Assembly: GCF_035083965.1 (NCBI RefSeq)
Contig: NC_089732.1
Span: 11,423,424-11,487,423 of the forward strand
DNA length: 64,000 nucleotides
Origin: Branchiostoma lanceolatum
Taxonomy: Eukaryota > Chordata > Leptocardii > Amphioxiformes > Branchiostomatidae
Reading direction: 5' to 3'
Shown here: piece by piece, positions 1-64,000 of the stretch
Layout of the letters: every line of letters starts with the position of its first letter
How positions within the stretch are numbered: the stretch's first letter is position 1
Notes under the pieces: generated by a model
Databases searched by the model: none
Seen by the model: only the letters and a program-made list of their open reading frames with translations
What the model was told of the DNA's origin: nothing
Translations under genes and position numbers: made by a program

Positions 1-639
1 TAAGAAAGAAGACGAAAGAATAAGAATAAGAACACGCCAGCAAAAACAATATATTTCCTCCTTGTATAGGGAGGGAAATATAAAACTCTGTTTGCATGCG
101 CTTTGTGTATTTTGTTGTCTTTTCAGTCATACTTTTAAATTTTGCATGTTATTGAAATCATAAAGTCCACAAATCTAGTTTAGGTCCCAGCGAGGTCGCA
201 ACGCGATTGCTTTGATCTCAAGTGGAAATTGGGCCTGAACAGTCGCCTACATATTACAATATTCAGAAGTAAGGGTCGGTCTTCTTTGCACGTTCTCGAG
301 CAAACCATAGGCCCAGAATTGCATGAGATACAGTCTTGTATATTGATAACTAATGTCTTGTGGCAATTTTTCTAACAAGAAAACACGACTCCTGAAGGAT
401 CATTTCATTCAGACAAGCTTTCAATGATGTATCTGAAACGAAGGTTTCGTTCTTATTTTTCATAAAAAGGCTAGCAAACGTAGACATTTTCGATTACATG
501 TGATATTCAGCGGCGCCAGAAAGTCATATCTTACCATGCCACCGACAGCACCTGCAGCGAGATCCGTCTGTAACCTTTGCCCAAAAACTTTCTTTCTCAA
601 CCTGACTTCGCCCTGTGAATAAAGATAACCTTTACATAT

Positions 640-800
640 CTTTGGTCGCCCTAGAGGAAGATGGGAAGACCAGATCTTCAACAAACTCCAAGGGCTGGGG
701 ATCACCAGAACCGACTGGAGGGTCTACGCCGAGAGTAGACAAACCTGGCGTGACCTAGCTACGCATGTCTGTAGCCACTATGCATCAGTTCCTGATGCTC
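640..800 (+). mobile_element. Relic of a non-LTR retrotransposon ORF2 C-terminus
   Basis: From about 643 one frame reads GRPRGRWEDQ and continues through a Trp-rich stretch (DWRVYAES, TWRDLATH) to about 790. This resembles the GRP-x-x-RW tail found after the reverse transcriptase in many LINE ORF2 proteins. No RT core is visible upstream, so it is at most a short decayed piece. The identification rests on this one motif; chance similarity is possible. Confidence 0.4.
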
Positions 801-1364
801 GCGAATTATTGATTGACTTACATATCTTGATTTACCCAAAGAGGGGGCAGTTCTTCCAGCATCCGGATCAGAACGTCTTAACGGTTTTAAGGGGAATGAT
901 TTTCGTGTCTAGTCACTGTCTAGTCATTTCTTCACTTTGAAGCATTTGACTGTAACATAACAAGGCAAGAAAGAAACGTCGATGTGATAGAACTAAACTC
1001 AGAGAGACTGAAATGATCAAGTAAGAGAAACATGAAAACTGAGTAAGGATGCTATGAGGGACGAGAATGGAACATCTACATCATTAGAATGAAATACAAT
1101 TAGGAATTGATAAAACACAAGCGAAAAATAAATAAGAATTAACAAAATAGGGAAAATGAAGAAGGAAATATGAATCATTGGAACACGTAGGTACGATATA
1201 TACTTACATGTATCCTCCTAACTTATACGGTGTCATCCTAACTTACAGACAATGTAATTTGTCAGGTATCCAGTTGTGTTTTCTAACTTCTTTCCGATTT
1301 CTAACCGCCCTTTGTCAACGTTTTCACAGTTAGAAATCGTGATTTATAAGCTGAATGCGACTGG

Positions 1365-1560
1365 ATATGATTTGATTTGATTTGATTGGGACTATTACAA
1401 TACAATACACGTGGGGCCGGGGCACAGGCAGCTATTGCTGGTGTCGTGACCCACACATAAAACATTACACGTAGCAAAACATAAATTACATAGAACTAGG
1501 CCCTACAAATAACAAACGAAGCAATACATACTATCTAAAAAGTATCATGATAAAATACAA
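1365..1560 (-). mobile_element. Probable LINE 3' end with TTTGAT repeat tail
   Basis: A GATTTGATTTGATTTGATT run starts the block and is followed by an A-rich, non-coding stretch (TTACAATACAATACACG onward). Read on the minus strand this is a 3' UTR ending in a short tandem repeat, the usual signature of CR1/L2-type elements. No coding part is present. Confidence 0.4.
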
Positions 1561-2491
1561 CCCGAACTTTCAGTCCATTATACCAGGCAATAAATGAGTT
1601 TTTCGTAAAGTTCTTATCTGAACTCCGTGACTTTGTGAGTTTGATTGTCAGTGTCAGTTCCTACGGATCTGTGACGTGTTGTGGGCGGGGAAATGGTGTT
1701 CATTTTGCCGCCGGCGCCACTTCGCATTACCGTACATTTCACGCAAGAAAACCTCGCCTTTAATTAAACCCAAAACGTTTTTACCTACCCAAGGGTGTCT
1801 GGAAAGTCTGCGAATCTTTCCTAGTTACTATAACAGACTCATATTTCTTTGCGGCGTTACATTTAATGTGCTCATATTAGAGATATGACTTATCATAACA
1901 GTCACGAAATAAAAGTTACGCGTTTATTGAATGTATTTTTCTTCCAATCTTCGTGCCTTTGAAGCCGTACTAGCCTGTCTAAATGACAATAATAGACATA
2001 AAGCTCAAAATACGCGTTGTTTGCTGTATATCACCTGCTTGAAATGGGAAATTGCAGCACACTAAAATTGATGGAAGTTGTGCTAAGCATAAATTGCTGC
2101 TCTTACGCCTGTGTCTGTGTCATTTGGTACACCAATCTTCAAGTATATATCCGGGGAAATAGAAAAAATACCGTTTTACACAGTAGACACAAAAGTTAAA
2201 GCGTTTTTCGTTGTGTTTAGAATATTGGTGCAATACACTCGTTTTCCAGGCGTCACTCCAGTCGGGAGGAGACGTCTATGTGCTAATCATAACGCCACTT
2301 ACAGTGCATGATGAAGAGGTTATATAATTGGCGACAAGGGAATATAAGAACGCCACCTAGCGATTTGGCCACCGCACGCCATCTATGTCACAGTCACATA
2401 TGTCGCACGATCGTCGTACGACTTTCACTTTAAATAGCGAAAACACTCACAGTTACAAGACAGCTGAATTCGGTACGACACACATGCGACT

Positions 2492-2916
2492 GTCTCACGA
2501 TAGCCTGAGTACCAACCTCCGTAGTGACCGCTGGCTCAAAAGAATTCGCTTGCTAACCACGGAGTCTGACCCTGCGCGTATCCGTAACGGCTGTTAGTCA
2601 GATATTCGTTTCGATTTTGAACGAGCTCGCTGATTGGCCCCATTCGTCTAAGCTCCGCCCCATGCCACACACATTCTTCGTAACGGGTAGGTTCTAAGAA
2701 CTGTTGCCATGGCGATTCTTTCAAAACTGGACCAGAACAGGGCAATAGAGACACCTTGGAACGAAAAATGGCACCGAACGCAGCTCGAATTCCCCTCATT
2801 ACGTTATAATGAGACAGCCGTTACGGATACGCGCAGGGTCAGACTCCGTGGTTAGCAAGCGAATTCTTTTGAGCCAGCGGTCACTACGGAGGTTGGTACA
2901 CAGGCTAGTCTCACGA
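2492..2916. mobile_element. MULE-like MITE with 94-bp inverted repeats and 9-bp target duplication
   Basis: The element body is 2501-2907 (407 bp). The first 94 bases (2501-2594) are repeated in inverted orientation at 2814-2907 with one mismatch seen; the ends read TAGCCTG and CAGGCTA. Both sides are flanked by the 9-mer GTCTCACGA (2492-2500 and 2908-2916). Long terminal inverted repeats with a 9-bp target-site duplication are typical of Mutator-like elements. The 220-bp interior has no convincing ORF, so it is non-autonomous. Confidence 0.88.
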
Positions 2917-2917
2917 T

Positions 2918-5900
2918 GCCCCCCCCCCCCTCATTTCTTGTCGTAGCCATATGCATCAAACGACACAATTGTATATGGCGTTCATTGACTCTCAACATGT
3001 TTAATAACATCCTAAGGAGGTGAAAACTCGTTGCAAAATTTACAGTATTTCTTCCATACATCAAAAGGTATCTGCCACCATAAAATCAAAACCATAGTGC
3101 GTCCAGGTCAAAAGATACAAAAACAGGACGTTCTGCTGCAGTATCAAGGTCACATACCAGGGGGCCCAAAATGGACATTGACCTTTGGCTTCCCAACACC
3201 TACCCACATACCAGATATTATCACAATGCACACAACAAGAACTTTTCAAGTTATGCAAACTACAAGAATCCGGAAACACAAACACAGACACACCCCTAAA
3301 CACTATTTCCATTCCTCATAAAGAGAATAAGTCATGATACCGTTATATCATTACTTGTAACACTGATTTGTGTCTTGATACCGGCATTGGTGACTAAAAG
3401 TACTAAGTTTTACTGCTTCATTTTGTGAAGGACACCTTGAGAAGGTAATTGGATTATCCATCGCCTTGGGGTAAAAATAACCGAACGCATCCTAAACACA
3501 GACCGACACAGTCTTGGCAATTAGAATTAGTTAGTCATGATGGAAGAAGATGTCTCCTGGGTGTAAAGATGTTTAAGTGACGGCGGAATATTCAATTAAG
3601 ACTTTCAATGTCATACTCAGATTTCAAGGGCGAGTTATGTACATATAAAAGTTCTCCCTGGTATTGAATATCATTGGAGTCTTATTATTCAGCAAAATAA
3701 ACATGTATAGATCAGAAAACTTGTACACTAAGAAATTTATTTGTTTTAATTCGTTTGATTTGGCAATGTTTACTCACCTTTCCAATAAATCAGTGTGAGA
3801 ATCTTGATATTTTTTGGATAAAAGAAATTCATTAGATAATGTACGAGAACGCGAGTTCTTAATCAAAATTTGTTTGAAGAAACAATTTAGATTTAAGTCT
3901 GCGTCTGAACCAAAAGAAAAACATGTTTTACTTTGGTCAATATTTGCTACAATCGTACTGCTTTTCTAGAAAGTTTTTTGGGAAAGCAATATCATCCACC
4001 CCCTCCCCAGGTATGCACACTTTAAATGTACAGGTGTGCATTGTACTGGGGGACATCGGGTTAGAGATATGTTTGAACGTATCTTTCCAGAGTGGCGGTA
4101 TTATGTACCCTGGTGGAATCATGTTAGTGGATATTACTGTATAGAATGCATTTCTTTGAGAATTCCAGCCGAAAAGGTGACCAAGTCGTGTGACCCATGG
4201 TAAGGCCAGGCAGTGTCATGGAGCGCCTTGTTGGCGGCAAATGTTGGGTTAATTGAGGTCTGGGACGTTTTCACCTCTTCGATATACGTCTTAGTGGTGA
4301 CATTCTATCAAGCCGTGATCGAGTGCCTTGGCTCTCCATTGATGTCTGCGTGTGTGTAAGTCATCACAAAGTAGACTGTCTGTTCACAGTTAGAGTTATC
4401 GATAATGGTTAGGGTTTTACACTCAGAAAAAGGCCATTGCAAGTAAATTTTATAGATGGTATCCTTTACCAATTCGATTCTAATGCGAGAAGGATAAAAA
4501 TCAAAAGTGGTAAAGAAGACAACTTCGGATGGCTAAATTTTCAAGATGGACACCATACCCGCAAACGCTGTAAAGGAATTAAAGCGACAAAACATGGTAT
4601 TACAGCCAAAAGTATTTTATTCCTGTATTCAAGAAGTACAAAAAACTGACACTAGTGTGCACGTGGTAGACTTATTTCACTTGCCAAGTTGGCAACTCAT
4701 GGCTACCACATTGGTGCCACTTTTACAAGTATTGAACTAGTTTCACTTCTACAACTACGGTCATGGCTACCTAACTAGTGGCAATTCTACAAGTATAATC
4801 AAGTCTACAACACGACATATGTTCCAATTTGCTTTCTCGTCATTTTGATCATCTCCGGAGGGAAAAAATCTTGTTGAGGCAAAAATTGATGTAGTTTTAT
4901 AAATTGTACCTAGCTGGCTACTCTAACGTGACCAAACCGTTCCCTGTTTTAACGGTACAAGTGAACACTACGTAAACACACAATGATACGAAGTGGCCCC
5001 AATACCAAACGTCTCAGAAGCGCCGTCTAACGATCAAAAAATCATATTGCAAGGAACAATGGAAGAGGAACTGCAAAACTACCCCTGATCGCCAGATGTC
5101 CCCACAAGGTGGTGTCGCATGAATTAATCAATGCCGTCATAATCTTGGTAAGAAATAAAGGTTAATGGAAAAACAATCTAACACAACTCTCTAAACATTA
5201 ACACTTGTTGCGCGAAGAGATCTTTTATCATGTTATCTTGGCTTCGATATAACGTTATATAAGTTAGACAAGCAAGGGTTTCGGTAACCTCTAGCTTGCT
5301 CGGGTCGCAATGAATTTTACCGCCTTTTCCTTATTTCAACGCATGTAAAATCCACGGCCATAATTTGGTTGCGTAGCTAAAAATCCCGTTTATTTGAAAT
5401 ACAGTATGTTACATATGTATTTAGTTAATGACCTAGGCCTTTACCAATTTGACCTACGTGACTCAGCGGATCTAGAGTGGACTACGACAAGTCACAAGGC
5501 CATCTTTAAATTCGGACCCGGGATTGATTTCCGAATGAATTGATCACACACTGCATCTGTGATGCCTGGTCAAAGACTCTACTCTACTTAAATAATTTAC
5601 GTTAACACCATAATCTCGTGCCCATGGCCAGGAGTAATCCCATACTAGACAAATATGCATCATGACAATCCACAACGCCCCCACCGTCAACTAACCAAGG
5701 CCATGCTAGCACGCAATTAGACATTCAGTCCAATAACATTAGTCTTAGCCAAATATTAGACAAGTGTTACTTTGACGTCAGGTGGACACGCCTATTTGCG
5801 AGGACATTGACTTAACGGCAGTGATTCAGCAAATATAACGTTAGATCTCGAGTGGTACGACCAGTCGCAAAACAGAGTCCCCTAGGCGTGTCTATAACAC

Positions 5901-7300
5901 AACTAGTCTCTATGAACTCCTATAAGTAGTGCTTTATTAAAAATGGAGGTCCAACGACATTGAATCCTTATGAAGTAGTACATTTAACCGTTACAATGGT
6001 TCGTGATGTCGGTTGTACATGTAACATAATATCAATCCTACAAAAGCTACAAAACGATGTTATCCTGAAAGAGGATTTCTCTCTCGGAGTGCATTTCCCA
6101 GTTGATCGACATCTTTTTATTACGTAGAATTGTTTCAACGTTCTCAGTAAAACACTGAACTGTGTCCTTGAACTGAATAGGGACATTATTTATGTAATCA
6201 GGAACGTACGTAGGATGGGCAGTCCGTTATACGTCATGGCGGAGGTGCTTTAGAACACAAACTAGTATCCTGTCAGTAAATGGTGGAATTTTTTTCCTTC
6301 TCGATTACACACTGTAACGCTTTCTTATGACGTTAAAGTTTACACTAGTCTTCACCGTATGCTACAAGACAAAGTTCACTTGTAACACAACCCTCATATT
6401 CGGCTTAGCATGTATAATGGTTTGTCCCTTAAAGGTGAAAGGTCATCACGAAGAAAACACGCCCTCGTCACGCAAAGCGAAGCCGGGCTGAATCAAGGAT
6501 CGCCGTATTCGCCCTTTCCTTGGGCGTTTCTTCTTCTTCTAGCAGCCACGTACAGGATTTAAGGTAAGCAAGAGTGAAACAGGAACATTTCGGCACCAGT
6601 GTCGACAACTAATGGCTGCAGTAACGCTTTAAAAAAATGAGCACAACGGTGTTAGGTAGACTGCATGCATATGCATGCCTTCTTGGTAACCGAAGATTTA
6701 TTACACGCCTCTCTTACCTAAGAGTAACATATGGGAACGATATGAACTCGGAGCAAGTAGCAGATATGTTTAGTGATAAACCCAGGTTGCAGTGATCAGA
6801 TTGTATGTATTCTAAATGCCGCAATGTTAGAGACAGACTTGTTTAACGATGTATGGTAAAGTTGAGAGTGTTTCAGTTGTGTACTGTATACACCGAAGGG
6901 CGTTTCTTGCACTTAAACAATACACAGGTAAATGCTTGCGTGGGAGGGAGGGGACTTGGTGGTAAGGGTATTATCCCAACACTCAAACAGTTCATGTCTT
7001 AACAAGGAAAAAAAGAAGAAGCAAACTTCCTCGACCATCCTCTTGTAGTATATTGTTGTCCAAAGTTTGAATGTACTTTCTGTGTTTTTAAATATTCATG
7101 ATGTTTTGACCGATAAATGTGGTGGCTGAAGATTTATTGGTCTGGAGCTATGTCCTGAAATTTAGGTTAGAATTCAAAACAGGTGGTCTAACAGACAAGC
7201 ACAGGAAAACAGTGTTATGGTTTATCAATAACGTTACTTAAATTCAAGATGTGAATTATATAATGATCACGGTTGTCTATTAAGCCCCGTTGAAATCCCC
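2918..7300. other. Intergenic, no gene recognised
   Basis: Apart from a poly-C run near 2920-2932 and the repeat at 3061-3330, only short unrelated ORFs (under 100 codons) are seen. None shows a domain, splice-supported continuation or similarity to other parts of the window. A distal promoter or non-coding 5' exon of the downstream reductase gene could lie here but cannot be recognised. Confidence 0.5.
3061..3330. repeat. Dispersed repeat, family shared with 30580-30800
   Basis: The block contains a GGCCCAAAATxGACxTTGAC core, then CACCTACCCAC-x-TACCA, followed by a CA-rich end. The same order of words occurs at 30700-30800. Open frames here are short and not conserved between the two copies, so it is treated as a non-coding repeat. 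Confidence 0.45.
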
Positions 7301-7383
7301 CCCCCCCCCCAACATACAGACACACTGTGACAGACACAGACACACACACACACACACAGACACACACAGATACACACACACAG

Positions 7384-7429
<46 letters not shown>

Positions 7430-7436
7430 ACACACA
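7296..7436. repeat. Poly-C run and CA microsatellite
   Basis: A run of about 14 C is followed by roughly 120 bases of (CA)n interrupted by GACA units. Long Val/Cys-rich ORFs on the minus strand here are artefacts of the repeat. Confidence 0.95.
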
Positions 7437-10400
7437 TCACTTTGTAATATACAACCAAGATGGCCATAACATATTTAAAAATTAACCTGTGCCGGTCAGT
7501 GCCTTGCACTATGACGTGAGCAGTTTGCTATACAATTAAACCTATTTGATCCATTGACCGTTAGTTCAACACAGGCACAAGTGGGTCCATGTAAGGACTC
7601 CAATGTCCAGTAGGGCATGAATGTTTGCTTTGCTCCATCCTCTCTACTTTCACCTGGACTATTTCAGATCCACTTCATTTCAAAAGATATGGGGTCAAAA
7701 TACTGCTCTAAGGTACATGAAGCATTTAAAGTTGACTTTCTGTGGCTCTGAGGGCCGGGTTTGAAACAATTAATGTAACCCCATAAGTTAGGAAATGTAT
7801 AATGTGTTTCAAGGCTCCCACCACTTGTGACTACACACATTGTACAACTGTCCCTAGCCGTTAGTGTACCCTTTCTTCAAAGACATATTCTAAGCTGAAT
7901 TACTTAATTATTTATTAGATTTAAAGTGAATGTTGTGAGATAGATTTCATTTCTTATTTATATCTTTCAAAATATTCTGTTCAAATCTATTCGGACTTGA
8001 GGTTGTATTCTGTTAAAAATGTTGCATGCGAAAACAAAAAATGTTAACTTTTTGGTCCAATGCAAATTATCTGAGTGTAATTATTATGTTATTGTTAAGA
8101 CTCTGATTATAAGTCCCTTACACCCGAGTTAACATAACGATAAATCAAGGAGTTAACCTCCTTGGATAAACATACGCATGTGCAGTATGTGCCAATTGTT
8201 CTTCTGTGAAGTGTGCAAGTCACGAATTTTAGGAAACAAGATGATATTTCAACAGAAATGTGACTGTCAACTACTAGTAAAAGGTTGAATGATATCCTGC
8301 CTTTTGTGATCTTCTTGGAAAAATGCAATCCATTCTTATCATCACTGTTTTGAATTAGTGCTTGTCATTGTTTAGTGTACTCATCCTTTCAACCAGAAAT
8401 CCTGACCTGGTTTTGAATTGTTCTTAATACTTGGGGGGGTTTAAGTTTGAACAGCACCATTTGCAATTTTTGAAGAAAAGATCCGTGTCTCAAAGTACTG
8501 TAAGACAGTGTAGCACTGCTGTGCAGAGAGACTTTTGATAGACACAATTTATTTGTTTCATTATTATAGACACAATCTATTTATAATCTTTTGTTGTTGT
8601 TGTATCAGACACAACAGGTAAGAAGATGAAACACACGTTTCTGAGTGAGCTACATACATTGTGTAGCATGTATACGTCATAAGTTATGGAAGTGCATGTA
8701 AGAGTGAATCAGCAGTTTTATGTTGTCTAAGGTCAAGGTTAGCAGGGTTCAAAATACCATCTGCATACTAGTATGCAGGTTAGTGCAGGTATATTCAGAA
8801 GGGGGAGGTATTTCATTTGTTTACCTGCACATAACTGACTGACAACAAAGCAAATTACTAGTGATATAGTAAACTTAGTAAAACAGTGTGGGCAGTTGGC
8901 TACTAGTAGTGTCTTGGACTGTAAATTCTTTTGGTATGAACATTGATGCAAATCCTGCTACTGGTCTGACGAGGCCGATGCCTTGCCTCAGTCTCTACGT
9001 CATAACATAGCTCCAGTACTGTAAATTCATTTACTTTTGCAGTGGTTTTACTATGTGGTAAGAGGGAAAATGAGGCTTTTGTGGTGTTTTCAATTCGCAG
9101 TTGGAACAATTCTGTAGTCCATAGAAATACATTGGAAACACAATTGTTTGCAGCATCATAAATTCACCTCGGAGAGGTCACCGCAAACATAATACTTACG
9201 TAATAATTCAATATTTACAGTACTTTGTTGTAACTTGCCAGTCAGGTTTGCCTGGCAAGGACACAGTCTTTTGTTATTCATGTCAGTCCCTCTGACTAGG
9301 TTTGAAAGGTTAGAAATGGAGGCCTGTAACTAAGTAAGATTGAAACATGAGCTTCTTGCAGACAAATAAGGTAACCGTTTCTTAATTCTTATTCCAGTGT
9401 GACATTTGACCTTAAGGTGAGGTATTTGAAGGTAAAAGTGGAAAGATTTGGGACGTACTCCCCTTGAGTGTAGGGCAAGCTAAGCTTTGTGGCTTTAGTG
9501 TCGGGACATATTTGAATCTAGGTGTGGCCTGACTGTATGTCTTCTGTTTACAACATTCCGAATAAGGTGTATCACATTTTTGAACACAGCCTGATAGTCT
9601 ATACTATGTCAGTGTATACTATAAAAGGCATTATAGATCCCTCTGGCTTTCTGATTTCGTTGTATCAAATGTGTGTTGGAAAGAGTAAAGTGTAATGTCA
9701 AACGTGTATAATGTTTGAGAAATGTGTTGTAAAAACTCTGGTGTTTCAGGAGTACATAATTATTATACGTTAAACAACACTGGGAATTTAGACCAGGTGT
9801 TTTGTAGTCACTTACTAGTCGACTTAGAGCACATGTGAGTTGGATAGACTTACTAGGAAAATAATCTCCAATGAATTCTTGCCTTAACAGACATTCAGAG
9901 TTCATTTTCAATATGAAATTGAAGTTTTACTTGAATCGCTCAACAAAGGGCAATAATATGCAAGTAATGAATTATTGATGTCGATCCATGTCGAGTGTCA
10001 CTATCTTGTAAAAGCCATGCCATGTTACAGTTACTGTACCATATCCCATTTTTTGCGATTATTAAGTAAGTTATAAAGTGGACAATGTTTGTGTGCATGT
10101 CTGTCTGTTTGCACATGTGTGTGAACAAGATAACTGGAGAAGGCCTAGATTGATTGTCTTGATACTGTATTTGGTTAGTGGGTACATGTAGGTCTTGATA
10201 AGACCTGGAAATGAAAGATTTTGGCCCCTCTATTTTTTTTTGGCTTATACTCGTAACTGCGGCAGTTTTGGTATTATGTATCTTTCACTATCTTGCGTTC
10301 TCAGGTTCTGAATTTGAATCATATGGTAATATCTTATCTGCTCTCTCGAGTAATCTGCAATCTTTGCCGTAAAGCGTCATAATTGTGTTAACGTTTCTTC

Positions 10401-10778
10401 ATATATAACATTCACGTTTAATCCCATATTACAACCGTAAATATTATGTATACAGGAGAGCTTGTGCTGTAAACATTACAGACATGTTGAACTTTACAAC
10501 TTCACATGAAATCTTTCAAAATTGGACCTTAATATTAAATGAGCATCAATTTGCTATAAGTCTTAAATTGCAAAGCACAATGTCAGAAACATTAACTTCT
10601 ATTTCTCCTTTTTCCCTGTTTTTGTGTCTAACTACATTTTGTACATGATTGTGTATTTCTGCAATCTTATAACAGCATACATCCCGCTATCTTTGTCTGT
10701 AAAACTTTAAGTGTTGCACTCAGCAGTTGGGTGAAGTCTGCCATCTCAGATTGCCTTGTTTGTTGTGTGTTGTTCCAG
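7437..10778. other. Intergenic/5' flank of the FRRS1-like gene, no gene recognised
   Basis: AT-rich DNA with only short ORFs. The start codon at 10779 lies directly after a good splice-acceptor string (TGTTCCAG), so a 5' non-coding exon may exist upstream in this stretch, but no donor can be chosen with confidence. Confidence 0.45.
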
Positions 10779-13700
10779 ATGTGGCGAGTTATTTTATCGC
10801 TGCTGGCCGTGACAGCGGTCGTGCGGGCGTACCCGTCAGGCGCCCCATCCACAGCCTGTACGGACATGTTCCCCCAACACGGGCCCTCCGAGCAGACCAG
10901 CACACCTCCGTATGAACTAGTTGTTGACAAAACTACATACGCAGGAGGGGAAGAAGTTCAAGGTTAGAGTATTGACAAGCTAGTAAAGATCTGATAATGG
11001 TTTCATGCAATTTTTTTCATGCAAGTTTAAAGATGTTGCATTTGCATATGAAATGTGTCTCAGAAAGATTCGCGGACATTTTGATAATGATATTCATATA
11101 CAACATTGTATGTTATAATGTATATATCACAGTAGAGATGGCAATTCAGAACAATCGTCCTAAGTCAGATTGCGATCGGCGATCGCCGTTTGTCCTAGGA
11201 CAGACTACTGTAATTCATTTTATCTTCACGGTAGCAAAATTTCACCGTGTAAGGAAAATGGACATTTTCACTGAACGTTAACTTCACGGTGGCGGCAAGT
11301 GATTTACAGAACGGATGTGTGATGGAATCATAAAAAATAACAACAGTTTTTTTCACGGTGATAATAAGTTCACGGTACAGAGATGACCGTGAAAACAGTG
11401 AACATAAAGTTACAGTGAAAGTAACAAGAATTACAGTATATATAGACGAGTCATTTGTGAAAGTTACCCACTCACCCTAAGGAACTGTAACCCTATAAAT
11501 TTGTTTTTGTGTAATACAAAGCATAAGCCTAAAATCTCAAATGTAGATCCATATACATGTATATTCAATTATATATAGCTGTGTCAAAAGAAAGATTGTA
11601 TTCAACGTCAGCCGTTACTCTCAGACTGAGGCAAGAGACTCAGCCGCTATAATAGTTTTGGATACACTGCTATATAACATGTGCAGTACGCTCTTGGTAT
11701 ATACATGTACATGCTGCACTATGGTATTTTGCAATAAGCTCAATGATAATAATTTTTCCTCTTTATTTCTGAATCAGTGACTTTACAACGTACTGGTAAC
11801 TCTGCAACATTTAAGGGGTTCTTTATCCAAGCCCGCACCGTCGGATCAACAGATGCACAGGGAAGATTCACTACTCTTGACTCTGGCACCACCAAAACTG
11901 TCAACTGTGGCAGTGAGGCAAACTCAGAAGTAAGTCAATTTCTGTTCAACTTACTGTAAATGCAGAAATGTTCCCAATGGTTTATGTTCGCGGTTTTCGC
12001 TGCAAGGTCTTTGCTGCAAACTTAAAACCACAGCAAATTTTTTTGCCCCCCTATATACCCCCTTGTCTACTATTGTCTCAAACGCGAACGCAATACACCA
12101 CTGCGAATACTATATTTTCTCCCTACTGCGAAATTGAAACCATGCAAACTTAAATGCATTTTACAGTGATATATCCTGCTTTGAAAGGCCTCCATAGGAG
12201 GGAGCTATGGAGGCTTTTGCCTTGAATTGGATTAGGAGAATTTGACTTAGATTTTCCCGGGTAACTGGAACATGAACATTGTTTTTGGCAAATGCTGTAG
12301 CCAGACAAGCAGTGTTACACTAAGTCTTACAGTAGCTTTGTTTGTACCTTTCTGATTAATCACAGTCTGCTCTGTGAGCTTACGAGATTCTGGCCATATA
12401 CTCATTCCATTCAGGATAAAGTAGCCAGAGAAAGAACAACAGTAAAGGGTCATGTTTTCTTTGTGCTACTTGTTTCTGACTTACAATACACCCCCCACCC
12501 ATGGTCATGTGTCTCTCAATAATGTTGATAGAAAAATTAATCTCATTTCATTGAAATTTCATTGAATGTGATTGTAACCTACTTTTCATTGTGCTTGCAT
12601 ATATTTCAATAGTAGTTGTCATATCTCTATATAGTTATCATATCTATGTTATTTGCAATTAGCCTTCAGGCAGGAATATGCAATAAACTTAGTTTATATC
12701 TCAGGGGCTTGCCTCCAGCTATTCAGGATTATATAGATGCCATAAGTTATAAGCCACAGGTGATTAGCACCTTTGCTATGATGTAATGACCTTGAATCAT
12801 GTTATGACCTTGTGTTGGTTCCACAGAATGGAGTAACCCACACAGGTCGGACAGAGAAGACAGAGGTAGCTGTCACATGGACTGCACCTGCCAACCGTGT
12901 GGGACACATTCAGTTCAGGTATAGAAATCTTATTGTCTTCTGGTTAATTGGACGGGAATTTAGTTTTTGTTTAACACCAGCAACACATACCCTAATGCTT
13001 GCATGTGCTCTAAGTCTTGTTACCTACAATGCTATGGTGACATACCTCTTGGTTGTCCATGGTGACATACAGTGCTGTGTAAATCAAATTTTTGCTGTCC
13101 AGGGACGGTCCCATGCAATGAGTTAACATTGAGAGGCATTCATGGAATTCACTATAATGGAAACTTGAAAGCAAACTGTGGAGTATTTGAACATAACAGT
13201 TTTAATTGAAAACATGACATACACATGTACATGTATAGCCCATGGCAACTGTCAGCTCAAAAAACACTGAAACAGTCAAATATCAGTTGGCAATGTTTGC
13301 ATGAATTTAAAGCCATACTGCAACTACATTTGGGCTTATGAAAAATAAGCTGGATTCCCCCAACTTGTGAGTTGCCATCAAGCATCATATCAGTGGGTCT
13401 CTAGGTAGTGCAATTTGATCAGGCTATAGTGATGGATGATGATGAAGACTACATTTTGTTCCAAAGATCTAAATTTTCCTGAGTGTGTTATCCAGTAATG
13501 ACATTGACCTTGATTTTTCCAGGGCCACAGTTGTACAGACAGAGACAGTTTTCTGGGTGAGTGAAGTGACGTCTGCCTATGTGGAGGACCCCACTGCTGG
13601 GCCTGTACCCACACCCGCAAGTTCGGATTCCCAAGATGTTGGGGTAAGTACTTTTTTTTATGGTCTCCTCAGATAATGACTCATAAAGTCCTGTTGGAGG

Positions 13701-16700
13701 GGAACATAAAGCCGGCGGTCCCGTGTACGAGGGAGCTTTAACTTTAAGGCATCAAATCTCTGCATGTACCTGTAAAAGAACCCAACACACTTATCGAGCA
13801 GAGAAGGGTTGACCTGGTGTGCAAGCCATAGCAAAGCCGCATTGCACTAATAGCTAAGGAATTCGCGTTATGCTTTGTCCTCAGTCCGAGGTTTACATGT
13901 AACTGCTTTATCTTTACATACAGTAGAGCTAAAAGTGTTTATGGTTTAACATATTACACTTATCTTTTTGATAGGTGACTTCCAATGGATGTGGCTCCAC
14001 CAAAGGCTGTTACCAGGCTCCCACTAACTGTGCTCCACCCTCTTGTGAGTACTTCTCCTCCTGGCAAACCAGTGGTGACAGCGTTCTGTTTGAAGTCAGC
14101 GGGACGTCCAACGGATACGTGGCTGTGGGCATCTCTGCCGATAACACAATGGTACGATTTGTCTTTTTATCATAAACATGTTCACCTTATAAGGTTAGGT
14201 GTTCAAGCCCTGGCCTGGTCAAAGACTTGAAAAATGGTACATATAGTATTTCGCTTTCTATTGTTCATTGTTGCAATTTTGTTGCACTTTATATGTGAAA
14301 TTGTATCTTAAAGTTTGTTTGTTACATAATTTTGATGAACAGTATTCTTCAAGTAGAATGTCTTCACCAAAATGGATCTATTTTACCATGTTCCTTAATC
14401 TGGACATTTTGGTCAAAAGAGGGAAATGAAAATTAATCAAAATAATGAAAATTTATTACTGTGATTACAGGCCAACTTATCAAGCCCCAACAATTGGTCT
14501 CTTCTTATAGATGATGCAGATGCTTAGAAATAGATGAATGTGATTGAAATGAATGTTGTTGGCATGATTTCCAGGGGTTGGATGACATCTATGAGTGTGT
14601 GTATAACTCAGACTCAGGTGACACCACTGTGTACTCCTCATGGAGCACTGGAAAGTCCATGCCAGAAAGGGACACTACCCAGCCACAGGTATGTACATGT
14701 ACATGTACATGTACAATCAAGTCATGTACATTTATTTTGGCGATGCCTCTGAGTTGGAAGTTATGGAACGTGACTGTGTATACCAGGCTCAACTTGAAGT
14801 TGAAAGTATTAAAACAACTACATATGTACTGTACATGTATGCATGCCATAGCTAATAGGGAGTTGCTTGTTGTTACAATGTTATCTCATCCATGGGTATG
14901 GTGTCTCAACGCAGAAGCAACCTTTGCTAGCTATGCTATCGTTAGGACATGGGACAAATACACATTAACTTTTACACTAACTGAAAATGAGCCATGTTTT
15001 TTCTCATTCTGACACGGTATGACTTAATACATTTCAATCATTACAAAGAAGTGACAAGAAAAGGAATTGACTCACTAAATTAATTGTCGTAGTCCCTCCA
15101 TATATGTAGGTTCATTATGTATTCATAAATCCTTTTTTACCTGGATTTAGCCCAGTGGAGCAAATATTAACAATCAAGGTCTTCATTCATTCATCAATGT
15201 TCTGTAGATGCTAAAAAAAATAAGCAATATATGGAATCCAACCTTGGAGCCCTGTTATAAAATATAGAGTGCAATATGCCTGTGAATGAACGAATTTGCT
15301 TGACAATCGTACAGCAATCAAACAACAATACTACCTTGCTACATGTGGTCTATATCGAAGTACAAAATATTACAGATAACAGACTGCATGTGTATTACAT
15401 CATGTATATATTACATTTTTGTCATATACACTGTATGGATGATTGGTCTTGCATTAGGAATGAGGTACAAAGAAATGTCCTATGTATATAATGCATCTCG
15501 TTGTCTGTTGTCCTAGGGTGGAATCTCGACCATTGTCGGGTCGTATGTGGAGGGTGTCGTGTCGTGTAAGTTCACCAGATCGATCAACGATGCCGCAGCT
15601 GGCAGAAGGAAGAGACAGGCGAAGGTCAACAACGGGAGGTTTTACGACCTGAACGACGATTTCTACGTACTGATGTCAAAGGGGTCTACAAGTGGAAGTA
15701 TGTTGAAAATTTCTCTTATCAATGATTAGACGTAGGACTGTAAGACAAATGTATTCATAGCATTTCTTATACCATGTAGGTGTAGACATCTATTGATAAT
15801 GTTAAAGTTAAAGTGACCCGGGCGTCTTGAAAAGACGCATAGGGGTGGCGCCCATCTCCATTTGTATAGCCCTTGGGCCACACACATTGTGCAAGTCACT
15901 ACAGCAGGGGGCTGGTCCGCTGGTAGTGATGTGTGTTTAACTTCCATACTCTTTCCCAAATGCTGAGTGCAAAGCAGAGAAAGCAGTATGTACCATTTTT
16001 GAAGTCTTTGGTATGACCCGGTCGGGGTTCAAACTCAAGACCTACCGTGTGCATATACTGCAAGGCGAGCACTCTACCAACTAGGCCATTGCACCGGTTA
16101 ATGTGATAGATAATGTAGAAGACAAAAATATGCAGTTAGTAGACCAATCCTGACTGTCCAAAAATTCAGCAGATCGGGTGGTGCATTTAGGACATAGGAA
16201 AGTATGCAAAGAATTATGGCACCAAGTTGAACATATCATCAAACTGATGCCATTTTTTGTTTGTCTTTGTTTTTCATTTAATAGTCTGAATAGTTTTAAA
16301 CATCATTTGTGCAGCTCACTTTTGGCTCAACAGCAAAGACAGAGAATGAAAATCCAACTTTATGCTGCTAGAAAGTTAAATGTTTAGAATCAAAATGACC
16401 AAATACATCAATATTTGTGTACGTGGTTGAACAGTTTGTGCTCTCTAGCAAATATGTTGCACAGGAGAATATATAATGTAATCAACGTTTTGTTGAGATG
16501 CATATTGAAGGTTTTAATTTGTGTGTTATTCTATTTCAGATGCTCTGTCGTACCATGCTACTAATCGCGTGGTTTCATCTGGTAAGGTCGACTTCCAAAG
16601 TAACACCCAAGTGACTGGTGCAGGGAGCCCTGACATCGTTAAGGCACATGGTATATTGAGGAACATTTGTTCTATTTGTGTGGACAGAAAGAACAACCGA

Positions 16701-19700
16701 TCTATATGTTATAGTGCTCTGATATCTTGTTTAGGTATTAATAGATCATAATTGCTTGAAGATGTATTATTTATGATTCTTACTGATGAGTTAAAGACAA
16801 AGTCATATTACCTTTCGGAATGGACGATACTCTTTTTCAGAAACAAGGTTAGAATTCTAGCTGGGTATAATGCATTGCTTTACTGGAAAGTTGAAGTTGC
16901 TTAGAAAATTATGTATCTTCACAGCATATTTTTTACCGCTGAAATTCATTGAACGTTTGTTTAAATCGCTCAGCCGCAACGAGGTTGCGATGTGCTTCGG
17001 CTCCAATGAGATACCCGCTTAAGCAGGCAAATGTGTTTTCAGGTTCCCTGATGATGATTGCCTGGATCTGTACTGCCAGTGTCGGCGTCCTCATGGCACG
17101 TTTCTTCAAACATCTCTGGCCGGACAGCCAGCTCTGCAAGGAGAAAGTCTGGTTTGCTGTAAGTATTCTATTCTTAAAGTTTATTTTACATCTGGAAAGT
17201 GTCATGAATTATCCTCATTTTATGTGCTGTTTTGTTTTACACTTACTAATGCATCCTTCCTTATGTAGATGCTTGAATGTGATACAGGTTTTTCATCTAC
17301 ATTTGTAACTTAAAGACATTAAGGCCACACCAATTTATTTTCTTGGTTAACGGAATAAAAAAATAAAAATAAAGATATGCCAGATTGAAAAAACAACATG
17401 AAAACAGAATCTCAGAGGAATGTTTTTACTTTCAAATTGGTGCACACAGTTTCAGGGAGTGAACAGGGTCAGGTGCAAGTTTTCACCCCAGTTTTCCTTA
17501 TTTTTTTTGTGCTAAAATTAAGATTAAAAATCAAAATCCGTTAAGTAATACCAAGAAATCAAATTGGTGTGGCCCAAGGCATTTATTTTGCAAAAGAATA
17601 TTATTTTCAATATGCAATTTGCTTTCAAGTTCAACTTGTTAGATGGCATACTTGAAAACATGTCACTACAATAATAGCATTAAGATTTACGACATACCGT
17701 ATCTGCATATGCACTGTAGAGCATACAAAATGTACTTAGTTTTGTTCACTTTTTTCCCTGTTCCTTTTTACAGATCCACCGTGCAATGATGATCAGCACA
17801 GTTCTCCTGACCATCATTGCCTTCATTCTCATCATGACTTACAACAACTGGCTCTGGGCTTTCGTAAGGCAGCTTTTATGTTTTGTTTGTTTGTTTAGTT
17901 AAGTTTAAAAATTATGACTGTATCTTAATTCTATTAAGTTTACCCTTTGCTAAAATGTAGACCCTATGATTTGAAATGGTCAACAATGGTTTTAGACATT
18001 ATTTTTCACAATTCCTTTTTGAATATTGAAAAGAATAGAACAAAACGGCATGAGCAAAGTGATTGTTTATCATTGATATTCCAAACCAAATTCAAAGATT
18101 ATATGACTTCATAAAAAAAAAGTCCATTGACTGCATAATAGACTTCTAAAACTACATGGTCAAGGACTATAGTAGGAGAAGTCAATTGTCACAGAATTTT
18201 GATAGAAAAATGATTTTTGTTTAACTCAATAGCATGCTGGTGCTCATGCCATAGTGGGAATCATCGTGGTCATCCTAGCACTGATCAACCCTCTCATGGC
18301 CCTGGCACGACCTCACCCTGACCAGCCCAAGTAAGTCATACATGTACCTTGAAGTTCTAATTATAGTGTAGCCAGAGTCATTCCTCAATGAAATGCTAAT
18401 TCATCATTAACTGATCCTTAAAATGACCTTACTATAATTACAGTTAATTGTCCAGTGATGGCAAAAAGTAATTCCTAGAGTAACGCATGATTTTGGGGCA
18501 TTGGAGATTCTAAAATATTGTTTGAGAAAGACACTGGGAAATACAGGCATGTAGTTTGTGTTTGTATTTGACACTGTGTATGTGCAACTGATAATTTTAT
18601 TGTAAAGTAGTTGATAACTTATTTAATAAGTACCTGTGGCATGACCATCTGAACAAACAGAGGGCATTTTGGAGCCATTCTGTAAGTGAGTTATTGCATT
18701 ATAGACAGAAGATGCCACCTGTATAAATTATGTAAATAGTAACTGTTGTAGATGAGATGATTAGGATTAAGGCATCGTCATTGTATACCAGGCCCAACAA
18801 CATCATTAAAGATTTGTAGGATTTTTCAATGGCATTAAATCTTCATTTTGCCACACTGACTGTTCTTCCCTTCCGTTTCAAGGCGCTTCATCTTCAACTG
18901 GGCCCACTGGGCTGTTGGTACCGCTGCCCGGATTCTGGGGGGTAAGTGATTGTTGCAGATCTTCAATTTGTAACTATCATCATGGTAAAAATCATTGTTC
19001 ATGTTACTTGCAGAACATACTATTAGGGTTCTGATTTCCTTTTTAAATGTTTACCCATTGCCTTAGAATAATGTCATGTTTGGCTGGACCATCTTATTGT
19101 GAATGTGTTTATTGTTTTCTGTGTTTATTTTTCAAAGTGGTGGCCATTTTCCTGGGGATGTCTTTATCATGGTGGCCTGAGTCATCTGATTGTGACTGTG
19201 TTTATTGTTTTTTGTTTCCCAGTGGTGGCCATATTCCTGGGGATGGACCTTGCTGCGCTGGACCTCCCTCCGGCCGCGACCTTCCTCATGGTTGGCTGGG
19301 TCATCTGGCACGCCCTGGCCGAGGTCGTCCTGGAGATCCACAACTGTTCCACCAGCTCCAAACGTCAGTACACTTCCAAAAATACCTTTTCCTTCTTGTT
19401 TTTTCTTGTACATTTTTTTCAGCAAGAATATCATTCGGGTTTGAAACCACCGATATGCCCCGATGTTGTGCCCTTGGGAAAAGCACTTAACACGAATTTC
19501 CTCATTCCACCCAGATGTGTATGGGTACCTGACTTTGGTTGGGGAAGGTCGCATTGAGGTCACCTGCTGGCGCCGAATGGCAGCCGCCAGACCCTTGCGA
19601 CAGTTTCATAAAGTGGAAGTGTGCAAATATGTATCATGTGTATTATTGTGTATTATGTGATTGTAAACCGTGCAGCAATTCAGCATTGGCTGTCATTGCA

Positions 19701-21113
19701 TGGGTAATTTCGGACCAATAAACCAATGAACCATTTATTTATTTATTCTGTATACAAGAATCCCTGTTTTGAGAATTCTGTGTGTCGGCGCAAAAGCTCT
19801 TCTGTGTTTGTCAGGGCTCTCTCTGGCTATAAGTCTCTCTCTATATCCTCTAACCAAGGAGGTTTAGTGTGATAGGGCAATTTCAAAGTTAAACATTCAA
19901 TGAAAATCATTTGAAAGGCAACCAAACTCTTTGTAGACTAGCATTCTACCACAAGGTAGATCTAGCTCCTAAACCCTGCCATATCAATCAAAGTTAATGG
20001 ATAGTTAACATGCAGTGTTCATGTGTAGTGATGAAGGTTAGACACTGATGATCCAGGCACAGATTGTATTTTGTATATTACAAAATGAATCAAAATTGAT
20101 GAAAAGACCACATGTACAAGTATATTGTAATCTGCTATTCTTTCATCACTAAACTGTGCATTAAATCTAAAGACAAGTGAAACTAGTTTTTGATCTTAGA
20201 CTAGCAGAAATAGGAGACTAAGGCCATAAAATACATGACGTTGTATTTGCCAAACGAGTCTTTGCATTTATATGGAGATAATGGTGTTATAAGCATGTGT
20301 ATTGTATTCTTTTGTTGTTGTTTAGCTGGCCGTTCTGAAGAGATGGAGATGGATACCGCTGCTGGAGACCCAAAAGCAAAGCCTCTACGTGGTGGAAACT
20401 ACACCGGGGTAAGTCACTTTCTTGGTTACGCTGATCCAAAGTTCTCTTTATAATTAAGATAATTACAGTCACTCAACCTACATGTATATGTTCATGTGTT
20501 TGCATAATACCATACCTATATAGACAGACACTGTGTCTTACATGCAATAAAAATACCATAATGAGAGAATAGGGCAAGACAGTCTTACATGATGTTAAAG
20601 CTACAAGTTGAAACTGGCAATGCTGAAGCTTGCTGGCAAATACAAAATGTATATGTTTTTTTAGGTTATGACCAATAAAATGCCAGAAATTTGCCTAAAA
20701 TTCATATTGATCTTATTTCTGCTAGTCTTCCTACTTTTTTTCGAGCTTCAGCAAAATAAAGCATGTTTAAAAACATGATTTATTTTGCTGAGGCTCGAAA
20801 TGTGAACCAAAATGTCATACGGAAAGCCACCAGATGATCATACTTATTTTGGGGGTAATGCAGGCCTGTCATTGATATCTTTGTGTATACTACATATTTC
20901 ACAGTACCACATATCTCTTTGAACAGGAAGCTGATACCTGGTTTTAAATGAAAAACATAACATTGTATCATGAATTGTATGTTTGGTTTTATAATTTTGA
21001 TCTTGTATATTTTCTCACAGGGCCATGGCATCAGGAAGGGGATCCTTGGCCTGTATGTGTTGGGCATGCTGGGCTTCCTGATCGCCCTGCTGGTATATGT
21101 CGGGCTCAACTGA
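10779..21113 (+). CDS. FRRS1: Ferric-chelate reductase 1-like protein (reeler-DOMON-cytochrome b561)
   Basis: Fifteen coding exons splice in frame to 603 residues, close to the roughly 590 of vertebrate FRRS1. Exons: 10779-10962, 11778-11929, 12827-12918, 13523-13643, 13975-14151, 14575-14688, 15517-15697, 16540-16650, 17043-17158, 17774-17863, 18233-18330, 18883-18941, 19223-19363, 20326-20408, 21021-21113. Residues 1-17 form a signal peptide (WRVILSLLAVTAVVRA). Residues to about 183 are the reeler domain, 184 to about 378 the DOMON domain (GYVAVGIS, CVYNSDSG), and about 379-550 a cytochrome b561 domain whose helices carry His residues suited to haem (KHLW, IHRAMM, HAGAHA, NWAHWA, VIWHAL). 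A last hydrophobic helix ends the protein. The family transfers electrons across membranes to reduce ferric iron outside or in the lumen; that function is from the family. Start chosen for the signal peptide. Confidence 0.93.
11206..11439. mobile_element. TA-flanked MITE in FRRS1 intron 1
   Basis: Terminal inverted repeats CTGTAATTC (from 11208) and GAATTACAG (to 11436) are each flanked by TA, giving an element of about 229 bp. The inside carries several TTCACGGT/ACCGTGAA words in both orientations. No coding capacity. The TA duplication fits a Tc1/mariner-type or similar non-autonomous element. Confidence 0.6.
11951..12169. mobile_element. CTGTAAATGC-type MITE after FRRS1 exon 2
   Basis: The left end reads TTACTGTAAATGCAG and the right end GCATTTTACAGTGA, forming terminal inverted repeats around a 215-bp body with GTTCGCGG words. 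A TA precedes the left end but TG follows the right end, so the target duplication is decayed. It lies 20 bases after the exon 2 donor. Confidence 0.55.
13690..13870. repeat. Probable dispersed repeat in FRRS1 intron 4
   Basis: The block is more GC-rich than the surrounding intron and ends a short GC-rich unit with AGCTTTAACTTTAAGG, a word string also found at the 3' end of the SINE at 15800 (reverse strand). I see no ORF. It may be a SINE fragment. Confidence 0.35.
15800..16098 (-). mobile_element. tRNA-derived SINE in FRRS1 intron 7
   Basis: On the minus strand, starting near 16097, the sequence has an RNA polymerase III box A (TGGCCTAGTTGG) and, about 50 bases on, a box B-like GAGTTTGAACCCC, spaced as in a tRNA. 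A 220-base non-tRNA body follows and ends near 15800 with a CTTTAACTTTAAC tail. The tRNA-like head is about 73 bases and carries substitutions that make a functional tRNA unlikely. Confidence 0.7.
17323..17574. mobile_element. MITE with GGCCACACCAATTT inverted ends (copy 1)
   Basis: The left end reads GGCCACACCAATTT and the right end AAATTGGTGTGGCC, perfect inverted repeats enclosing about 225 bases. The interior shares TTTCACCCCAG and CAGAATCTCAGAGGAATG words with the copy at 21860-22064 in the opposite direction. It sits in FRRS1 intron 9. Confidence 0.8.
19088..19256 (+). repeat. Tandem duplication of an intron end and the start of FRRS1 exon 13
   Basis: About 75 bases ending in TGGTGGCCATTTTCCTGGGG (19088-19164) are repeated as 19179-19250, where they form the real acceptor and the first codons of exon 13. 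The upstream copy has lost a good acceptor (TTTTTCAAAG) and continues out of frame, so the downstream copy was chosen. Confidence 0.7.
19455..19745. repeat. SINE-like dispersed repeat in FRRS1 intron 13
   Basis: Contains CCCTTGGGAAAAGCACTTAA followed by a GGGTACCTGACTTTGGTTGG segment and ends in an (ATTT)n tail. This layout resembles the core and tail of deuterostome SINEs. No tRNA head was identified. The open frames across it are not linked to splice sites of the gene. Confidence 0.45.
20741..20797. repeat. Short near-perfect palindrome in FRRS1 intron 14
   Basis: Arms of about 27 bases (TCGAGCTTCAGCAAAATAAA and its complement TTTATTTTGCTGAGGCTCGA) are separated by only a few bases and contain two mismatches. 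It would fold as a long hairpin. Confidence 0.8.
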
Positions 21114-23740
21114 TCAACTGGTCCTGTGGTAATGCCAGAGGATCTAAAGTGTTCTCACTGAGGCTCTCCATGGAGTTCATGTATAGAGCTGCATACTTCT
21201 TACATGTTACTGATAAAAATTAGGAAATCTTCTTTTTGTTGACATTTGATGCAGTTCAGACTTAAAAGCACAATCATTTTTAATTTTTCAGATTTGAGAA
21301 ACAAGATAAAAAAGAAGCATTAAATCATAATCATAAGATTTGAAGCAAGTTAAATTTTGCATGCCAACTGCATATCATTTGAATATTTATGATCTTACAT
21401 GAAGTTCAAGCAACTATCATATTTTGAAGAGTGCATTTGAATACCAAATCTTCCTCCAAATTTAAAATTTTTACAGAAAGCATTTTTCTATCATGGTAGA
21501 AGGTTTTAGTTACAAAAAATGCATCACCTAAGATTCCATTTTTAGAAAAATCAGCCCTTTATAGATATTACCCTTCCTTAAAATGTTTACCTACTGACTT
21601 GGGACCGGGTTATACAAATGTACATAATGCTACCTAATGTACTACTAACCCTACATTTAGAAATTGTCATGATGGTATATTGTTTATTGTTTTTTTATTG
21701 TTTTTTTATTTCGCACTTAAAAATATACATACATAAGAAAGAAAAATAAATAAAACAGTGCAGGGCAGGCCAAAAAGCTTCTGCTTATGTAAAGGCCTCC
21801 CTTTATCAAATCATAACATTTTTAGTTAATCAGTTATACAAAGGAAATAAGTGTTGGATGATAATACATAATTTCTTGGTTAAAGATCATAAAAACAGAA
21901 GGCTGGGGTGAAAACTTGCACCTGACCCAGAGAGTGTTCACACCCTGAAACTGTGTGCACCAAAGTACAAACATTCCTCTGAGATTCTGTTTTCATGTTG
22001 ATTTTGGAATTTAGCCGTTTTAAAAAGAAATATGTTAATCAAGAAATTAAATTGGTGTGGCCTTGGAGCAAAATGAACACAAAATAAAATTTACTTGCTT
22101 TTGTTTCTTTGCTCAAGCTCCTGCTCAGTACAAAAGTACAGTTACTGCTAACAAGAGTGTTTATTGTTATGTGGTCACTGGTTTTAACAGATTAAATCTT
22201 AATAGGAAAAATCTGCATTTACATTTTTGATAAAAAGATACACCACTGGTTATCATGTAAAGCTGCACACACATAACTGTTTAAGATGATATTAATTAAT
22301 CAAAAAAGCCTTGGTGAAATATTTTGTATTTTTCATTCTGGTCTGCCTAAATTGTCTTTTAGCAGAACTGATTTTGCAGTCAAGACTTACTGCTCTAGCT
22401 GGAAAGCAGTCTTTATCCTGATAAAATTGTCAGTACATACTTTTTTTCATATTTGTGTTAAGATATGACCAGGTTATAGGACTGTATATATTTTTTCATT
22501 GTGGTCTACGCATGTATATTAAACGTAGGGGGTGTGTATTGTGTTGTTTTAGACAAGAAAATAGATTGTTTAACAGCAGTGATGAGAAACCTTTCTATAT
22601 TATATGTTAAAACATGGGTTAACGTAATATTAGGGTCTCTTAGCATTGAAGAGGTGGTGATATGTTACATACATGTATGTGTGGCTGTCTTGTACTCTAT
22701 TTATGGGCAAGATAGGTGGTTGTTTTGTATCGTACGATCTGAAATGTGATGGACAATCATAGAATCTATTTTTCTCACAGCATATTTTGTTGAAGAAACA
22801 TCAAGTGCCTTTTGCATACACATGTATGACCTGCTATTAGTAAATAGATTTTCATACCTTCACCTATGTTTGGTTTTGTCTCTTAGTTTAGTAGAATCAT
22901 TTTGTTGAAGTTCACATTTTCGTAATTAAAGCAGAGTGCATCAATTGTAGCAGAGTAAGTTCGTTTTTGTAGACATTCAGTATATGTATTCAAAGCTTAT
23001 ATAATTATTATTATAATAATAGAAATGTAATTGTTGCTACATAAGTGTTGTTATTTAGAAGTTAGGTTAGATAACTGTTTACTTATGTCTTGGGTGTGAA
23101 TAGATGAGCAAATTCAGTTTTATTGCAAAACTCATGAAGTCTGAAGTCATAGAACGAAGAAGAGACAAGTACATTCTTGTGAAGTTTAGGTTTGAATTTT
23201 TCAAAATTCTGTCTAAATCAATGGCATTCGAGGTTTTATACATGCACATGGAGGGAAACACTTTGTTTCACTATTTGCACTGTCTTAATATGTTATGAAG
23301 AATTTCCAACATGGTCACTTATAAACTTTAGCTAAATTATCTTGCCATTGGAGGCTTTTGCTGAGAGAACCACAACTCCGTAACAAACTTTTGTGTAAAA
23401 TATCTCTGCAACCATTTTAGAACAGTGCCTTAACATCCCTTTTGTTTTCTACAAGCATAAGATGTTTTATAAGACATAACTTTTGTACCTGAAAGCCTTT
23501 GTTTTGTATTTTGTGCAAAGATTAGCATATAGCTATAGGTGAGAACAATTTTTTGTGGATTCTTAAAGAAATTGTGCCTTAGATCCAAGAAATATATGAC
23601 CAATTTCAATGCCTTGTAGATTGAGACACATGATTAGAAAAGTGAATGCAGTGTTGGTAATAGGTGGCTTATTGGCTTATGGAAATTGTGGATTTTTTTG
23701 TGAGAATAAATGTCAAGATATATTTGAAACTTCGGACATG
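21114..23740 (+). other. Probable long 3' UTR of the FRRS1-like gene
   Basis: No coding exon is seen after the stop at 21113. Candidate AATAAA signals occur near 21740 and at about 23706, so the UTR could be 0.6 or 2.6 kb. The distal 470 bases (23262-23735) are similar to a segment downstream of RTK-A (42615-43090). Which signal is used cannot be told from sequence. Confidence 0.4.
21860..22064. mobile_element. GGCCACACC MITE (copy 2, inverted, left end decayed)
   Basis: The right end AAATTGGTGTGGCC is intact and the interior matches the reverse complement of 17323-17574 (CATTCCTCTGAGATTCTG; GGGTGAAAACTTGCACC). The left end is reduced to AATTTCTTGGTTAA. Confidence 0.7.
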
Positions 23741-24764
23741 ATTGGGCCTTGCTGAATGTGTGATATCTCTCATTGTTTTATGCGGTCATCAATATTATTT
23801 AATCTTTAACAGCATTTTTAAACTGCTTGAGAAAAACAGTATATAGGTCAGTCTTTTTACCTAAGAGATTGTTCTTGTATATAGAGATAACGTTATGTAT
23901 GTTATCTGAAACGTTACAGTGTACATGTACCTATGTATAATTGTGGGGGGGGGGGGTGGCGACGACGAATGTAAGCAACCTGCAAGCGGTCTGCCTGTTT
24001 GCAGCTTAGACGTCGAATCCGCACAAGGGCAGACATGTATGCACAGGATACTTTAGATCATACTTATCAATCATAGTCAATCAATTGTCTGCCTTCTTTT
24101 CTAACAAAAGGGATTATTGATGGTTCAACATACACACAGGCGCCTCTGCTGGGATCAACACTTAACGTTCACAATCAATGGTATTATCCGTATGTTTATG
24201 AAGAGAACCAATCAGCATCCACATTACTCTTGAGCCGCACAACACATTATGTATCCGCGACTGAGCGGTAGACAAAATAGTACTACCGAAATCTTTGAAC
24301 CGTTTGTAAAAACTTAAAGATGAATTAAATGCCAGCGAGGCATAGGTTTAAATCGTGGGCATAGAAATAAATTTGTGTCAGATCAAGCTCAACAAAATAC
24401 ATTTTCTGGAATTCACAGCTGTCTGTTTTCTTTTGTTTTGTTTGTTGACAGATCCCCAGTATAGTTATGTGTGCACGCCAGTATGGGCGATCTTCTTCAG
24501 TTAACCGTTATTTCTTCTAACTAGCACGGCCTAAAACAAGACGCAAGTTGACGATTTTTGGGGGTAAAATGCTGTACAATGGTGATACGTTCGAAGAAAC
24601 GAAGATTTGCAAAGTACCTTATTGTTGGCGCTGTTAAGATACCCCTTCACAAAGGGGAGTTATGTCATGGAAGAGATTTAGTCACGGATATGGAAGCTAT
24701 GAGATGCTAAAAGATCTCACAAAGACTGCATATAACATGATAATGATAACTATCATATCATCAT

Positions 24765-25010
24765 GATAAGAAGAAGAAGAAGAAAAATTATAACAACAAC
24801 GATGACGACGACTGGGATAATGATAATAATGATAATGATGATAATATTGATAATAATGATAATAATGATAATGATGATGATAATGATGATAATGATAATA
24901 ATGATAATGATGATAATAATGATAATAATGATATTAATGATAATGATAATAATGATGATGATAATGATGAAAGTTATGATGATAGAGGTGATGATGATGA
25001 TGGTGTTAAA
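24765..25010. repeat. Imperfect GAT/AAT trinucleotide repeat
   Basis: About 210 bases of mixed GATAAT and GATGAT units after a short GAA run. The Ile/Met-rich 95-codon ORF through it is a product of the repeat and is not a gene. Confidence 0.95.
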
Positions 25011-25158
25011 ACGTGGTAAATATATTAATGAACTATATCTTGGTTTATAATGTGTATATTGTTAAGGTTACATAAAATCACTGACAATATTCTTGCACAA
25101 GAATCAACTAATTCTTTTTAGTTTTGCAACATCGATCAAGCGGAATCCTAATCGTCTT

Positions 25159-28100
25159 CTACTGAGACTTAAGCTTGCCTCCAGTTTTACAGCAAATCTT
25201 CCTACAGACGAGCGAACAGCTGCACCACACGGTCCCCAGGACAGCTGAACAGACGGCCAATAGGAGCGCAGCCACGTCCATCAGGTAGTACTGGTAAAAC
25301 GGCAGATCCACGGCGCGTGCGCGGAGATGGGGCAGTCCGCCATGTTTGATGACGTGTTCTATCCACCAGACGGCCCGCTCCATGGGCTTCTGGGGCTGGT
25401 CACGGTACAGACGGGACAGGCGGGCTGCCGTCTCACGGTAACTAAGGAAAAGGCGGAATTAAACATCAAATGAGAAACTTAATGATCATGCCATCTTGAC
25501 ACGAGTCATGGTGATGGCTTTACAGGAGTCTTGGTTTCCGAACTGTAAAACACGATCAATTATACTCAATGTTGCCCCAAATGTCATTCTGCATGCTCTG
25601 AGACAAGTTATTATTGAGGAAAAGGACTTAACAACCTCTACCGGGCCTGGGCGGGAGAGCTTATAATACACTTTTTGCAGCCAGGCTACGGGCAAAATTG
25701 TTAGGCTGGCTGATGGTTACGGGCTTGCTGCAAATGCTACATGTATAAGCCCCGACAAAAGGCCCGGTAGAGCCAGCTATAGAGGCTACTAAACATTCAA
25801 GATCATCAGCTACTTGCAGTTTGCATGGAAACATGCAAACGAGTCATATCGAAGTGAAAATAATAAGTTGATGACATCACTGTATTTGATCGATCTTACC
25901 CTTTGGCCTGTTAGGATCCAAGTCACCCGGACTGTTGCTTAAATGTTCTGAACGTGACTTATAACTATACACACGGAAACATAATCTGTTTCCCTCTCCC
26001 TGTTCCTCTTTATACATGTCTTGTGTCCATTGTGTTATAAAAAGCACAGAAGGTTTCGTAACGTTACTATGGTTCATAGCTCCGTTGTTAACGCGGCTTC
26101 TTTCCGATGGTATGCCCTTATATTCAACCACAATGGCTATTTGTAAAAGAATCGCAAAACAAACGTGATGAACTTTCGTGGCCAACACAATGTTTCTCAT
26201 CAATAATTGGCGGGAAAATTTCAAATTATGTGGGCGACCTAACCATAGGATTAGCCCTTGTGCTCGTCTCACAAAAAGTATTATCATTACACAAGAGATT
26301 GAATGTCATAATAACGGACTATAGATTTAGCTTTCGAACGATATGAAACGCAATGCTCGTCATGAAAAAAAACACAAGGGACATACGATCGGGGGAAATT
26401 CCGGCACCTTTTTCCCATGACCCACTCATACAATCAGCCCATTACTACAATTGATAGATATGCCTTTAAATGACATATTATACAAATAGTTGACAGTAAA
26501 ACTGAATTCCTTACCTAACACTAGTAGACCAAAGTATTTGTCTCAAAACAAATGTTACCTGTTGTTGGTGAGAACATGAAGAACGGCCTGGTACAATTGA
26601 TCCGAGGTGACCGTTCCGAAGTCCAACTTCACCCCCAGTCCCCTGGCTTGGACACGAGCGGCGTTGCCGGGCTGATCCGAGAACAGCGGCAGACAGACCA
26701 TGGGCACGCCGTGGTACAGGGCCTCGTACACACCGTTTATCCCAGCGTGACTGACGAAGGCTCGAGTCTTGGGATGTGCTGCAAGGCGAAGAAAATTGTT
26801 GTTGTTTTTTCAACAAAAAGCACTTGTGGAAGTTGAACAACGCCGTGTATACGTAATTAATAGGTCTTATAGGTCACCGGCGAAGAACTTGGTCCATTTC
26901 TTCATCTCATTATGAACCACTCCATTATGGCATTTTTATCAATAATCCAAAAGCCATCTTAAATTCATCTTTATAAACAAATAATCTACAGCTTGGCAAA
27001 GGGGTAGGGTGAAGCTAACTGTGTATTTGGAACCTGTGTCTTTTCAAACAAAACTATTTTGCTACCAACCCAGTAAATCATTCTGAGGCAGCCAGGACAT
27101 CAGTTTGGTGTTGTTGCCCAGACCGGGCGGCTTCTCTCCCACGTCCCGCCACACCACCTTCTGTCGGAGCTGCGCGAAGACTGCAGCGAACATTTCTTTC
27201 TTCTCCGTTGGCATCTTCTGGACCATCGACCCGAAGCTGACAACGATCACTCCATCGTCTTCTGATGACTGCATAAAATCCTCCATGTCCTAGATAAAGA
27301 GGAGTATAGTATCATGCCTCTGTGAAAAATTTATAATTGCTCAATTTGTAGCCTTTGAAAACTAAATCCTCCTCTTGTTTTGAATCAAAAATGGACCACC
27401 ATCTTTTGCAATTACCTCAAAGGAACGGAAATATCCACCGTGAAATAGATTTCCAATCATGCTAACTCATTGGTCTGCTACTTGTAAAACTACTCAGTTA
27501 TAAGACTATAAATGCTTCATTTTCCTCCGTGACTTAAAAGTTTTCAAAATTTTGTTGGTTTTGCATTTATATACTAGTACATTTGGTCTTATTAAAAAAA
27601 AACAGCTACTGTTGTTAATACACTCACCTTAGAAAGAGGGGCGCCGGCACGGACGGTCAACCCGCCAACCGGGATCATGTTGGGCATGGAGGGACGGGGA
27701 AAACCCAGCACATAGTCGGACTGATACAGCCACAAGTCCGTGCGTGACGCCAGGCTCTCGAAAGTTTCTCTCTCGCTTAGTTGCTTACGGATCAGATCGC
27801 CATACATGTAACCGTAAATCCAGCTCCTGAATGTGGATACAAGACCGTAGAACCCAACGTTCTGTACCCTTTGCAAGTAAGTCATTTGGTCGGTAAAACC
27901 CAACTCATTTGACGATGGCACAAATGCCAAAGGGACCGGTATTCCTGTGGCTATATTCCATTGGTCGAGAATCGTATCACCCGCAGCTTGGATGGCAATG
28001 TGGGGGATCCTAATGCTTGCTGCTACTATAGTGCCACAGAAATATACCGGGTTCGAAATAACAACATTGTATTGTGCTGTCTTCAACCTCCCCAACAGGT

Positions 28101-28438
28101 CATTATGCCCCCCCTCCCCCAGCAAGAGATCACAGTGCTTATTTATCCAGTCAGACGCATTGGAACACGCTCTTAGTGCTTGGTAGGCAGACAGCGATTC
28201 TGCCTTTCCAAGTGTTTGGTCTATGAATTCCCGAAGGCGTGTCCCGAATCCATGGTCTCGGAATGTCTCAAAGATAAAGTCTGGCCTCTCTGCTCTTCGT
28301 TTCTCCACGATGTCCTCTTCGACAACCACCGTGACGACATGACCCTTTTCCACCAAGGCCTGCCCAATTGACGCCTCTATCATCCAGTGGCTGCTGAAAA
28401 TCGGCATCGGTACCAACAGAATCTTCTCTGCATTGCTC
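25159..28438 (-). CDS. UDP-glucuronosyltransferase, 5' exon missing
   Basis: Four minus-strand exons (28438-27628, 27289-27070, 26778-26559, 25441-25159) join in frame to about 511 codons. UGTs move glucuronic acid or another sugar from a UDP-sugar to lipophilic substrates in the ER lumen. The mature N-terminus (NAEKILLVPMPIFSSHW) follows an acceptor at 28439. The sugar-donor half has VVSFGSMV, WLPQNDLLAHPKTRAF, the family signature FVSHAGINGVYEALYHGVPM and LFSDQPGN. The last exon carries the conserved Trp/Tyr-rich segment, one membrane helix and a basic tail ending KLKSQ, a KxKxx-type ER retrieval signal. Only the signal-peptide exon is absent; it should lie above 28440 on this strand. The reading frame is intact, so the gene may be active if that exon exists. 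Subfamily not assigned. Confidence 0.92.
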
Positions 28439-28544
28439 CTATAGATACAGATACAGATCATAAGACTCGGGAGAATGTAACCTTGAAGCTTTGGTGTGCT
28501 CCCCATGTCGTTTTCGAGCGGAATCATCCAACGAATGATCGTTT

Positions 28545-30505
28545 AAATGAATGAATGAATGAATGAAGACCTTTATTGTACACACATACCCACTGGGTTT
28601 AGTACAGGTCACAACAGAAAACATAACAGTTTGAAAGTACATATATATACATTACAATGATAAGCTAACACTAATCTAATGATTACGTTAATTTGGCCTC
28701 TTCTCGCTTCTTGGTGATATTGTAAATATACGTACAGGTGTGTTTTATAATAGAGGGTTTACCTAAAGTCATTAGAAATATGAATTGCTCCTCTTTGCAA
28801 AGATGTATAAAATGGGGAAAGCTACATTGAATAAGTTTATAAAGCGCAGCTCTCTCTTCGTTGTATAAACTACATTCTACTAAAAAGTGCTGCTCGTCTT
28901 CTATCCTATTTAAATTGCAATGTCTACATATACGTTGTTCTAGGGGAGTGCGGTTATGACGTCCGGTTTCAATGTGAAGTCTGTGACAGCTGATACGGAG
29001 TTTTGTGACTGCGGTCCTATGCCGTATATTTTCGAGGCTTAGATACTTTTCTTCGTTATATGTGGACTTGAACAATCTGTAGGATCTCAGTTTGTTTCGA
29101 GCTGATCCACCTTTGTTATCATTGTGTATTTCTTTTAGGAAAGTTTGAAAGTGAATATCTTTTAAGCGTTGATTGATGGAATTAATGATTTGGGACGTAT
29201 CTGTGTTTGGGGATAAAGAGCAATGCCAGATGTAGCCGAAACCGCACTCCTCTAGGGACTTCCGAACTCCTGACGCCCAACATTTGGCTCCAGTTTTGTC
29301 TAAGTCTATCTGACAAGCGAGAGCATCTAACTGAAAACTGTCGGCAGGCACTTTCAGACGAAGTCTTAAAAGATGTTTGATGGCGTTTAGGGAGGCCTCC
29401 ACTTGAATGGGAAACCTACCTAGTTCTGCCCTTGCAGCGAGGCCGCATGCCGATCTCGGTACGTGCAGGGCTTGTTTACAGAATTTTAGGTGAATGGATT
29501 CGATAGGGCAGGATTTGGAGCTTTTAACTGAACCCCAGATCTCCGACCCGTAAAGAATTACGGGTTTAACACAACTGTCAAAAAGCTTGTTTCTAACAGA
29601 CAAAGGTGCGTCGGCTTTGTCCAGTGATTGGTTCATGCTAAATAAGGCTTTTAGTCCCTTACTGTAAAGATGTTTGTTGTTCGCCTTGAAAGTGCCCGCG
29701 GAGTTGACAACAATGCCTAGATAACAATAAGATGTCACTATTTCAACCGGATTATTCTTATATATAAAATACAGCTCTTTCGGTAGACGGCCCCCCTTAG
29801 AGAAAACAATAATTTTTGTTTTCTTAAGGTTCACATTAAGTTTCCAGGTATGACAGTAGCTTTCTAGTCTATCTAAGGAAGACTGTAGTCCTTGCTTGGA
29901 CTCAGAAAAAATCACTAAGTCGTCTGCATATAGAAGACAAGGAACTCGCTTACTGTACATGGAAGGGGGATTACAGGTATCAATGTCAAATACTGAGGTA
30001 ATATCACTTAGAAATAAGTTAAACAATGTCGGACTTAAATTACAGCCCTGTCGGACACCACGACTTGTAACAAATGGCTCTGTTAGACCTTGGCTGTATT
30101 TGACTTGATTAGTAGTTTTTGAATACATATCATTGATTGTTTGTAGGAAATTACCCCCTATACCTAACTTGTTTAATTTGAAAAGAAGACCGTTTCTCCA
30201 GACCGAGTCGAAAGCTTTACTGAAATCTACAAAACATACGAAGAGCCTAGAGTTTTTACTAATATACTTGCTAACTAAGGTACTTAATACGAAGAGGTTA
30301 TCTGCTGTTCTAAAATTTTTCCTAAACCCTGCTTGGTGAGGTTTGAAAAGACTATTGACTTCTGCAAAATTAACTAAGCGAGTGTTTAGAATTGACGAGA
30401 ACAATTTACCCAAACAGCTCATTATTGAAATGCCGCGGTAATTATCTGGGAGAGAGGGATCTAAATGACAGAGGCTCTTAACACCGTGGGAAAGGCTCTA
30501 CTACA
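28545..30505 (-). mobile_element. 5'-truncated non-LTR retrotransposon (CR1/L2-like LINE)
   Basis: The element runs on the minus strand from about 30505 to a (CATT)n tail near 28550. It holds a 579-codon open frame (30422-28683, open back to a stop near 30500) with reverse-transcriptase motifs FVDFSKAFDSVWR, GVRQGCNLSPTLFN and YADDLVIF, followed by a Cys/His cluster (CRHCNLNRIEDEQHFLVEC). The endonuclease and N-terminal RT are missing, as usual for 5'-truncated LINE copies. The long uninterrupted frame suggests recent insertion. Its 3' end recurs at 51455-51600. It lies immediately upstream of the UGT exon that follows the signal-peptide exon. Confidence 0.9.
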
Positions 30506-30579
30506 TAATACTCAGGCGTGGCTTTTGTTTTCGGGACGTTAGCTATCAAAACAGTGTCAACTTTATATCAACAAAGATG

Positions 30580-30830
30580 TGATCAGTTTCTCACCTAACA
30601 CATTTTGCGTTTCTACCGATCGCAGATTATTTGACACGTACAAGATAGGCTGTTGTCAGAATGGGACAAAACATCTTGCTGTAGTACTGAGGTCAACGAC
30701 CAGGAGGCCCAAAATCGACCTTGACTATTGGGTTTACACCACCTACCCACCTACCAAATACATGTACCATTGCAATCCATCTAGCGGCTCTTGAGATAGT
30801 CCCCCGACACACACGCGCGCGCACACAGAG
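30580..30830. repeat. Dispersed repeat, second copy of the 3061-3330 family
   Basis: Shares the AGGCCCAAAATCGACCTTGAC core and the CACCTACCCACCTACCA words with 3150-3220 and ends in a short (CA/CG)n run. No supported ORF. Confidence 0.45.
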
Positions 30831-31204
30831 TAAAAACTATACCTCTATTTCTCATGCAGGTAATAAACGTCAGAACATATCCGAAATCAAAACGTCAGAA
30901 CATCCTCAGACTACATGTATGAAGACATCAGAGCATTCTTACATAAACAAAACGGCAAAATGTTTGCAAATGCACCATGTACCATCAGTTTTTACAAAAT
31001 CAACGAATTCCAAAAAGTCCCAAATGAAAATGTTTAATATGTCATCTCTCATCAATTTCAACTCATTACCTTCATGGTTACCCACGATTAAAAGATGGCG
31101 AATTTGGTAAAGTCACCATCTTGTTAGCAAAAAGGTAAACGGTTGACCTATATCTAAAGCCTAAACTGTTGACTTAACAACTTTTATTTTGATCTCCTTT
31201 CTAC

Positions 31205-31322
31205 ATATAGCACTTAGGAACAGATAGTCATACATGTAACCTTTAACCCAGCTTCTCAAGGCTGGTGGCTGTAAGACTGAAGAACCATACATTCTGCACT
31301 CTTCGCAAGAAAGTCATTTTCA
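31205..31322 (-). pseudogene. Decayed UDP-glucuronosyltransferase fragment
   Basis: The minus strand is similar to the UGT exon at 27796-27893: it still reads RRVQNVWFF where the intact gene reads QRVQNVGFY, and GYMYDYL where it reads GYMYGDL. The two parts are in different frames with a stop between them. No further UGT exon is visible nearby, so this is a remnant of a duplicated gene. Confidence 0.65.
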
Positions 31323-32079
31323 TTTCACGAAAATGAATTTATGCCTACCTTCTCGGCCGCTATTGTGATCAATAAAGGACCCATAATCACTCTACACGGA
31401 GTATTTCTTGGTGCGAATACCAGCAAGTTTTATTGACTGGCATGTAAACAGAGAAAATGCAACAACAGGCGAGACCATAATCGTTAGGCGAGGTTTGAAC
31501 AGCACGTCTGACAAATACAATTAGCACACTTATTCTGTCTCTCAAGAAATGGTTACAAACCTAGTGATATTTCTAACCAAAAACTCGTTCAAAATCTCTT
31601 CAACCGCCACGGGAACGCTAGTGACGAAAAACTACGAGAAAGTTGGCAAATCCTGACAAAAAATAAACGCGGCCCGCTCTCAGAATGTCACAACCTAAGT
31701 GCCCGCACATGGCCTACTGGATGCTGATTGGCTGTTCGAGTTCTTGATCCCTGTGTTACCGTGGGAAACTTTCCTAGGCCAATCCAAATTATACCAGCCG
31801 CTTCGTCCGGCCTAAATTTCTATTTGGTCGGAAAATCGTGATTCGAACGGCGGCACGTATACCAGAGGGAGCGGTACACCTGTAATCATTTTGTGTAGAA
31901 ATGTCCCCCCAACGGCACAGTTCGAATTGAAGACCGACACAATCATTTATTTCCTCTAAAAATCAGAGGGCCATGGAACTGTATTAGTTTAGCTTATGTC
32001 AAATGCGAAATCCAATAAAGGTAAATGTTTAAGTGACAAAAGCGCCACTTGAATATCTAAAGAGCAGAGACGATTTGGG

Positions 32080-32715
32080 CGTTTTTTCTCTCATCAGGGA
32101 CAGGGATGAATGCTTGAAATGTATTGCTGCTTCTTTGCAACGGAGATAACTGTTATATATTGTCGGTGAATCTGTTCGTACATGTTCCCGGGGACCTGTT
32201 CACATAGCTTGACTAAATCGCGCTCCTAGCGACTAACAGGCCAATGCAGCGAGATATCGTGTAACACGACTACCACTGTTCACAGAGTATCAACAGTAAT
32301 GCGATCCACTTCTGACACAAAAGAATGTGCAAACAGTCTTTTGAAGAACAAAGGATTTTGTGAGCGCGCTCATTGGCCGATGCACAACGATTTCCATTTA
32401 TGGATTCGGCTTGTGGAAATCATTTGTACTCTATCCCGGCCACATTCTAATGTGTAAAACTTAGTCCGATTTGTTGGTTATTAGTTGAAATCCTTCACAC
32501 AGAAATTGGCCGTAGTCCTTTTGTCACCCTTGACCTTATTTGGCGCGATGACGAATGAGGAAGTAGAATGAGGAAGTTATTTTCCCCACCGGCATTCGCG
32601 GCTCGTCACAACACTTGCTGACTTTAACGGAAATAACTGTCTACATTTCTGTCCATCTTGGTGCTTTATGAGAGAGGAAAGCATCCCAGCTGTACATGTC
32701 CTCTACATAGAAACC
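32080..32715 (+). promoter_or_regulatory. 5' flank of RTK-A, conserved with RTK-B flank
   Basis: About 600 bases before the start codon are similar to 43580-44194 before RTK-B, including CTCCTAGCGACTAACAGGC, CACAGAGTATCAACAGTAAT and ACTCTATCCCGGCCACATT. Near the start codon a GAATGAGGAAGT unit, containing an ETS-like GGAA core, is present twice in A (about 32555-32580) and once in B. The promoter call is inference from position and conservation; the similarity could simply reflect the duplication. Confidence 0.45.
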
Positions 32716-35700
32716 ATGGGGTGGATTGGACGAGTAATAATCCTGACCCTTTCTGTGGCCTGGCTCGGTCTGGTCACCTGTGTCGTCGGTAAGAAAGACA
32801 TTTTCTTAGCAATGTTCTTACCATTCCCCCGAAATATAGCATAGTTCATTTCAAGATATGAGCGTATTTTCTACTATATTGGGTGACGTTGCCTGATAAC
32901 ACGTCGAGAGATTAGGAGTGTTACATGTTATTCATGTAATATAGTCTTTCACCTACGCTAAATAGCTAAATTAAGCTTAGGGGTAAGTGCAAATGACCTG
33001 CTTGCATAAAGATATAGAGACCGTTTGAATAGGTACCGGTAGGCATATCTGGTTTGTACTAAATGTACATTGTCAAACAACTGTTTGCCTGGACGGTACA
33101 GCTACAAATGTATTTTTGTTGTTGTCATTCAACTACGATGTTGAAAACAGATTGCACTTCTCGTTCATTTACCGTGTCCCACCAAACAAGAACTCTATGT
33201 TGACCTTTAGGTAGTATCTGACACGGGACGAAAGGCCTTGCTTGACTAAATACGGCTTTTAAAATCCATGCGCCCATTCATCATCATTCATCCATGCGTC
33301 CATTGGCAAGTAGGAATTTGAAATATTTTGGCGATGCCTCAAGAGCACAGCCTTTATTCAAATTCAAGGTTTTAAAGTTTTCGTTTCGTCGGTCCCAGGT
33401 ACAATCCCACCACAGGACTGTGCGGACCTGTTCGCCACCGGCACCCGACAGAGCGGCACCTACACAGTCGGCGAGCCCAGTCCGTACCAGGTCTACTGTG
33501 ACATGAGCTTCATGGGCGGCGGGTGGACAGTTCTTCAGCGCCGTCAGGACGGATCTGTGGACTTCGCCAAGACCTGGGAGGAATACCAACAAGGGTTCGG
33601 CGATCTGGGCGGAGAGTTTTGGTTGGGACTGGACCAGATTCACACACTAACTACCGCGAAAAGTAACATTCTCCAGATCGAGCTTGAAGACTTTGATGGC
33701 GGAAGGAGGTACGCGCGATACGGCACTTTTTCAGTCGGGGATTCGAGCGGTAATTATGTGGTGTCCATCTCAGGGTACAGTGGAGACGCAGGGGACAGTC
33801 TCACTAACAGTGGTAGTAGAGGACGATACAACATAAACGGAAGAATGTTTTCTACACAGGATCGTGACAATGACGACAACAGCGCTCATTGTGCGTCTTT
33901 ATTCAGCCAAGGCGGTTGGTGGTACCCTGCCAATTGTGGACAGTCCTTCCTGAACGGAAAGTATAACTGTCACCAGAGTTCGGTCACCTGTGGCGGGTCA
34001 CAGGGTGTCGTCTGGGTTGGATGGGGAGGCACAAGCTACTTCTTGAAGAAAACAACCGTCATGATCAGACCTGCTGACTTCACAGGTAAAATGAAATATT
34101 CTGTCCACTGATATTTACATAGTAGTGACGGATTAAAGAAAGGTCTATCATTGTCTTACTTGTTCATGCCGTCTTATTCAGTCGTTGAATGTTTGTTGAA
34201 TGCAGTCTCTAGCGCAAAACGCTGAATATAGTCTCTAGCGAAAAAACGCTGAACTGAGAGGAGAAATTCTAAAAGTAATATTTTTTTACGTCTGAATATG
34301 TAACGTTATAGTCACATGCTATATTGTTACCAATTGTCTGTCCGTCCTTTCATGTTACGTACTAGCTATAGCCTACGGGCAAGAACTTGCAATAAACTTA
34401 TCATAATTATTGTATTAACCATTGTCCATTTGACATTTAAGACTTGAAATTTAAAACTTGTTTGTCACATCAGGCTCAGACACACCCCAGGACTGCGCCG
34501 ACCTGTACGAAGACGGAATCATAGAAAGCGGAGTCAACGCCGTCAGCGATCCTCGCGTCTTTGTCTACTGCGACATGCGGAACTCGGGCGGCGGGTGGAC
34601 CCTGATCCAGCGCCGACAGGACGGGTCCGTGGACTTCGCTAAGAACTGGGCAGCTTACGAACAGGGATTCGGAAACCTCGATGGAGAACATTGGCTAGGA
34701 CTGAGCAAACAACATCAGATCACGGGACAGAAGACGTACAGTTTGCGGGTCGATTTAGGAGATTGGGAAGGTCAGAGTAGATACGCGACATACAGCAGTT
34801 TCAGTGTTGGGGGCAGCAGTACGGACTATCAGGTCAGCATCAGCGGCTACTCAGGTGATGCTGGAGACGGTCTCACGAGCGGTGGTAGTCGTTTTAGTAT
34901 AAACGGTATTAGATTTACAACCTCTGACGACAACAATGGCCCCAACAGTGATAATTGTGCAAGCAGCTATGGTGGCGGTGGATGGTGGTTTCCGGACAGT
35001 TGTGGGTACGCAATGCTGAACGGACGGTACAACGACTCGGGTAGTGCACAGGGTATTCACTGGCAAAGATGGAAAGGCTACTCATATTCATTGAAGATGG
35101 CATCACTGAAAGTAAGGCCAGATAACTTTCAAGGTAGGATACCTTCCACTCAGTATCCTGTTTTGTTGACATATCATCAGCGAGGTAATTGTGTATACTT
35201 TCTACCAAATCTATGTACTCTAGCTAAAAGTGCATGCTGCAAGTGCATCATATTAAGACACTAAAGAAAAGATATGTTACAAGCTGACAAAAGGGTCCGG
35301 ATCCGTTTCTCTATGTTTTGTTTCTACTCAGTTTGCGCAGAGGGAACTTTCGGATCGTCCTGCTCTGGAACATGTCACTGTCTGAACGGGAACTCCTACT
35401 GTAACCACGTGACAGGAGCGTGCTTAGGTGGATGTGCCGACGGGTGGGCCGGGAGCAACTGTCAAACAGGTAAAAGGATGTGATAGCCCATTTAACAGGT
35501 AGCAATGAGTTAAACTTATTGATCATGAGGTCTTCATTCAATAATCTTGATTCAATAATCTATGCCGTAGTAAGGTTGGCGAAATCTGCCTTTCCTTTTG
35601 ATGTGAAATGCAAGTACCCATGTATAAGACAGGGTTAGGTCCAGTTAAATTATTGGTACATCGCTGTTTCACGTATCATTTTTGCAGCCCAATTTTAGTT

Positions 35701-38700
35701 ATGCAATTGCGCAAGTGCATAATGCAATGATGATATAATAAAACACCGGCACAAAGCCAAGGCCGCAAAGAGCCAAACATCAAGAGCCAAATTCTCTCCA
35801 ATTCCAAATTCTCTTGTTCTTTCAACAGGCCTTGTCATCTTCTTGCATTCTGTGGTATTATACTGGTTATATCACGGAGTTACAATTGAAATATTGAAGC
35901 AACTGTGCACCGGTACCCTCGCATATTTTGGATCTTGTCAATCTTTCATTGTTTCCTTGTAGTATCAGTCCCTCCACAGTTTGTTCAGCCGACACCAGCA
36001 GACAAAACGAGAAAATTAGGGCGAGCCCTTATCTGGACCTGTAAAGCTACCGGAGATCCCCTTCCCACCATCACGTGGTGGCACGGCGGTGACAAACTTA
36101 CAACGACAAGTACAACACAGACTGAGTCAGGCGTTCAGTACACTCAGAGCGTCTTCAGCATCAGCGCCGTTAGCTTCAACGACAATGGGACCTACAGCTG
36201 TGTAGCTAGTAATATCGGGGGATTTGAGATTGCGACGTGCTCATTGACTGTCCAAGGTACGATATTTACGAAAGTAACGTCATTGGTGAAATGTTTGTTT
36301 GCAATAAGCTGGGTACTAATACTGTTCTACCATGTGTAATTTCTTAAACATTTACGTGCACAACAAGGATGCATTTTGTTTTGTCTTTGTTTAAACTCAT
36401 ATTTATGCTGTGTAATGGATTGCTAGACCTTAATGGCTTGCAATGAATAGTCTACTGGATCACGATAAACCTTTTTTTGTTTCAGAATGCACATCCGGTG
36501 AGTTCGGGCCCGGCTGTACCGGTACCTGCCACTGTGCGGACGGAGGTTCTGTGTGTGACGTCATGACTGGAGTCTGCTCAAGTGGAGGGTGTGAAGCTGG
36601 GTGGAAAGGGAACGACTGTCAGACAGGTATGGAAGTCAAATTTTACATCTGATCGTTAAAAGATAACCTAATTTTGTTCTTAGATTTTTATTGATCATTA
36701 TTTCATGTTCCTTTATTTCAGTCTGTACTCCCGGTGAGTTTGGACCCAACTGTACGTTCACCTGTCACTGTGCGAGCGGAGGTTCTGTGTGTGACGTCAT
36801 TACTGGAGTCTGCTCTAGTGGAGGGTGTGAGGCTGGCTGGAAGGGAAGCAGCTGTCAAACAGGTACAGATTGACTAGACAGTCCGCCATTATGGTTCGAC
36901 CGTATACAGCAGTCACCTGCATTTTCCATATTCGGCCATAAACATATTAAATATCTTGCACGTTAACGTTATATGACGGTCGCCACGTCTATGACGGAAC
37001 ATGCTTAAGGAAATCTAGTTCTAAATTTGATACATGGCTTTCTCATTTTCCACCCTAGCCTGCAGTCTCGGTGAGTTCGGCCCCAACTGTGCCCACACCT
37101 GTCACTGTGCGGACGGAGATTCAGCTTGTCCCGCCGACACCGGAGTCTGTAGAAGTGGAGGGTGCGCTGCCGGATGGGAGGGGGGCAGCTGTCAGATTGG
37201 TGAGGGCAAGTTTTGATTGTTTTGCTTTGATTTAAAAGTACTTGGAATCATAGCTGCAACAACCCACAAAGTTGGTATAAGCTGTCATGGGTATTTTGCA
37301 CATGATCCATTGTTATAAATATACGTAGGTCATAAATTGTTCAAATGTACTTCCAACTTCACAGATGTAAACGAATGTGATACCAATGCCGACAACTGCC
37401 ACATCTACGCAACATGCTCCAACACAGACGGATCCTTCAACTGTTCCTGTAATCCAGGGTACCAGGGGAATGGTACATCGTGCACTGCAGGTGAGCCATT
37501 AGACCTTTGGATACCACATGATTACCTAGCCATAGGGAATGATGCCTACTGGGTTGCAATTTCTTCGTTCTGTATGAAAATAATTGGACGAGAGTCTCTT
37601 TTAACATAATATATGCTAGCTAAGATTGTATGCTCAAAAGCATGATGAATTTGTATCATACGTGCATATTTTGGCGTGTTCTCAGCGGAGAAACTGTATT
37701 CTGTTTAGGTATTCCAGAACAAAAGGTAGCTGGGCCACCTTTGATGTGGGTCATCGTGGGTACTGTGGCAGGTGTCATTGCCATTGGTGCAGTTGGAGCT
37801 GTGGTTTTCTGTTGCAGGTATGTACAGCGAAATATGTTATAGATCTGGGATATTACAAGTACACTCGATCTCCACAATATCTCTGCACTTGGTTTAAAGT
37901 TAATACTACCGTCTCTATGGAAATATCATGAGTGTTTTTTTACCTCTAATTTATACCTTGCGGTGATAAAATTCGTATGCAGATTTGATTGAATTGCCAT
38001 AAGGATTTTCCATACTCCTAAAAGTTTTAAATGAATTCAGTGTAGCTTGACATTTCTTTTATAATGGTTCTATCTGTTCCATTCATTTGTGACTTGAAAT
38101 AAAGATGTTATAACTAAGTTTTAAGCAGCTACGGTGAGCCAAGAATTTGAAAGTATATTTTTATCCCGACAACGTAGTGATGCATGCTACCATATATCAT
38201 TGCATTTGCAGAAGAATGCATACAAACGTTCCCAAACAAAGGAGTGTGCCACTGAAAGACATCGGCGATCATCCAGAAGAACTTTGTGCTAAAAATGATA
38301 CATTTGACCCAGACAATTGCATGGATACATCTGTACGTATTTCCACATTATAACACATTTGCCAAAGATGCAGGACCTAACTTTAACAAGAGGACATTGG
38401 CGTTTTCGTTTGTACAGCCACTGTAAAAGAAAACTCCAATATCCAATGTTCTGTTCGTAACTATAACAATTATTTTGATTTCATTTGGCTTTTCAATATA
38501 ATCTTTCAATTTGCCTACGTTCTCACTATATCAATCATGTTTTGTATCTATTTTAATGACTCATTCGATGCTCCACACATATCCTCCACGAATAACATTT
38601 TTATGCCTTCAGATTTCTCAACGTCTATCAAGCCTTATCACAGTTGCAGACGTACAAACGTTTCTAATGGACAATGGCCTGCAAGAGTGTGCAAGAGCTT

Positions 38701-41700
38701 TCAGGGGTATGACTAACATTCACTATTATATGAGTGACCTCCCTTTTTATTCACGTCACCAAATTGTCAATTGAAAACGTAGAACAACACGTAACATTCA
38801 TAAAAGTAAGTCTATTCTTGTTAGATCACAAAGTGGCATTGAGATTAATGTCATAATGTCGATGTCGAAAGAGATTGAACAAGGTATTGAACATTATATG
38901 ATTTGCTAGCACGAATTAAAGCATATGCAATACTGGTGAATCTACTGATAGTGACCTCTATGTCTCGTTTGCAGAGAATGACGTTGACGGAAAGGCTATT
39001 CGCCATCTTGATGACGCCATGATGAAGGACCTTGTTCCTATGGTCGGACCCAGAGCGCGACTTAAAGCTGTGCTGCAGGAGTTCAACGGGCCACGAGGAC
39101 AGAACCTGCAGGTGTGTAAAAGCTAAAGACAGTCAAAATCGTATGCATTCGTTTGCTTTCCATTATTCTCATTTACGCTGTGACCTCCATGCGCATACTC
39201 TGCAGGTTTTGTCGGAGTCACCGATCTCGGCCCTCAACTTCTGGGAAATCCCCCGGTCCAGTCTGAAGCTGGGCAGGCGGCTCGGTAGGGGGCAGTTCGG
39301 GGAAGTTCGACTCGGAAAAGTCCGCAATCGGGGAGTGAGGACCACTGTGGCTGTCAAGACTTTAAGAGGTAGGGAAACTCACCCAGTTTTTGCAACACCT
39401 TATGATCTAGGCTAATCATTTATGCAGTAGAAACCCTCCCTGTCACAAATTATCAACCGTAAATTGTGTACCAGTTTGCAATGCACCAACCCAACTTGCC
39501 CTAGAGCATTAGTGTGTGGTTTTACATTTTTTTGTACGGCGAAAATACCTTTACCATGAAAATGTATGTATTGACCTGCCAACATGGCTTACCAAAAATA
39601 TTGTTCGAATCTATCAGACTCCGCATCTGACAGTGACAAGAAAGACCTGCTCGGAGAGCTGGAGATCCTGGTGACTGTGGGTCGTCATGACAACATCATC
39701 TCCCTGGTTGGAGCTTGCACAAAAGACGGTGAGTTCATCGATCAAGTTTATCAACAAGCTTAGGGACCTGTCACACTTGTGCGTATATTCAAGTGTGCGT
39801 GAGTTGCGCATTAGCAGGTTTTTTTTTATTTAAGTAAATTTTGCGTGGAGGAAGTTGTTTTCTACTTTGACCCACCGTTGAGTAGTCTAGTTATCAAACC
39901 AAAGAAATTACTTCTTCGGCTGCAAACGTAACCTACACCAAAACATGTTAATACGCAACTCATGATCATGTGGGCTTGTATATACGCACAGGTATGACAG
40001 GGGGTTAAGAAACTATAGCAATAGCTATAGGTACAGTTGCTTGATAAACTTATTCATCGCTATTCACACCTCCCCCCATATCCCCAGATCCATTGACCAT
40101 TGTGGTTGAGTACGCCCCTAATGGCTGTCTGAGGGACTGGCTGAAGACCAACTCTGCTGAGGCCATGAACTCGGAATACCAGAATCAGCCTGATCCAGCT
40201 TCTGACCTTCCCATGGAACAACTCATCCAGTTTGGCATCGATGTATCCGCTGGGATGAGTCACCTAGCGGCTATGCAGGTAAAATATCCAAACATTCATG
40301 TGTACGTTTCTCAAACACCGTAAATATCTGGAATGGTCTTTCATTACATACAAACATGGTTGGTATTGTCAAACATTGAAGGTACACATCTTTCAATTCA
40401 GATAGTTAAATGTTGTCAACACCTGAGTGAGAATTGACAGACTTTATTTGACAGAATTGATTTATGAAAACATTGAATCAAAATCCTCCCCACAGTGTGT
40501 CCACCGTGACCTTGCAGCAAGGAACATCCTGCTTGGGAAGAACCTGGTGGCCAAGGTGTCTGATTTCGGACTGTCCAGGGACATCTATGAAAGTGAAGAG
40601 TACGTTAAGACTGCAAAGGTAAGGGTTTGCGAGATATAGAAAACAGGGTGAGTGTACAAACCTGTTTTGGGGCGTCCTTCCATTGCAATCTATGATCTTA
40701 CATTTGAAAAGTGTTCGACAATTTAATTGAATGACTCGACGACAGTTGTCATGTTATTTCTATCTCAGAGCAAGCTACCGTTGCGGTGGATGGCCTACGA
40801 GTCACTGTTCTACAGTGTATACACAACTCAGAGTGACGTGTGAGTATGGGGATTTTCCATTTTACGTGAACATTGAATATAGTATACGTTATGGGTCTGA
40901 CATATTTATTGATACCAAAAAAAAATGATATCAATTTCAATAGCTACATCTTAGTTATTGCATGGTACTAGAAATGATACCGATCCTCATATTCTATATC
41001 ATATACTTATCTATGACACATGCAAACAATTCACTTTAAAACCAATTATATGATTGTGTGCGTATGTGATACACGTTATCACTTCCTTGTTCTCTATTCT
41101 GTAGCTGGTCGTTTGGTGTTCTCTTGTGGGAGATTATGACCATGGGTATGAATGCACATTTATTTTTGATATCAAAGTGATATATGTATATTTGTCTGGA
41201 AAAGTATTGTAAATTGTAAAAAAAACAAGAACATATAATATATAGAAAACTGGAACATTTGGAGAATTAGAAGAAGAGTGCATTTAGTCCGAAATTATGA
41301 TTATGGACATGCTATGTAGATTTGGTACTGACGTTCGCTATGTTTCGTAACTTTCGTAATAGAGTGCACATTTAAATTTGAGCTGGGTTTGGATCAATAC
41401 ATTAAACATTTCACCCCCTCCCCACCCCATTGTAGGGCATCTACCATACGAAGGGATGAAGGGTAAACAGATGATGGATATAATCAAAGATGGCGGCCGG
41501 TTGGAGAAGCCATTGCATTGTCCGGATGAACTGTAAGCATACATTCAGCAACATCCCGACTGCAACTTGTCGGTATTGCTAAGTACATTCTAAAATCTAC
41601 AACATTTATCATTTGTTCCTGCTAAGGAAACATTAACGTGGCATATCAAACATTAATAACTTTTTTTGTCTAAAAATTTAAACCACTTTACAAAATATAT

Positions 41701-42085
41701 CTGTACAGCTTCGCCTTGATGGAAGACTGCTGGAAGACTCTGTCAGAAGACAGACCAACCTTCCCTCAACTGAAAATCAACCTGGAAAGGATTATTCAGT
41801 CACATAAGGTAAAAGTCTATAAATATATATGTTTGATTTATGCCCTGTTTTCATGTATACATGTAGCTATGCAGATTTCCTGCCATTGCCAATTAGTAGA
41901 TGAAGCGCCGGCGACAGATTCATCTTCGACAGGATGTCTTGGTCACGTTTAGTCTACGAATGATCCTTTTGCGACTTTAAACCTAAACATACATGTATAT
42001 TTTGATGCTTGATGTTGTTCTGTTCAGATGTACTAAATTGTGTCCTTTTCCTCTCCAGACGTACGCTTCACTCCTTCTTGAATAG
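32716..42085 (+). CDS. RTK-A: FReD/Ig/EGF receptor tyrosine kinase with a SAM domain
   Basis: Twenty-two exons splice in frame to 1261 residues: 32716-32788, 33399-34085, 34474-35133, 35332-35469, 35963-36256, 36486-36626, 36722-36862, 37059-37199, 37365-37490, 37709-37817, 38212-38332, 38613-38706, 38975-39111, 39206-39368, 39618-39728, 40088-40278, 40496-40618, 40769-40839, 41105-41145, 41436-41532, 41709-41808, 42059-42085. Order: signal peptide 1-24; FReD 25-253; FReD 254-473; EGF to 519; Ig to 617; EGF x3 to 758; Ca-type EGF to 800; TM about 812-835; juxtamembrane to 877; SAM 878-954; kinase about 974-1250; very short tail. Catalytic residues are present: GRGQFGEV loop, Lys1005 in [12 protein letters not shown] 1112-1119, DFG 1132-1134. 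The kinase most resembles the FGFR/RET/VEGFR group ([17 protein letters not shown]). It should phosphorylate tyrosines after ligand-induced clustering; the ligand is unknown. I know no named vertebrate gene with this order. Confidence 0.9.
33399..34085 (+). CDS. RTK-A exon 2: first fibrinogen-related domain
   Basis: A single phase 1-1 exon encodes the whole FReD: PPQDCADL start, [20 protein letters not shown], then [12 protein letters not shown] (the Ca-binding loop) and GGWWYPANC near the ligand pocket. FReDs of ficolins and related lectins bind acetylated sugars; binding here is untested. Confidence 0.93.
34474..35133 (+). CDS. RTK-A exon 3: second fibrinogen-related domain
   Basis: Another phase 1-1 exon ([43 protein letters not shown]). 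It is a paralogue of exon 2 and ends with a shorter segment before the last strand. The calcium-loop region reads [12 protein letters not shown], poorer in Asp than the DxDND of exon 2 and of the RTK-B counterpart. Confidence 0.92.
35332..35469 (+). CDS. RTK-A exon 4: EGF-like module 1
   Basis: Cys-rich 46-residue module ([29 protein letters not shown]) of the laminin/MEGF-like type. Intact here; its counterpart in RTK-B has lost the acceptor. Confidence 0.88.
35963..36256 (+). CDS. RTK-A exon 5: Ig domain
   Basis: An I-set-like Ig domain: PPQFVQPTP start, the first Cys in [11 protein letters not shown], the core Trp pair ITWWH, and [13 protein letters not shown] with the second Cys. Phase 1-1 exon. 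Confidence 0.92.
36486..37490 (+). CDS. RTK-A exons 6-9: three EGF modules and a Ca-type EGF
   Basis: Exons 6, 7 and 8 are each exactly 141 bases and begin with CxxGEFGPxC, showing serial exon duplication. Exon 9 differs: [18 protein letters not shown] followed by [14 protein letters not shown] is a calcium-binding EGF pattern (D-x-N-E-C). Confidence 0.9.
37709..38332 (+). CDS. RTK-A exons 10-11: transmembrane helix and juxtamembrane
   Basis: Exon 10 encodes a Gly/Val/Ile-rich helix ([20 protein letters not shown]) ending CCR, followed in exon 11 by basic residues (stop-transfer) and the conserved VPLKDIGD stretch shared with RTK-B and RTK-C. Only here do the exon phases change from 1-1 to 1-2 and 2-0. 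Confidence 0.88.
38613..39111 (+). CDS. RTK-A exons 12-13: SAM domain before the kinase
   Basis: The two exons join to a typical SAM pattern: [17 protein letters not shown], then F-x-END-x-[13 protein letters not shown] and [16 protein letters not shown] domains mediate oligomerisation or partner binding. Position between the membrane and kinase differs from Eph receptors, where SAM follows the kinase. Confidence 0.88.
39206..42085 (+). CDS. RTK-A exons 14-22: tyrosine kinase domain
   Basis: Nine exons give a complete kinase. [11 protein letters not shown] opens it as in FGFR/RET. The helix C Glu lies in LLGELEIL and the hinge in VVEYAPNG. The activation loop runs from [16 protein letters not shown] to [11 protein letters not shown], where the usual APE triplet is [19 protein letters not shown] follows, and the end pattern is [15 protein letters not shown]. 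The tail after the kinase is about ten residues (TYASLLLE). Confidence 0.92.
39760..40007. mobile_element. PIF/Harbinger-like MITE in RTK-A intron 15
   Basis: Inverted ends GGGACCTGTCACACTTGTGC and its near-complement (GCACAGGTATGACAGGGGG) enclose 242 bases, flanked by TTA on both sides (39760-39762, 40005-40007). A three-base TTA duplication fits PIF/Harbinger-type elements. No coding capacity. Confidence 0.7.
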
Positions 42086-42303
42086 GATCTACTATCAGAT
42101 ATGTATGGATATATCATGCCGTCGTCAACAGAACTTTGTTAAAATATATATATTGATAGATAAACATGCATGAAGTGTGAACGGTACTGTGTGAATTTTT
42201 GAGCCTTTAACTAGCATTTTCTGAGCGTCTATTTGTTTCAATAGCTGGTATAGTAGGCGGATTCTTCTATTCAGGATGATGTCTTATAATACGTTTAACT
42301 TAT

Positions 42304-42309
42304 AATAAA
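42304..42309 (+). promoter_or_regulatory. Candidate polyadenylation signal of RTK-A
   Basis: AATAAA about 220 bases after the RTK-A stop codon, in AT-rich DNA. Another candidate lies near 42610. Confidence 0.5.
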
Positions 42310-42614
42310 TCTGCATTGTTGTATGATACACGGACTCATGATAGAGATACAGAAACGTTGAGTTGCAAAGGTCCTTATAGCTATATCACGACAACATTGA
42401 CCTATCATAATTGCGAGAATTCATGGTATGCTTATATCAATTTTTTATTTGGTTTTAATGTTATAACTAACGGTAATATTTTCGGATGAAAGGTGTCTTC
42501 CAAAGTTGATATTTTCTATAGAATATGGACTTTTACTGTTCATAGAGCATGTGAAGACAATGTCCCACTAAATGTTAGCTAGTGTCCTTAGCTTACTAGT
42601 TAAAAGATAAAATA

Positions 42615-43090
42615 AATGTTTTGTTTCAGTATTTACCTCTCATATGTTATGAATGATTCATGGTCACTTATAAACTTAAGCTGGATTATCTTGCTGGTGG
42701 AAGTTTATGCTGAAATCACTACAACTATGTAAAAAACATTCGTGCGAATTCCCTCTGCAACCGAATTAGAACAGTGCCTTAGCATCTTTTGAAATTATTT
42801 TCCTTTTGTACGAGTACTGTTTTATTTGAAATAGCCTTTGTACCCAAATGTTTGCATTGTTTAATACCTTGTGCAAAGATTAGCATATTGTTGACAACAT
42901 GCTTTATGTCGAAGACTTTTAGAAATTATTCCATAGATCCAATAAATATTTTACCCATTTAATGTTACATACGTTGTAGATTAAACATATAAATAGTAAA
43001 GATGAAGTTGCGTTTGTAATAGGTAGCTTACTTCCTTATGGAGATTTTTGTGACAAATAAATGTCAAAATAGAGTTGATATTCGTATCTT
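42615..43090 (+). repeat. Segment homologous to the FRRS1 3' flank (23262-23735)
   Basis: Long collinear similarity, for example TGGTCACTTATAAACTT, TAGAACAGTGCCTTA, TTGTGCAAAGATTAGCATA and AATAAATGTCAA in the same order and spacing. There is no coding sequence. It is either an old segmental or retroposed copy of the FRRS1 3' UTR, or both are copies of one dispersed element. Confidence 0.7.
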
Positions 43091-43579
43091 CTATAGCTTA
43101 ATTAGCAGTTCAGAGACAATGTTTGATTAAGATATCTTTGCACAAATTGACAGAAACCTATTCTTGGTGGAATGGACAATAGAATAAAAATCATCGTTGC
43201 GACGAATTAAATGGTGTTGATCCTTAGGCTATGCATGATATCATAACTCTGGTAATCAGTGCAATAAGATCAGGTACTTGTAGACCGTTAATCTCAAGCA
43301 TCTGCTCATAATCATGTCCTAAACTGCCAATTTTCATGTTTTTGATTTGCACAAATCAGAAAAATTGCCCCAAAACTTGGCATGGCAACAATCGGTTTTG
43401 AGTAGAAAGAAAGCTATTTTGAGGGGGTGTGGGCCAAGTACTATCACTGTGCAAAATATGAGCCAAATCGATTTTTTGGACCCCAGCCACCATTGTTTGA
43501 TCCTTACAGACATTTGCTCTTAAAAACTTAGACAGACCATGCTTACCAAACTGTCATATTTAATTTTTTGCGCTTTCTG

Positions 43580-44194
43580 CCTCAGCAGGGATGTAATGCT
43601 TGAAATGCATAGCCGTGTCTTTGTGATAGACAAACAAGTCATGTAACTGGAACAATATGATAATTGTCAGTAAATGCGTCCGTACATGGTCCCGGGGACC
43701 TATTCAGGAGCCTGCTCCTAGCGACTAACAGGCTGATGCAACGAGAGATCGTGTAACATGGCTGCCTCTGTTCACAGAGTATCAACAGTAATACGATCCA
43801 CGTCCGACACAAAAGAATGGAATTTAGCCTTTTATGAACCGCTTAACAGTAACGATTGAAAAACAAAATATTTTGCGAGCCCGCCCATTGGCCGATGCAC
43901 AAAAATATGGATACCGGTTGTATAAATCATTCGTACTCTATCCCGGCCACATTTCAATGTGTGAAAATTGTTCCTATTTGTTGTTTATTAAATAAAATCC
44001 TTCACACAAAAGGTAGCCGTATCCATTCTGTCACCATTGACCTTGTTTGGCGTCATGACGAATGAGGAAGTTGTTTTCCCCCACTGGGATTCGGGGCTCA
44101 ACACGACACCTGTTGATTTACATATAGCGGGGATTTCTGTCTATCTAAGCGTTTGCGGAGAGTAAAAAGCTTTCCTGTCCTCTACAAAGAAACC
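43580..44194 (+). promoter_or_regulatory. 5' flank of RTK-B, duplicated with the gene
   Basis: Collinear with 32080-32715 up to the start codon, including ACGAATGAGGAAGT and the AAACCATGGGGTGGAT start context. A promoter role is inferred from position. Confidence 0.45.
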
Positions 44195-47100
44195 ATGGGG
44201 TGGATAGGACGAGTAATCCCGCCTCTATTTATCGCCTGGCTCTGTCTGGTCACCTGTGTCGTCGGTAAGAAAGACATTTTCTTAACAATGTGCTTACCAT
44301 TCCCACGAAATACGACTCATAGCTCAATTTTCAAGATATGTTCGTATTTGCCACTGTAATAACGTTGCTTTGTAGATCGTCGACTCACTCATTATGTTGA
44401 CAATAAGTATGTAATATTTTCTTTTACCATCTACCCGAAATAATTATTACTCAATCAATCTCTCTAAACTTAGACCGAGGAGCTTTCTCTACAGGGGGTG
44501 AGTGAAAAGGATCGGCTTGTATAAAAAGAAGGATACCGTTTTAATAAGTACTCGTAGACGTGTATGGTTGGTTTCTCCTGAATCTAGATTTTCAAACGGC
44601 CTACCGCCTAGACACTTGGTTGGTGGAATGACTCAGTTAGCTCCTTTTGTCGTGCATGCTCGTTTAACTGGTATGTTTTTGAATGTAATTCTCGTTCATT
44701 TCACGTTTCGTATCCAAAACAAGAACTCCATTGTGACCTTTTGGTAGTACCTGGTGCGGAAAGAAAGACCTTGCTAGACTGAATACGGCTTAAAATTTGT
44801 AAAAGGGGAAGGGTACTGTCCAAGTCCATTGGCGAGTAGGACTATCGAATATTTTGGCGACGTTCGTCTCAGGTACAACCCCACCACAGGACTGTGCGGA
44901 CCTGTTCGCCACCGGAACCCGTCAGAGCGGCATCTACACAGTCGGCGAGCCCAGTCCGTACTGGGTCTACTGTGACATGAGCTTCCTGGGCGGCGGGTGG
45001 ACAGTCCTTCAGCGCCGCCAGGACGGCTCCGTGGACTTCGCCAAGACTTGGGGGGAATACCAACAAGGTTTCGGTGATCTGGACGGAGAGTTTTGGTTGG
45101 GACTAGACAAGATTCACACACTGACTACCGCGAAAAATAACATTCTCCAGATCGAGCTTGAAGACTTCAATGGTGAGAGGAGGTACGCGCGATACGGCAC
45201 TTTTTCAGTCGGGAATTCGAGCGGTAATTATGTGGTGTCTATCTCTGGGTACAGTGGAGACGCAGGGGACAGTCTCACTAACAGTGGTAATGACGGACGA
45301 AACAACATAAATGGAGTAATGTTTTCTACAAAGGATCGTGACAATGACGCCAACAGCGCTCATTGTGCGTCTTTATTCAGCCAAGGCGGTTGGTGGTACC
45401 CTGTCAGCTGTTCAGAGTCCTTTCTGAACGGGCGGTATAACTGTCATCAGACTTCAGTCTCCTGTGATGCGTCACAGGGTGTCGTCTGGGTGGGATGGGG
45501 AGGTGCAAGCTACTTCTTGAAGAAAACAACCATCATGATCAGGCCTGCTGACTTCACAGGTAAAGGATATTCTGTCCACAAATATGTACATGGTAGTGAC
45601 GGATTGAGTGGTAATTATGTGTCATTGTGTGTCATTCTTTTCCTCGTTTATACTGTGTTATTGAGGAGGTCCTAAAGTCGTTGAATGTTTAATGAATGTA
45701 GTCTCTTGTGCAAAACGCTGAATGTAGCTAGTCTCCAGCGAGAAACCGCTGAATTGAGAGGAGAAATTCTAAAAGCATTTTTTTACGTCTAATAGGTATT
45801 AACCATTGCCCATTTAAAATTTAAGGTAATTCTTTTTAATCAAGATCTCTTCTTACAGATTATGTCTGTTCCAATTACAATGGCATGTAAATTTGTTATG
45901 ATACCTGTTTTTCACATCAGGCTCAGACCCACCCCAGGACTGTGCCGACCTGTACGAAGACGGAATCATAGAAAGCGGAGTGAACGCCGTCAGCGATCCT
46001 CGCGTCTTTGTGTACTGCGACATGCGGAACTCAGGCGGCGGGTGGACCCTGATCCAGCGCCGACAGGATGGGTCCGTTGACTTTGCTAAGAACTGGGCAG
46101 ATTACGAACAGGGGTTCGGAAATCTTGATGGAGAACACTGGCTTGGGCTGAACAAACAGAACCAAATCACGGGACAGAAAACGTACATTTTGCGAGTCGA
46201 TTTATCAGATTGGGAAGGTCAGAGTAGGTACGCGACGTACAGCAGTTTTAGTGTTGGGGACAGCAGTACGGACTACCAGGTCAGCATCAGCGGCTACTCA
46301 GGCGATGCCGGAGACAGTCTCACGAGCGGCGGTAGCCGTTTTGATATAAACGGTTTGAGATTCACAACCTCAGACAACGATAATGACCCAAAAAGTGGTA
46401 GTAATTGTGCGCAAAGTTTTGGTGGCGGTGGATGGTGGTTTCCGGACAGTTGTGGGTACGCAATGCTGAACGGACGGTACAACGACTCGGGTAGTGCACA
46501 GGGTGTGACCTGGGAAAGATGGAGAGGCTACACTTACTCTTTGAAGATGGCATCACTGAAAGTAAGACCAAATGACTTTGCAGGTAAGATGGATTCCGCT
46601 TGGTATCCTGCTTTGTTGAGATATCATTTCATGTTGAGAAAACGCAGTGAATGTGTATACATGAGTATTTAGACCAAATCCATGCACTCCAGCTAATGAG
46701 CGCTATACATAGTACATCATATTAGAGCACTGTCCTGCTCTGACACATGTCACTGTCTGAACGGAAACGCCTACTGCAATCACGTGACCGGGGCGTGCTT
46801 AGGCGGATGCCAGGACGGGTGGGCTGGGAGCGATTGCCAAACAGGTAACATTATTGCTAACCCATTTAAAGTGTAGGCACAGTTAGCAATGAGCTAAATG
46901 TAGTAAGATCGTAGATCATTTAGAATTGATAATGTATGCAGTAATAAAGTTGAGGTAATCTGCATCTCCTTTGAATTCATGAGAAATGTAAATGAAATGA
47001 AGTGCACCATGCAAAAGTTGTATAATTGTAATTCATGGCGCACCCACACAAAGCCAAACCGGAAAGATGTCCAATGCCACACATCAAGAAAAACAAATTC

Positions 47101-50100
47101 ACCTTTGAGTTGGAACTTTTCCTATAATCTCAACATCCTTGTCATTTTCTTGCATTCAGTCGTATTATGGTAATTACATTATGAGGTTGACATTGCTGTA
47201 TTTAAGTAACTTTGTCTTTTAGTATCAGTCCCTCCACAGTTTGTTCAGCCGACACCTGCAGGCGAAACGAGAAAATTAGGGCGAGCCCTTACCTGGACAT
47301 GTAAAGCTACCGGAGATCCCCTTCCGATCATCACGTGGTGGCACGGCAGTGACAAACTTACAACAACAAGTACAACACAGACGGGGTCAGGCGTCCAGTA
47401 CACTGAGAGCGCATTTACTATCAGTGCTGTTAGCTTCGACGACAATGGGACCTACAGCTGCGTAGCTGGTAACATCGGGGGATTCGAGATAGCTACGTTC
47501 TATTTGACTGTCCAAGGTAAGCTAGTCATCGAGATCATGAAAACAACGTCATTGGTACCATGGTGTTATGTTTGTTTGCAATAAGCTGGATGCTATAATA
47601 CTATGTGTAATTTCTTAAACATTTACGTACTCACCTGGGATGCATTTTGTCTTTGCCATATTATAAATGTTTGTTTAAACTCAAATTGATTTATGTTGTG
47701 TTATGAATGACAGTTTAATGGCTAGCAATGAATACTTGTCAGGACGATCAGCTTTTTTTGTTTCAGATTGCACACCCGGAGAGTTCGGACCCGGCTGTAC
47801 CGGTACCTGCCACTGTGCGAGTGGACGTTCTGTATGTGACGTCACGGACGGAGTCTGCTCTAGTGGAGGATGTGAGGCTGGGTGGAAGGGGAGCAAGTGT
47901 CAGACAGGTATGTATGTCAAAGTTAAAATTTGATAGTTTGATTTAGTCTAATTCAAATTACCTTCGCCGAAAGGTTATATTTTAGGTTCGGCTATACTAG
48001 TAGGCGGGTAGAAGTGCTAAGATAGGACTTTTAATATTATATGTTATGTGAGTAGACAACATCGTGAATTGATAAGAATATGCAAATGAGGACCTTCGTT
48101 GCATAATGAATGATCATTCCTAAAGGTAAACATCCTTTGGCGACGGTATGGGGTCGTGGAACCCTAGTTAGTACTTCGATTCTTACAGGTCATTATTCCA
48201 TGCTCCTTTCTTTCAGTCTGTATGCTCGGTGAGTCTGGTATAAGCTGCCAACGGTATCTATTTCACACGAGCCATTCTTTATATTTTTAGCTCTTAATTG
48301 TTCAAATATACTTCAAACTTCACAGATGTAGACGAATGTGATACCGATACCCACAACTGCCACATCTACGCCACATGCTCCAACAGTGAAGGGTCCTTCA
48401 ACTGTTCGTGTAATCCTGGTTACCATGGGAATGGTACATCATGCACAGGTTAGTCATCAGAAAGTTGTTACTACATGTTTTATTTTACCTAGCTATAGGA
48501 TCGTATGGAAGGATGCATAGAGATTATTTGGCAGACAGGCTTCTTTTTCACGTACATGTAGACGTACACAGCTTCGACTATATTACTTTAAGATCATGCT
48601 TGCATTTGCTGCGATTGTCTGTTAAATACCAAACCTGCGTATTATGTGTTCTCCGTGAAGAAATTGTATTCTATTTTGTATTGCAGAACAAAAGACAGTT
48701 GGTCTATCATTGGAAGGGACCATCGTGGGTACGGTTGCAGTTGTCATTGTCATTGGTGCAATTGGAGCTGTCGTTTTCTATTGCAGGTATCACAATTTAC
48801 TGCAGTATTTATTGTAGATCTGGTCTATTACAATTACTGCACACCTCGACAATATCTTAGTACTTGGTAGGAAGTTGATATTACCGTTTCAATATCATGA
48901 TGTGTCTTTATGTCTAATCTATATATTGTGGTGATTAGATTCATATGCCAGAAGGATTTGTCATACCCCACGATAATTCGAAAATGAATTCAGTGTGTCA
49001 TTACATTTCTTTTATGGTGAGTCTATTAATTGTCTTTTTTAAAACTTGGCATAAAGATTGACCTTTGCCTTTGCAGAAGAAAGAATAAAAACGTTCCCAA
49101 ACGAAGAGACGTGCCACTGAAAGACATCGGCGATCAGCCAGGGACAGGTGGTGCTAGAAATGAGGCATTTGAACAGGAAAATGGCGTGGATACAGCTGTA
49201 AGTATTTCCCAGCTTATATCAGTGATGTAAATTTCATTTGCCTTTGAATTTTATTTTTCAATCAGTATACGTTTTCACTGTGTTAGGTATTGAGTCCAAT
49301 GATCTTATACTGTAAATTATGCATTGTATTGTATTGTATTAACTATGTATGTATTATGATAGTGTAATGATTTTATTGCAGGTTATGTACTGTGTATGTT
49401 TGTCTGTATTTGTGGGTCAGCCGTTACCTAGGCTGACCCAGTGTAATGATTTGTCTCATTGTCAATAAATCCAAATCCAAATCCTATATATAACTAATAG
49501 TTTACATCTATGTTCATAATTCATCAGATACCCTTTCCTTCTCAAATTACATTTTTGTTCACTCAGATATCTGAACGTCTATCAAGCCTTACCACAGTTG
49601 CAGACGTACAAACGTTTCTAATTGACAATGGCCTGCAGGAGTGCGCAAGAGCTTTCAGGGGTATGATTAACATTCACCATAAGATAAGTGACATATTCCT
49701 TCGCCGAATATCCACGTCACCATAGTGTTAAGTAAAGTCATGGAATAAAATTCAAATATTTCTTCAGATCTCAATAAATGGCAGCGAGAGCAATGTCATA
49801 ACGTGACAATGTCGTAATAGGCAGAACAAGGTAGATTTGCTGGTAAGAAGCATATTAAAGACTGTGCCCAATATTGACGTCTATGTGTCATGTGCAGAGA
49901 ATGACGTTGACGGAAAGGCTCTACGCCATCTTGATGACGCGATGATGAAGGACCTCGTTCCTATGGTCGGACCCAGAGCGCGACTTAAAGCTGTGCTGCA
50001 GGAGCTAAACGGGTCAGGAATACAGGTATGCTACGGTTCAAGATATCAAGTGTCTGACGCATACATTACTTTGTTAGTTTGCCTGTTTTCTTTCTCATTT

Positions 50101-53100
50101 ACACCACAACCTCATACACTGGAGCATTTGTTGTTACAGGTTTCGTTGGAGTCACCGATCTCTACCCTCAACTTCTGGGAAATCCCCCGGTCCAGTCTGA
50201 AGCTGGGCAGGCGGCTCGGTAGGGGACAGTTCGGGGAAGTTCGCCTTGGAGAAGTCCGTAACCGAGGAGTGACGACCAGTGTGGCTGTCAAGACTTTAAG
50301 AGGTAGAAATACCATATGATCTAGGCTAATTTTTTCTACAACAGTAAATGATTTGCTCCCAGATTATCAAATATGCATTATGTACAAGGTTACAATATAC
50401 CAAGGTAACATTTGGGATCTGACGTTTCTTTGTAAAAGGTCAAAAATACCATTACCAACGTATGTAGTGACCTGTCGTTTTGGTGATGTCAATATGGCTT
50501 GTTTGAATTTGTCAGACTCCGCATCTGACAGTGACAAGAAAGACCTGCTCGGAGAGCTGGAGATCCTGGTGACTGTGGGTCGTCATGACAACATCATCTC
50601 CCTGGTTGGAGCATGCACCAAAGACAGTGAGTTCATCAATTTAGTTTTTTTTTCTAACTTTAAGAATCTAACAATAGGTACACCTACATTGATGAAGGTT
50701 ATGTAATTAAGTCCCCATCTCACTGGACCCGCGGCACGCTGGCGGCGTCGCCGCGTCTTAAAATGGATTTGTGCTACCCTTGACTTTGTTATGGAATATA
50801 ATTCAAAACGTATGGCCAAAAAGACAACAAAACACACAAGGCTTAAAAAGATTTTTTGTCGATGAAATTCGTTGAGTGTTTTGTCAATTGGATTGACCGC
50901 AGCGACGCCGCTAGCGTGCCGCGGGTTCAGGGGGAGGGGGCTCAAGACCTAGATCCTCCCGTGCCGTGATGAAGGTTAGGCATCCAGATTATAAGATACC
51001 TAAGAAAATAGTTACTCATTGCCAAGCAACTGGAGAGACTTGTCCAACTAGTTGCTTGAATAATAGGTACACTTAGTAGTATACTTGATAAACTCATCTA
51101 TCGCTAATCACACCTGTCCAATCCCTCTAGCTCCATTGGCCATTGTAGTTGAGTACGCCCCTAATGGCTGTCTGAGGGACTTGCTGAAGACCAACTCACC
51201 TGAGGCCATGATCAGGAACTCAGAGTACGAGAACCCGCCTGCTTCAGCTTCTGAACTTCCTTTGGAACAACTCATCCAGTTTGGCATCGATGTAGCCGCG
51301 GGGATGAGCCACCTAGCGGCTATGCAGGTAAAATATCCAAACACTCAACATCTAGTTGTGAGACATCGTCGGTATCATATGTATGGACATTCATTACAAA
51401 CAGGGTACACACCTTTCAATGCATCTTTGTAAATGTTGTTAACACCTGAGTGACAATGATGAATGAATGAAAGACCTTTATTGTACATTTATGCTTAAAC
51501 AAGCTAAGTACAGGTCATGGTGATAAGCAAAGGACTACATACAGTGGTGATAATATAACGTAATATAATGTGATATCTTACTATGATGACAAAGTTCATT
51601 TGCTAGCAATGATTTGAATTAACACTGCTACAAAATCCTCCCCACAGTGTGTTCACCGTGACCTTGCAGCAAGGAACATCCTGCTTGGGAAGAACCTGGT
51701 GGCTAAGGTGTCCGATTTCGGACTGTCCAGGGACATCTTTGAAAGCGAAGAGTACGTAAAGACTGCAAAGGTAAGGGTTTACGAGATATAGAAAACATGG
51801 TGAGTGTACAAACCAATGATTGGGCGCTCTTTCATTGCAATCTCTGATCTTAGATTAGATGTAAGTGATCGACAACTTTATGGAATAATTGGACTACAGA
51901 TAACAGTTGACATGGTGTATTCCTATCTCAGAGCAAGCTACCGTTGCGGTGGATGGCCTATGAGTCACTGTTCTACAGTGTGTACACAACCCAGAGTGAC
52001 GTGTGAGTATGATGATTTTCTATTCTACGTGTCACTGAACATTGAATATTGTATACGCTTTTATAGGTTTGACATATTTATCAATATCACAACATACCAT
52101 CAGGTTCAATAGCCAAGTTATTGGTACTAGATATGATACTTATTCATACCTAATGCTGTGCTTTATCATGGTAACATACTCATATCACATACAACGTAAT
52201 ATCGCTTTCAACTAACTATATGGAGAACTACTTGGAGTTTTTAAATGATTTATACTGGAATGTGTGAATCACGAAGTATGGACCACTTTTTTCCTTTTTT
52301 CTGCTTTGTAGCTGGTCGTTTGGAGTTCTCCTGTGGGAGATTATGACCATGGGTATGTATATATTCATATTTTCTACACTAAAATGCCAATTTCACAAGG
52401 AAAATAAAGAATATATGAAAGAAATAAACTCTCGGAGAGAAAAAGTGGGCTTAGTCCAACCTGATGATGATTTTGATGATATATAAACTTGGTACTGACC
52501 TTCTCTGAGTTTCGTCGTATCGATGTTTACATTCGGATTAGTTTTGTTTTATCTAACTGATGTATTAAATATTTTATCCTACATGTACATGCAGGGCATC
52601 TGCCATACGAAGGAATGAATGGTAAACAAATGATGGATATAATCAAAGGTGGCGGCCGATTGGAGAAGCCATTGCACTGTCCCGATGAACTGTAAGCATA
52701 CCTTCAGTTATCTTAAATATAATGTTTTCACATTGCTAGCATGCTAAGCTCATTTTAAACTCTACAACATACATCATTTGTTAATGCTAAGAAAAAAAAG
52801 ATGTGACAAGCAAAACATCCCTAAATTTAAGAGTCACTTTACATAATTAATGTACCTGCACAGCTTCACCTTGATGGAAGACTGCTGGAAGACTCTGCCA
52901 GAAGACAGACCATCCTTCCCTCAGCTGAAAACCAACCTGGAAAGGATTATTCAAGGGCACAAGGTACGTACATGTAACAGTCTACATACAACTATGCCCT
53001 GTTCAAGCACGCAAGGCAACAACAGTCTACAGATATAATCATTCCCTGTGAGCCTTTTTATGTACATCATTTTTTATGTATCGGTAAAATAGATGAACTG

Positions 53101-53291
53101 TTTACCTACTTTTCAAAGGATTGATCTCTGCCTGGATGCCAAATGTGTCATGTCTAATGTTCTGATCATCATTTTGCGAGTGGCCATAAACATAAACATC
53201 TATATTTTCATGCTAGATTATGTTCTGTTCAGATGTACTGAATTGTATTATTTTTCTTCGTCAGACGTACGCCTCACTCCTCCATGAATAG
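44195..53291 (+). CDS. RTK-B: paralogue of RTK-A with fewer EGF modules
   Basis: Nineteen usable exons splice to 1116 residues: 44195-44264, 44873-45559, 45921-46583, 47223-47516, 47767-47907, 48326-48448, 48687-48786, 49077-49197, 49567-49660, 49898-50025, 50140-50302, 50516-50626, 51131-51327, 51648-51770, 51932-52002, 52312-52352, 52595-52691, 52864-52963, 53265-53291. Order: signal peptide, FReD, FReD, Ig, EGF, Ca-type EGF, TM, juxtamembrane, SAM, kinase. The EGF exon between FReD 2 and Ig is damaged and EGF modules 3 and 4 of RTK-A are deleted; all lost exons are phase 1-1, so the frame survives. Catalytic residues are kept: GRGQFGEV, Lys858, HRD 967-969, DFG 987-989. The first activation-loop Tyr is Phe ([10 protein letters not shown]). 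Cytoplasmic exons nearly match RTK-A in length and sequence, indicating a fairly recent tandem duplication under constraint. Confidence 0.88.
44873..46583 (+). CDS. RTK-B exons 2-3: two fibrinogen-related domains
   Basis: Exon 44873-45559 matches the length of its RTK-A counterpart (687 bases) and exon 45921-46583 is one codon longer. The second FReD has the calcium loop as [13 protein letters not shown], keeping the DxDND pattern that RTK-A FReD 2 lacks. Differences from RTK-A cluster after the GGWWYP motif, in the part of the fold that holds the ligand pocket in known FReDs. Confidence 0.92.
46732..46844 (+). pseudogene. Damaged EGF exon 4 of RTK-B
   Basis: The 3' part of the EGF exon is present and open ([15 protein letters not shown] to SDCQT, with donor GGTAAC), but a deletion of about 100 bases relative to RTK-A has joined the preceding intron directly to GTCCTGCTCTG, removing the acceptor, the pyrimidine tract and the first Cys. 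A weak in-frame AG after CATATTAG exists, but there is no pyrimidine tract. Skipping keeps frame. Confidence 0.75.
48206..48300 (+). pseudogene. Stub of a deleted EGF exon in RTK-B
   Basis: A good acceptor (CTTTCTTTCAG, ending 48216) is followed by about 20 bases matching the start of an RTK-A EGF exon (VCMLGE). It then switches to sequence matching the RTK-A intron before exon 9 (GGTATAAGCTG). One deletion therefore removed EGF 3 and 4. Confidence 0.7.
49310..49487 (+). mobile_element. LINE-type 3' end in RTK-B intron 11
   Basis: A GGGTCAGCCGTTACCTAGGC hairpin-like word and a TCAATAAATCC signal are followed by (CCAAAT)n. This is a typical non-LTR retrotransposon 3' end and is absent from the RTK-A intron. 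Confidence 0.5.
50140..53291 (+). CDS. RTK-B exons 11-19: tyrosine kinase domain
   Basis: Nine exons equal in size to those of RTK-A, except that the hinge/insert exon is six bases longer (197 against 191). All catalytic motifs are kept. The activation loop has Phe995 in place of the first Tyr, and Tyr1000 remains. The exon junction after AKDS differs (AAAGACA against AAAGACG), giving Thr instead of Asp before the hinge. Confidence 0.9.
50712..50940. mobile_element. GC-rich inverted-repeat element in RTK-B intron 12
   Basis: GGACCCGCGGCACGCTGGCG on the left is matched in inverted form by CGCTAGCGTGCCGCGGGTTC on the right, with a short AT-rich centre. It is far more GC-rich than the intron around it. 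The target duplication is unclear. Confidence 0.65.
51455..51600 (-). mobile_element. 3' fragment of the 28.5-kb LINE family in RTK-B intron 13
   Basis: GATGAATGAATGAAAGACCTTTATTGTAC followed by AGTACAGGTCA matches the end of the LINE at 28550-28620 in the same orientation. Only the 3' UTR is present. Absent from the equivalent RTK-A intron, so inserted after the duplication. Confidence 0.5.
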
Positions 53292-53545
53292 GATCTACGA
53301 TCGGATATGAGTGGATAAATCATGCTATCGTCAACGTACAGCGTTTTTGAATAACATATATGAATAGTAAACCAAACACATACATGAAGTTTGAGCGTTG
53401 ATATGTAAGCTTCTTAACACCCATCTAGCAAAATATGAAGCACATTTGAATATTTCTTGTATTTTGACAGCGAATGTAAATATGTTTTTTGGATTGCGAA
53501 AAACCTGAATTGCAATCGATAAGTATTTCTAGAAAACTTTCTACA

Positions 53546-53551
53546 AATAAA
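53546..53551 (+). promoter_or_regulatory. Candidate polyadenylation signal of RTK-B
   Basis: AATAAA about 255 bases after the RTK-B stop codon. Confidence 0.5.
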
Positions 53552-54403
53552 TGAATCTCTTAAATGTACGTTGGCAGGCTTTACTACGACACGTATCGTT
53601 CATGGAATGTTTAAACAGTTGAAGAAAGTGCTTGTCTTTCCATTGTTCGAATTGATTTCATGAATGTATTCACGCCTGTATATATCCAGTAGCAATTTTC
53701 TGGAAGTTAGCCAGCTTGGTACATTGTGTAAGTTGACATTGTGGATCAGGTGGATGAGTTTGGGTCTATCACAGGAGTTACGTTAACAAACAGCACACGA
53801 ATAGAACTCAGAACTTTGCTTCTAAGCCAACTTTCAGACTAGTCAAACCAAGAATAAACTCTTTGGCAAAGTCCTTTAGAAACAGAACTACATCAGTATG
53901 GAAACAGTTGCCACTGGCACCGCCGACCGCTCATCTGTAAGATCCAAAAGAGCCGGACTCTGCGAACTGTCGTCTTCATGGACGTGATCACGACTTCGCC
54001 AATGATATTTTAAAACTATTTTCATCATGTAATAGAATATTTTTTGATGTAATTGTGTGAAAATATTGGATGATTGTTTGTTGTTATTGTTGTTTTTGTT
54101 GGTTGTAATAAATGTTGTGTCAAGAGACCATGAAGGTTATCGGTGTGCCCTTGAGCACACCACTTATTGATTTTCTTTGATAAAGGCTCAAAGTCTGTTT
54201 ATGTCAAAGTCTGTGTTTGTGTTAATGTTTGACGGAGTTCAGGTGGTCAGTATTTGTTCTACGTCGCTGCGCGCGCGCACTTTATGGGTGTTATCCCAAA
54301 GTTAGCGGAACAGAACAATATAGGTTCCTGTATATTACGTAATCGAGCGTCTTCCTGCAGATACATTTAGTGTGAGATGTGAGTATCTAAAACTAAGATC
54401 ACC
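53552..54403. other. Spacer between RTK-B and RTK-C
   Basis: About 850 bases with no gene seen. It contains a GCGCGCGC run near 54272 and no clear similarity to the RTK-A/RTK-B upstream flank, so RTK-C appears to have a different promoter region. Confidence 0.5.
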
Positions 54404-54634
54404 ATGCGATGCCTAAAAGGACCAGTGTTCATGTTGTTGATCTTTTCGTCTTTTACGCAGGCGTCAGCAGGTGAGTGGTGAACCTATCAAGATCTTCACA
54501 CATTGATTTTAGATACCAGATAAGTCTGAGATATACAGGATCTTACACAAAGCTAGCTGTACATACACTACCCATTGTTTACTGTCTGTAACTTGTAGTA
54601 ACTAAGACCATTTCAAAAGGTTACCCAGGTATAA

Positions 54635-54705
<71 letters not shown>

Positions 54706-57700
54706 GAGAGATAGATAGATAGATAGATAGATAGATATTCGCCAACATTTTTTCAGTACCTGCTCAACCTTGCATAACCTATGTCCTATGATATGCGTCG
54801 TATAATGTACTCCTCTACATAACTTACAAAATGCCAAATAATGAAATTCCCATCATCTCCCACTAATGATTTATTACGGTATTTTTGATCTTATTCATAG
54901 AAAAAATGTATAGAAGATACGATGATTTTCATTCCAGAATACACAGACCTGTTTGACCACAGTTACAATAAAGTTATGTCTGGAAATTATGACCATGAGA
55001 TCAACGATATCACCGCTGACGGGTGTGCCGAGAAGTGTCTGAAAGGAACCACTACTGTACCGGAGGGGGAGTGTTTGTCCTTTGACTACTGGAAGTCACA
55101 GAGCAGATGTCAGCTACGCAGAACGGCCAACCAGTCACTGGTTAGTGACGACAGGTTCGACCATTACAAGATGAAAGGTAGAATCAGTCATTACCTGCAC
55201 GTAACGAAGATTTAAGCATGCCCAGGGTTAATGCTGTAATCTTGATGTTAGAATTTGCGTTACTATATAAAACAGAAATCTGTTAATATAAACTAATATT
55301 AATAATAAACACATAGAAGTAAACATTTTGGAAACTTTGCAAAGTGTTATTGTCATGACTCTCACAAGAAACTCTTCAATACATATACATTTTCATAGAA
55401 TAAATTTACAGTAGTATACATACAGAAAGAAGAATTGTTGAAGGGCCAGTTCATGTAACAAATCATCTTTTACTTGGCTGTAGTCAGATCTGAGAAAGAT
55501 CTCAGCAGTTGTTTAAATTGTCAGTTTATTTATTAACAAAAGTCTTCTTTGGAGCATATTTATGGTACAAATCGTCGTTCATACATCTTTCGTCAAGCCT
55601 ACAGGATACACTGATAGTTGTATGTATTTACTTGACAGAAGTATTTGTCCTTCAGATATTCTGAGCTTCTTCACCGTGTACCCTTATCATGTCCTACCCG
55701 GACACGACCATGCTGATGTCCGCCCACAGACTGTAAGTCCCCGGATCTGCATCCTGCAATGTTTGCTGGGAGGCGGTGGCCTCTCGGTAGGGTCCTGTCT
55801 GTCTTTTGACTTGGACGGTCTGGGTCATGGACGGTGCCTGTTGAGTAGAGACAACCAGGTGACAGCCGGAAACGCACTGGCCTACAACCGAAGATTCGAT
55901 CACTACCGACGGAACGGTAGGTTCAACTGATTCTGGTTTTGACTGTTATGTATTGCTTTTCTCTCTTTATTTCTTTATTGTTTTTCTCGACCCCCTCCCC
56001 CCCCCCCAATATCAGAGTCACAGACATAATATCGATTTACAGGTTAGCAACTACGTTTTATACTTCTAACGATGGCATGTCTTCTCTTGAAACCATAGGG
56101 CTCTGTATTCCGAATCCCTGCGTTCACGCTCACGAATCCTGTAGGAACGAAGCAAACGGCTACAACTGTACCTGTGATATGGGATGGGAGGGAGACACTT
56201 GTGAAACGTTCCCAGGTATTTACATGTGACAATAGATCCTTCTACAACAAAAGTCAATGAAGAGTTTATTAGTTATCATGTAATTAATATCAACTTTAAA
56301 AGTTGCCCTCGACTTGAGCATTCGCAGATCATTGATTTATATCCTAACAATTAGGCGGTCATTTTCTCATGTTTAGAGGGCTCCAATCTATAACTGATAT
56401 AGACAGTCTTGATCAAACATGCACCTGTACTATGATACAAAGGTTACTTCACGAGGCCCACTCAATCAATATATCATGTTTTAATGAAAACCATGGATAA
56501 GGGGCTTTGTTGAGTGATGTTATTAGACAACTTAGGCTACTCTACTTTCTTCAATCACCAGATTCAAAATAGTAGGATTTGTAAGGAATTCAACATGTTG
56601 AATTTGTATGAAAACAGATCGACATTTTTGTCATTATTGTACGAGGAGCTCCCATGAAATTCCTACCTTGTTTGCCAACAGACGAATTCTTCTTGTTTTT
56701 TGTGTGGTGGTTAAAAGAAATAGAATACAGACAGATCAAAATAGATTACGACGATGGCAATTAATACCCTTACATCTTATTTCAAAACTTTAAAAACATT
56801 TTAATATATTCAGATGTAACTAATGTTAAAAGAAATGCCCCGCCCCTGACAAAATTCCCACCCTTTTATAGAGACGTAGTCTTGGCCTTGCAGGAACGTC
56901 GAGGGGAGAGGGAGATCCTGTTGAAATATATAAGGATAGAATTCGGTCAAACAAAAACTTAATGATGAAAATATGAAATGAGGACCGCATGATTTGGATT
57001 AACTTATGTATGTAAAACACCGATAGCAAAACTCAATAGCAACTAGAAAGGCAACATTTGCGAGCAAATACAGCATGTTTAGCCATACTCCTCGCCATGC
57101 AAAAAATGGACTTTTTCATAATCATTCCAGCTCAAAATTGAAAGAAATAATTAAAGAATCCTCCCCTTGCAAGAATGGGATATTCCGTGCCATTTCCATG
57201 TAAACCAGTCGAAAAATATCCGCTGAAAATTACACACTTGCGCATAATCAACCCAGTTCAAAATTGAATTAAAAAAGATCAACCCCAGGGAAGAATGAAG
57301 TTTTCCATAGTATACATATGAAGATTTGACAGGAGACGAAGGAAATGACCAAAAACAACATATTTGAGTCAATTCAAAGTCACCGAGAGGGTTTTAATAT
57401 AATATTTGTAATATGTTTGAACTATTTTGATTAAAAGAATGTCTAAGTCACAATAGTTCTAAAGTGTTCAAACAATTAGAATTGAAACTTATAACATGTT
57501 TGAACTTATTTCACATACGTTGGAAACATTTCGAACGTAACTACACAAAAATCTCTTTATTTAGAACAGTTTCAAACCATCTATCCAAATGTTTCAATGT
57601 TCGAACAATTTGTAACAAAATATTTTCACAATTGCCCTCATAAACGAAGGTGCTAAGTCCTCCTGTGTGTTTCTGCCTATTTTCGGTGGCCGCGCTAGAC

Positions 57701-60700
57701 CACCAGCGGATTTGTTTTGACGGAGCGTCACCCGCGCGCGACGATGTACACTGTTCGGCACCGCTAATATCCGGCATTTTCCCGCTCCAAAACACTCCAC
57801 AAGACCCACGTTTTTAGTGTTTTGCCTCTTGTGCAACACGATTCGATTTGCATTACTAACGGGACGAAAATGATAGAAAAAATTCACCCCGTCCCGGCGT
57901 CCGTCCCAAAAACATGAACGACATGAAAATATATTTTCTTACAGATTCAATCACGAAAATCAACAGCATGGGATTCCAAATTTTCGCAACGGCCGACCAT
58001 TTATCATGGTTGAACTTCCTTCCAAGGCGTGCGATAGATAAACATTCCCGGCACATAATAGTCACTAGTACCAGACTAACGCAAAAACGCATGTCCCCAG
58101 TGAGACCATGTGTTTTGCGCGGCATGCCCCGAATCCGTCTACCATTGCTGAATGTAGCCCGATTCATAGAGGTCTATTTTGTAAGCATTATTTCATGTAC
58201 CCCTCAGCGTGAGAATTCCTTGTGCAACACTTCGCTACATTATATGTTTAAGTTTCCCCGGCCCCGCGCACCGCCTACCACCCGCCTTTGATCATGTATG
58301 AAGTCGGCGGCAGAGAGAGATCATCAATCAATTTTGACAGGAGTGTCGCGCCAGTCTGAGGAGAAACGATCTCCCGTGTTGTGTTGAAGAATTTGGAGTT
58401 TGAAAATATCTGGAATAACTAATGCTAGAATAAACATTCACAAAATCATTGATTTAACTTGTTTTCTGTTATAAAATTTCCTAAACTGCAATTTAACCAC
58501 TGAGTTTAAGGGAACATGGTGTTTTCCCGATAATCACGTTAAATGTTTATGTCCGGTCTTTCCTCCTCGTAAGCAAACTTCTAGCTTGGCCAGGTGCAAG
58601 GCACTCGGGGTCAATGACCTGTAGGTCATATGTAGTATTGAAAGTGACAGAAGTGGCAAATATTGTCAAGAAAGCCCAAAATAAATCGTTCTGAATATAT
58701 GTATGCCAAAAATGGGAATGTAGTCCTTTAAATATTTGTTCAAGCCACATATACAGCAAATTTCAGGTCATTCGGTTGAAATACCAGGGCGCAGGAGGCC
58801 AAGATATGCTAAAAATAGCCTAAAAACCTCAATAAAATCACTTTCAAGGTCAATATCAAAACAAGGAAAAGAACGCACATTGGTTTTTGCCTACATTACC
58901 TCTGTACCAAATTTCAGGTCATTTGGTCAAAAAATGACAGAGATGAATCGATTTGAAGATTTGACAGGAGAAGAAGAAGAAGAAGAAGAAGAAGAAGAAG
59001 AAGAAACATGAGAGAAAACAATATGTTTAGCCATACTTATGGCTAAACATAAATATTTGCATTCCCTCTGTCTCTCTCAAAAATTGTCAACACTACTTCA
59101 CAAACTTACTGGGACAGTTTATTTCCCAATTTAAACTGGAAGAAAATATGGAAAGCTCAAGCCTTGAGTATGAAAGAGAATATGTTGAAAGAATTCAACA
59201 GCAAATTACTCCACAAAATCCTTCCTTGCAAATTTTTACTCCACAAATGGAACATAGTATATACCATTGGGACCATTTATAGCCCGAAATGTGAGATATG
59301 TAACCAAGAAGATAACAACGTACATAATGTTCTTTGAGTGTACAAGGTTAAATGACAACTGGGAAAAAGTTAAAGACTTTCTGAAAATGGCATTAACAAA
59401 GATATCAATAATACAGCACATGTACTCTTTGGGGATAACTTACATGTCACCCTTGGCAAAATATGCCATTTATCTAAGTATCTTGGCTCAGCTACAAACT
59501 TTTAAGGCAATCTTGAGTCTCTTCGAAAACATAATGTATTACATCTGTATACAACTCAGAGTAATGTTGGTGTACATTTCATTGAACAAGAAGTGTAACA
59601 TACTATGTGAGAATACAAAATACCGTCAAACAACGACTTACTGTTGTAAAGTAATATACCTGTATTGATTCTGCTGTGATAACAGCACATTGGTAGCTAC
59701 TCACATGTATATGTATTACTAGATAGCCTTATGCTAAGATGTATTAATTGACATCCACATCTGTATACAACCTTGTGCAATGTTGATATGCATCTCATTG
59801 AACCATTGAACTCGAATGTAAAGTTAAAAGAGACTTATAATGTTAACTCTACTATGATACCAAAATTAGTTGCGATTATGTTGTATGTATTAATCACGAT
59901 TGTTCCACAGCTGATGTGCACCTAACTGAATAAAGTTGGAAAGAAACATCAACGGAAAACCCATAGCAACAAACCCATATCAAGATAGCAAATAAAGTGT
60001 CCATCACACACAAAGAAATGGAAAAAAAACCTGCAGAATATTGAAACAAATTCAAAAATGAGAAATATACATCGAATCTGCATGAGCATTGGCATCTTAT
60101 TTTCCAGTAGTACCTGAAAAAAAGATTTTTGGTTATTCATGAGATAAAGTATGACTATATTTGCCGTGTTTCACTCTCCTTCAGGTATCATCAGCCCACA
60201 GAACTGTGCCGATCTGTCAGCCATAGGAATCCAAGCCAGCGGAACTTATCTTGTAGGCCACCCTCAACCATTCCCAGTCTCCTGTGACATGGACACTGAT
60301 GGCGGTGGGTGGACGGTCATACAGCGGCGGCAGGACGGGTCGGTACCATTCAACAACACCTGGGACGTGTACGTGCAGGGGTTCGGTGACATAAGTGGAG
60401 AATGGTGGTTAGGACTGGACAAGTTACACGACCTCACCACACAGACACAGAATGAACTGTACATTTATTTAGAGGACTGGGAAGGAGAGTCCCGATACGC
60501 GCGGTACAGTACGTTTTCTGTGGGAGATTCGGACAGCAACTACACGGCAACACTTAGCGGATACAGTGGGGATGCAGGTGACGACTTGACTCCAACTGAC
60601 GGGAGTGGACGCCATAGCATCAATGGCAGACAGTTTTCCACAAAGGACCAGGACAACGACGACAGTGATTATCATTGTGCATCTATATTTGGACAGGGGG

Positions 60701-63700
60701 GATGGTGGTATCCCACAAGTTGCGGTTGGGCCTTACTGAACGGACGGTACTTCACGACTTGTTCCACTACAACCCCTCCCTCCTGTAGTACTGCCGACGG
60801 TATTGTCTGGAAGTCCTGGAAAACTTACAATTACTCTTTGAAGAACACAACCATAATGATCAGGCCGGTCAGTTTTCCATGTAAGTGTTCGATGAACATT
60901 TTCTTGTTGAGTAGAGTCGGGTAGAGCAGATAAGATAAAAACAGACCAAGAGAAATGATTGGGAAATATTAGATGTCATTAGTTAAACATAGATAGATAA
61001 CTGTTTTGTATCATCAAATCATCACCAATGATTTTGTTTTCTTTCTTTCGTCAGCCTCTTCACTAGACACATGTCAGAATAGAGGAAACCTGACGCTAGG
61101 CACGCCGGGAAGTGGAGTTTACAACTGCATCTGTCCGGCTGGATTCGAAGGGACGTTCTGTCAACTGGGTTAGTGCATTGATACATAACGTAGAGAGGAT
61201 ACCAGTATGTTATAAACTTTATGTTTTCAAAACTATCTCAATATGTCTCCTGGTAGAAAACTCCAAAACGGTTGTTGCATATTTTAGACTGTGCTGACAA
61301 AAGCAATATTGACGGATAAGCTTTGTGTCTAATCAAATCGAGATGTAAATGGTCTGACTGGCTTCATTACACTATTACCAGGCCTTATGCCTTTTCTGTA
61401 GAACTGTAGCCAAGAGGTGTCGATAGTAACATCGATGATGGCTCAGTCTATCATTTTCTCGATTTGATAATAAAAATTTCATCCAAAATTCTCTTTCATC
61501 CTTATCTTAGACTACAGATAAAATCCATAGTAAATGTACTTACCCCTGTTTCTGACTTAAGCGTGTAATGCTGGTGAATTTGGACCCGGATGTACCGGTA
61601 CCTGTCACTGTGCGAGTGGAGGTTCTGTATGTGACGTCATGACTGGAGTCTGCTCTAGTGGAGGGTGTGCTGCTGGGTGGAAGGGAAACGACTGTCAGAC
61701 AGGTGAGTGTCTTTGTGCATTATTAAACAAAATGATACATAAAACGCTGTGTATTTTAGGATGCTTATGTCAAGATGTACTCAGGCATCTTACAAAGTAC
61801 GATTTAGCATGAAATGAGCAAAACCATTGTTTGGATGCAAATTAATTTCCCCAAAGCTACAGTCACAAACAGTACATGTAGCCTACATATCATTCAGTGT
61901 ATGGTAACTACGCCTTTTTCGATTCTTTATACACCCCACACGCATGACAATGTAACATTTTCCGAGCTTAGAAAATAAATAAGCAGTGACAAATGCATGA
62001 AATATATATTATGCTTTCGTGAATTGTCTTGGCTGCTTAGAATGAAGGAAAAAAAGAAATCATTATGCAGGAATAGAGTGATGCAACATTTTTCATACTT
62101 CACTTTAAAGAGTGCAGCCCCGGTGAGTTCGGTCCAGACTGTACCGGTACCTGTCACTGTGCGAGCGGAGATTCCGTGTGTGAGATCGCGGACGGAGTCT
62201 GCTCTAGTGGAGGATGTGCGGCTGGGTGGAAGGGATACGACTGTCAGATGCGTAAGTAGATCAAATCATAATTTGGATTGACGTTAATGAACAAGCATGA
62301 ATGATGATTTTACTTGATTTTTTTTTAACCATCACAGCCTGTAATCAGAGTGAGTTCGGACCCGGCTGTACCGGTACCTGCCACTGTGCGGGGGGCAATT
62401 CCACCTGTAATTCCACCACTGGGGCCTGCTCTGGGGGATGCGCTGCTGGGTGGAAAGGCAACGATTGTCAGACTGGTAAGTAAGGGCTTTTAAGACTATG
62501 GAAATTATGTCAAACAGGTGAAGACATGCTTTGCGTGTTTTGTTTTGTTTTGTCTTGTCTTGAAATTCTAGCTGCATCAACTTACGAATTTGGGTCTGAC
62601 TTAGAGTTTTGTTTAGTTTCAATAAAATGTCAAGTATGGTATTGTACAGTGTTTTTTTACACCTGATTCAGTACATCCGACTTCAACGTTATGTTGAACA
62701 CAGCGTGATATTGTTCAAATGCATCTCCGACCTTTCAGATGTAGACGAATGCGACACCGATGCCGACAACTGCCACATCTACGCAACATGCTCCAACAGG
62801 GAAGGGGCATTTTTAAGGCATACCATATTGTCTGTTAAACGGCATGTTTTGAAGAGATTGTATTCTATTTAACATTCCAGAACAAGCTGGGCTACCTTTG
62901 GTGTGGATCATCGTGGGTGCCGTGACAGGCGTTATTGCCATTGGTGCAGTGGGAGCTGCCGTTGTCTGTTTCAGGTACGTGCTTTAGAATTGTTAGGTTT
63001 ATATTTTTGGTAGATTTGGCATATTACAATAACTCCAAATACGTACCGACAACATTTCTGCACTGAGTTTAATCAAAGCTCTTGTATCCAGGAAAATGTT
63101 TCGTCCCCTCTAACACACCATACCATAAGGATTTGTCAGACCCTAAGAAGAAAATGCAAATTCTGTTTAATGTAGTATAACATCTTTACATAATGTAATA
63201 TGTTTGATTACGCTTAGTTATTGATTAGGTTATTTTGTAATTGTATATTTTAAAATGGTCATTATATCTGATGTTGGATGTACCTCTGTGGGGTGAGAGC
63301 TGGAAAAGGCATCATAGCCTGTTCTCCCATTATCCCTTCCGCATTTGTGGTGAATTTTGATAAACAGATAAACAAATGTAAGCTATTGATTGATTTCATT
63401 TTTCTTAGATAAAGTAAAAGTAGCTGCGTTTTGGCAACAGTTTGAAACTATTCCGAGCAAATGGTGAACCTGCCTACAGGCCTGCCTACGTGCACAGGCC
63501 AGAAACTGGCCCCTTGCTTTCCAGGTGGATCCTCCAAGAAGTCCTGTCCCGTGCCCAAGCCTCTGCTTCCCGCAGGTTTATGCCAGTGTCCTTCACAATC
63601 TGGTTTTTCCATAGTGAACAATATTGCTAAAAACCTTTGTGTTTGCAGAAGAAAGAATAAAAGCGTCTCCAAACAAAGAGACGTACCACTGAAAGACATC

Positions 63701-64000
63701 GGCGATAAGCTATGGACAAGTTGTGCTAGAAACGAAGCATTTGAACCAGAAAATGACGGAGATACATCTGTAAGTATTTCCTAGCTCAATAACATTTGTC
63801 GAAGATAGTGGAGCTACTTCAGTAGTGATTTCAATTGCACGATAGCCTTCACTAGTTGGAATCTGATGTCTCGATCAGGCTAAGTTTTCACTTTATCAAA
63901 AATGTTGGTGTCTATTTGCATGGTTTATTTGATGCTCTGTCTTTTACAATTCTAACATTTTTGTACCCTCAGATTTCTGAACGTCTGTCAAACCTTACCA
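54404..64000 (+). CDS. RTK-C (partial): PAN/EGF/FReD receptor of the same array
   Basis: Exons seen: 54404-54470, 54938-55177, 55656-55916, 56099-56215, 60185-60880, 61055-61168, 61562-61702, 62111-62251, 62338-62475, 62881-62974, 63649-63769, and 63973 onward, cut by the window end. Order: signal peptide (FMLLIFSSFTQASA), two PAN/apple domains, EGF, one FReD, four EGF, TM ([18 protein letters not shown]), the VPLKDIGD juxtamembrane shared with A and B, then the start of SAM. A Ca-type EGF exon before the TM is truncated. No Ig domain. All ectodomain exons are phase 1-1. The kinase exons must lie beyond 64000, so calling it a kinase rests on identity of the TM, juxtamembrane and SAM exons with RTK-A and RTK-B. 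PAN domains bind proteins or sugars in other families. Confidence 0.87.
54635..54736. repeat. Compound TA / GA / GATA microsatellite
   Basis: (TA)n, then about 50 bases of (GA)n, then (GATA)n in RTK-C intron 1. ORFs across it are repeat artefacts. Confidence 0.97.
54938..55916 (+). CDS. RTK-C exons 2-3: two PAN/apple domains
   Basis: Exon 2 has the PAN spacing with GCAEKCLKG, CLSFDYWKS, RCQLRR and a terminal FDHYK. Exon 3 repeats it (ICILQCLLGG, SCLSFDLDG, RCLLSR, FDHYRR). The shared ending suggests an internal duplication of one exon. Confidence 0.82.
58545..59045. repeat. Dispersed repeat with CAAATTTCAGGTCATT units and GAA tail
   Basis: The word CAAATTTCAGGTCATTxGGT occurs twice (about 58757 and 58913). 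The block then has a (GAA)n run (58970-59005) and a small palindrome TGTTTAGCCATACTTATGGC with its complement. AGATTTGACAGGAGA also occurs at 57321 and TGTTTAGCCATACT at 57077, so related pieces lie 1.6-1.9 kb upstream. Confidence 0.6.
59105..59668 (+). mobile_element. Frameshifted LINE ORF2 C-terminal relic
   Basis: One frame reads NWKKIWKAQALSMKEN, then FNSKLLHKILPCKFLLHKW, and a zinc-binding cluster CEICNQEDNNVHNVL. The next bases shift by one and it continues FECTRLNDNWEKVKDFL. The Trp-Lys-Lys-Ile-Trp, Leu-His-Lys-Trp and CxxC-x-H-x-C patterns are those of the region after the RT in vertebrate-type L1/L2 LINEs. The frameshift shows it is dead. Confidence 0.72.
60185..60880 (+). CDS. RTK-C exon 5: fibrinogen-related domain
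   Basis: Single phase 1-1 exon: [33 protein letters not shown], calcium loop DQDNDDSDYHCA, GGWWYPTSCGWALL. It contains an extra Thr/Cys-rich loop (TTCSTTTPPSC) in the pocket region, comparable to the CHQSSVTC loop of RTK-A FReD 1. Confidence 0.93.
61055..62475 (+). CDS. RTK-C exons 6-9: four EGF modules
   Basis: Exon 6 (LDTCQNRG to GTFCQL) is a distinct, diverged EGF. Exons 7-9 are the CxxGEFGPxC type seen in RTK-A and RTK-B and are 141, 141 and 138 bases long. Confidence 0.88.
62739..62815 (+). pseudogene. Truncated Ca-type EGF exon of RTK-C
   Basis: The exon starts normally (acceptor [26 protein letters not shown]), but after CSNREG the sequence jumps to intron DNA matching that before the RTK-B TM exon (TTGTCTGTTAAA). 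The second half of the domain and the donor are missing. Reading through gives about 18 foreign residues and a stop. Skipping it joins exon 9 to the TM exon in frame. Confidence 0.78.
62881..63769 (+). CDS. RTK-C transmembrane and juxtamembrane exons
   Basis: The TM exon (62881-62974) and the 121-base juxtamembrane exon (63649-63769) match those of RTK-A and RTK-B in phase and sequence, including RRKNK and VPLKDIGD. They show that this gene belongs to the kinase array. Confidence 0.88.
63190..63380 (+). mobile_element. Probable LINE 3' end in RTK-C intron
   Basis: A GTACCTCTGTGGGGTGAGAG segment and CTGTTCTCCCATTATCCCTT are followed by a GATAAACAGATAAACAAAT tail. The layout is that of a retrotransposon 3' UTR. 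No coding part. Confidence 0.4.

Follow-up and report, generated by a model that had tools for sequence, protein, structure and literature searches.

A predicted lancelet receptor tyrosine kinase with a double fibrinogen-like head and a SAM domain

The locus described here probably (at roughly 70%) encodes a true type I receptor tyrosine kinase from a lancelet family that carries a SAM domain in front of the kinase, a receptor that would be clustered by its ligand, would signal through Grb2-type docking and would share its recognition head with receptor phosphatases. It is the first (copy 1) of three adjacent related genes that occupy one 31-kb stretch of the window, i.e., the 64,000 nucleotides of Branchiostoma lanceolatum DNA that were analyzed and to which all coordinates refer. 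The presence of fibrinogen-like domains (FReDs) and a tyrosine kinase in one predicted chain is supported by the local gene structure, by the second copy and by other lancelet models. In the working that we propose, a ligand, for which a protein or a matrix surface is likelier than an acetylated sugar, would bind the FReD head and cluster the receptors with the help of the SAM domain, and the clustered kinases would phosphorylate one another, the target sites being Y1140/Y1145 of the activation loop and Y1076 of the kinase insert. Phosphorylated Y1076 (Y-x-N) would recruit Grb2, and phosphatases with a very similar head would probably answer the same ligand via the opposite enzyme. What Grb2, the activation-loop tyrosines and SAM would do here is presumed from the receptor family in general.

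Gene model of copy 1

The first-pass annotation had proposed a continuous in-frame model of 22 exons and 1261 residues, and this model could be rebuilt from sequence anchors on the forward strand (32716-42085) without any in-frame stop and with GT-AG borders at all 21 introns, which are 94-610 bases long (Table 1). P0001 (1277 aa), a publicly available prediction from B. lanceolatum, is 100% identical over 100% of copy 1, the sole difference being a start 16 residues further upstream. The proposed order, in which a signal peptide is followed by two FReDs, EGF, Ig, three EGFs, a calcium-binding EGF, the transmembrane segment, SAM and kinase, agrees with Pfam, cysteine patterns and hydropathy. 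Pfam reports Fibrinogen_C twice (5.5e-129), Ig_3 (1.8e-14), EGF_3/EGF_CA, SAM_1 (8.8e-06, 26.4 bits at a cut-off of 23; residues 887-944) and a tyrosine kinase (4.3e-90; residues 974-1243); the remaining four EGFs, the one that precedes the Ig domain and the first three that follow it, do not reach the Pfam cut-off and were called from their cysteine pattern and from profiles built from them. No FN3 domain was found in P0001. Hydropathy (19-residue windows, threshold 1.6 or more) yields exactly two peaks, a signal-peptide-like one at residues 7-25 and a transmembrane one at 815-833, and copy 1 thus combines the start and single membrane passage of a receptor tyrosine kinase with a kinase domain that contains catalytic motifs, among them GxGxx and DFG, and that would be catalytically complete, as had been proposed. 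All introns from FReD1 to the transmembrane exon are in phase 1, and all ectodomain exons are of the 1-1 type. YxN occurs in the kinase insert of P0001, P0002, P0003, P0005 and P0006 (as EYENP in copy 2) and is absent from that of P0004. Scans of the whole window with Rfam (gathering scores) and for tRNAs found nothing, and an AlphaFold model of P0004 from a six-row alignment was set aside (mean pLDDT 28).

Table 1. Positions of the features of copy 1 and of its neighbors in the window (the kinase insert is given by residue)
Feature	Position	Strand	Content
Exon 1	32716..32788	+	start codon, signal peptide; similar start in P0002, P0004, P0005
Exon 2	33399..34085	+	FReD 1; calcium motif kept; acetyl-pocket residues not found
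Exon 3	34474..35133	+	FReD 2; calcium motif eroded in copy 1
Exon 4	35332..35469	+	EGF 1
Exon 5	35963..36256	+	Ig (I-set)
Exon 6	36486..36626	+	EGF 2
Exon 7	36722..36862	+	EGF 3
Exon 8	37059..37199	+	EGF 4
Exon 9	37365..37490	+	calcium-binding EGF
Exon 10	37709..37817	+	transmembrane segment, residues about 815-833
Exon 11	38212..38332	+	juxtamembrane linker
Exons 12-13 with intron between	38613..39111	+	SAM domain, between transmembrane segment and kinase
Exons 14-22 with introns	39206..42085	+	tyrosine kinase; stop codon 42083-42085
Kinase insert within exons 14-22	Y1076		EYQNQ (YxN)
Tandem copy 2	44195..53291	+	19-exon model, about 1116 aa; FReD2-Ig-EGF-EGFca-TM-SAM-kinase
Decayed EGF1 exon of copy 2	46728-46844	+	
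Tandem copy 3	54404..64000, runs off window	+	SP-PAN-PAN-EGF-FReD-EGF-EGFx3-(decayed EGFca)-TM-JM

The double-FReD head and its possible ligands

The double-FReD head is matched most closely by sister kinases and, unexpectedly, by four receptor tyrosine phosphatase models. In these predicted lancelet proteins (P0007, P0009, P0012, and P0013) each FReD is 61-86% identical to its counterpart in copy 1, and two phosphatase domains stand where copy 1 has SAM and kinase. P0007 also has EGF and Ig in common with copy 1, the Ig domains of P0009 and P0012 are different (44 and 46% identity to that of copy 1), and the P0013 model contains neither EGF nor Ig. Tentatively, we envisage paired receptors, kinases and phosphatases that carry one and the same double-FReD head; one ligand would drive or quench phosphotyrosine signaling depending on the receptor that a cell displays, and exchange or conversion of ectodomain exons would keep the heads alike. 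Only one of eight branches is starred in the ectodomain tree, from which the kinase/phosphatase split is not datable.

The ectodomains of three of these four phosphatases are predicted to contain Ig and FN3, and Tenascin-R ranks second among the solved matches of FReD2; both observations would suit a DDR-like kinase for cell adhesion or for recognition of self or matrix, with FReDs that bind matrix as in tenascins. The absence of RGD, KGD and LDV, the only motifs sought, speaks against such a function, which we regard as doubtful.

The first-pass annotation had also suggested that ligand-like or lectin-like recognition is merged with kinase signaling; of these, the single chain is supported and lectin-like recognition, at the site covered, is not. 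FReDs widely serve as immune lectins, and FIBCD1 tops the solved matches of FReD2, as would befit a lectin-type pattern-recognition receptor kinase that, through its FReDs, recognizes microbial sugars, acetylated or not, and sets off phagocytosis or defence. Residues Y405, H415 and Y431 of FIBCD1, which we take to form the acetyl-binding pocket of lectin-type FReDs, were, however, not found at the aligned sites (S, G, G in FReD1; G, G, S in FReD2), the result for Y405 being alignment-dependent because a tyrosine lies one column off in FReD2 and several others. None of the other lancelet FReDs in the alignment matches FIBCD1 at these sites (P0030 being gapped at Y431), and angiopoietin-1, a protein ligand and the best solved match of FReD1, likewise lacks all three. 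The calcium-site aspartates (393, 395) are D and D in FReD1, N and G in FReD2 of copy 1, and D and D in FReD2 of P0005, whose head is that of copy 2. Since the pocket residues were found in neither FReD, sugar sensing has become a weaker reading and an acetyl-lectin head of the FIBCD1 or TL5A type is not supported, the FIBCD1-type acetyl site being the one FReD sugar site covered. Mean dN/dS values of 0.32 and 0.20 for the two FReDs between copies 1 and 2 likewise speak against a lectin, as they imply no overall positive selection. On the other hand, tandem expansion and module exchange would suit immune genes, a Grb2-linked phagocytic receptor of B. belcheri is reported in PMC10199209, and PMC12373286 describes an enrichment for protein tyrosine kinase activity that dispensable lancelet genes have in common, its main text never mentioning fibrinogen. 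A pattern-recognition receptor tyrosine kinase is a possible description of copy 1, and one of the lectin type is unlikely.

Relationships of the kinase

In the kinase tree, 23 SAM-kinase rows, comprising both window copies and 21 of the 32 SAM-plus-kinase proteins, form one clade (100/99) made up of lancelet rows only, and within this comparison the family thus appears restricted to lancelets. Its other predicted members (P0010, P0016-P0020, P0022, P0024, P0027-P0030, and others) have the same SAM-then-kinase intracellular part and differ from copy 1 in their ectodomains, which contain FN3, Ig, EGF and other domains. A separate SAM-kinase tree (27 rows) groups copy 1 with P0002, P0004 and P0006 (93/96, below the star threshold) and implies at least three changes in FReD presence. 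The best solved match of the SAM domain is Polycomb Scm, a weak one (E = 0.0036). Non-lancelet matches at 44-48% kinase identity are FGFR, RET, some coral and MET-like kinases, which have other ectodomains and lie on separate branches; among solved structures with a single kinase domain, FGFR1 matches best. FGFR-named rows are not one group in the tree. In Eph receptors SAM is C-terminal to the kinase, and an Eph assignment was rejected on SAM position alone, the tree being one without Eph kinases.

Tie receptors, to which copy 1 had been compared at the outset, are likewise Ig and EGF ectodomains joined to a kinase. Their order is Ig-Ig-EGFx3-Ig-FN3x3 without FReD or SAM, and in their case FReDs belong to the ligands and not to the receptor. 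Copy 1, with FReD-FReD-EGF-Ig-EGFx3-EGFca outside and SAM inside, does not follow this order, and its kinase lies outside the Tie clade, a group of three rows on a branch of its own (100/99) that excludes the SAM-kinases. With Tie2 the kinase reaches 277.6 bits and with FGFR1 282.8, whereas P0134, a Tie-like kinase that lancelets possess in addition, reaches 431.7 bits against Tie2. A Tie assignment is thus rejected and the parallel reduced to an analogy. The same data make it very unlikely that copy 1 is an angiopoietin-Tie-type fusion of ligand and receptor, with a tethered FReD acting in cis or on a neighbor's Ig/EGF stalk, even though FReD1 resembles angiopoietin-1, the Tie2 ectodomain is among the matches of the Ig-EGF region (a weak match, at 1.3e-10 and below many other Ig proteins), and a 90/91 branch puts the SAM-kinases nearest to Tie and some coral kinases. 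Snail FREPs resemble copy 1 in combining Ig and FReD in one chain; they are secreted and lack a transmembrane segment and a kinase, both of which the copy 1 model carries, and copy 1 is not a FREP.

Tandem copies and integrity of the chain

Copies 1 and 2 differ with an overall dN/dS of 0.29 (0.22-0.36), with 0.24 for the ectodomain, 0.32 for SAM and 0.18 for the kinase, and as judged from these ratios there is purifying selection on both membrane sides of the receptor. The transmembrane and juxtamembrane part shows no constraint in this comparison (1.21; 0.63-2.94). The start of exon 9 of copy 2 was taken as 48323 or as the AG-preceded 48326. In copy 3 a PAN-PAN-EGF-FReD head, the second PAN scoring below the Pfam cut-off, takes the place of the double FReD. 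The array appears to retain the membrane-proximal and signaling part, with ectodomain exons having been gained, lost or swapped.

Further lancelet models have FReD and tyrosine kinase in one chain, the combination for which the first-pass annotation had recommended a database search. The module order is common to P0001-P0004 from B. lanceolatum, a floridae x japonicum hybrid and B. belcheri, and in four models besides copy 1 the 13 junctions are aligned wherever both flanking modules exist, with small gaps at some and with modules absent in P0003 and P0006. Public models of copy 1 relatives contain errors. P0005, from the same array, is a chimera that equals copy 2 through exon 14, is one residue off in exon 15 and continues from exon 16 with the kinase half of another paralogue; P0003 has no equivalents of exons 12, 19 and 20, and P0004 and P0006 stop before the kinase end, P0006 also lacking EGF4 and EGFca. 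Such errors have precedent: PMC4967905 documents fusions of neighboring lancelet genes, one of them convergent in two species, and warns that a lancelet architecture shared by two species may reflect the same prediction error made twice, and PMC6071037 puts architecture differences among lancelets down to prediction error. That a secreted-FReD gene and a neighboring receptor kinase gene were merged only by prediction is nevertheless highly improbable for copy 1, in view of the short introns between FReD2 and the transmembrane exon (95-493 bases), their uniform phase, the lack of a second signal-peptide-like peak, the recurrence of the order in copy 2, the junctions preserved in other lancelet models, the selection on both halves, a count of poly(A) hexamers within the gene (7 against 7.7 expected) and introns that, none exceeding 610 bases, leave little space for a concealed 3' end and promoter.

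Among the matches listed in a literature search, judged by title and start of abstract, none described a FReD kinase; a 2008 survey of amphioxus tyrosine kinases lay outside its scope. The locus is relevant to the debate on whether odd domain combinations in lancelets exist or stem from faulty annotation: the architecture of copy 1 survives several tests, which at least one public model of the array fails. Should the protein exist, it would give receptor kinases a head otherwise familiar from lectins and from the soluble ligands of such kinases. Three neighbors with one membrane-proximal plan and differing ectodomain modules offer a test case for the recombination of a catalytic half with recognition heads. 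The sharing of a head by kinases and phosphatases suggests that a single signal could be read out by enzymes of opposite effect, and this, if true, would be an enzyme-built rather than motif-built counterpart of activating and inhibitory paired immune receptors.

Gene structure of copy 1 and its tandem neighbours

According to one published report (PMC4967905), neighbouring genes may be fused in lancelet gene models, even in parallel in two species, and the single-gene status of copy 1 therefore had to be tested. The splice model of the first-pass annotation (22 exons, 1261 residues) was reproduced when the gene was rebuilt from direct sequence reading, and it is correct, and the window is confirmed as lancelet DNA, because the public B. 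lanceolatum model P0001, which starts 16 residues earlier, matches all 1261 residues. Pfam recognized two fibrinogen C domains, Ig, calcium-EGF, SAM and tyrosine kinase, while hydropathy revealed a signal-peptide-like start and one transmembrane (TM) segment, with no further hydrophobic segments beyond these two. The introns obey the GT-AG rule throughout, and every boundary from the first fibrinogen-like domain (FReD1) through the TM exon is in phase 1.

That copy 1 is merely a fusion of neighbouring genes made by the model is now unlikely. None of its introns (94–610 bases) easily accommodates the end of one gene plus the start of another, a second signal-peptide-like stretch is absent from the hydropathy profile, poly(A) hexamers occur at chance level (7 versus 7.7 expected), copy 2 repeats the module order, and dN/dS between the two copies amounts to 0.29 (95% 0.22–0.36) over 1100 codons in 19 shared exons. 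By module, dN/dS is 0.32 for FReD1, 0.20 for FReD2, 0.20 for Ig, 0.32 for SAM and 0.18 for the kinase; only TM and juxtamembrane are unconstrained (1.21, 0.63–2.94), and the signal exon, with its 23 codons, is uninformative (0.56, 0.13–2.12).

Among the matches listed are five other lancelet models of FReD-FReD kinases (P0002–P0006). The module order of copy 1 is complete in P0002, P0003 and P0004, and P0005 and P0006 lack some EGFs. Among the former three, the kinase is uninterrupted only in P0002: exons are skipped in P0003, and P0004 is truncated, as is P0006. P0005, the public model at the copy 2 locus, follows copy 2 up to and including exon 14, departs from it at a single residue of exon 15 and then continues with the kinase half of another paralogue, apparently an annotation chimera that leaves copy 2 behind after exon 14 or 15. 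As local structure, copy 2, dN/dS and the module order of P0002–P0004 agree, the FReD-FReD...SAM-kinase architecture is well supported; given these skips, truncations and the chimera, individual entries in the databases should not be relied upon.

The EGF1 exon of copy 2 is decayed, and separate EGF3 and EGF4 exons were not found in this gene; stalk length therefore differs between neighbouring genes. Copy 3, read within the window only, has eight intact ectodomain exons, each a multiple of three in length; its second PAN does not reach the Pfam cut-off, and the kinase lies past the window end. A search of its calcium-EGF exon for a GTGAG donor found none ahead of a stop codon. Since a different head is placed on a stalk, TM and juxtamembrane exon of the same kind, the tandem array seems to vary the heads and to keep the remainder.

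Features in and around the receptor array (window coordinates)
Feature	Position	Strand	Description
Reeler	12782–13123	+	Partial Reeler domain in ORF
UDP-glucuronosyltransferase	25162–28542	-	Two ORFs, N- and C-terminal parts; probably exons of one gene
Reverse transcriptase	28683–30497	-	604-aa ORF, apparently of a retrotransposon; copy 1 begins about 2.2 kb downstream of it on the forward strand
Copy 1	32716–42085	+	SP-FReD-FReD-EGF-Ig-EGFx3-EGFca-TM-SAM-kinase
Copy 2	44195–53291		About 1116 aa; FReD-FReD-Ig-EGF-EGFca-TM-SAM-kinase
Copy 2, EGF1 exon	46728–46844		First residues and first cysteine lost
Copy 3	54404–window end		PAN-PAN-EGF-FReD-EGF plus EGF stalk, TM, juxtamembrane exon
Copy 3, calcium-EGF exon	62739–62880		Looks decayed: start conserved, pattern then lost

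Kinase relationships and proposed signalling

A tree was calculated for 51 kinase domains, no Eph kinase among them. The 23 SAM-kinase rows (copy 1, copy 2 and 21 of 32 SAM-plus-kinase proteins), which are lancelet without exception, fall into a single clade (100/99). Tie, with three rows including one from lancelets themselves, stands apart from it (100/99), and membership of the copy 1 kinase in Tie was rejected. On a weaker branch (90/91), Tie and the SAM-kinases are joined by a starfish receptor and by some coral kinases. Among the best 120 of 5875 matches to the kinase, some non-lancelet entries with two or three kinase domains rank ahead of the remaining non-lancelet proteins, which are mostly FGFR, plus RET, coral and MET-like kinases (44–48% identity). 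In a SAM-kinase tree of 27 rows, from which P0001 (represented by copy 1), P0003, P0005, P0021, P0054 and P0062 had been omitted beforehand as chimeric, partial or duplicate, the FReD-FReD kinases copy 1, P0002, P0004 and P0006 cluster with 93/96, below the threshold for starred branches; FReD presence requires at least three changes, and a FReD-less model may be a prediction error.

We propose that a ligand would cluster the receptors, with SAM assisting, that trans-phosphorylation at Y1140/Y1145 would follow, and that the Y-x-N site EYQNQ at Y1076 is a candidate for Grb2 docking. P0001, P0002, P0003, P0005, P0006 and many other SAM-kinases carry this motif, which is missing from P0004 and the FReD-FN3 members P0016, P0017, P0020, P0024, P0026 and P0030. 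In P0005 it sits in the foreign half of the chimera; copy 2 itself has EYENP. Two reports on B. belcheri describe an exon-shuffled receptor with Grb2-dependent phagocytosis (PMC10199209) and an inhibitory tyrosine-based receptor (PMC8211107), each a different gene from copy 1.

Possible ligands of the head

The nearest solved chains are angiopoietin-1 and FIBCD1 for FReD1, and FIBCD1 and tenascin-R for FReD2. Equivalents of Y405, H415 and Y431, which we take to form the acetyl pocket of FIBCD1, are absent at the aligned positions of both copy 1 FReDs, and the lectin-like recognition suggested in the first-pass annotation thus loses ground as regards acetylated sugars. The loss is more certain for H415 and Y431; the result for Y405 depends on the alignment, as this region has an insertion and a tyrosine lies one column off in FReD2 and several others. 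The residues are likewise missing in the other aligned lancelet FReDs (P0030 is gapped at Y431; rows of coral P0035 failed to align) and in angiopoietin-1. Judged on the acetyl pocket alone among sugar sites, the sequences therefore favour a protein or matrix ligand.

Kinase and phosphatase models with double-FReD heads

Sixteen proteins among the best 120 of 314 matches to the copy 1 protein, and 13 among the best 120 of 488 matches to the FReD-FReD pair, combine the Pfam entry for fibrinogen C with that for a tyrosine kinase. All are named Branchiostoma, a pattern that rests on matches limited in number and in length and is not proof of absence elsewhere. A stricter census of 206 proteins among the listed matches to the copy 1 protein and to its kinase gave at least 13 FReD-plus-kinase, at least four FReD-plus-phosphatase and at least one FReD-plus-7TM protein. 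Besides kinases and phosphatases, lancelet proteins encoded outside the window and predicted to carry FReDs include P0011, an adhesion-type 7TM receptor, and the Cys-loop channel-like P0050 (according to Pfam) and P0051 (according to precomputed domains).

The best 11 of the 488 matches comprise six kinases (the query's entry included), one FReD-FN3 protein and four receptor phosphatases. The latter (P0007, P0009, P0012, P0013), receptor tyrosine phosphatase models from outside the window, carry a double-FReD head very similar to that of copy 1, and all four keep HCSAGVGRT, HCSSGAGRT and the first-domain WPD loop. P0007 shares the complete FReD-FReD-EGF-Ig head (86, 79, 89 and 74% to copy 1), P0009 and P0012 have the FReDs in common with copy 1 and a different Ig (44 and 46%), and the P0013 model contains neither EGF nor Ig. 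In the head tree, P0007 sits with B. lanceolatum kinases (91/91, below the threshold for starred branches), and kinase and phosphatase heads do not fall into two clean groups, as would be expected from exchange or conversion of heads; chimeric models would give a similar picture.

Database proteins of the copy 1 type are predictions, either unnamed or named after FGFR, and a full-text search, outside which the 2008 amphioxus kinome paper falls, found no published description of a FReD kinase. The main interest of copy 1 lies in a head that is common to kinases and phosphatases.
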